A stretch of 34,958 nucleotides of DNA from Gelidibacter sp. (GTDB lineage Bacteria; Bacteroidota; Bacteroidia; Flavobacteriales; Flavobacteriaceae). Positions 1 to 34,958 of this stretch are shown piece after piece. The stretch covers positions 1 through 34,958 of the forward strand of contig JAAFHC010000011.1 in the NCBI GenBank assembly GCA_010906935.1. The letters run 5' to 3'. Below the pieces are notes generated by a model. The model did no database searches. It saw only the letters and a list, made by a program, of their open reading frames with translations, and was not told the DNA's origin. Position numbers and translations under genes: made by a program. Positions within the stretch are counted from its first letter, which is position 1. Every line of letters starts with the position of its first letter.

Positions 1-957
1 GGGTGCGTTTAAATTGGTGACAAAAAATAAAGTTTCATTTTGGTTGTCTAATAAAGTAGTTTCCGAATTAAAATTATCAAGGATTGCTACAATTAGACTG
101 TTTTCTTTCCCTAAATCTTTGATATATAATTCATTGCCTGATGTTGACACAGAAGCGCGTATCAGCAAATATTTACTATCTTCGGTTACTGTTCCTGTGA
201 GATATCTGCGTTTTTGTGTTTCGCCAAAAATAATAGGATCATTTTTTTGTGAAGTTCCCAATTTGTGGTAAAATAAACGGTGCTGGTCGGTTTTTGCAGA
301 AAGTTCACTTCCTTTAGGCTTTTCGTAACTGGAATAATAAAATCCTTCATTTTTTTTCCAGGAAATACTGCTAAATTTCACATCAACAATGGTATCTTCT
401 TTAATTTCTTTGGAAATGGCATCCATGATGATAATTTTTCGCCAGTCCGATCCGCCTTCAGAAATGGAATAGGCCACCATATTTCCATCTTTTGAAAAGG
501 AAATTTCTCCTAAAGAAGTGGTTCCGTCTTCAGAAAAAGTATTTGGATCTAAAAAAACCTCAGGAGTTTCCTCATTTTTCTGACGATATAATACATATTG
601 ATTTTGCAAACCATTGTTTTTATAAAAATAGTGATAGTCACCTTCTTTAAAAGGTGCACCAATTTTTTCATAATTCCATAATTTTTCCAAGCGGTTTTTC
701 AATGCTGCACGGTAAGGAATTTTCGACAAATAATCAAAAGTCACTTTATTTTGGGCAATGACCCAGGCGGCAGTTTCGGCCGACATATCATCTTCCAGCC
801 AGCGGTAGGAATCTTTTATTTCGGTGCCGAAATAATTGGTTACGGTATCAACTTTCTTTGTTATGGGATAATTCAAGGTAGTTGTTTTTTGAGATTCGGA
901 ATTTTTGCAGGAAATGGCAAAAATTCCAATCAGTGTTAAAATAAAAAGAGGTTTCAT
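1..957 (-). CDS. Prolyl oligopeptidase (S9A) lipoprotein, N-terminal part, cut by the left edge
   Basis: The reading frame opens at the ATG at 957 and stays open for 319 codons to base 1, so the C-terminal half, which would hold the Ser-Asp-His triad, lies outside the window. Residues 1-17 form a lipoprotein signal peptide ending ...GIFAISC, with Cys17 as the lipidation site. The mature protein has the family hallmark YRWLEDDMS near residue 50, followed by beta-propeller-like sequence. Prolyl oligopeptidases cleave short peptides after proline; the propeller restricts entry to the active site. A lipid anchor would place this enzyme in the periplasm or at the outer membrane, where it could degrade peptides made by secreted proteases such as the two subtilases here. 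The family call rests only on the N-terminal half. Confidence 0.88.
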   Translation of the reverse strand, partial: MKPLFILTLIGIFAISCKNSESQKTTTLNYPITKKVDTVTNYFGTEIKDSYRWLEDDMSAETAAWVIAQNKVTFDYLSKIPYRAALKNRLEKLWNYEKIGAPFKEGDYHYFYKNNGLQNQYVLYRQKNEETPEVFLDPNTFSEDGTTSLGEISFSKDGNMVAYSISEGGSDWRKIIIMDAISKEIKEDTIVDVKFSSISWKKNEGFYYSSYEKPKGSELSAKTDQHRLFYHKLGTSQKNDPIIFGETQKRRYLTGTVTEDSKYLLIRASVSTSGNELYIKDLGKENSLIVAILDNFNSETTLLDNQNETLFFVTNLNAP

Positions 958-990
958 ATGTAGACATTTATTGTTTTTTATTTGTCATAT

Positions 991-1049
991 GGAATAGCCT
1001 ATCTTCATTGGTGTTTGTTTGCAACAAACAATTTGTTAGTGGCTATTTC
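991..1049 (-). promoter_or_regulatory. Structured 5' leader element of the prolyl oligopeptidase gene
   Basis: Bases 991-999 (GGAATAGCC) pair with 1041-1049 (GGCTATTTC) with one mismatch. Inside this stem, TGTTTGTT at 1012-1019 pairs perfectly with AACAAACA at 1023-1030 around a 3-nt loop. The element lies in the roughly 115-nt leader between the candidate promoter (1077-1105) and the start codon at 957. It matches no riboswitch class I recognise. A regulatory role is inference. Confidence 0.35.
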
Positions 1050-1076
1050 ATACGAAGTCAAATTATTGACTTGGAA

Positions 1077-1105
1077 CAAAATTAAATAAAAAAAGACATA
1101 TCCAA
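1077..1105 (-). promoter_or_regulatory. Candidate promoter of the prolyl oligopeptidase gene
   Basis: On the minus strand there is an exact Bacteroidetes -7 box TAATTTTG (1084-1077), preceded by TTG (1105-1103) with an 18-nt spacer. The TTG falls in the loop of the hairpin that ends the upstream DoxX gene, so terminator and promoter overlap. Confidence 0.5.
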
Positions 1106-1120
1106 TTGAATATGTCTTTT
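1083..1120 (-). terminator. Rho-independent terminator of the DoxX-family gene
   Basis: AAAAGACATAT (1091-1101) pairs perfectly with ATATGTCTTTT (1110-1120) across an 8-nt loop. An A-run at 1088-1094 gives the U-tract on the minus-strand transcript. It lies 20 bp past the stop codon of the DoxX gene. Confidence 0.75.
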
Positions 1121-1140
1121 AATTGCCATGAGACTAAAGT

Positions 1141-1515
1141 CTAAAATAATGTTTTAAATTTTTTCCAATTGGCATAAATTAAAATTACGGTTAAAATGGC
1201 GACAACTGCTCCCGCAGCAATAGAGGCAGGAGCAAGCATTATGTGAAATAAGATAATGTTTACCGACAAAATTGCAGCGAAAATTAAAGCAAGACCGGTC
1301 CATTTATTGATTAGTAACAACACGCCGGCAACAATTTCCGTGATGGCAATGAGCGGAAACATATAGCCTGTTGCAAACAATGCCCCCATAAAATCGGCCG
1401 GTGCTCCTTCCATAGGTGGTGCAGGCATAAATTGAAAAAATTTGTTTGTGCCAAACACAAGCAAAATCAATCCCAGTAAAAGGCGCAACACCATTGTTAA
1501 TTTTGAATTCATCAT
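1141..1515 (-). CDS. DoxX-family integral membrane protein
   Basis: This 124-residue protein is almost entirely hydrophobic, with about four transmembrane segments (roughly residues 5-25, 45-68, 72-92 and 95-117), the usual size and layout of small DoxX proteins. The N-terminal RLLLGLILLVFGTNKFFQF fits the conserved first helix with its glycine and Asn/Lys end. DoxX-like proteins are inner-membrane proteins often linked to redox or oxidative-stress functions; their precise role is mostly unknown. There are two adjacent ATG codons (1515 and 1512) and either could be used. A thioredoxin gene starts divergently 160 bp away, a suggestive but unproven redox pairing. A strong hairpin follows the stop codon. 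Confidence 0.85.
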   Translation of the reverse strand: MMNSKLTMVLRLLLGLILLVFGTNKFFQFMPAPPMEGAPADFMGALFATGYMFPLIAITEIVAGVLLLINKWTGLALIFAAILSVNIILFHIMLAPASIAAGAVVAILTVILIYANWKKFKTLF

Positions 1516-1592
1516 AAATAAGTTTTAGTTAATAACTGGTTAATTAAGTCGTTAAAGTACAAATTTTCTTACACATGTAACATAGGTTACGC

Positions 1593-1600
1593 TAATTTTG
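1593..1600 (+). promoter_or_regulatory. Candidate -7 box for the thioredoxin gene
   Basis: TAATTTTG is an exact match to TAnnTTTG, 75 nt upstream of the thioredoxin start. I see no TTG at the expected distance upstream, so support is from the -7 box alone. Confidence 0.35.
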
Positions 1601-1675
1601 TAAGAATTGTGCTCACTTTGCATTCTGATAGAATGGCATAAAAATTGCTGATTTATAACTATTAAATTTAAAAAA

Positions 1676-2035
1676 ATGACAGAATTATTGACAAAAGAAA
1701 CTTTTTTAGAAAAGGTTTTTAATTTCGAAAAAAATAAAGATTGGAAATTTGAAGGTGACGTTCCATGCATTATTGACTTTTATGCAGATTGGTGTGGACC
1801 CTGTAAAATGGTAGCGCCAGTTTTAGAAGAATTAAGCAATGAATATAGTGGTAAACTAAACATTTATAAAGTGGATACTGAAGTTGAGCAGGAATTGGCT
1901 GCGGCTTTTGGTATTAGAAGTATTCCTTCAATGTTGTTTGTTCCAAAAGATTCAGAACCGCAAATGGCTCAAGGCGCTATGCCAAAACATGATTTGGAGA
2001 AAATTATTGCCGATGTTTTAAAGGTTTCAAAATAA
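1676..2035 (+). CDS. Thioredoxin
   Basis: The 119-residue protein has the classic active site WCGPCK (Cys40 and Cys43) after a beta strand (IIDFYADW) and the cis-proline segment IRSIPSMLF (Pro84). Length and motif order fit a cytoplasmic thioredoxin; there is no signal peptide. It would reduce protein disulfides with electrons from thioredoxin reductase. It has a slightly long N-terminal extension (residues 1-28) and an extra cysteine at 31. A strong hairpin terminator follows the stop, so it is probably monocistronic. I give no symbol because these genomes carry several thioredoxin paralogues. Confidence 0.92.
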   Translation: MTELLTKETFLEKVFNFEKNKDWKFEGDVPCIIDFYADWCGPCKMVAPVLEELSNEYSGKLNIYKVDTEVEQELAAAFGIRSIPSMLFVPKDSEPQMAQGAMPKHDLEKIIADVLKVSK

Positions 2036-2060
2036 ACCTCAGGAAAACCCCAAAAAGAAA

Positions 2061-2086
2061 AGCCGCATATTTTGCGGCTTTTTTGT
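2061..2086 (+). terminator. Rho-independent terminator of the thioredoxin gene
   Basis: AGCCGCA (2061-2067) pairs with TGCGGCT (2073-2079) around a 5-nt loop and is followed by a T-run interrupted by one G. It starts 26 bp after the stop codon. Confidence 0.85.
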
Positions 2087-2156
2087 TTTTGTTTGAGTAG
2101 CTCCCGTAGGGACAAGTCGCAATTTGGCTGTACAGAAATTATAAATCGTAATTCAA

Positions 2157-2246
2157 TTTGCGTTAGCGATAGAAGCGGCATCCTTTTTTTGAAGCTGAGC
2201 GGAAAAAAAAGATATAGCGGATAGAGCGACCTGAAAGGAAACGCCC
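2157..2246 (+). repeat. Dispersed intergenic repeat, copy A (about 90 bp, structured)
   Basis: The element begins TTTGCGTTA and ends AAACGCCC, with GCGTT (2160-2164) and AACGC (2240-2244) forming short terminal inverted repeats. The centre is a hairpin with seven T (2184-2190) opposite eight A (2203-2210). GATAGA-type and AGCGG/GCGAC blocks flank the hairpin. A diverged copy on the opposite strand (22024-22122) shares both ends and both flanking blocks but has a different hairpin. The rest of the 386-bp gap 2036-2421 holds the thioredoxin terminator, a decayed GC-rich palindrome near 2107-2135, pyrimidine-rich sequence and the candidate promoter of the next gene. I see no open reading frame in it that looks like a gene. 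Confidence 0.7.
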
Positions 2247-2351
2247 TATTTATGATTAAAGTAAAAGTTGAAGTGGAAAGTCTCTTTTCCCTAATCCCTT
2301 TTCTTATTCTTTTTTCTGTTCATAATTTTAGAATTACCTTTACTTTAGTAT

Positions 2352-2359
2352 TAAATTTG
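2352..2359 (+). promoter_or_regulatory. Candidate -7 box for the AsmA-like gene
   Basis: TAAATTTG matches TAnnTTTG exactly, 62 nt before the ATG. No convincing TTG sits 17-21 nt upstream. Confidence 0.4.
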
Positions 2360-2421
2360 CTAAACAAGATTACAAAATCAAACTAAAGACTAAATTTCAT
2401 CAATTTAAATATACATGAATC

Positions 2422-5022
2422 ATGAAAAAAGCATTTAAAATAATTGGAATCATTTTATTGATTTTTGCCATTGTACTTGTAGCTACGCCTTTTTTATTCA
2501 AAGGAAAAATAAAAGAATTGGTGCTAAAATCAATCAATAAAAATGTTGACGCGGTGGTGGCTTTTGAGGATGTAGATTTGAGTTTGTTCAAAAACTTTCC
2601 GAAAGCGACTGTTATAATTGATGATTTAAGCATTATTAACAAAGCTCCTTTTGAAAATGACACCTTATTTTATTCCAACACTTTCACTTTAAAAATGAGC
2701 ATTAAAGAACTTTTTAAAGGAAAAGGAGAACCTATGAGCATAGAGGCTTTTAGTAGCGAAAATGCGAAGGTTAATGTAATTTACAACAAAGATGGATTGT
2801 CAAATTATGACATTGCTTTAAAAAACAAAGATGAAAAAGATGCGGCAAAAAACGATGAATTTGCATTGAATTTTCAGAATTATACCGTTAAAAATCTTCG
2901 TTTTACTTATTTTGATGAAGCATCTAAAATGCGTGTGATTTTGGACAGCATCAATCACGAAGGCAGTGGCGATTTTAAAAATAAAATGTTGGATTTAAAA
3001 ACCAAATCTACCGCTAAAATGGCTGTTTCTATTGATAAAACAAACTATTTAAAAAATGTGGCATTGTCGCTTGATGCCGTTTTAGGATTGGATTTAGAAA
3101 ACTTTAAATATACTTTTAAAGAAAATGAAGCATTGGTTAATTTGTTGCCAATTGCATTTGACGGATCTATTCAGATGACAGACGCAGGGCAAGTTTATGA
3201 CATGAAATTTAAAACGCCAACGTCTTCTTTTAAAAACTTTTTGGGATTGATTCCCGAAATGTATTCAGGAAAATTGGATGGCGTAAAAACATCGGGTGAT
3301 TTTAAGGTAAACGGCGTTGTAAAAGGAACTTATTCTGACACCACAATTCCTGCTTTTGATGTTGAAATTGCTTCAAACAACGCCTCGTTTCAATATCCGA
3401 ATTTGCCAAAATCGGTTAATAATATTGTGATAAACTCCCGAATTGTAAACAAAACCGGAATATTTAACGACACGTATGTAAATCTTGATAAGTTGTCTTT
3501 TACCATTGACCAAGATGTATTTAACGCAAAAGCAACCATTCAAAATATTGCTGAAAACGCGCTGATTAATGCCGAAATTAAAGGAATTGTCAATTTGGCA
3601 AATGTAGCCAAAGCGTATCCCGTAAAGTTGGAAAAACCTTTAACTGGTATTTTAAAAGCAGATGTGGTAACACGTTTTGACATGAAATCGGTTGAAGCGA
3701 GCCAATATCAAAACATTCAAAATTCGGGAACCATTACGGTAACCGATTTTAATTATGAAAGTGAGGAAATGGCAAAACCATTTAAAATTAAACAAGCCGC
3801 CATTGCTTTCAATCCAAAAGACATTCGTTTGAATAAATTTGATGGGGAAACCGGAAATTCCGATTTTCAGGTAACGGGAAGTTTGGATAATTTTTATGGA
3901 TTTATTTTTAAAAATCAGGTGTTGAAAGGGAATTTTGATATGACTTCCCGTCAATTTGAAGTGGCCGATTTTATGGAATCCAAAACCGATACCTCCGCAA
4001 CAAAAACCTCCAAAGAAGCCTTAAAAATTCCTGCATTTTTAGATGTTACCATCAACGCCAAAGCGACAACGGTGGTTTATGACAATTTAAATTTGAAAGA
4101 AGTTTCGGGAAATTTGGCCATTAAAGATGAAGCCGTGACATTAAGCAATTTAAAAATGAATGTTTTTGGCGGACAAATAGCGTTAAGCGGCATGGTTTCA
4201 ACCAAAGAAAAAACGCCAAAATTCAATATGGACTTAGGATTAAATGCTTTAAACATTTCTGAATCTTTTACACAACTCGCCATGTTAAAAGCAATTGCGC
4301 CAATAGCCAATGCCGTTTTTGGAAAGTTAAATTCCACCATAAAATTATCGGGAAATTTAACCGATAATATGACGCCCGACCTTAAAACCATCACAGGAAA
4401 TTTGATAGGGCAATTGTTGGGCTCTAAATTAAGTCCTGCCAATTCGCAGTTGCTGACTTCTTTGGCTTCAAACGTGAAATTTATAGATCTCGAAAAGTTA
4501 AATTTGGACGCTTTGAAAATGGCGTTGACCTTTAAAGACGGCAAAGTTGAAATTAACCCATTTACACTAAAATACCAGGATATTAATATTGAAATTGCGG
4601 GTTCACATGGATTTGATCAAAGCATGGCTTACAACTTAAAATTTGATGTTCCTGCAAAATATTTAGGAACAGAAGTCAATAATTTAATTTCGAAATTAAC
4701 GCCTGCCGATGCCGCAAAAATTGAAAATTTTCCTATAAATGCAAATTTAACAGGAAGTTTTACAAATCCGAAAGTTTCAACCGACTTACAACAAGCCACC
4801 ACGCACTTAGTTACGCAGTTGGTTGATATGCAAAAAGGAAAACTCATCAATCAGGCTACCCAAGCTTTAGGTAATTTAATACCTGGAAAAACCAAAGTCG
4901 ATACCGCTAAAACCAAAAGTGCTGACACCACAAAAACTGTGACGCCAAAACAAACAATTGAGAAAGCAAAAGACAGTATTGTTCAAAATGCCTTAAAGAA
5001 TTTGTTTAAAAAGAAGCAATAA
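2422..5022 (+). CDS. AsmA-family envelope protein
   Basis: This 866-residue protein starts with a basic N-terminus and one transmembrane helix (about residues 7-27), followed by the AsmA-type opening ...KGKIKELVLKSINKNVDAVV, the point where these proteins leave the inner membrane. The rest is repetitive beta-rich sequence (many G-x-hydrophobic-x turns) typical of the AsmA/DUF748 fold. An AsmA C-terminal region lies around residues 540-800, and the tail is Lys/Thr-rich and probably disordered. AsmA-like proteins are periplasmic beta-groove proteins tied to outer-membrane biogenesis, and several relatives are thought to carry lipid between membranes; that role for this protein is inference. It is longer than E. 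coli AsmA (617 aa) but of normal size for Bacteroidetes. It has its own upstream spacer and looks monocistronic. Confidence 0.88.
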   Translation: MKKAFKIIGIILLIFAIVLVATPFLFKGKIKELVLKSINKNVDAVVAFEDVDLSLFKNFPKATVIIDDLSIINKAPFENDTLFYSNTFTLKMSIKELFKGKGEPMSIEAFSSENAKVNVIYNKDGLSNYDIALKNKDEKDAAKNDEFALNFQNYTVKNLRFTYFDEASKMRVILDSINHEGSGDFKNKMLDLKTKSTAKMAVSIDKTNYLKNVALSLDAVLGLDLENFKYTFKENEALVNLLPIAFDGSIQMTDAGQVYDMKFKTPTSSFKNFLGLIPEMYSGKLDGVKTSGDFKVNGVVKGTYSDTTIPAFDVEIASNNASFQYPNLPKSVNNIVINSRIVNKTGIFNDTYVNLDKLSFTIDQDVFNAKATIQNIAENALINAEIKGIVNLANVAKAYPVKLEKPLTGILKADVVTRFDMKSVEASQYQNIQNSGTITVTDFNYESEEMAKPFKIKQAAIAFNPKDIRLNKFDGETGNSDFQVTGSLDNFYGFIFKNQVLKGNFDMTSRQFEVADFMESKTDTSATKTSKEALKIPAFLDVTINAKATTVVYDNLNLKEVSGNLAIKDEAVTLSNLKMNVFGGQIALSGMVSTKEKTPKFNMDLGLNALNISESFTQLAMLKAIAPIANAVFGKLNSTIKLSGNLTDNMTPDLKTITGNLIGQLLGSKLSPANSQLLTSLASNVKFIDLEKLNLDALKMALTFKDGKVEINPFTLKYQDINIEIAGSHGFDQSMAYNLKFDVPAKYLGTEVNNLISKLTPADAAKIENFPINANLTGSFTNPKVSTDLQQATTHLVTQLVDMQKGKLINQATQALGNLIPGKTKVDTAKTKSADTTKTVTPKQTIEKAKDSIVQNALKNLFKKKQ

Positions 5023-5111
5023 GAAAACCATATTTTTTTTACAGAAATATAATATGGTGTCTAAACATAATACAGAAAATATTATAATAATTTAAAAGAA
5101 ATTTATACTTA

Positions 5112-5143
5112 TTGTTAATTTTTAATAAAAAAAAGTATATTTG
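5112..5143 (+). promoter_or_regulatory. Promoter of the first subtilase gene
   Basis: TTG (5112-5114), a 21-nt spacer, then TATATTTG (5136-5143), an exact match to the Bacteroidetes TTG-N19-21-TAnnTTTG arrangement. The start codon lies 28 nt downstream. Confidence 0.7.
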
Positions 5144-5171
5144 AACTCAACCTTTAAATACTTTATAAATT

Positions 5172-6392
5172 ATGAAGAAAACAAATTTTATGAGTTTTGC
5201 ATTTTTTGGAACAGCAATTTTGTTATTTGCAGCTTGTTCTAATGAAGAATCTATTGATGTAAATAGTTCCGCTATTGATCAAAGCGATGTTGTTGCCCAA
5301 CAAAGCCAGGTCATTGAAGGTTCTTATATTGTAGTTTTTGAAACAAAAATTACTGGAGATTTTGGTAAAAAATATGGAAATGACTACAAAGCGGCAAAAC
5401 GCGCTGTTGTAAGTGAAGCCCAAAAAATGTTTTCTGAAAACTCAATTGTTGATTTTGTAATTGAACAAAGTTATGGGATGGTATTAAATGGCGTTTCCGC
5501 TAAATTATCCAAAACTGATGTTGAAAAATTAGCAAAAGATAAAAGGGTAAAATATATTGAAGAGGATCAATTGGTAACATTGGCTCCTGGCGGAAAACCA
5601 GGTAGTGGCGGAGGTTCTACAGTTCAAGAAACACCTTGGGGAATTACACGTGTTAATGGCGTATCAAGTTATACAGGAAGCAATGTAGCCTGGGTTATTG
5701 ACACCGGGATAGATTTAGATCACCCGGATTTAAATGTAAATGCAAGCAGAGGTTTTAACGCTTTCACTTCTGGAAGAGATGCAGGTGCTCCAGATGATGG
5801 GAACGGTCATGGTTCTCACGTAGCGGGTACAATAGCTGCTAAAAATAACACTATTGGCGTTATTGGTGTGGCTCCCGGAGCTACCGTAATCCCAGTAAAA
5901 GTATTAGACAGCCGTGGAAGCGGATCTTATTCAGGCGTTATAGCAGGCGTAGATTTCGTTGCTGCAAACGGCAGTGTCGGTGATGTTGCAAATATGAGTT
6001 TGGGTGGACCAATATCTCAAGCTTTAGACGATGCCGTTCTTGCTGCTTCAAACAAGGGAATTAAATTTGCTTTGGCTGCAGGAAACGAAAGTAAAGACGC
6101 TAATACTTCATCTCCTGCAAGAGTTAATGGAGCAAATATCTATACGATTTCAGCGATGAGTGCTGGAGACAATTGGGCATCATTCTCTAATTTTGGAAAT
6201 CCACCAGTTGATTATTGTGCGCCAGGAGTATCTATAAAATCTACTTGGAAAGGTGGAGCTTATAATACTATTAGCGGCACTTCTATGGCTTCACCGCATG
6301 CAGCGGGTATTTTATTGCTTGGAAACGCTTCTTTCAGCGGAACAGTTAATGGAGATCCTGATGGCAATGCAGATAAAATTATGGTTCATTAA
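5172..6392 (+). CDS. Subtilisin-like serine peptidase (S8) lipoprotein
   Basis: The 406-residue precursor has a lipoprotein signal peptide with lipobox ending ...LLFAAC (Cys22). An inhibitor-I9-like propeptide spans about residues 50-137 (SYIVVFE ... VKYIEEDQ). A Gly-rich linker (PGGKPGSGGGS) leads to the catalytic domain. The triad is Asp177 (VIDTGIDLDHPDL), His213 (GHGSHVAG) and Ser371 (GTSMASPHAAG), with oxyanion Asn305 (AAGNES). All expected residues are present, so it should be an active endopeptidase. Acidic residues just after the lipidated cysteine (CSNEES) resemble surface-export signals of Flavobacteriia lipoproteins, so a cell-surface location is plausible but inferred. There is no type IX secretion C-terminal domain; the protein ends soon after the catalytic domain (DGNADKIMVH). 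It has its own promoter and terminator. Confidence 0.95.
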   Translation: MKKTNFMSFAFFGTAILLFAACSNEESIDVNSSAIDQSDVVAQQSQVIEGSYIVVFETKITGDFGKKYGNDYKAAKRAVVSEAQKMFSENSIVDFVIEQSYGMVLNGVSAKLSKTDVEKLAKDKRVKYIEEDQLVTLAPGGKPGSGGGSTVQETPWGITRVNGVSSYTGSNVAWVIDTGIDLDHPDLNVNASRGFNAFTSGRDAGAPDDGNGHGSHVAGTIAAKNNTIGVIGVAPGATVIPVKVLDSRGSGSYSGVIAGVDFVAANGSVGDVANMSLGGPISQALDDAVLAASNKGIKFALAAGNESKDANTSSPARVNGANIYTISAMSAGDNWASFSNFGNPPVDYCAPGVSIKSTWKGGAYNTISGTSMASPHAAGILLLGNASFSGTVNGDPDGNADKIMVH

Positions 6393-6410
6393 AAATCAAT
6401 AAAAAATAAT

Positions 6411-6440
6411 AAAAAAGGGAACTTTAAGCTCCCTTTTTTT
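6411..6440. terminator. Bidirectional terminator between the subtilase and asd genes
   Basis: AAAAAAGGGA and TCCCTTTTTT form a stem with a short inner AGCT-type extension, flanked by an A-run on one side and a T-run on the other. It can serve both the plus-strand subtilase gene and the convergent asd gene. Confidence 0.75.
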
Positions 6441-6464
6441 GTTCAAAAAATATCTTTTATTTAA

Positions 6465-7454
6465 CTAAACCAACTTGTTTGCAATCAAATATTCTGCAAT
6501 TTGGATGGTATTTGTTGCGGCACCTTTGCGCAAGTTATCGGCTACAATCCACATATTTAAAGTGTTTGGCTGAGATTCGTCTCTTCTGATTCGTCCTACA
6601 AAAACTTCATCTTTATTGTGTGCATAAATTGGCATTGGATACGTGTTGGTATCTAAATTGTCTTGTACGATAACTCCGGGAGTTTGACTTAACAATTTGC
6701 GCACTTCGCTTAAATCAAAATCCTTTTCAAACTGAACGTTCACCGCTTCTGAATGTCCGCCCGAAGTTGGAATCCGCACCGCTGTTGCGGTAACGGTAAA
6801 AGAATCGTCATTTAATATTTTCTTTGGTTCTTTAACCAATTTCATTTCTTCTTTGGTGTAGCCGTTTTCTAAAAAAACATCACACTGCGGAATGGCATTT
6901 CGGTTGATTGGATAATGATAAGCCATTTCTCCTTTGATGCCTTTAGACTCGTTTTCAAGTTGTTGCACCGCTTTTACGCCAGTTCCTGAAACAGATTGGT
7001 AGGTGGAGATTACCACACGTTTCATGTTGTATTTTTTGTGCAAAGGTGCCAAAGCCATCACCAATTGAATGGTTGAACAGTTTGGGTTTGCAATAATTTT
7101 ATCAGCCTTGGTTAACACATTTCCGTTAATTTCAGGAACCACTAATTTTTTAGTAGGATCCATCCGCCAGGCAGAAGAATTGTCAACAACCGTAGTTCCA
7201 GCTTCGGCAAATTTTGGCGCCCACATTTCAGAAGTGGTTCCGCCTGCAGAAAACAACGCAATATCAGGGCGCGCATTAACGGCGTCTTGCATTCCAATAA
7301 GGGTATATTTTTTTCCTCTATATTCCATTTGCTTTCCAACAGAACGTTCTGAAGCAACCAACAATAATTCCGTAATCGGAAAATTTCTTTCCGCCAACAC
7401 TTGTAACATGACGTTTCCTACCATCCCGGTAGCGCCTACAACAGCTACTTTCAT
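6465..7454 (-). CDS. asd: Aspartate-semialdehyde dehydrogenase
   Basis: The 329-residue enzyme reduces aspartyl phosphate to aspartate semialdehyde with NADPH, the branch point to lysine/diaminopimelate, threonine and methionine. The N-terminal nucleotide-binding motif is GATGMVG (residues 7-13). The catalytic cysteine is Cys126 in NPNCSTIQ and the catalytic base is His234 in RIPTSGGHSEAV. Length and motif spacing are normal. A minus-strand TTG-N18-AAAATTTG (7513-7485) is a possible imperfect promoter. The gene stands alone, convergent with the subtilase gene and sharing its terminator. Confidence 0.97.
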   Translation of the reverse strand: MKVAVVGATGMVGNVMLQVLAERNFPITELLLVASERSVGKQMEYRGKKYTLIGMQDAVNARPDIALFSAGGTTSEMWAPKFAEAGTTVVDNSSAWRMDPTKKLVVPEINGNVLTKADKIIANPNCSTIQLVMALAPLHKKYNMKRVVISTYQSVSGTGVKAVQQLENESKGIKGEMAYHYPINRNAIPQCDVFLENGYTKEEMKLVKEPKKILNDDSFTVTATAVRIPTSGGHSEAVNVQFEKDFDLSEVRKLLSQTPGVIVQDNLDTNTYPMPIYAHNKDEVFVGRIRRDESQPNTLNMWIVADNLRKGAATNTIQIAEYLIANKLV

Positions 7455-7603
7455 CTTAATTATTTTTTAATTTTTATACTGATGCAAATTTTATAAAAAA
7501 ATGCAAGAAACAAGCACTAAATTATTGAAAATTAACAGATAAATATTTTTCTGTTAAAAAAATGATAAAAGATTTGTAACTGAAATAGTTATTATAAAAA
7601 ATG

Positions 7604-7611
7604 TAATTTTG
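7604..7611 (+). promoter_or_regulatory. Candidate -7 box for the U32 gene
   Basis: TAATTTTG matches TAnnTTTG exactly and lies 18 nt before the ATG at 7630. It covers the TTG at 7609 that would otherwise extend the reading frame, which argues for the ATG as the true start. Confidence 0.45.
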
Positions 7612-7629
7612 CAAAAAATCAAAAACAGC

Positions 7630-8907
7630 ATGACTACTACAGGAAAAATTGAATTGATGGCTCCAGCCGGAAGTTTTGAATCGTTGCAGGCCGCATTGGA
7701 CAATGGCGCCGATTCAATTTACTTTGGTGTTGAGCAACTTAATATGCGCGCCAGGGCTTCCATAAATTTTACGATGGATGATTTGAAAGAAATTTCGGAG
7801 CGTTGCAAAGCAAAAAATGTAAGAACCTATCTCACCTTAAACACCATCATTTACGATCACGATTTATCTGTGGTTAAAACCTTGCTTCAAAAAGCAAAAG
7901 AGGCAGATATTACAGCGGTTATTGCGATGGATCAAGCAGTTATTGCTTCGGCAAGAGCTATTGGAATGGAAGTTCATATTTCAACCCAAATAAATGTGAC
8001 GAATATTGAAACAGTAAAATTTTACGCCATGTTTGCCGATACAATGGTATTGAGTCGCGAATTGAGTTTGCGACAGGTTAAAAAAATTACCGAGCAAATT
8101 GTGAAAGAAGACGTTCGCGGACCTTCAGGAAATTTATTGGAAATTGAAATATTCGGACACGGCGCCTTATGTATGGCGGTTTCCGGAAAATGTTATATGA
8201 GTTTGCATTCTTCAAACTCTTCAGCAAACAGAGGTGCCTGCAAACAAAATTGCCGAAAAAAATATACGGTAATTGATCAGGAAACCGGATTTGAAATGGA
8301 ATTGGACAATGAGTATATTATGTCTCCAAAAGATTTGTGTACCATCGATTTTTTGGATCAAATTGAAGATGCTGGCGTAAAAGTATTGAAAATTGAAGGA
8401 CGGGGAAGAGCGCCCGAATATGTGGCCAATGTAATAAAATGTTACCGCGATGCCATTGACAGTATTGAAGCGGGAACATACAGCAAGGAAAAAGTGATTT
8501 CTTGGATGTTGGATTTGGAAAAAGTGTACAATCGCGGATTTTGGAGCGGCTATTATTTGGGACAAAAATTAGGCGAATGGAGCAATGGTTCCGGAAGCCA
8601 CGCCACACAAAAAAAGGTATATGTAGGCAAGGGAATGCATTATTTCCCAAAAACCAACATTGCTGAATTTAAAATTGAAGCTTACGAAATTGCCATTGGC
8701 GACACCATTTTAATTACCGGTCCAACCACTGGCGCCAAAGAAATGGAAATTACCCAAATGTTTATCAATGACGTTGTGGGAGAAAAAGCCCAAAAAGGAG
8801 ATTCTTGTACTTTTAAAGTTGATTTTAGAATTCGTCCATCCGATAAATTGTACAAAATTGTTCCTATGAATGCTGAAGTTGGAAGTGCGATTGTTGAAGT
8901 TGGGTAA
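7630..8907 (+). CDS. U32-family peptidase-like protein, probably TrhP-type tRNA hydroxylation protein
   Basis: I chose the ATG at 7630 (MTTTGKIELMAPAG, 425 aa) because the upstream TTG lies inside the -7 box. The protein opens with the U32 signature ELMAPAGSFESLQAAL and carries the core EIEIFGHGALCMAVSGKCYM followed by a cysteine cluster (GACKQNC). In characterised relatives such cysteines hold an iron-sulfur cluster. E. coli TrhP (YegQ, about 450 aa) forms 5-hydroxyuridine at the tRNA wobble position; RlhA, which modifies 23S rRNA, is much longer. Size and the C-terminal domain favour the TrhP branch, though the TrhP assignment is family-level inference. The stop codon abuts the heptamer array at 8917. 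Confidence 0.88.
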   Translation: MTTTGKIELMAPAGSFESLQAALDNGADSIYFGVEQLNMRARASINFTMDDLKEISERCKAKNVRTYLTLNTIIYDHDLSVVKTLLQKAKEADITAVIAMDQAVIASARAIGMEVHISTQINVTNIETVKFYAMFADTMVLSRELSLRQVKKITEQIVKEDVRGPSGNLLEIEIFGHGALCMAVSGKCYMSLHSSNSSANRGACKQNCRKKYTVIDQETGFEMELDNEYIMSPKDLCTIDFLDQIEDAGVKVLKIEGRGRAPEYVANVIKCYRDAIDSIEAGTYSKEKVISWMLDLEKVYNRGFWSGYYLGQKLGEWSNGSGSHATQKKVYVGKGMHYFPKTNIAEFKIEAYEIAIGDTILITGPTTGAKEMEITQMFINDVVGEKAQKGDSCTFKVDFRIRPSDKLYKIVPMNAEVGSAIVEVG

Positions 8908-8916
8908 AAAGGAAAA

Positions 8917-9187
8917 GTTAAAAGGTTAAAGTCTGAAGACCGAAGACCGAAGTCGGAAGCAAAAAGTCAAAAGGTTAAAGTCTGAAGACCGAAGACCGAA
9001 GACCGAGGACCAAAGACCGAAGACCGAAGTCGGAAGCACAAAGTTAAAAGGTTAAAGTCTGAAGACCGAAGACCAAAGACCGAAGACCGAAGACCGAAGA
9101 CCGAAGACGGAAGCACAAAGTTAAAAGGTTAAAGTATTTTACTCTGTGAAACTTGAAACTTGAAACTTGAAACCTGAAACCTGAAAC
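8917..9187 (+). repeat. 7-nt periodic repeat array (31 in-phase heptamers plus a six-unit block)
   Basis: From 8917 to 9133, 217 bases divide without a slip into 31 heptamers that, with two exceptions at most, fit G-N-N-N-R-A-A (for example GTTAAAA, GGTTAAA, GTCTGAA, GACCGAA, GTCGGAA, GCACAAA). They are arranged in three larger units, each running GTTAAAA or GTCAAAA, GGTTAAA, GTCTGAA, several GACC(G/A)AA, GTCGGAA or GACGGAA, then GCAAAAA or GCACAAA. After a 14-nt break, a second block of GAAACTT/GAAACCT follows at 9148-9187, again every 7 nt but shifted by 3. The array fills most of the 317-bp gap between the U32 and ferredoxin genes. The remaining 9188-9224 shows no clear promoter. Confidence 0.9.
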
Positions 9188-9224
9188 TAAATAAGAAATA
9201 AAATCTAACAACGAACAACCAATT

Positions 9225-9455
9225 ATGGTAATTATCACATTGCAAAGAGCCAAGTGCATTGGTTGTAATTACTGTGTTGAACAGGCGGCTGCTCAGTTTC
9301 AAATGTCAAAAAAAGACGGCAAGGCTGTGTTGCTTCATGCCAAGGAAAAAAGAGGTTTTTTCACTGTAAAATCAACGGATATAGGCATCTTGGAAGCGGT
9401 TACTAAAGCGAAAGAAGCCTGTCCGGTAAAAATTATTGACGTAAAACAAACATAA
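9225..9455 (+). CDS. Small [4Fe-4S] ferredoxin
   Basis: The 76-residue protein has a single-cluster ferredoxin pattern: Cys11, Cys14 and Cys17 in CIGCNYC and a fourth ligand Cys66 in ACPVKII. It is cytoplasmic with no signal peptide and would act as a one-electron carrier; the partner enzyme cannot be told from sequence. It starts just after the heptamer array and lies 113 bp upstream of ricT on the same strand. RicT belongs to a family that binds iron-sulfur clusters in Bacillus, so a link is conceivable but unproven. Just beyond the stop a GTAAAAC/GTTTTAC inverted repeat (9441-9476) overlaps the end of the gene; it lacks a good T-run, so I do not call it a terminator. Confidence 0.85.
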   Translation: MVIITLQRAKCIGCNYCVEQAAAQFQMSKKDGKAVLLHAKEKRGFFTVKSTDIGILEAVTKAKEACPVKIIDVKQT

Positions 9456-9568
9456 ATAGGTTTTTTAACGTTTTACAGTTTGTAATTTAAGTGATATCTT
9501 TACAAATTAGTGAAGACCGTAAAATTGATTTTCAGTTTTACAAATAATATAAAAAATATAGAAAACAT

Positions 9569-10804
9569 ATGAGCTGTAATAGTTGCTCTTCAGATATAAA
9601 TACCGTGCCGAAAGGCTGCAAAAGCAATGGAAATTGCGCCACCGGAGGCTGTGAAAAACTCTCCGTTTTCGACTGGTTGTCCAATATGGCGCTGCCAACC
9701 GGACAAGAACCTTTAAACATTGTTGAAGTACGGTTTAAAAACGGACGGAAACATTTTTACCGAAATGTAGATAATTTGCAAATTTCCATTGGCGATATCA
9801 TTGCCGTGGAAGGAAGTCCGGGCCACGACATTGGAACGGTTTCCCTTACTGGCGAATTGATTAGAATTCAGATGAAGAAAAAAGGCGTTGCCTTTGACAG
9901 TGAAGAAGTAAAAAAAATCTACAGAAAAGCCACCCAAAAAGATATTGACATTTGGAAAGCCGCACGAGAAAAGGAATATGAAACCCAATATAAGGGCAGG
10001 GAAATTCTTGGCAGACTGGGCATAAAAATGAAACTTTCCGATGTTGAATACCAAGGTGACGGCAACAAAGCCACTTTTTATTACACCGCCGATGACCGTG
10101 TGGATTTTAGGCAATTAATTAGAGATTTGGCAAGCACTTTTAGCATTAGGGTTGAAATGAAACAAGTTGGTTTGCGCCAGGAAGCGGCCCGACTTGGAGG
10201 CGTTGGATCTTGCGGCAGGGAATTGTGCTGTTCAACTTGGTTAACAGATTTAAGAAAAGTGAACACCACTGCGGCGCGTTACCAACAATTGTCGTTAAAT
10301 CCGCAAAAATTAGCCGGCCAGTGCGGGAAATTAAAATGCTGCTTAAATTATGAATTAGACACCTATTTAGACGCTTTAAAAGACTTTCCCCGACAAGATA
10401 TTGTATTGAAAACAAAAAAAGGAGAAGCCGTTTTTATTAAAATGGATATTTTTAAAAAAGTGTTATGGTACACGTACAAAGAAGATAGAAATAAATGGTT
10501 TAAACTTACTTTGGAAAATGTAAAAGAAATCATGGACTTAAATAAAAATAACCAACCAGTTACTTCTTTGGAAGATTATGAATTTGAATTGTTGGTTGAA
10601 AATGTAGTTACTTTTGAGGACGTTGTTGGTCAAGACAGCTTAACGCGGTTTGATGCGCCAAAAAGGAAAAGCAACCATAAAAAAAATAAAAACAAAAATT
10701 TAAAAGCCCCGGTCCAGCCAACCCAAGTTAGCGGAAGCGGCAGTTCGAAAAACAGAAAACAAAGACCTCCAAACAGAAGTGCAAACCCAAATAAAAATAC
10801 ATAA
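9569..10804 (+). CDS. ricT: PSP1-domain protein, RicT (YaaT) homologue
   Basis: The 411-residue protein has a cysteine-rich N-terminus (Cys3, 6, 17, 23 and 28). The PSP1 region starts around EVRFKNGRKHFY (about residue 53). A second cysteine set lies in GSCGRELCC and QCGKLKCC near residues 213-253. The C-terminus is a basic, Lys/Asn-rich tail. In Bacillus subtilis, RicT works with RicA and RicF in a [4Fe-4S] complex that affects RNase Y-dependent mRNA processing. This organism does not sporulate, so the old stage-0 sporulation name is misleading; its role here is unknown. It is the first gene of the nine-gene run, and a TATCTTTA near-match (9495-9502) may be its -7 box. Its last 26 bases overlap gldH. 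Confidence 0.88.
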   Translation: MSCNSCSSDINTVPKGCKSNGNCATGGCEKLSVFDWLSNMALPTGQEPLNIVEVRFKNGRKHFYRNVDNLQISIGDIIAVEGSPGHDIGTVSLTGELIRIQMKKKGVAFDSEEVKKIYRKATQKDIDIWKAAREKEYETQYKGREILGRLGIKMKLSDVEYQGDGNKATFYYTADDRVDFRQLIRDLASTFSIRVEMKQVGLRQEAARLGGVGSCGRELCCSTWLTDLRKVNTTAARYQQLSLNPQKLAGQCGKLKCCLNYELDTYLDALKDFPRQDIVLKTKKGEAVFIKMDIFKKVLWYTYKEDRNKWFKLTLENVKEIMDLNKNNQPVTSLEDYEFELLVENVVTFEDVVGQDSLTRFDAPKRKSNHKKNKNKNLKAPVQPTQVSGSGSSKNRKQRPPNRSANPNKNT

Positions 10805-11282
10805 ACAACTAAGTTTAATCGCTTTTACTTTTCTGTTGTTTTCGTGCAACTCAAATGTTGTTTTTGATCAATATGTTTCTATTGGCAACCAACAATGGCA
10901 TTCAGAAAAAGGAATTGATTTTATAATAAACAATCTGGATACGATTTCAGCAAATAATGTGTTTATCAATATTAGAAATACCAAGAATTATGAATTTAGT
11001 TCTTTATTTTTAATTGCCAAACTAGAATTGCCTAACGGCTATAAAGTGATAGACACCTTGGAATATGAAATGACCGATACTTCGGGAAACTGGTTGGGAT
11101 CTGGATTTACGGATCTTAAAGAAAATAAATTATTTTATAAGGAAAATGTTGTTTTTTCTGAAATAGGAACCTACAAATTTAACATTCAGCACGCAACGCG
11201 CGGCATCAATGATATTCAGGGAAAAAATCCTTTGGAAGGCATAACAGATGTTGGGCTTAGAATTGAAAAAATAAAAAAATGA
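10779..11282 (+). CDS. gldH: Gliding motility lipoprotein GldH
   Basis: The 167-residue precursor has a signal peptide and lipobox ...FLLFSC (Cys23). The sequence (YVSIGNQQWHSEKGIDF and the NIQHATRGIND segment near the C-terminus) and the position between ricT and a class A PBP gene match GldH of Flavobacterium-type gliders. GldH is a lipoprotein required for gliding in F. johnsoniae; its biochemical role is unresolved, though gliding depends on the type IX secretion apparatus. Its start codon lies inside the end of ricT (26-bp overlap), and its stop overlaps the PBP start in an ATGA, so all three are probably translationally coupled. No other in-frame methionine could begin the signal peptide. 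Confidence 0.88.
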   Translation: MQTQIKIHKQLSLIAFTFLLFSCNSNVVFDQYVSIGNQQWHSEKGIDFIINNLDTISANNVFINIRNTKNYEFSSLFLIAKLELPNGYKVIDTLEYEMTDTSGNWLGSGFTDLKENKLFYKENVVFSEIGTYKFNIQHATRGINDIQGKNPLEGITDVGLRIEKIKK

Positions 11283-13564
11283 CAAAAAAAGCAACAAATA
11301 ATAATCAATTTTCAAAGTATATAAAATGGTTTTGGAGGATCATTCTTGGCGGTATTTTATTTATATTACTGTTATTTTTATTGGCCTCTTTTGGTGCTTT
11401 TGGAACGCTTCCTTCTTTTGAAGAATTGGAAAGTCCCGAGAGAAACACCGCTTCCGAAGTGATTTCTGTTGATGGAAAAACATTGGGAAAATATGCTTAC
11501 GAAAACAGAACGCCCGTAAAATATAAAGACTTACCTGAAAATTTGATAAATGCTTTGATTGCAACAGAAGACGAACGTTTTTATGATCATTCGGGAATAG
11601 ATTTTAGAGCCACAATTCGCGCTGTTGTGATGTTGGGAAAAGATGGTGGCGGAAGTACCATTACCCAGCAATTGGCCAAACTTTTGTTTCATGGAGAAGG
11701 ATCCAGAAATATTGTAGAAAGGATTTTACAGAAAGTAAAGGAATATGTGATTGCCATCCGCTTAGAACGTCAATATACCAAAGAGGAAATTATAACCATG
11801 TACCTAAACAAGTACGATTATTTGAATTTGGCCGTGGGTATTCGTTCCGCATCGCGAATTTATTTTGGAAAAGAACCCATCGACTTAAAAATACCGGAGT
11901 CTGCAATGTTGGTAGGAATGCTTAAAAACGCCTCTTATTTTAATCCGCTAAAAAGAGCGGAATTGGTTAAAAATCGTAGAAATGTGGTTTTAAACCAAAT
12001 GTATAAGAACGATTTTATCACGAAAGAACAAAGAGAAGTTTTTAAGGCGACCCCCTTAAATTTAAATGTGAATAGAGAAGGGCATAGCGATGGTTCCGCC
12101 ACTTATTTTAGGGAATATTTGCGCGATTTTATGAAAACCTGGGTAAAAAATAATCCGAAACCAGATGGCACAGATTACAATTTGCAAAGGGATGGACTTA
12201 AAATATACGTAACTATTGATTCTCGTATGCAAAAATACGCCGAAGAAGCAATGCTAGAACATATGGCAAATTTGCAGCGGGTATTTTATAAAGAACAGAA
12301 ACGAAACAAAACAGCGCCTTTTTATGCTTTAGATGAAAAACAGGTAGCGGTTACCATGGAACAGGCAATGAAACGTTCAGTTCGTTGGATTCGCATGAGA
12401 AAAAATGGCGCTTCAGAAAGTGAAATTAAAGCTTCATTTAAAGAAAAAACCAGCATGAGCGTCTTTTCTTATAAAGGAGATATAGACACCATCATGTCTC
12501 CGTATGATTCCATCAAATACTACAAACATATTTTACGCTCGGGATTAATGTCGGTTGAACCGCAAACAGGTCATGTGAAAGCTTGGGTTGGCGGTGTCAA
12601 TTATAAACACTTTCAATTTGATGCGGTGAAACAACAAAAACGTCAGGTTGGTTCTACCTTTAAACCCTTTGTGTATGCAGCAGCGATCAACCAATTAAAA
12701 TTGTCGCCGTGCTATAAATTGCCAAATACGCCTTATACCATTCTAAAAGAAAAATATGACATGCCGCAAGATTGGACACCAAAAAATTCGGACAATAAAT
12801 ATGGCGGGGAACTCACTTTGAAAAAAGCTTTGGCAAATTCGATTAACGTAATTACTGTAAAGTTAATTGATATGGTGCATCCAAAAACCGTGGTTAATTT
12901 TGCAAATAGTATTGGGATTGAAAGTGAAATTCCTGAAGTACCTTCAATAGCGCTGGGTTCTGTAGATTTATCCTTGTATGAAATGGTTGGTGCATATGCG
13001 ACTTTCGCAAACAAAGGTTTAAGGATTGAACCTATGGTTTTAATGAGAATAGAAGATAAAAACGGATTGGTACTGGAACAATTTATGCCAAACTCAAAGG
13101 AAGCGATAAGTGAGGAGTCGGCTTATGTGATTACCAATTTATTGGAAGGTGTAACGGAATCGGGATCAGGTATTCGTTTGCGAACCAAAGGAGCTACTTA
13201 TGCCGATAATATGGTAACAGGTTATCCCTATGGATTTACAAATCCAATTGCAGGAAAAACAGGAACCACCCAAAATCAGTCCGATGGTTGGTTTATGGGC
13301 ATGGTGCCTAATTTGGTAACCGGCGTTTGGGTTGGAGGCGAAGACAGGGCGGTTCATTTTGCCGGATTGAGCAAAGGACAAGGCGCTACTATGGCATTGC
13401 CAATTTGGGGATTGTATTATAAAAAATTGTACGCCGACCCTACGTTGAATGTAAGCAAAGGAGACTTTGAAAGACCTGAAATATTAACCATAGAAACGGA
13501 TTGCAGTAAAGGCAATATAGACGCAACCTCTGATTTAAAATTAGACGAGGATCCTGAATTTTAA
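11279..13564 (+). CDS. Penicillin-binding protein 1A-type bifunctional peptidoglycan synthase
   Basis: The 761-residue class A PBP has one transmembrane segment (residues 17-40). The glycosyltransferase-51 domain carries EDERFYDHSG (Glu97 as catalytic acid/base), GGSTITQQLAK and the RQYTKEEIITMYLN motif. The transpeptidase domain carries the serine motif STFK (Ser459), SIN (Ser521) and KTGT (Lys660). All motifs are intact. It polymerises lipid II into glycan strands and cross-links the stem peptides at the outer face of the inner membrane. The ATG overlaps the gldH stop by four bases. The short tail ends DLKLDEDPEF. Confidence 0.95.
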   Translation: MTKKATNNNQFSKYIKWFWRIILGGILFILLLFLLASFGAFGTLPSFEELESPERNTASEVISVDGKTLGKYAYENRTPVKYKDLPENLINALIATEDERFYDHSGIDFRATIRAVVMLGKDGGGSTITQQLAKLLFHGEGSRNIVERILQKVKEYVIAIRLERQYTKEEIITMYLNKYDYLNLAVGIRSASRIYFGKEPIDLKIPESAMLVGMLKNASYFNPLKRAELVKNRRNVVLNQMYKNDFITKEQREVFKATPLNLNVNREGHSDGSATYFREYLRDFMKTWVKNNPKPDGTDYNLQRDGLKIYVTIDSRMQKYAEEAMLEHMANLQRVFYKEQKRNKTAPFYALDEKQVAVTMEQAMKRSVRWIRMRKNGASESEIKASFKEKTSMSVFSYKGDIDTIMSPYDSIKYYKHILRSGLMSVEPQTGHVKAWVGGVNYKHFQFDAVKQQKRQVGSTFKPFVYAAAINQLKLSPCYKLPNTPYTILKEKYDMPQDWTPKNSDNKYGGELTLKKALANSINVITVKLIDMVHPKTVVNFANSIGIESEIPEVPSIALGSVDLSLYEMVGAYATFANKGLRIEPMVLMRIEDKNGLVLEQFMPNSKEAISEESAYVITNLLEGVTESGSGIRLRTKGATYADNMVTGYPYGFTNPIAGKTGTTQNQSDGWFMGMVPNLVTGVWVGGEDRAVHFAGLSKGQGATMALPIWGLYYKKLYADPTLNVSKGDFERPEILTIETDCSKGNIDATSDLKLDEDPEF

Positions 13565-13574
13565 AAGTTAAATT

Positions 13575-14276
13575 ATGATAAATAAAGTAGTTAAAAACGC
13601 ACAAGACGCCTTACTGGGAGTAGAAAACGGCATGACTTTTATGCTTGGCGGTTTTGGTTTATGCGGAATCCCAGAAAATTGTATATCTGAATTGGTGAGA
13701 TTGGACGTTAATAATTTAACGTGTATCTCTAACAATGCGGGTGTTGATGATTTTGGGTTGGGACTTTTATTAAAAAAACATCAAATTAAAAAAATGGTTT
13801 CTTCTTATGTGGGAGAAAATGAAGAATTTGAACGCCAAATGCTTTCGGGTGAATTGGATGTAGAATTGATACCGCAAGGAACTTTGGCCGAACGTTGCAG
13901 GGCTACAGGAGCCGGAATTCCAGCATTTTACACACCAGCAGGTTACGGTACAGAAGTGGCGGAAGGGAAAGAAACCAGGGAATTTAATGGCAAAATGTAT
14001 GTTTTGGAACATGCCTTTAATCCGGAGTTTGCTTTTGTGAAAGCATGGAAAGGAGATACGGCAGGAAATCTTATTTTTAAAGGAACTGCCCGTAATTTTA
14101 ATCCGATGATGGCAATGGCCGGGAAAATAACCGTTGCTGAAGTTGAAGAATTGGTTGAGGCCGGCGAATTGGACCCAAACCAAATTCATACGCCAGGTAT
14201 TTTTGTACAGCGTATTTTTCAAGGGAAAGATTATGAAAAGAGAATTGAACAGCGCACAGTAACTCAAAAATCTTAA
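13575..14276 (+). CDS. 3-oxoacid CoA-transferase subunit A
   Basis: The 233-residue protein has the alpha-subunit signature [13 protein letters not shown] near the N-terminus (the glycine-rich CoA-binding segment), then [13 protein letters not shown], and [24 protein letters not shown] in the middle. These are diagnostic of the succinyl-CoA/acetoacetate transferase family. With subunit B it would move CoA between succinyl-CoA (or acetyl-CoA) and acetoacetate, for ketone-body or branched-chain and fatty-acid breakdown. It lies 10 bp after the PBP gene and 3 bp before subunit B. The donor acid cannot be settled from sequence, so I give no symbol. Confidence 0.93.
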
Positions 14277-14279
14277 AAA

Positions 14280-14936
14280 ATGGCTTTATCAAAACAAGAA
14301 ATAGCACAGAGAATTGCTCAGGAATTACAAGATAAATGGTATGTAAATCTGGGAATTGGAATTCCAACCTTGGTTGCCAATTACATACCTAAAAACATAG
14401 ATGTTGTATTTCAATCGGAAAACGGAATGCTTGGGATGGGACCTTTCCCAATTGAAGGCGAAGAAGATGCCGATTTAATTAATGCAGGAAAACAAACAGT
14501 CACTATTTTAAAGGGCGGTTCTTTATTTGACTCTGCAATGAGTTTTGCGATGATTCGAGGGCAACACGTTCAGTTAACTGTTTTGGGGGCGATGGAAGTT
14601 TCTCAAAACGGAGATATCGCCAACTGGAAAATTCCGGGAAAAATGGTTAAAGGAATGGGCGGGGCGATGGATTTGGTGGCTTCCGCAGAAAATATTATTG
14701 TGGCCATGATGCATACTGATAAAACTGGCGAATCAAAATTATTAAAAAAATGTTCATTACCGTTAACAGGCGTGAATTGCGTTAAAAAAGTAGTGACAAA
14801 TTTAGCCTATTTAGAAATTAAGAACAATGCATTCTATCTTATTGAAAGAGCTCCAGGCGTTTCAGTTGAAGAAATTATTGCCGCTACAGAAGGAACTTTA
14901 ATTGTTGAAGGTGAAATTCCAGAAATGAAGTTTTAA
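14280..14936 (+). CDS. 3-oxoacid CoA-transferase subunit B
   Basis: The 218-residue beta subunit contains the catalytic glutamate Glu47 in FQSENGMLGMGP, which forms the glutamyl-CoA thioester intermediate. Other family segments are NLGIGIPTLVANYIP near the N-terminus and GGAMDLV in the centre. Length and motifs are standard. It starts 3 bp after the subunit A stop, so the two are surely co-translated. The 43-bp gap to the next gene is the largest in this nine-gene run and shows no terminator hairpin. Confidence 0.94.
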   Translation: MALSKQEIAQRIAQELQDKWYVNLGIGIPTLVANYIPKNIDVVFQSENGMLGMGPFPIEGEEDADLINAGKQTVTILKGGSLFDSAMSFAMIRGQHVQLTVLGAMEVSQNGDIANWKIPGKMVKGMGGAMDLVASAENIIVAMMHTDKTGESKLLKKCSLPLTGVNCVKKVVTNLAYLEIKNNAFYLIERAPGVSVEEIIAATEGTLIVEGEIPEMKF

Positions 14937-14979
14937 TAGAAAAGTTGATGTTTTCCTTTTTTGAAATAATAAAGACTTA

Positions 14980-15741
14980 ATGAAAATAATATCATACAAT
15001 GTTAACGGAATCAGGGCAGCCTTAAATAAAGGTTTTATTGAATGGTTGGTAGCCGCAAATCCCGACGTTATTTGTTTGCAGGAAATAAAAGCGCATAAAG
15101 AACAGCTGGATTTAAGCTTATTTGAAAATGCCGGTTATAATTATCACTATTGGTTTTCAGCAGAAAAAAAGGGTTACAGCGGTGTGGCTGTTTTATCAAA
15201 AACAAGGCCCGACAAGGTAGTTTATGGCACTGGAATCGAAGCAATGGACTATGAAGGAAGAAATTTAAGGGTAGATTTTGCGAACGTATCAATAATGAGC
15301 TTATATTTACCTTCCGGAACCAATGACAACCGATTGGAGTTTAAACTAACCTACATGGCTCAATTTCTGGACTATGTAAACAACCTCAAAAAAGAACTTC
15401 CCAATCTCATTATTTGTGGCGATTACAACATTTGCCATACAGAAATAGACATTCATAATCCGGTACAGAATAAGGACACCTCAGGATTTTTGCCTGTTGA
15501 GCGCAATTGGCTGGGGAATTTTATTGACAGTGGTTTTATAGATTCGTTTCGCCATTTAAACAAAGATCCGCATCATTACAGTTGGTGGAGTTATAGGGCA
15601 AATGCAAGAAACAACAACAAAGGCTGGCGCATAGATTACCATATGGTAAGCAACGAAATGAAAGATAACATTAAAAGAGCCTATATTTTACCTGAGGCAA
15701 AACATTCCGACCATTGCCCGGTAGTTATTGAAATTGATTAA
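14980..15741 (+). CDS. Exodeoxyribonuclease III (AP endonuclease family)
   Basis: The 253-residue enzyme shows the exonuclease III/APE1 fold motifs in order: MKIISYNVNGIRAA (Asn7), CLQEIKA (metal-binding Glu35), GDYNICH in the centre and SDHCPVV with the catalytic histidine near the C-terminus. It should cut DNA at abasic sites and degrade 3' ends in base-excision repair, in the cytoplasm. It is closely packed with envelope genes, which suggests shared transcription rather than shared function. Since these bacteria often carry more than one paralogue, I do not assign xthA. Confidence 0.94.
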   Translation: MKIISYNVNGIRAALNKGFIEWLVAANPDVICLQEIKAHKEQLDLSLFENAGYNYHYWFSAEKKGYSGVAVLSKTRPDKVVYGTGIEAMDYEGRNLRVDFANVSIMSLYLPSGTNDNRLEFKLTYMAQFLDYVNNLKKELPNLIICGDYNICHTEIDIHNPVQNKDTSGFLPVERNWLGNFIDSGFIDSFRHLNKDPHHYSWWSYRANARNNNKGWRIDYHMVSNEMKDNIKRAYILPEAKHSDHCPVVIEID

Positions 15742-15764
15742 ATTAAATAAATAAAAGGAGTACA

Positions 15765-16715
15765 ATGTTCAAAAAAACAGCAATTCTATTCATTATCGCA
15801 ATCACATTTAATTCATGTGTATCAAAAAAAGTATATCAGGAACTGGAAACAAAATTCAATAATTTACGTTCTTCAAACACCGCATTAATTGAAGAAAAAG
15901 ACAATTTATTGGCTGCAAAAAAAGCGTTGGAAGCCGATTTTGAAAAACTTAATAGTGATTACAATGCACTTAATACTCAAAAGGAAATAGTAGACAGTGA
16001 ATTTGCTTCTATTCAAAATAAATATAAAAATTTAGATGAATCGTATAATGTACTTTCTGCCCAAAGTTCAAAAAAACTAGCCGAACAATCTCAAAAAAAC
16101 CAAGAATTATTGCTTCAATTGGAAGAAAAAGAAAGAAAATTGGCGTTAGAAAGCGATCGATTGGAAAAGCTTCAAAATGAATTGGCACAACGCTCCAATC
16201 AAATTAATGAACTTCAAGGTTTAATTGATGCAAAAGAAGCCCAAATGCAACAATTGAAAAATGCCATTTCCAGCGCACTGCTCAATTTTGAAGGTAAAGG
16301 ACTGACTGTTGTTCAAAAAAACGGGAAAATTTATGTGTCCATGGAAAACAAATTATTGTTTGATTCCGGCAGCTGGGCAGTAGGAGGTGAGGGAAAAGTT
16401 GCTGTAGAACAATTGGCCGGTGTGTTGTCAAAAAATCCGGATATCAATGTGCTCATTGAAGGGCATACCGACAATGTTCCATATACCGGAGCAACCATCA
16501 CAGACAATTGGGATTTATCCGTTAAACGAGCTACAGCCATTGTTAGAATTTTACAAAATAAAGGCGTAAACCCAACGCAAATTACAGCGGCAGGAAGAAG
16601 TGAATTTGTGATGGTTGGCTCCAATGCAACTCCAGAAGGAAAAGCGAAAAATAGAAGAATTGAAATTATTTTAGCGCCTAATTTAGACGAAATTTCAAAA
16701 CTTTTAAACAACTAA
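15765..16715 (+). CDS. OmpA-family lipoprotein with long coiled coil
   Basis: The 316-residue precursor has a short signal peptide ending ITFNSC (Cys18), a loose lipobox. A long coiled coil spans about residues 22-170, rich in Leu, Glu, Lys and Gln. The C-terminal OmpA/MotB peptidoglycan-binding domain covers about residues 185-305, with LLFDSGS, IEGHTDNVPY, NWDLSVKRA and the closing NRRIEIIL. The Asp and Arg that grip diaminopimelate are in the NWD and NRR segments. It should tether the outer membrane to peptidoglycan, with the coiled coil as a spacer. The next gene, a lytic transglycosylase, starts 6 bp downstream. E. coli Pal is similar in logic but much shorter and lacks the coiled coil. 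Confidence 0.92.
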   Translation: MFKKTAILFIIAITFNSCVSKKVYQELETKFNNLRSSNTALIEEKDNLLAAKKALEADFEKLNSDYNALNTQKEIVDSEFASIQNKYKNLDESYNVLSAQSSKKLAEQSQKNQELLLQLEEKERKLALESDRLEKLQNELAQRSNQINELQGLIDAKEAQMQQLKNAISSALLNFEGKGLTVVQKNGKIYVSMENKLLFDSGSWAVGGEGKVAVEQLAGVLSKNPDINVLIEGHTDNVPYTGATITDNWDLSVKRATAIVRILQNKGVNPTQITAAGRSEFVMVGSNATPEGKAKNRRIEIILAPNLDEISKLLNN

Positions 16716-16721
16716 TCTTTT

Positions 16722-18248
16722 ATGAAAAATTTAATATACATTGCGTTTTTATTAACGCTTACTTATGGATTTTCACAAAAGAAAACCGAGTCCTTAAAAA
16801 TTCAAAATAGCGAAAACACCAAAGTTCATTTTAATGACAACCCGGCATTATTTTTTACAAATTCAGATTCTTTAATTCTTCAAGTTCATCCACAAGCGAT
16901 GCTCATAGACAGCTTATGGATGAATAAATTAATAAAATCTCCTTTGTATGACAAGGAACTATATGTACTGGGCAATGATGAAATGTTGGTTGTGGACCTT
17001 GAAGAATTATCAACCGAATTATTAAAATCACGTTTAAAACATTTAAACAGCAAAACGCCTTTTAAAATTGAATACAATCCGCAGCTCGAACAAATCATAA
17101 GGACTTATTTGCAAAAAAGAAAATCTTCTATTTCTACCATTATGGAGCGGGCGCGTTATTTTTTCCCCATGTTTGAAGAACATTTGGCGAAATACAATAT
17201 TCCTATGGAATTAAAGTATTTGGCGGTTATTGAGTCGGCGTTAAATCCAAATGCACGATCTCGAATGGGTGCGACAGGCTTGTGGCAATTTATGTATCCA
17301 ACAGGGAAGTTTTACAATTTAGAAGTTAGTTCGTATATAGATGAACGTTCAGATCCTTACAGGGCTACAGAAGCTGCTTGCAAGTATTTGGAAAGTTTAT
17401 ATAAAATGTATGGTGATTGGAGTATGGTTTTGGCAGCCTACAATTACGGCCCGGGGAATGTTTCTAAAGCCATCAGGCGGTCTGGAGGAAGTACCAATTA
17501 TTGGAATATAAGAAAATATTTACCTAGCGAAACCGCTGCCTATGTTCCAGCTTTTTATGCCACCCTATATATATTTGAATATGCAAAGGAGCACAATTTA
17601 AAATCAAAGGAAAAAGCAATTTCCTACTATGCAACAGATACTGTCCAAGTAAAAAGACAGTTGACTTTTGCGCAAATCAATGAAACTTTAAATGTTGATA
17701 TTGAGGTGCTTAAATTTTTAAATCCGCAATATAAACTGAATATTATTCCTTATATTAAAGATAAAAACTATATTTTAACCTTGCCCATTAAAGATATCGG
17801 AAATTTCGTAAGCAATGAAAGGTTGATTTATGCCTACGCGGATTTAGAAGATGCAAAAGAAGAAAAGCCACTGCAGGAACTCATAAAACTTGAAGATAAG
17901 ATTACGCACAAGGTGAGAAGTGGTGAATATTTGGGAAAAATTGCAGCCAAACATGGGGTTGCTGAAAGCAATTTGAAAAAATGGAACAATTTAAAAAGCT
18001 CAAGAATACTGGTAGGCCAAAATTTGGTTGTTTATACTAAAAACACCAATCCTGTTGTTGCCCAAAAAGCGACTCCAGTCAATAACGACAATAAGGAACA
18101 TACATATTACATTGTTAAATTGGGAGATTCATTATGGTCAATCGCAAAAAAATATTCAAATGTTTCGGTGCAAAATATTAAAGATTGGAACAATATTTGG
18201 AGTGTAAATAGTCTAAAACCCGGAATCAAATTAAAAATAATTAATTAA
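16722..18248 (+). CDS. MltD-like lytic transglycosylase with two LysM domains
   Basis: The 508-residue protein has a signal peptide (residues 1-19, cut near GFSQ). The SLT catalytic domain (about 155-285) has catalytic Glu171 in AVIESALNP, then GATGLWQFM, and AAYNYGPGNV as the substrate groove. LysM modules follow at about 392-437 (HKVRSGEYLGKIAAKHGV) and 462-507 (YYIVKLGDSLWSIAKKY), which bind glycan strands. It cleaves peptidoglycan with formation of 1,6-anhydro-muramic acid, in the periplasm. It has a plain signal peptide rather than the lipobox of E. coli MltD. It sits between the OmpA-like and DUF4837 lipoprotein genes with gaps of 6 and 2 bp. Confidence 0.94.
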   Translation: MKNLIYIAFLLTLTYGFSQKKTESLKIQNSENTKVHFNDNPALFFTNSDSLILQVHPQAMLIDSLWMNKLIKSPLYDKELYVLGNDEMLVVDLEELSTELLKSRLKHLNSKTPFKIEYNPQLEQIIRTYLQKRKSSISTIMERARYFFPMFEEHLAKYNIPMELKYLAVIESALNPNARSRMGATGLWQFMYPTGKFYNLEVSSYIDERSDPYRATEAACKYLESLYKMYGDWSMVLAAYNYGPGNVSKAIRRSGGSTNYWNIRKYLPSETAAYVPAFYATLYIFEYAKEHNLKSKEKAISYYATDTVQVKRQLTFAQINETLNVDIEVLKFLNPQYKLNIIPYIKDKNYILTLPIKDIGNFVSNERLIYAYADLEDAKEEKPLQELIKLEDKITHKVRSGEYLGKIAAKHGVAESNLKKWNNLKSSRILVGQNLVVYTKNTNPVVAQKATPVNNDNKEHTYYIVKLGDSLWSIAKKYSNVSVQNIKDWNNIWSVNSLKPGIKLKIIN

Positions 18249-18250
18249 TA

Positions 18251-19225
18251 ATGAAAAAGATCGGACTTCTATTGGCATTTATCTCCATGCTTATTTCCTG
18301 TGATACAGGAAGCGATAAAAAAGTATTACAAGAAGCAAACGGCCGAATGAACAATCTGCTAATCGTTATGAAAAATAGCGAATGGCAAGGCGAAATTGGT
18401 GATGAATTGAGAAAAATTATTGCAGAACCAGTTCTTGGATTGCCGCAACCGGAAGCGCAATTTGAAGTGACACAAGTGCCTCCAGAAAGTTTTGGAAGTA
18501 TGTTTAAAGCAAGCAGAAGCATTTTACATGTGGGTATTGGCGCTGAAAATTCTTTTTCGGCAATTTCAAATGTATATGCCGAGCCGCAACATATAATCAG
18601 TATTACTGGAAAAGACAAAGAATCACTGATTCTTGAAATTCAAAAAAATGCAAAGGCGCTTATTTCGGGATTTAAAACTGCCGATTTGCTCACCGTGCAA
18701 CGGTCAATTTATAAAAATTACTGGGATCCCACCAAAATGGAAACATTTACCAAAAATGGCTATTCTCTAAAAATTCCGAAAACTTTCAGCAAAGTTGACG
18801 ATACCGGAGATTTTGTTTGGTACCGTATGCGTTTAGACGGTGGTAACAGCATGGAATTGTTTTCCTACACGGTTCCAATTCAGTCCATAGATGACGAAAA
18901 CGGTAATAACCTAGTGGCAATAAGAGACACCATTGGTAAAAAACACATTCCTGGTCAAATTGAAGGATCGTATATGATTACTGAAGCAGCGTATACGCCA
19001 CATATTTTTGAGGTAAAATTGGACGGAAAAAAAGCCTTGGAAGCAAAAGGAAAATGGGAAGTGAAAGGCGTTTATATGGCCGGACCATTTTTAAGCTATT
19101 CCATTATAGATAAGGCAAAAAACAGGTTGGTGGTGGTTGAAGGTTTAACCTACGCGCCATCTATTAACAAACGCGACTATATGTTTGAATTGGAAGCGAT
19201 TATGAAAACTATTAAGATTAATTAA
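18251..19225 (+). CDS. DUF4837-family lipoprotein of unknown function
   Basis: The 324-residue precursor has a lipoprotein signal peptide with lipobox MLISC (Cys17), then QEANGRMNNLLIVMKNSEW, the opening I associate with DUF4837 proteins of Bacteroidetes. No catalytic motif stands out. The protein is soluble-looking with alternating strands and helices, including two related-looking halves around DELRKIIAEP and YSLKIPKTF; that internal similarity is only an impression. It begins 2 bp after the lytic transglycosylase stop and is last before a strong hairpin, so its expression is tied to the wall-cleavage gene. A role in the envelope is inference from the signal peptide and neighbours. Confidence 0.8.
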   Translation: MKKIGLLLAFISMLISCDTGSDKKVLQEANGRMNNLLIVMKNSEWQGEIGDELRKIIAEPVLGLPQPEAQFEVTQVPPESFGSMFKASRSILHVGIGAENSFSAISNVYAEPQHIISITGKDKESLILEIQKNAKALISGFKTADLLTVQRSIYKNYWDPTKMETFTKNGYSLKIPKTFSKVDDTGDFVWYRMRLDGGNSMELFSYTVPIQSIDDENGNNLVAIRDTIGKKHIPGQIEGSYMITEAAYTPHIFEVKLDGKKALEAKGKWEVKGVYMAGPFLSYSIIDKAKNRLVVVEGLTYAPSINKRDYMFELEAIMKTIKIN

Positions 19226-19250
19226 GAAGAATTTTCAGAACACTTTTCTC

Positions 19251-19294
19251 AAAAAAATGCCAGTATATTTTCCAAAATATACTGGCATTTTTTT
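19251..19294 (+). terminator. Perfect 21-bp-stem terminator of the nine-gene run
   Basis: The sequence from AAAAAAATGCCAGTATA on one side to TATACTGGCATTTTTTT on the other is a perfect palindrome: 21 bp on each arm around CC, with A-run and T-run included. It starts 26 bp after the DUF4837 stop. The interval 19295-19432 shows nothing that looks like a gene. Confidence 0.9.
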
Positions 19295-19432
19295 ACATTG
19301 ACACGCCAATTTTTCTAAACTTAAACTTTGTTTTTGAAATAAGAACCAAATACCAAAAGGGGGATCATCCTTATTTTTTTGCTTGGTTTCATAGCAAAAA
19401 CTCAAATCCATGAAAAAATCATAGCTATTAAG

Positions 19433-19462
19433 TTTCATTTTGGTGCAACTTTTGTATATTTG
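19433..19462 (+). promoter_or_regulatory. Promoter of the HigBA-type operon, probably giving a leaderless transcript
   Basis: TATATTTG (19455-19462) is an exact -7 box, with TTTC (19433-19436) 18 nt upstream as a weak -33 element. Only four bases (TATT) separate the box from the toxin ATG, so transcription would begin at or within a few bases of the start codon. Confidence 0.6.
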
Positions 19463-19466
19463 TATT

Positions 19467-19805
19467 ATGAAAAAGATACGAACAATAATTTTTTACAAAG
19501 ATTACTTTGAGGAATTCTTTGTGAAGCAACGTGAAAAAGTCAAAATAAAAATTATTTGGACTTTAACATTAATAGAAGAATTAGAAAGAATTCCCGAAAT
19601 ATATTTGAAACATATTAAGAGTACAGCGGGGCTTTTTGAAATTAGAATTCAGCAAGGAAGTGATATTTTCAGAATCTTTTGCTTTTTTGATAAAGGACAA
19701 TTAATAATTTTAGCAAACGGATTTCAAAAGAAAACACAAAAAATACCTAAAAAGGAAATCGAAAAAGCATTTAAAATTAAACAAGATTATGAAAACGAAA
19801 AATAA
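19467..19805 (+). CDS. HigB-like (RelE/ParE superfamily, Gp49-type) toxin
   Basis: The 112-residue protein starts at the ATG at 19467 (MKKIRTIIFYKDYF); it has no other methionine. The core GLFEIRIQQGSDIFRIFCFFDKG, then LILANGFQKKTQKIP and KKEIEKAF, is the pattern of phage-derived Gp49-like HigB toxins. These are small ribonucleases that cut mRNA on the ribosome. Conserved basic residues (Lys in FQKKTQKIP, Arg in FRIF) are present, so it looks intact. The toxin gene comes first and overlaps the antitoxin gene by 17 bp, the gene order typical of higBA. The pair is isolated between two terminators, as expected for a mobile stability cassette, but no mobility gene or target duplication is visible. 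Confidence 0.88.
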   Translation: MKKIRTIIFYKDYFEEFFVKQREKVKIKIIWTLTLIEELERIPEIYLKHIKSTAGLFEIRIQQGSDIFRIFCFFDKGQLIILANGFQKKTQKIPKKEIEKAFKIKQDYENEK

Positions 19806-20094
19806 CAACATCAAAACACTTGACCAATTTAAAGACAAGCATTACGGAAATATTGGAACAGCGAAACGTGATGAACTTGACAGTAGTTATGAAAACTTTA
19901 AAATTGGCGCGATGATTCACAATGCCAGAATCCAAAAAGGTTTGACTCAAGAAGAGCTTGCTAAAAAAGCGGGAACTACAAAATCATATATTTCTAAAAT
20001 TGAGAATAATATTAAAGAAGCTAGGTTTTCAACTTTGCAAAAAATCGTTGAATTAGGTTTGGACGGACATTTAGAATTGTCGATTAAGCTTTAA
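19789..20094 (+). CDS. HigA-like antitoxin, XRE-family HTH protein
   Basis: The 101-residue protein has an N-terminal flexible region (residues 1-35) and then a Cro/C1-type helix-turn-helix (about 40-95): IGAMIHNARIQKGLTQEELA, KKAGTTKSYISKIENN and the closing LDGHLELSIKL. It would bind the preceding toxin and repress the shared promoter. Its ATG lies inside the toxin gene, 17 bp before the toxin stop, so translation is coupled. It is followed by about 60 bp of unremarkable sequence and a terminator shared with glnS. Confidence 0.9.
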   Translation: MKTKNNNIKTLDQFKDKHYGNIGTAKRDELDSSYENFKIGAMIHNARIQKGLTQEELAKKAGTTKSYISKIENNIKEARFSTLQKIVELGLDGHLELSIKL

Positions 20095-20153
20095 GGAAAA
20101 ACAAATAAGCTTAACATAAAAGCGATTACTATGCTTGGTCAGTATATAAAAAC

Positions 20154-20190
20154 AAACAAAAAGTGCCCTTTTCAAGGCGCTTTTTGTTTT
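20154..20190. terminator. Bidirectional terminator between higA-like gene and glnS
   Basis: A 14-bp stem with one G-T pair (20154-20167 with 20176-20189) closes an 8-nt loop; the sequence is AAACAAAAAGTGCC against GGCGCTTTTTGTTT. The flanking A- and T-runs suit termination in both directions. Confidence 0.85.
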
Positions 20191-20207
20191 AATATAATTT
20201 CGTAAAC

Positions 20208-21887
20208 TTACCCCTCCATTTTAGCCCAACTGTCTCTTAACGGCACCGTTCTGTTGAAAACCAAATGGAATTCAGTGGTATCTTTATCCACACAAAAATA
20301 GCCCAAACGCTGAAACTGGAAGCGGTCTAAAATATTGGCTTTTTTTAAACTCGGTTCTACAAAAGCTTCCAAAACTGTTAATGAATCCGGATTTAAAAAG
20401 TCTTTAAAATCCTTGTCTTTCTGACTGTCGGGCGCTTCTTCTGTAAACAAACGGTCGTAAACCCGCACTTCTGCTTTTATAGCATGTTTTATGGAAACCC
20501 AATGCAGCGTTCCTTTAACTTTACGTTGACTTGCTTCTGTGCCGCTTCCACTTAAACTTTCGGTATCATAAGTACAATGAATTTCAGTAATTTCACCATT
20601 TTCGTCTTTCACCACCGATTCGCCTTTTATGATATAGGCGTTTTTTAAACGCACTTCTTTTCCTATAGAAAGTCTAAAGAATTTTTTGTTGGCTTCTTCC
20701 TTAAAATCTTCTTTTTCAATATAAATTTCATGGCTAAAAGGCACTTCTCTAAAACCTGCGCTTTCATCTTCTTGGTTATTTTCTGCCGATAACCATTCCT
20801 CTTTTCCTTCAGGATAGTTGGTAATCACCAATTTTATCGGATTTAAAACCGCCATAACGCGTGGCGCCGTTTTGTTTAAATCGTCTTTAATGCAATATTC
20901 CAGCAACGCAACGTCGGTTACATTGTCACGCTTGGAAATTCCTGCCGTTTCACTAAAAGTTCTAATAGATTCTGGCGTATAACCTCTTCTTCGCAAGCCC
21001 GAAATGGTTGGCATTCTTGGATCATCCCAACCGGTAACAATACCTTCTTCAACCAATTGCAGCAATTTGCGTTTGCTCATCACCGTATAACTCAAATTTC
21101 TTCTCGCAAATTCACGTTGTTTCGGAAGCATTTTTGCCGGATCGTAAACCTGGTTAACGTACCAATCATATAAATCTCGGTGACTTTTAAACTCCAGCGT
21201 GCAAATGGAATGGGAAATTTGTTCCAAATAATCGCTTTCACCGTGCGTCCAGTCGTACATCGGATAAATACACCAATTATTTCCTGTTCTGTGGTGGTGT
21301 CTTTTTAAAATCCGGTACATAATGGGGTCGCGCATATGCATATTCACGTGTTTCATGTCAATTTTTGCACGCAAAACGTGAGAACCTTCCTCAAAATCGC
21401 CATTTTTCATTTTTAAAAACAACGCTAAATTTTCTTCTATTGCTCTGTTTCGGTTCTTACTGTCGGTTCCCGGTTCGGTTGGCGTGCCTTTTTGTAAAGC
21501 CATTTCTTCCGATGATTGGTCGTCAACATACGCTTTTCCGTCTTTTATAAGTTGAACTGCCCAATCGTACAATTGTTGAAAATAGTCCGATGAATACAAT
21601 TCTTTGTCCCATTTAAAACCCAGCCATTGCACATCATATTTAATGGAATCAACATATTCTTGTTCCTCTTTTGCAGGATTCGTATCATCAAAGCGCAGGT
21701 TAACTGGCGCATTGTATCGCAATCCCAAACCAAAATTCAAACAAATAGAAGCTGCGTGGCCAATATGCAAATAACCGTTTGGCTCAGGCGGAAATCTAAA
21801 TCGTAATTTATCTTTGGCTAAACCAGCAGCCAAATCATCTTCAATAATTTGCTCAATAAAATTCAGCGATTTTTTTTCTTCACTCAT
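20208..21887 (-). CDS. glnS: Glutaminyl-tRNA synthetase
   Basis: I place the start at the ATG at 21887 (MSEEKKSLNFIEQII, 559 aa). An upstream in-frame start would read through the promoter. Class I motifs are present: HIGH at residues 41-44 within PPEPNGYLHIGHA, and the KMSKS equivalent MSKRK at 269-273. The N-terminal catalytic domain is followed by two anticodon-binding beta-barrels ending ...RTVPLRDSWAKMEG. It attaches glutamine to tRNA-Gln in the cytoplasm. Length matches bacterial GlnRS, and QISHSICTLEF (around residue 222) is typical of GlnRS rather than GluRS. It is transcribed alone. Confidence 0.97.
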   Translation of the reverse strand: MSEEKKSLNFIEQIIEDDLAAGLAKDKLRFRFPPEPNGYLHIGHAASICLNFGLGLRYNAPVNLRFDDTNPAKEEQEYVDSIKYDVQWLGFKWDKELYSSDYFQQLYDWAVQLIKDGKAYVDDQSSEEMALQKGTPTEPGTDSKNRNRAIEENLALFLKMKNGDFEEGSHVLRAKIDMKHVNMHMRDPIMYRILKRHHHRTGNNWCIYPMYDWTHGESDYLEQISHSICTLEFKSHRDLYDWYVNQVYDPAKMLPKQREFARRNLSYTVMSKRKLLQLVEEGIVTGWDDPRMPTISGLRRRGYTPESIRTFSETAGISKRDNVTDVALLEYCIKDDLNKTAPRVMAVLNPIKLVITNYPEGKEEWLSAENNQEDESAGFREVPFSHEIYIEKEDFKEEANKKFFRLSIGKEVRLKNAYIIKGESVVKDENGEITEIHCTYDTESLSGSGTEASQRKVKGTLHWVSIKHAIKAEVRVYDRLFTEEAPDSQKDKDFKDFLNPDSLTVLEAFVEPSLKKANILDRFQFQRLGYFCVDKDTTEFHLVFNRTVPLRDSWAKMEG

Positions 21888-21910
21888 AATAACATCAAAC
21901 TTATAAGTTG

Positions 21911-21940
21911 CAAAATTATCGATTTTTTTTGGCAAATCAA
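21911..21940 (-). promoter_or_regulatory. Promoter of glnS
   Basis: On the minus strand, TTG (21940-21938), a 19-nt spacer and TAATTTTG (21918-21911) fit the Bacteroidetes consensus exactly. The ATG lies 23 nt downstream. Confidence 0.7.
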
Positions 21941-22023
21941 CAACAAAAGAACGCCACTATTGCCTCAATTCAGCAAAGACCGCTATTTAAAAATAATTTT
22001 TTGGGCATGATTGCCTTTTAGGT

Positions 22024-22122
22024 GGGCGTTCCCTTTGGGCCAGGCTGTCGCTACTCGCTTTTTTAAGCGGTGAAAAACCGCTAAAAAAGAGCTCAAACAT
22101 GCCGCTCTATCCTTAACGCAAA
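22024..22122 (-). repeat. Dispersed intergenic repeat, copy B (about 99 bp, structured)
   Basis: Read on the minus strand it begins TTTGCGTTA and ends GGGAACGCCC, like copy A at 2157-2246. It shares the GGATAGA, GCGGCAT and TAGCGAC blocks, and the terminal GCGTT/AACGC inverted repeats (22026-22030 with 22115-22119). Its central hairpin differs: 22058-22070 pairs with 22078-22089 around a 7-nt loop, with a GCGG core and T/A runs. The 522-bp gap 21888-22409 also contains the glnS promoter, three spaced TTGCG words at 22170-22197, a heptamer block at 22342-22383 and a folB -7 box. I see no gene in it. Confidence 0.7.
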
Positions 22123-22341
22123 TAGTATGAATAATGAATAATAAGAAATTGACAATTCATTTAGCGCCCTTTGCGATTTTTTTTTGCGTCCCTTGCGGTT
22201 AATAGCAAATTTCGTTTGAATGTATGTATATCAATTTTTTTCATGGTTTTCTTGAATAGAATAGGCGAATTTAAGAAATAGTTAAAATAGTGATTAAATA
22301 AACAATTCAGTAAAATGAACTTTCGGCTTTTCAACTTAAAC

Positions 22342-22383
22342 TTCCGTCTTCGGTCTTCGGTCTTCCATCTTCCAACTTTTCAC
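22342..22383 (-). repeat. Heptamer repeat block upstream of folB
   Basis: On the minus strand, six in-phase heptamers (GTGAAAA, GTTGGAA, GATGGAA, GACCGAA, GACCGAA, GACGGAA) fit the same G-N-N-N-R-A-A rule as the array at 8917-9133, in the opposite orientation. Imperfect units continue towards 22321. Confidence 0.8.
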
Positions 22384-22385
22384 CC

Positions 22386-22393
22386 TATCTTTG
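22386..22393 (+). promoter_or_regulatory. Candidate -7 box for folB
   Basis: TATCTTTG matches TAnnTTTG exactly and ends 16 nt before the folB ATG. The place where a TTG would be expected is occupied by the heptamer block, which has none. Confidence 0.5.
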
Positions 22394-22409
22394 CCTAAAG
22401 GATTTTAAA

Positions 22410-22769
22410 ATGGGTATCATAAAATTAAAAAACATACGGGTTTACGCCTATCACGGCTGTTTGCTTGAAGAAGGAAAAATTGGTTCCGATTACCGTGTGG
22501 ACGTTTTGGTAAAAGCCGATTTAAGTACATCTGCACAAAGCGACAACCTTGTAGATACGGTTGATTATGTTCATTTAAATAAAATAGTAAAAGAAGAAAT
22601 GGCCATTCGATCCAAATTGTTAGAAACGGTTGCAAAACGCATTTTAGACAGAATTTTATTAGAAATTCCTTTGGTTGAAGAAGCCGATGTTTCAGTTTCA
22701 AAAATAAATCCGCCAATTGGAGGAAATGTGGCGATGGTCACTGTTGAAATGGGCAAAGTTAGAAGTTGA
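22410..22769 (+). CDS. folB: Dihydroneopterin aldolase
   Basis: The 119-residue protein begins MGIIKLKNIRVYAYHGCLLEE, the FolB opening with the conserved Tyr-His-Gly. It continues with DYRVDVLVKADLS and TVDYVHLNKIV, and ends with INPPIGGNVAMVTVEM, the substrate-pocket segment. It cleaves dihydroneopterin to hydroxymethyl-dihydropterin and glycolaldehyde in folate synthesis, as a cytoplasmic oligomer. Length is normal. No other folate genes are nearby. A short purine-rich stretch (22770-22800) separates it from the tRNA-Cys promoter. Confidence 0.93.
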   Translation: MGIIKLKNIRVYAYHGCLLEEGKIGSDYRVDVLVKADLSTSAQSDNLVDTVDYVHLNKIVKEEMAIRSKLLETVAKRILDRILLEIPLVEEADVSVSKINPPIGGNVAMVTVEMGKVRS

Positions 22770-22801
22770 GAAAAGAGAAAAGAGAATAAAGAGAAAAAAA
22801 A

Positions 22802-22831
22802 TTGCCAATAAATTAAAAAGACCTAAATTTG
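22802..22831 (+). promoter_or_regulatory. Promoter of tRNA-Cys
   Basis: TTG (22802-22804), a 19-nt spacer and TAAATTTG (22824-22831), with the tRNA 5' end 12 nt further on. This is one of the best promoter matches in the window. Confidence 0.75.
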
Positions 22832-22843
22832 CAATCCAATAAT

Positions 22844-22914
22844 GGCGTTTTGGCCGAGTGGCTAGGCAGAGGTCTGCAAAACCTCGTACAGCGGTTCGAA
22901 TCCGCTAGACGCCT
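22844..22914 (+). tRNA. tRNA-Cys (anticodon GCA)
   Basis: The cloverleaf folds fully over 71 nt. The acceptor stem GGCGTTT pairs with AGACGCC (22907-22913). The anticodon arm is GAGGT-CTGCAAA-ACCTC with anticodon GCA. The T arm is GCGG-TTCGAAT-CCGC. The discriminator base is T (22914), the expected identity base for cysteine. The 3' CCA is not encoded. A terminator follows within 10 bp. Confidence 0.95.
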
Positions 22915-22918
22915 CATC

Positions 22919-22950
22919 AAAAACCCAAGCAAGTTGCTTGGGTTTTTTGT
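22919..22950 (+). terminator. Terminator of tRNA-Cys
   Basis: AACCCAAGC (22922-22930) pairs with GCTTGGGTT (22936-22944) around a 5-nt loop, followed by a T-run. Confidence 0.85.
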
Positions 22951-22963
22951 TTTCTTTAACACA

Positions 22964-22991
22964 TTGTTCAACATAAATTCTTGTATCTTTG
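22964..22991 (+). promoter_or_regulatory. Promoter of the metallo-hydrolase gene
   Basis: TTG (22964-22966), a 17-nt spacer and TATCTTTG (22984-22991), an exact -7 box. The ATG at 23008 lies 16 nt downstream. The box makes the earlier in-frame TTG at 22981 an unlikely start. Confidence 0.6.
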
Positions 22992-23007
22992 TGTTAAAGT
23001 TTTATTT

Positions 23008-23868
23008 ATGAAAATTTACCCCATTGAAACAGGAAACTTTAAACTGGATGGTGGCGCTATGTTTGGCGTAGTTCCTAAGGTAATATGGCAACGCACAAAT
23101 CCCGCAGATGAAAATAACTTAATTGATATGGCATTGCGCTGTATGCTTATTGAAGATGGAGACCGACTTATTTTAATCGACAACGGTACCGGAAACAAAC
23201 AACCCGATAAGTTTTTTAGCTATTATTATTTCTTTGGCGATTTTTCTTTAGATGCCTCTTTGGCAAAATATGGTTTTCATAGAGATGATATTACCGATGT
23301 TTTTTTAACCCATTTGCATTTCGACCACTGCGGCGGAAGCATTCAGTGGAATAAAGACCGCACTGGTTATGAACCAACGTTTAAAAATGCCAAATTTTGG
23401 AGCAATAAAAATCATTGGAAATGGGCTGTTGAACCAAATCCGAGAGAAAAAGCCTCGTTTTTGACAGAAAACATAAACCCGATCCAAGAAAGCGGACAAT
23501 TAAATTTAGTGGACTTACCAACTGGTGATTTTGCCAAAAACACGCCGCTTGGTTTCGATATTTTATTTGCAAACGGGCATACCGATAAACTCATGATTCC
23601 GCACATTCAGTACCAGGATAAAACCATTGTTTTTGTGTCGGATTTGTTGCCGACCGTTGGGCATATTCCTTTGCCTTACGTAATGGGATATGACACGCGT
23701 CCGCTATTGACCATGGAAGAAAAGGATAAATTCTTAAACAATGCTGCCGACAACAATTATTTTTTGTTCTTTGAGCATGATGCAACCAACGAAATTTGTA
23801 CCGTAAAACACACCGAAAAAGGCGTGCGATTAAACCAAACCTATACATTTAACGAAGTATTTAATTAA
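23008..23868 (+). CDS. Metallo-beta-lactamase-fold hydrolase
   Basis: The 286-residue protein starts at the ATG at 23008 (MKIYPIETGNFKLDGGAMFG). The zinc motif HxHxDH is THLHFDHCGG (His102, His104, Asp106, His107). Further likely ligands are in ANGHTDK and FFEHDA. There is no signal peptide, so it is cytoplasmic. Members of this branch include lactonases and other small-ester hydrolases; the substrate cannot be told from sequence, and I would not call it a quorum-quenching lactonase without tests. The next gene, a subtilase lipoprotein, starts 14 bp downstream, so the two are probably co-transcribed. Confidence 0.92.
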   Translation: MKIYPIETGNFKLDGGAMFGVVPKVIWQRTNPADENNLIDMALRCMLIEDGDRLILIDNGTGNKQPDKFFSYYYFFGDFSLDASLAKYGFHRDDITDVFLTHLHFDHCGGSIQWNKDRTGYEPTFKNAKFWSNKNHWKWAVEPNPREKASFLTENINPIQESGQLNLVDLPTGDFAKNTPLGFDILFANGHTDKLMIPHIQYQDKTIVFVSDLLPTVGHIPLPYVMGYDTRPLLTMEEKDKFLNNAADNNYFLFFEHDATNEICTVKHTEKGVRLNQTYTFNEVFN

Positions 23869-23882
23869 CACAAAACAAAAGA

Positions 23883-25526
23883 ATGAGAATATTTAAATCG
23901 ATGTTTGTTGTTGCATTGGCAACAATTTCATTAGCAAGTTGCGGTTCTGTAAAATCTATCTCAGATAAGCCAGTTCCAACAATGGAAACTACTGTTTCCA
24001 TGACACAAAAGAAAGGCGCCATTGGCGAAGAACAATTCAATCATTGGGCACATGCCGATTTAGTGGCAGATACCATTCCTGGAATGAGCTTGGACAAAGC
24101 ATATAAATTTTTAGAAGGAAAAAAAGGCGTAACTGTCATTGTTGGCGTTATTGATTCTGGAATTGACATTGAGCACGAAGATTTAAAAGACGTGCTTTGG
24201 ACCAATACCAAAGAAATTGCCGGAAATGGAATTGACGATGACAATAATGGTTATGTGGATGATATTTACGGATGGAATTTTTTAGGAGGAAACGGTGTTG
24301 CCGCTCCTGAACAATTAGAAATTACACGCATTGTGGCTAAATTAAATCCACGTTTTGAAGGTAAGACCTTGGAAAATATTAGTGAAGCTGACAAAGCCGA
24401 CTTTAAAAAATACCAAGAATATCTTGATGCTTATAAAGCCGCTTCTTCAAGACATTTTCAAACTTTGACCCGCATGGAACAAATAGGCGCAAATTTTGCT
24501 GCGGTAAAAAAATACTTAGGTAAAGAAGCAATTACCTTGGAAGATTTACATGGAATCAATACCGATGACCAAACATTAAAAACGCAAGTTGGAGATTTGA
24601 TTGGCTTGTTTGGAAGAGGTTTGGATGAAGATGCCTATTTAGATTATTATGAAACTCAAAAGAAAAATAAAAACTACGATTTTAATTTTAACGGACGAGC
24701 CATTGTTGGGGACAATCCGGAAGATTTCAACAACAGAAATTACGGAAACGGATTTGTGATCGGTTCAAAAGATGAAGAGTCTCACGGTACTCATGTTTCT
24801 GGAATTATTTTAGCTTCAAGAAATAACAACAAAGGATTGCAAGGAGTTGCCCACAACGCAAAATTAATGTCTGTTCGGGCGGTGCCAGATGGTGATGAGC
24901 GCGATAAAGATGTTGCGTTGGCGATTAGATATGCCGTAGACAATGGCGCAAAAGTAATCAACATGAGTTTTGGAAAAAGTTTTTCACCCAACAAAGAATG
25001 GGTTTTTGACGCCATAAAATATGCTGAAAAACACGATGTTTTGTTGGTGCACGCTGCCGGAAACGACAATAAAAATATTGATGTAAAAGACAATTTCCCA
25101 AATGATTCTGAAGATAAAGTAACCGAAATTTCCGACAATGTAATTACCATTGGTGCATTGAGCGCCAATTTTAACGAAAATATGCTGGCTTCATTTTCTA
25201 ATTACGGCAAACTAAATATTGATGTGTTTGCTCCTGGAGTACAAATTTATTCAACAGTGCCAAAAGATGAATATGCAAAATTTAGCGGTACTTCTATGGC
25301 TTCACCGGAAGTTGCCGGTATTGCAACATTAATTCGTTCTTATTATCCGCAATTGTCTGCAAGACAGGTAAAACACATCATTATGAATTCAGGTGTTAAA
25401 GTAAATTTACAAGTTCTTATTCCTGGACAAAAAGGTGAAAAATCCCAATTTTCAAGCTTGTCAAAAGCGGGAAGTATAGCAAATGCTTACAACGCCTTGT
25501 TATTAGCTGATAAAATGGTTAATTAA
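23883..25526 (+). CDS. Subtilisin-like serine peptidase (S8) lipoprotein with a large insert
   Basis: The 547-residue precursor has a signal peptide with lipobox SLASC (Cys20). The triad is Asp91 (VIDSGIDIEHEDL), His301 (SHGTHVSG) and Ser471 (GTSMASPEVAG), with Asn394 (AAGND) for the oxyanion hole. About 210 residues separate Asp91 from His301, compared with 36 in the first subtilase of this window. The extra sequence (about 138-290) is helical and charged, with no motif I recognise. An acidic calcium-loop-like stretch (GIDDDNNGYVDD) follows Asp91. There is no obvious I9 propeptide, only about 40 residues before the catalytic domain. It is likely a periplasmic or outer-membrane protease. It is 14 bp from the metallo-hydrolase gene and ends at a strong terminator. 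Confidence 0.94.
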   Translation: MRIFKSMFVVALATISLASCGSVKSISDKPVPTMETTVSMTQKKGAIGEEQFNHWAHADLVADTIPGMSLDKAYKFLEGKKGVTVIVGVIDSGIDIEHEDLKDVLWTNTKEIAGNGIDDDNNGYVDDIYGWNFLGGNGVAAPEQLEITRIVAKLNPRFEGKTLENISEADKADFKKYQEYLDAYKAASSRHFQTLTRMEQIGANFAAVKKYLGKEAITLEDLHGINTDDQTLKTQVGDLIGLFGRGLDEDAYLDYYETQKKNKNYDFNFNGRAIVGDNPEDFNNRNYGNGFVIGSKDEESHGTHVSGIILASRNNNKGLQGVAHNAKLMSVRAVPDGDERDKDVALAIRYAVDNGAKVINMSFGKSFSPNKEWVFDAIKYAEKHDVLLVHAAGNDNKNIDVKDNFPNDSEDKVTEISDNVITIGALSANFNENMLASFSNYGKLNIDVFAPGVQIYSTVPKDEYAKFSGTSMASPEVAGIATLIRSYYPQLSARQVKHIIMNSGVKVNLQVLIPGQKGEKSQFSSLSKAGSIANAYNALLLADKMVN

Positions 25527-25552
25527 ACGACAAAACTTATAATTTTCTGTTA

Positions 25553-25584
25553 AAAAAACATACGGCTTGCCGTGTGTTTTTTTT
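25553..25584 (+). terminator. Terminator after the second subtilase gene
   Basis: AAAAAACATACGGC pairs with GCCGTGTGTTTTTT around a 2-nt apex, with one T-G pair, followed by more T. It lies about 25 bp after the stop and separates this gene from the M1 peptidase. Confidence 0.85.
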
Positions 25585-25630
25585 GTTTTATAAAGTAATG
25601 TTTATATTGCGGCAAATAAATAAACCTCAT

Positions 25631-27475
25631 ATGAAAAGATTTTTTGTAATTCTTTTGACAATTATTTCATCCATAGTTTTTGCGCAAAACAACACTTCTT
25701 ACTGGCAACAAAATGCCGATTACAAAATGGATGTGGATGTTGATGCAGAAAATTATCAGTATAAAGGAACACAAGAATTGACCTACACAAACAATTCTCC
25801 AGACGAATTAAATTTCGTTTTTTATCATTTGTATTACAACGCTTTTCAGCCAAATAGTGAAATGGACGCCCGACTACAATCAGTTGTTGACCCAGATAAA
25901 AGAATGGTAAATAATATTGGCACCAAAGAAAATCCGGTTTATGAAAGTAGAATTGCCAAATTGAAACCCAATGAAATTGGCTATTTAAAAGTGTTGTCGC
26001 TAAAACAAAATGGAAAAGACGTAAAATACAGCATCGACGGAACTGTTTTAAAAGTGACTTTAAATGACCAAATTCAACCGGGAGAAATAGTAAAATTTGA
26101 CATGAATTTTGAAGGACAAGTTCCTGTTCATATTCGTAGAGCCGGAAGAAACAGTAAAGATGGCGTGGCGCTTTCAATGGCGCAATGGTATCCAAAAATG
26201 GCGGAATATGATTTTGAAGGCTGGCACGCAGATGCTTATATTGCCCGTGAATTTCATAGCGTTTGGGCAAATTTTGACGTTACCCTTCATATTGATAAAA
26301 CATATACAGTTGGCGGAACGGGCTATTTACAAAATCCGCAGGAAGTTGGCCATGGCTATGAAGATAAAACAAAGGCATTGAAGCTTCCGAAGAAAAAAAA
26401 ATTGAAATGGCATTTTATTGCACCAAATGTTATTGATTTCACTTGGGCAGCCGACCCAAATTATGTGCACGATATTTTAAAAACGGAAAGCGGAACAGAA
26501 CTTCATTTCCTCTACAAAAAAGACAAAAAATATGCTAAAGCATGGAAAGAAGTTCAACCTTTAACAGAAAAGGCCCTAAAGTATTTTAATGAAAACATTG
26601 GTCAGTATCCTTGGAAACAATATTCAGTGATTCAAGGCGGTGATGGCGGTATGGAATATGCCATGTGCACTTTAGTTGAGGGTGGAGAAACCTTAAATGA
26701 CATTGTTGGAACGGTTTTTCACGAATTGGCGCATAGCTGGTTTCAACAAATTTTGGCAACCAATGAGAGCAAACATTCATGGATGGATGAAGGTTTTACC
26801 TCGTACGTTTCAACAATGGCTTCCAGCTTAATTTTGGAAGGCGGCGACGGCAAGCCTAATTCAAAAGGTTACAGAGGCTATTTTTACGCAGTGAAAAACA
26901 ATTTTGAAGAACCATTAACCACGCACGCCGACCGATTTAACACCAATGCCGCTTTCAGTGTTGGAAGTTATACCAAAGGAAGTATGTTTTTATACCAACT
27001 GAACTATATCATCGGAGAAGAAAATGTTCAAAAAACAATCAAAAAATATTATGAAGATTTTAAATTCAAACACCCAACGCCTAATGATATCAAACGAACT
27101 GCCGAGAAAATATCGGGGATTCAGTTGGATTGGTTTTTGAATGAATGGACTCAAACAACGCATACAATTGATTATGCCGTGGCGAAAGTTGAAGGAACTT
27201 CGGTTACGTTGGCGCGAGTTGGGCAAATGCCAATGCCTATTGATATTGCAGTTACTTATGTTGATGGCAGCACAGAAAACTTTTATATTCCTTTAAGTAT
27301 GATGCGTGGTGAAAAAACCACCGATGCAACTGTTATAAAAAATTGGTCTTGGGCACAGCCAACCTATATTTTTTCTGCTTCAAAAGAGGTGAAAAAGGTT
27401 GAAATTGACCCTTCTCAATTGATGGCCGATATTGATCGAGGTAATAATGTGTTTGGCGAGGCGCATAAAATTTGA
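25631..27475 (+). CDS. M1-family zinc metallopeptidase, secreted
   Basis: I start it at the ATG at 25631 (MKRFFVILLTIISSIVFAQN, 614 aa), which gives a clean Sec signal peptide cut before Gln19. An earlier in-frame ATG at 25574 lies in the terminator T-run. The N-terminal beta domain is followed by GGDGGMEY (residues about 336-343), a variant of the exopeptidase GAMEN motif. The zinc site is HELAHSW (His364, Glu365, His368) with the third ligand Glu387 in WMDEGF. It should be a periplasmic or exported aminopeptidase-type enzyme. The GGMEY variant is common in Bacteroidetes M1 proteins. No promoter with a clear TAnnTTTG was found. Confidence 0.94.
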   Translation: MKRFFVILLTIISSIVFAQNNTSYWQQNADYKMDVDVDAENYQYKGTQELTYTNNSPDELNFVFYHLYYNAFQPNSEMDARLQSVVDPDKRMVNNIGTKENPVYESRIAKLKPNEIGYLKVLSLKQNGKDVKYSIDGTVLKVTLNDQIQPGEIVKFDMNFEGQVPVHIRRAGRNSKDGVALSMAQWYPKMAEYDFEGWHADAYIAREFHSVWANFDVTLHIDKTYTVGGTGYLQNPQEVGHGYEDKTKALKLPKKKKLKWHFIAPNVIDFTWAADPNYVHDILKTESGTELHFLYKKDKKYAKAWKEVQPLTEKALKYFNENIGQYPWKQYSVIQGGDGGMEYAMCTLVEGGETLNDIVGTVFHELAHSWFQQILATNESKHSWMDEGFTSYVSTMASSLILEGGDGKPNSKGYRGYFYAVKNNFEEPLTTHADRFNTNAAFSVGSYTKGSMFLYQLNYIIGEENVQKTIKKYYEDFKFKHPTPNDIKRTAEKISGIQLDWFLNEWTQTTHTIDYAVAKVEGTSVTLARVGQMPMPIDIAVTYVDGSTENFYIPLSMMRGEKTTDATVIKNWSWAQPTYIFSASKEVKKVEIDPSQLMADIDRGNNVFGEAHKI

Positions 27476-27496
27476 TGTAGCGTTTCTGAATGGAAA

Positions 27497-27540
27497 ATAA
27501 AAAAGGCTCGTAAAATAATGTTTTATGGGCTTTTTTTAAG
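27497..27540. terminator. Bidirectional terminator between the M1 peptidase and racemase genes
   Basis: AAGGCTCGTAAAA pairs with TTTTATGGGCTT (including G-T pairs) around TAATG, with A-run before and T-run after. The two genes converge here. Confidence 0.75.
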
Positions 27541-27556
27541 GAAGAAAATATTTTTA

Positions 27557-28714
27557 TCAATCAACCACCAATCTGGGTAAATTTTCCGGCAATCGGGTCA
27601 ATAATTCATAATTTACCTGTTCGCTAAATTCACTGAATGAGGAAACACTTATTTCTAAATCGCCTTGTTTGCCTATTAAAACAACTTCATCGCCTTTTTC
27701 TACTGAATTTATTTGACTAACGTCAACCGTAATCATATTCATATTTACAGTACCTACAACACTCACGCGCTGTCCGTTAATCAACACAATGCCTTGATTG
27801 CTTAAATTTCGGCTAAAACCGTGTGCATAACCAACAGGAATGATGGCTATTTTTAAATCGTAATTGGCAAGATAAGAGGTTCCGTAACCAACAAATTCAC
27901 CTGTTTTAACTTTTTTAACATCCATTACACGACTTTTCCAAGAAATAAGGCGTTGTAACGGATTTTGGTTTTCTTTCTTTTTGGTTAAATATTCAATTAA
28001 AATTTCTTTATTTGGGAAAAATCCATATTGAATAATCCCCAATCTAACCATATCCATTTGGAATTTTGGGTAACGTAAAGCGGCGGCAGAACAAGCTGTA
28101 TGTTTTTGCTCGGGATTTAAACTTGCAGCAGCCACTTTTTTTACCGCTTTTTGATAAATGTGTTGCTGCTTTTTAATTCGATAGTAATTGGCAATGCTTT
28201 CTGCGCCTGCAAAATGTGTACAAAGACCTTTAAAAAAGAGATAATCACTATTATTTTTCAGCAATTTCAATACTGCCGGAAGTTGATCCAAAGCAAACCC
28301 TGTTCTGTTCATTCCAGTTTCCACTTCTATGTGAACTTTCGCAATTTTCCCTATTCTTTTGGCTGCTTCAAGTGCTTTTTCTAAACGGCCAAATTCAAAT
28401 ACATAAAATTCAATATTATTTTCAATAGCCCATTCCAGTTGCTCATTGTTGATCAAGCCCATAATCATCACCGTACTGTTTTCACAAATTGAGTTATGAA
28501 CACGTAAAGCCTCATCTGCACTAAATACTGAAAAATGATCGATTCCACAGTGTTCTGCCAATGGAACAAATACTTCCAAGCCATGTCCGTATGCATTTCC
28601 CTTTACTACAGAAGATATTTTTACGCCATTCCCAATAAAGTCTTTTAAAAATTGAAGGTTGTGCTCCAGCGCAGATTTGCTGATTTCCAGATAGGAGGTG
28701 TGGTATATTTTCAT
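27557..28714 (-). CDS. alr: Alanine racemase-family PLP enzyme with unusual active-site residues
   Basis: The 385-residue protein has the fold-type III racemase layout: PLP lysine Lys38 in SSVVKGNAYGHG and catalytic tyrosine Tyr277 in VGYGTSY, plus GYAHG further on. Two canonical positions differ. The lysine of the usual K-x-D-T-G-M segment, carbamylated in well-studied alanine racemases, is Glu130 here (HIEVETGMNR). The usual R-V-(C/S)-M-D-Q motif reads TVNMNM (322-327). The enzyme is therefore surely a PLP racemase relative, but alanine as substrate is not assured. D-alanine for peptidoglycan is the default role. Its ATG overlaps the stop of an M20 amidohydrolase gene (ATGA), so the two are translationally coupled. 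Confidence 0.85.
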   Translation of the reverse strand: MKIYHTSYLEISKSALEHNLQFLKDFIGNGVKISSVVKGNAYGHGLEVFVPLAEHCGIDHFSVFSADEALRVHNSICENSTVMIMGLINNEQLEWAIENNIEFYVFEFGRLEKALEAAKRIGKIAKVHIEVETGMNRTGFALDQLPAVLKLLKNNSDYLFFKGLCTHFAGAESIANYYRIKKQQHIYQKAVKKVAAASLNPEQKHTACSAAALRYPKFQMDMVRLGIIQYGFFPNKEILIEYLTKKKENQNPLQRLISWKSRVMDVKKVKTGEFVGYGTSYLANYDLKIAIIPVGYAHGFSRNLSNQGIVLINGQRVSVVGTVNMNMITVDVSQINSVEKGDEVVLIGKQGDLEISVSSFSEFSEQVNYELLTRLPENLPRLVVD

Positions 28715-29865
28715 GATAAAATTTGTAAACTTATTTGATGAAACAGTTGAATACCAACAGGTAAAATTTCATCTGGAAAATCGTAATCCGGATTATGAAG
28801 AGCCGGACTTTTTTCTCCTGAGCCAATACCAAACATTGCGCCTTTAAAATGTTGTGTAAACAAGCCAAAATCTTCTCCCCATTTAAAAGGAAATTTTCTT
28901 TGAAAAATGTCAAAAGACAAACTTGACGCGGCTTCTCTAATTAAGGAAACAGCAGTGTCATCATTTTGGTTCGCAAAAAATTCATGAGTCCACGAATAGG
29001 TTATTGGCATTTGATGATTTTCAGAAGCTTTTTCAATGCAATTTATGATGTCAGCGGTTAATTTTTCCATATTTTCTTCATCCCAAGTGCGGATAGTTAG
29101 TCGTACTTCACCGTAGCCTGCAGAAATTCCGTAAGCGATTTCACCCATTTCAACATGAACTGGTGTTATTAAAGTAAAATCATCCCTGTTTGGATCATTG
29201 TTTGAAAGTTTTGCCGATTCTTGCAAAATTTCTGCAATGGCAAGTGCCGGATTTAAACCATTTTCTGGCTCTGCGGCATGTGCTGTTTTTCCATTAATTT
29301 GAATAATAATACTTTTTACGCCGGCAGTGAATGAATTGTTTTTAACCACAATTTGGTTTAAAGGATACGCAGGAAGGTTGTGAAAAGCAAAAATATAATC
29401 GGGTTTTAAAGCTTCAAATTTTGGGTCGGCAAACACTGCTTTTGCGCCTTCGCCGTCTTCTTCCGCAGGTTGAAACAGTAAAAACACTTTTCCGGTTTTT
29501 GGTTTTTGTTCAGATAAAATGATGGCCAAGCCCAATAAAACCGTTGTATGCCCGTCGTGTCCGCATTTATGAGAAACGCCATCAATGGATGATTTATGCG
29601 CAAATGTATTGATTTCCTGTATCGGCAAGGCATCCAATTCTGCCCTAAACATGACCGATTTCCCAGATTTCCCACTATCAAAAATAGCCACAATACCTGT
29701 TCCTCCAATATTTTCAATGACTTTGGTAGGCTTGCAGGTTTTTAAAAATTTAGAAACGCTTTTCGCGGTGTTGTACTCTTTTCCCGAAACTTCCGGATTG
29801 GCGTGCAGCATTTTACGAAATGTAACGAGTTCTTTCATTAATTCATTATTAATCATTGGTTCCAT
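28711..29865 (-). CDS. M20-family amidohydrolase (N-acyl-amino-acid/peptide deacylase type)
   Basis: The 384-residue protein has the M20D hallmarks: FRAELDALPI, HKCGHDGHTTVLLG with the metal-binding Cys and His residues, FQPAEEDGEGA with the catalytic glutamates, and FAFHNLPAYP. The dimerisation domain includes GKTAHAAEPENGLNPA. There is no signal peptide, so it is cytoplasmic. The family removes acyl or acetyl groups from amino acids or cleaves small amides (hippurate, acetyl-diaminopimelate, indole-acetyl-amino acids); the exact substrate is not readable. The start could be ATG 29865 or the second methionine at residue 4 (MINNELMKEL). It is transcribed first, and the racemase gene follows with a 4-bp overlap. 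Confidence 0.92.
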   Translation of the reverse strand: MEPMINNELMKELVTFRKMLHANPEVSGKEYNTAKSVSKFLKTCKPTKVIENIGGTGIVAIFDSGKSGKSVMFRAELDALPIQEINTFAHKSSIDGVSHKCGHDGHTTVLLGLAIILSEQKPKTGKVFLLFQPAEEDGEGAKAVFADPKFEALKPDYIFAFHNLPAYPLNQIVVKNNSFTAGVKSIIIQINGKTAHAAEPENGLNPALAIAEILQESAKLSNNDPNRDDFTLITPVHVEMGEIAYGISAGYGEVRLTIRTWDEENMEKLTADIINCIEKASENHQMPITYSWTHEFFANQNDDTAVSLIREAASSLSFDIFQRKFPFKWGEDFGLFTQHFKGAMFGIGSGEKSPALHNPDYDFPDEILPVGIQLFHQISLQILS

Positions 29866-29988
29866 TTGTATTATTTTTTAGGTTGACTATTCCTTTTTTC
29901 CATATTGAATAAAACTTCATATGAATGATTGAAAACTAGGAATAAAATAATTATAGAAATCAAAAAAGAAAGATTTATCGGCTTAAAG

Positions 29989-29996
29989 CAAAGGTA
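29989..29996 (-). promoter_or_regulatory. Candidate -7 box for the amidohydrolase-racemase operon
   Basis: TACCTTTG on the minus strand matches TAnnTTTG exactly, 123 nt upstream of the amidohydrolase start. No TTG is seen at the proper distance. The 302-bp divergent gap 29866-30167 otherwise holds the inverted repeat at 30087-30103 and AT-rich sequence. Confidence 0.4.
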
Positions 29997-30086
29997 ACCC
30001 GATTTTACCAGAGTTTTATGGTTAAACTGTTAATGATTTCTTATTTATACGATTCTTTTCATCAAAAATATACATTCTTGTGGAAA

Positions 30087-30103
30087 ATTGACATAAGGTC
30101 AAT
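30087..30103 (+). promoter_or_regulatory. Operator-like inverted repeat upstream of the ECF sigma gene
   Basis: ATTGAC and GTCAAT form a perfect 6-bp inverted repeat with a 5-nt spacer, 64 bp before the sigma-factor start. A weak TACCTTAG (30138-30145) follows as a possible -7 box. A role as a binding site is inference from position and symmetry. Confidence 0.4.
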
Positions 30104-30167
30104 CCAATTTAAAACAACATAATTCTGTTAAATTATTTACCTTAGCCAATCAGAAAATAAAGTTTAA

Positions 30168-30737
30168 ATGTCTGTAAAAGATAAACAATTTTTAAATCCG
30201 GAAAAATGGGTCAGCTTACATGCCGATTATCTTTTCAATTATACCATTAGCCGGCTTAACGATAGAGATTTGGCCAAAGACTTGGTGCAGGATACTTTTT
30301 TTTCGGCTTTAAAAGCAAAGGATAATTTTAAAGGAGAATCAAGCGAACGCACATGGTTAATCGCTATTCTAAAACGTAAAATTGTTGATTATTACCGTAA
30401 AATTAATTCGACAAAAGGCAAGGCTGAAGTGCGCATGAGTTTTTATGCGGAAGGTGAAAGGGAAGGAGAATGGCTGGAAGAACGCGCCCCAACCGATTGG
30501 AGCGGTGAAATTGAAAAAAGGATTGAAAACGAAGAATTGGCCATTGTTTTGGAAAAATGCATTGGAAACTTGCCCGAAAAATATGCCATGGTTTTTAGAA
30601 TGAAAACCGTGCATCAAATTGAAACGGAGGATATTTGTAATGAACTTGAAATTACTTCGACAAATTTTTGGGTAATTATTCACAGAGCCAGAACCCAACT
30701 CAGAAAATGCATGGAAGAAAATTGGTTTAAAATTTAA
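30168..30737 (+). CDS. ECF-type sigma-70 family RNA polymerase sigma factor
   Basis: The 189-residue protein has region 2 (about residues 18-78: HADYLFNYTISRLNDRDLAKDLVQDTFF through TWLIAILKRKIVDYYRK) and region 4 (about 132-185: LPEKYAMVFRMKTV, ICNELEITSTNFWVIIHRARTQLR). The linker carries a charged stretch (GEREGEWLEERAPTDWSG). There is no region 3, as in ECF factors. It would direct RNA polymerase to a small regulon. The next gene, 11 bp downstream, encodes a small Cys/His protein with the layout of a zinc-binding anti-sigma factor, the usual partner arrangement. The ECF subgroup cannot be assigned by eye. Confidence 0.93.
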   Translation: MSVKDKQFLNPEKWVSLHADYLFNYTISRLNDRDLAKDLVQDTFFSALKAKDNFKGESSERTWLIAILKRKIVDYYRKINSTKGKAEVRMSFYAEGEREGEWLEERAPTDWSGEIEKRIENEELAIVLEKCIGNLPEKYAMVFRMKTVHQIETEDICNELEITSTNFWVIIHRARTQLRKCMEENWFKI

Positions 30738-30748
30738 AAAACAGGAAC

Positions 30749-31003
30749 ATGAAAATTACGTGTGACGAAGCAACTGAAATTTGTGATAAAAACCAGTACA
30801 AGGAAGCTTCTCTTTGGGAAAAAATGAAACTCGGTATTCATTTATTTTTATGTAAAAAATGTGGACTTTACGCCAAACAAAACAAGGTCATGAGTGTTTG
30901 TTTGCAAAAATTAAAGGAAGTGGAAAGCCATAAAGGACAACATTTAAACCAAGATGAAATGAATTGCATGGCGCAAGAACTGAAAACTAAAATAGAATCG
31001 TAA
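30749..31003 (+). CDS. Small Cys/His protein, candidate zinc-binding anti-sigma factor
   Basis: The 84-residue protein has H-x3-C-x2-C (His31, Cys35, Cys38 in HLFLCKKC), the core of zinc-binding anti-sigma (ZAS) proteins, with upstream cysteines at 5 and 12 that could give the fourth ligand. There is no transmembrane segment, so it would be cytosolic like RsrA or ChrR-type anti-sigmas. It starts 11 bp after the sigma gene. Two more cysteines (50 and 73) raise the option of redox sensing. The protein is short, and the anti-sigma role rests on the motif and on gene order. An inverted repeat AAAAGTGTTTAAG (31010-31022) against the later TTAAGCACTTTT (31074-31085) lies beyond it, with a long loop; I do not call it a terminator. 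Confidence 0.7.
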   Translation: MKITCDEATEICDKNQYKEASLWEKMKLGIHLFLCKKCGLYAKQNKVMSVCLQKLKEVESHKGQHLNQDEMNCMAQELKTKIES

Positions 31004-31099
31004 GTCATAAAAAAGTGTTTAAGATTGCTTGAGAGATTTAATTTATTTAAAATTTACTTTTCCAAAAGCGTTTTTAAGCACTTTTAAAAATAAAACGAA

Positions 31100-31741
31100 A
31101 TGAATTTTTTACCTGAAAAAATAGACAATTACGTTGTAAATCATTCCCAAAAAGAACCTGAACTTTTGCAACAATTAAATAAGGAAACCTGGCAAAAAGT
31201 TTTAAATCCGAGGATGTTGAGCGGCGGCTATCAAGGTAGAATTCTGTCGATGATTTCAAAGTTAATTCACCCTAAAACCATTTTAGAAATAGGAACGTAT
31301 ACCGGTTATTCTGCTTTGTGCCTGGCTGAAGGACTTCATAAAAACGGAACGCTTTTCACCATTGATAAAAATGAAGAGTTGGAAGATTTTGCCAAAAAAT
31401 ATTTTGAAAAATCGCCCCATAACGCACAAATAAAACAATTGGTTGGAAACGCCTTGGACATTCTTCCAACCTTAAACGAAAAATTTGACATGGTTTTTAT
31501 TGATGCCGATAAAGAAAATTACGGTAATTATTTTAATATGATTATTGGTAAAATGAATTCAGGCGGTGTTATTTTATCGGACAATGTGTTGTGGAGCGGA
31601 AAGGTTGTTGAAAAAATTGAGTCCAGCGATAAAGACACTCAAGCCTTGGTTGCATACAATGAATTGTTAAATAATGATGATAGAATTGAAACAATTTTAT
31701 TGCCAATCCGTGATGGACTGTCAATTAGCAGGGTGAAATAA
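31100..31741 (+). CDS. SAM-dependent O-methyltransferase (caffeoyl-CoA/catechol O-methyltransferase type)
   Basis: The 213-residue protein has SAM motif I LEIGTYTGYSALCLAEGL (about residues 61-78), the acidic TIDKNEELEDFAKKYF, and FDMVFIDADKENYGNYF, whose aspartates bind the metal. DNVLWSGKV follows as in cation-dependent catechol-type O-methyltransferases. It has no signal peptide. Bacterial members methylate small phenolics or act on unknown substrates; the natural substrate here cannot be told. It is convergent with the TatA-like gene and shares its terminator. Confidence 0.93.
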   Translation: MNFLPEKIDNYVVNHSQKEPELLQQLNKETWQKVLNPRMLSGGYQGRILSMISKLIHPKTILEIGTYTGYSALCLAEGLHKNGTLFTIDKNEELEDFAKKYFEKSPHNAQIKQLVGNALDILPTLNEKFDMVFIDADKENYGNYFNMIIGKMNSGGVILSDNVLWSGKVVEKIESSDKDTQALVAYNELLNNDDRIETILLPIRDGLSISRVK

Positions 31742-31745
31742 AGTT

Positions 31746-31780
31746 TTTTAAGCAATAATTCGAAAAATTATTTTGCTCTT
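31746..31780. terminator. Bidirectional terminator overlapping the end of the TatA-like gene
   Basis: AGCAATAATT (31751-31760) pairs with AATTATTTTGCT (31766-31777; two-base bulge) around CGAAA. A T-run lies before it and another after it. The right arm contains the last codons and the stop of the TatA-like gene. Confidence 0.65.
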
Positions 31781-32304
31781 TTTACAGATCCATTTTGTTC
31801 TTCTTTAGGATCTTTAATTTCTTTTTCCGGAGCTGGAGAATTCTCAGTAAGATTTTTAACTTCTTCTGTTGGAGTTTCAGAATCTTTAAGGTCTATGGCT
31901 GTAGTTGAGGAATCGGCGGTAATATCAACTGAAATGTCTTTGATATTGTTTTTACCGTCCTTTGGCTTGCTAAAATAACTCACCAAATTTCCGTCGGCAT
32001 CTTTTAAAGGATTTATGGATTTCTCAAGATCATCCTTAACTTTTTTTATAGGGTTAGAAAAGTCGTCAAAATTGTCTTTTATCCTATTTACCTCATTTCT
32101 CACTTTTGCGGCAACATCAATATCAATGTCATTTTTTTCGGCAGTATTTTGAATTTCCCTCTTAATATCATTGGTAGCATCTTTAATTTGTCGCATCCCT
32201 TTTCCCAATCCACGGGCAATTTCTGGAAGTTTATCCGCACCAAACACCATCACAACCACCAATAAAATTACAAATATTTCGCCACCGCTGATAAATAAAA
32301 ACAT
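31768..32304 (-). CDS. TatA/TatE-family twin-arginine translocase protein with long tail
   Basis: I start it at the ATG at 32304 (MFLFISGGEIFVILLVVVMV, 178 aa); the codon further upstream is TTG. The N-terminal transmembrane helix (about 5-22) runs into FGADKLPEIARGLGKGMRQIK, the TatA hinge and amphipathic helix. It then has a charged, low-complexity tail of about 120 residues (KDEEQ-rich, many Lys/Asp/Ser/Pro), much longer than the 60-90 residues of most TatA proteins. TatA forms the pore-like assembly that moves folded proteins with twin-arginine signals across the inner membrane; TatC is not in this window. Some Bacteroidetes TatA proteins carry such tails, but its function is unknown. It is downstream of mutS on the same strand but appears to have its own promoter. 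Confidence 0.88.
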   Translation of the reverse strand: MFLFISGGEIFVILLVVVMVFGADKLPEIARGLGKGMRQIKDATNDIKREIQNTAEKNDIDIDVAAKVRNEVNRIKDNFDDFSNPIKKVKDDLEKSINPLKDADGNLVSYFSKPKDGKNNIKDISVDITADSSTTAIDLKDSETPTEEVKNLTENSPAPEKEIKDPKEEQNGSVKRAK

Positions 32305-32323
32305 GTTCAAATATTTTAGACGA

Positions 32324-32331
32324 CAAAGATA
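32324..32331 (-). promoter_or_regulatory. Candidate -7 box for the TatA-like gene
   Basis: TATCTTTG on the minus strand is an exact TAnnTTTG match, ending 19 nt before the ATG at 32304. No TTG is seen 17-21 nt upstream. Confidence 0.5.
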
Positions 32332-32411
32332 GTTAAAAATCAGCTCAATGAATAAATCTTAACAATCTCAACAAAATAAATAACATTTTAAAAATAAAAG
32401 ATAAAATATAC

Positions 32412-34958
32412 TTACTTTTTTGTAAGCATTCGTTTAATCTCATTCAATTTCATTAAGGCTTCAATAGGGGTAAGTGTGTCAATATTCGTGGAGAGAATTT
32501 CTTCTTTAATGTTTTCCAGCAAAGGATCGTCTAGCTTAAAAAAGCTCAGTTGCATGTCGTTTTCTGAAGCTGTTTTCAAGGTTTCTTTTACTGCGGAGTT
32601 TGTGTGGTTTTTTTCGAGTTGCTTCAACATTTTTGAAGCCCTGTGAATAACGGAAGATGGCATTCCCGCTAATTTTGCCACATAAATACCAAAACTATGT
32701 TCGCTGCCTCCGGGAACTAATTTTCGCAGAAAAACCACTTTATCTTTCAATTCTTTTACGGAGACGTTGAAGTTTTTTACACGTTCAAACGTATTGGTCA
32801 TATCGTTTAATTCATGGTAATGCGTAGCGAACAGTGTTTTTGCTTTTGACGGATGTTCATGTAAATATTCTGCGATGGCCCAGGCAATTGAAATCCCGTC
32901 GTAAGTGCTTGTTCCTCTACCAATTTCATCTAACAAAACCAAACTTCTTTCGGAAATATTGTTCAAAATACTGGCAGTTTCGTTCATTTCCACCATAAAA
33001 GTTGATTCGCCCATAGAAATGTTGTCACTGGCGCCAACACGTGTAAATATTTTATCAACCACACCAATCCGGGCGTTTTGTGCTGGTACGTAACTGCCCA
33101 TTTGCGCCAACAGCACAATTAAGGCAGTTTGGCGTAAAATGGCCGATTTACCGCTCATGTTAGGACCGGTAATCATAATAATTTGTTGCAGATTTCTGTT
33201 TAAAACAACGTCATTGGCGATATATTCCTCACCAATTGGCAATTGCTTTTCAATCACCGGATGACGGCCGTTTTTAATTTCCAAATCGGTGCTTTCATCC
33301 AATAGCGGACGTACATAATTGTTTTGTTTGGCAACTTCGGCAAAAGAACTCAAACAATCAATTTGGCCAATTAATTGGGCGTTTAGCTGTATGGGCTGAA
33401 TGGAATCCATAAGAGAACTAATCAGTTCAGCAAAAAGTTCATTTTCAAGTTTTCCAATTTTCTCTTCGGCACCTAAAATTTTGGTTTCGTATTCTTTTAA
33501 TTCCTCGGTAATATAACGTTCGGCACTTACCAAAGTCTGTTTTCGAATCCAATCTTCAGGAACTTTGTCTTTGTGCGTATTGCGAACTTCAATATAATAA
33601 CCAAAAACATTGTTGAAGGAAATTTTTAAGGAAGAAATTCCGGTTCGTTCAATTTCACGCGCCTGCATATTGTCTAAATATCCTTTTCCCAATGTTGAAA
33701 TGGCACGTAATTCATCCAATTCGGTGGAAACACCGCTTGCAATGGCATTTCCTTTTGCAATATTTACGGGAGCCTCTTCATTTAACGTTTTGGCAATTTT
33801 TTGTCGGATGGTGGTGCAGCTTTGCAGTTGCTCGCCAATTATTTTTAATGCCTCGTTGTTGCTTTTTTCTGCGGCTTCTTTTATGGGGATGATGGCATTT
33901 AGGGAGTTTTTAAGTGCCACAACTTCTCTCGGATTCACTTTCCCCACGGCCACTTTTGAAACCAACCGTTCAATATCGCTAATTTGCTTTATTTGATAAG
34001 TGGTCAGCTCAAAAAAATCGTCGTTGTCAATAAAATATTTTACAATATCGTGGCGTCTTTTTATGCGATTCAAATCTTTTAAAGGCAATGCCAGCCAGCG
34101 TTTCAGCAACCTGCCACCCATTGGCGAAATGGTTTTGTCAATCACGTGCAAAAGTGTCACGGCATTTGGCGAATTGGAATGATACAATTCTAAATTTCTA
34201 ATGGTAAACCGGTCCATCCAAACGTAGTTTTCTTCGGAAATACGATTAATGACCGCAATATGTTCTAATTTGTTATGTTGCGTTTCAGAAAGATAATAAA
34301 GTACTACAGCGGAAGCAATGATGCCTTCTTCCAATTCTTCGATGCCAAAACCTTTCAGGGTTTTTACTTTAAAATGGTTGGTTAAGGCTTCATTGGCATA
34401 TTCAGGCTGAAAAATCCAGTCTTCCAAATAAAAATTATAAAATCGGTCGCCAAATAATTCGTTGAATTTTGCTTTGTGTTGTTTTTGGACCAAAACCTCA
34501 CTCGGACTGAAATTTTGCAATAGTTTGTCAATATATTCTGCATTTCCCTGTGCGGTTAAAAATTCGCCGGTGGAAACGTCTAAAAATGAAATACCAAGCA
34601 GTCTTTTTCCAAAATGCACTGCTGCCAAAAAGTTATTGGTTTTAGACTGTAAAACTTCATCGTTTAAGGAAACGCCGGGCGTAATTAATTCCGTAACGCC
34701 TCGTTTTACAATGGTTTTTGTCATTTTCGGATCTTCCAACTGGTCGCAAATGGCAACACGCATTCCTGCTTTTACTAATTTTGGAAGATAGGTATTTAAT
34801 GAATGGTGCGGAAATCCGGCCAAAGGGGTTTCGGTTTCACTTCCGGCTCCGCGTTTCGTTAAAACGATTCCTAAAACGCGGGATGCTTTTTTGGCGTCTT
34901 CACCAAAAGTCTCATAAAAATCGCCAACCCTAAATAACAACATCGCATCAGGATATTT
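32412..34958 (-). CDS. mutS: DNA mismatch repair protein MutS, 5' end cut by the right edge
   Basis: The frame is open from 34958 to the stop at 32412, giving 848 codons. The N-terminus is missing, probably by only a few dozen residues, because the mismatch-reading Phe-x-Glu motif is present close to the edge ([14 protein letters not shown]). The connector, lever ([19 protein letters not shown]) and ATPase regions follow. Walker A is [12 protein letters not shown], Walker B is [16 protein letters not shown], and the signal segment [10 protein letters not shown] is intact. It recognises base mismatches and small loops and recruits MutL. The in-window methionine near 34943 sits inside the conserved domain and is not the start. 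It ends 108 bp before the TatA-like gene. Confidence 0.97.

Follow-up and report, generated by a model that had tools for sequence, protein, structure and literature searches.

Does the alanine-racemase-like gene at positions 27557..28714 (minus strand) of the window, by which we mean the whole 34,958-nucleotide stretch of DNA analysed, encode an ordinary enzyme for the supply of D-alanine to the cell wall, or does its product have another task? The product, a 385-aa protein with an ATG start that is named Alr2 here together with its relatives, carries both Ala_racemase_N and Ala_racemase_C (PF01168, 166 bits; PF00842, 137 bits; both far above the cut-off). It passed the alanine racemase profile TIGR00492 with 308 bits (cut-off 168) and stayed below the cut-offs of the VanT serine racemase profile NF033131 (258 bits, cut-off 460), the MurF-Alr profile NF008897 (245.8 bits, cut-off 804, with a match confined to profile positions 457-815) and the broad-specificity racemase profile NF009879 (176 bits, cut-off 434), the last of which was passed by an Aeromonas Bsr and a Proteus Lyr-type protein. 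The best sequence and fold matches of Alr2 were alanine racemases, e.g., T. tengcongensis 4y2w and C. difficile 4luy. Among the best 80 of 551 matches, the closest named Alr2 proteins had 88-92% identity and came from three Lutibacter, one Flavobacteriaceae and one Bacteroidetes MAG, which makes a host in or near Lutibacter probable. Inspection by eye found no evident signal peptide in Alr2 and a signal-peptide-like start in L165, a member of the Bsr group.

The predicted Alr2 monomer had a mean pLDDT of 84.4, with residues 297-306 and 349-373 below 50. Foldseek analysis showed that the 50 best matches listed were all Alr-type racemases, with TM scores by query of 0.81-0.87. The model fitted the structures of Alr, VanT and Bsr about equally, so it confirmed the fold and did not separate Alr from Bsr; as a monomer that is weak in these two segments, it is uninformative on partner-subunit contacts.

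Active-site residues were counted over 80 sequences (the window and 79 named loci, from the best 80 of 551 matches; L074 left out), and the codon coordinates, all on the minus strand, were computed from the ORF start. The first-pass annotation had described three features of the active site, and the counts agreed with each of them. The PLP lysine and the catalytic tyrosine, which it regarded as kept, are Lys38 (28601..28603) and Tyr277 (27884..27886), both found in 80/80. The glutamate that it placed at the position of the carbamylated lysine is Glu130 (28325..28327), which sits in HIEVETGMNR (HIEVETGM from residue 128) at the Lys129 position of Geobacillus numbering; this position is Glu in 78, Asp in one and Asn in one of the 80 sequences, and Lys in none. 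The change of R-V-(C/S)-M-D-Q to TVNMNM lies at residues 322-327, where TVNMNM stands in place of R-V-C-M-D-Q. Within it, Asn324-Met325-Asn326 (27737..27745) corresponds to the canonical Cys/Ser-Met-Asp. Position 324 is Asn in 65 of the 80, Thr in 10, Gly in 3 and Ser in 2, Met325 is invariant, and position 326 is Asn in 78 and Ser in 2.

Arg137 (28304..28306), the arginine held by the carbamate in canonical Alr, and the inner-layer gate Tyr369 (27608..27610; Tyr354 of Geobacillus Alr) were also found in 80/80 of these sequences from the best 80 of 551. At position 170, aligned with the inner-layer Ala169 of other Alrs, all 80 have Gly, and Tyr42, Glu132, His167, Ala171, Glu172, Ser209, Arg224, Trp259, Tyr296 and Arg302 are equally invariant; position 138 is Thr in 75/80. 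Position 298 (27821..27823), the canonical Asp of GYADG, is His in the window and in 53 of the 80 (Asn 12, Trp 5, Asp 1, others 9), and position 378, the canonical C-terminal Arg, is Asn in the window (Asn 30, Asp 30, Arg 2, others 18 of 80). So the Asp-Asp-Arg salt-bridge set (D313, D285 and R363 in PMC10288493) is gone in Alr2, where Asn326, His298 and Asn378 are found; we take D285 and R363 to be Alr2 298 and 378, partly on sequence spacing.

Counts over further sequences gave a similar picture. The 15 order-level Alr2 orthologs were all acidic at position 130 (13 Glu, 2 Asp). In 19 further genome loci (L011, L015, L017 and L021 left out), position 130 was Glu in 15, Asp in 2, His in one and Gln in one, and Asn324 was present in 19/19. 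Over all 99 Alr2 sequences (80 from the best 80 of 551 and these 19), position 130 was neither Glu nor Asp (Asn, His or Gln) in three. Since Asn324 is not universal, the pairing of Glu with Asn is loose. In one Alr2 homologue, L021 (G090:C38:9227-10324), the PLP-lysine and TGMNR regions are scrambled in an open frame, and it is possibly a degenerating or frameshifted copy.

For comparison, the Alr domains of the order outside Alr2 were taken as housekeeping, and 78 distinct ones, from 120 matches, were counted. Of these, 76 have Lys and two have Glu at position 130, position 324 was Cys in 65, Ser in 12 and Ala in one, and Asp298, Asp326 and Arg378 were present in 78/78. The two Glu-bearing domains, L023 (G046) and L029 (G093), belong to MurF-Alr fusions that are otherwise canonical (Cys/Asp/Asp/Arg), and because they are closely related, this Glu probably reflects one event. 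Glu130 as the sole diagnostic of Alr2 was rejected because 2 of the 78 housekeeping domains carry it. Another Alr, L149 (G488), has Tyr at the carbamyl-lysine position.

The genome (3.32 Mb, 296 contigs, 95% complete; the window is contig C201) contains two proteins with both Alr domains, namely Alr2 and a stand-alone 367-aa Alr whose motifs are canonical (HIKFNTG, with the Lys, and NVCMDM). Alr2 is thus not the sole racemase of its genome, and being the sole one was part of what the first-pass annotation had set against its own proposal. Its idea that a MurF-Alr fusion could leave Alr2 free for another task did not hold in that form: no such fusion was found in this 95%-complete genome, and the other full Alr is the stand-alone 367-aa ORF. 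The gene for the 367-aa Alr adjoins a thymidine-kinase-like ORF (named by eye). Beyond these, contig C39 encodes a shorter protein with PF01168, which resembles YggS in size only, and contig C29 encodes an Orr-like racemase homologue. An order-level search found an Alr2 ortholog in 16 genomes, 14 of which had a second Alr; the two genomes in which no second Alr was found are 76% and 68% complete.

In a phylum search of 395 genomes, Alr2 orthologs (E <= 8.5e-94) were found in 43 genomes as 46 copies, with two copies each in G351, G240 and G335, and after a gap the next match came only at 5.6e-57. According to the record names, the 79 named loci (best 80 of 551) comprise 68 from Bacteroidota, three from Ignavibacteriota and two unplaced, together with one each from Rhodothermota, Balneolota, Cloacimonadota, Sumerlaeota, Altimarinota and Pseudomonadota, these single ones being MAGs that could be mislabelled. 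Culturable carriers among the best 80 of 551 include Flavobacterium frigoris, Pontibacter and Salibacter. Among 425 plasmid records, the Persicobacter sp. JZB09 plasmid (L164; CP012861.1, 632 kb) carries an Alr2-like match of 52% identity, and the next best match had 33%.

Phylogenetic analysis placed Alr2 in a single clade, both in the first tree (31 Alr2 of 75 rows, support 100/99) and in the second tree, from which nine trait columns had been removed (30 Alr2 of 71 rows, 100/100). L074 (kept in alignment A3), L143, VanT and the Orr-like proteins were left out of all trees, and L022, L026, L160, L156, L029, L036 and L169 were left out of the second and third trees. The clade stands apart from the Alr and MurF-Alr proteins of the order, including the other Alr of this genome; it did not join the order's housekeeping Alrs, and clustering with proven Glu-bearing alanine racemases was another outcome that the first-pass annotation had set against its own proposal of a distinct racemase subgroup. 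That proposal is borne out by the single clade and by the separate canonical Alr in the same genome. Alr2 is likely a distinct subgroup with a task other than the supply of wall D-Ala.

Directly upstream of alr2 and overlapping it by ATGA lies the gene of an M20 amidohydrolase (28711..29865, minus strand), which is M20D-like (TIGR01891, 226 bits, cut-off 153.75) and whose nearest solved chain is YxeP 1ysj (E 1e-43). Within the best 80 of 551 matches, M20 was directly upstream of Alr2 on the same strand in 68 of the 75 loci with an upstream ORF, with a median gap of -0.5 base and at most 30 bases in 62 of these 68, and no further M20 match was found elsewhere in the named loci. The flanks analysed were up to 8 kb and often ended by the contig (L074 left out), and families were named from representatives. 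Within the flanks of the 79 loci (best 80 of 551), an Orr-like gene was found in 36, GNAT in 31, SSF in 29 and MarR in 10, and the Orr-like gene was directly downstream of Alr2 in 32 of the 76 loci with a downstream ORF. Over the 395 genomes, 34 had both Alr2 and the Orr-like protein, 9 Alr2 only, 15 the Orr-like protein only and 337 neither (odds ratio 85, Fisher p 4e-29, a test that ignores shared ancestry); the query for the Orr-like search was the 39-residue start of one Orr-like protein, at E 0.001. Two Orr-like proteins gave 312 and 316 bits with the Orr profile, below its cut-off of 480, so we treat them as relatives of Orr and do not claim family membership.

In the present genome the set is split, with M20-Alr2 in the window and MarR, GNAT, SSF and the Orr-like gene consecutive on contig C29. 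This row (L171, G000:C29:12500-27500, 513-8248) adjoins genes for a 4-hydroxyproline epimerase (594 bits, cut-off 376), an FAD amino-acid oxidoreductase and an aldehyde dehydrogenase. We did not build on a hydroxyproline link, because it was repeated within the flanks of only 2 of the 79 named loci (best 80 of 551). Both loci with a 4-hydroxyproline epimerase cluster beside the Alr2 operon are Tenacibaculum (L117, L122). In five other loci (L091, L094, L106, L114 and L123; by record four Bacteroidales and one Sphingobacteriia), a beta-eliminating-lyase-like gene (one sequence tested; threonine-aldolase-like by eye) lies one or two places 3' of Alr2 and hints at serine or threonine chemistry.

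Other genes in the window near alr2 were noted as well. At positions 22981-27475, three consecutive genes converge on alr2: a lactonase-like gene of the metallo-beta-lactamase fold (176 bits with the YtnP model, whose cut-off is 425), followed in the list by those of an S8 and an M1 peptidase. Divergent from M20-alr2, positions 30168-31003 hold an ECF sigma factor that scored 162.2 bits, right at the cut-off of TIGR02943, beside which a short anti-sigma-like protein scored just below its cut-off.

Taking gene order and residues together, we lean towards Alr2 being a dedicated non-housekeeping racemase that is coupled to M20 and helps the cell to take up and assimilate, or to detoxify, amino acids in D- or N-acyl form. 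In such a pathway, the SSF symporter would import the amino acid, either free or N-acylated (by analogy with the yxe route only), GNAT would acetylate and M20 would deacylate the amino acid (again by analogy only), and Alr2, acting as a racemase together with the Orr-like racemase, would turn the freed amino acid into the usable enantiomer, a direction that we infer from this scheme. The set may be regulated by MarR, and alr2 is probably translationally coupled to M20.

In the active site, Glu130 and Asn324 of the partner subunit would hold the substrate-binding Arg137 and so replace the pair of carbamyl-lysine and Cys or Ser, which means that CO2 or chloride would not be needed. The first-pass annotation had put a permanent carboxylate where the carbamate would be. 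Arg137 is indeed kept, but, judged from side-chain length, Glu falls several bonds short of carbamyl-lysine. Its carboxylate cannot coincide exactly with the carbamate, and the geometry of Alr2 must differ from this picture. With less assurance we suggest that Alr2 may be a new fold-type-III racemase subfamily of Bacteroidota and apparently some neighbouring phyla, in which the Glu/Asp130 carboxylate and Asn hold the arginine without CO2 or chloride, and which would belong to an undescribed operon of M20, GNAT, a sodium symporter and the Orr-like racemase that salvages D- or N-acyl-amino acids.

On a substrate other than alanine, which the first-pass annotation had suggested as a possibility, the evidence points both ways. 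Asn326 and the absent Arg378 are as in Bsr, and these Bsr-like changes, with a relative of ornithine racemase nearby, argue for a different amino acid. Against this, the gate Tyr is kept in 80/80 (best 80 of 551), and Glu occurs on its own in the two MurF-Alr fusions. In the available text of PMC3485190, the inner tyrosine pair that includes Tyr354 (Alr2 Tyr369) confines Alr to alanine, and Lyr and Bar have Thr or Ala at this position; the kept Tyr369 would thus favour a small substrate, Ala, Ser or similar.

The gate is also one of the points in favour of taking Alr2 for an ordinary second alanine racemase (catabolic, DadX-like) with an unchanged substrate, in which Glu130 and its neighbours are tolerated drift. 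Tyr277, Tyr296 and Tyr369 are all kept in 80/80 (best 80 of 551), the TIGR00492 score is well on the alanine racemase side, two otherwise canonical MurF-Alr fusions have the same Glu, and working Alrs with Lys, Asn or Ala at this position are described in the available text of PMC2743695 and PMC4628008. However, Asp298, Asp326 and Arg378, each present in 78/78 housekeeping domains, have changed jointly and stably in Alr2, Gly170, Ala171, Glu172 and Trp259 are each 80/80 (best 80 of 551), and the usual neighbour is an M20 amidohydrolase. Drift without a change of substrate is a serious explanation, though we consider it less likely.

Alr2 might also be a broad-specificity racemase of the Bsr/Bar/Lyr type without a signal peptide. 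Both lack the canonical C-terminal Arg, and Asn326 is natural in Bsrs (available text of PMC10288493; 6/6 Bsr rows). Support for Alr2 as sister to Bsr was 96/98 in the first tree; in the third, which had more Bsrs and 30 Alr2, it was 78/95. But this sisterhood appeared in only 48% of 200 bootstrap trees once the nine trait columns were removed, and an AU test did not reject Alr2 joined with 13 other Alrs (11 mid-scoring Bacteroidota matches, 4y2w and 4luy; p 0.477), so we take a sister relationship of Alr2 and Bsr as possible only. The residues also differ. The six Bsr rows, some of which are near-identical, have Ala/Gly130, Asn132, Asn138, Asp298, Ser324, Asn326 and Thr/Ser378, and at the gate Ala in three, Thr in two and Pro in one, whereas Alr2 has Glu130, Glu132, Thr138, His298 and the gate Tyr. 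Alr2 fails NF009879, keeps the gate Tyr and has Thr138 instead of Asn, but shares Asn326; we regard a broad-specificity racemase as improbable. A search for the Bsr family in 118 Bacteroidota genomes at E 1e-60 gave no matches in any of them, nor in the controls, and so carries no information.

Fold type III also holds non-racemases, and the amidohydrolase, beta-eliminating-lyase (one sequence tested) and Orr-like neighbours leave the chemistry open, but a non-racemase PLP enzyme (decarboxylase, dehydratase, aldolase) or a regulatory PLP protein is very improbable, as the racemase bases Lys38 and Tyr277 with Arg224 are kept in 80/80 (best 80 of 551), both Alr domains score far above the cut-off, and the 50 best structures listed by fold are Alr-type racemases.

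About 100 natural sequences (80 from the best 80 of 551, and 19 more) have the carbamyl-lysine replaced, together with coupled changes, and alanine racemase is an established drug-target enzyme. They suggest that some Bacteroidota genes scored as alanine racemase are not cell-wall enzymes. The locus also provides a candidate operon for D- or N-acyl-amino-acid handling; in open-access literature searches we found no description of this operon or of Glu at the carbamyl-lysine position.

A near counterpart of the proposed route is the yxe (scm) operon of B. subtilis, in which GNAT, a transporter and the M20 deacetylase YxeP work in one salvage route, and YxeP deacetylates N-acetylcysteine as the last step of an acetylation, breakdown and deacetylation sequence begun by the acetyltransferase (available text of PMC9706529). 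It differs from the Alr2 operon in that its transporter is an ABC transporter and not SSF, its substrate is S-(2-succino)cysteine, and no racemase is among the genes named in that text.

Alr2 shares with Alr (TIGR00492; 4y2w, 4luy) the fold and the domain pair, the PLP Lys and the catalytic Tyr, as well as Arg137, Arg224 and gate Tyr369, and differs in Glu130, Asn324, Asn326, His298, Asn378, Gly170, its own clade and the M20 neighbour. At the gate, 4y2w itself differs from Alr2 by having Gln, and this T. tengcongensis enzyme has a wider specificity than its Tyr mutant (available text of PMC4517790). The MurF-Alr fusions of Bacteroidota share the Alr domain and, in the close kin L023 and L029, Glu130; they differ in the fused MurF, the canonical Cys/Asp/Asp/Arg and a separate clade. 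In most Alrs, the Asp at Alr2 position 326 and a second Asp bind an Arg; the Asp-to-Asn change there, natural in Bsrs, lowered the D-cycloserine affinity of the M. tuberculosis enzyme 240-fold (available text of PMC10288493). Bsr/Bar and Lyr (4bf5, 4dyj, 4dza, 4beu) resemble Alr2 in having Asn326 and in lacking both the carbamyl-lysine and the C-terminal Arg. In Lyr and Bar, an Asn beside the Arg (N174 of Lyr) does the job of the missing Lys, and changing it to Leu abolished activity (available text of PMC3485190).

Like Alr2, B. anthracis Alr and B. subtilis Alr2 (5irp) are without a carbamylatable lysine and have Asn at this position. In B. anthracis Alr the Arg is held by another device, in which Asn with chloride replaces the carbamyl-lysine (available text of PMC2743695; repeated in that of PMC3146814), and 5irp keeps Asp298, Asp326 and Arg378, which Alr2 does not. 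L. salivarius Alr has Ala there and is activated by short carboxylates, and S. aureus Alr is cited as using sulphate (both in the available text of PMC4628008). Across 105 aligned Alrs, Asn was paired with Thr in every case and Lys with Ser or Cys in nearly every case (available text of PMC2743695). The partner of Asn is Thr in B. anthracis Alr and 5irp, whereas Glu of Alr2 goes with Asn (65/80) or Thr (10/80) in the best 80 of 551 matches. The Glu of Alr2 with Asn or Thr stands beside the known Lys with Cys/Ser, Asn with Thr and Ala with Ser pairs.
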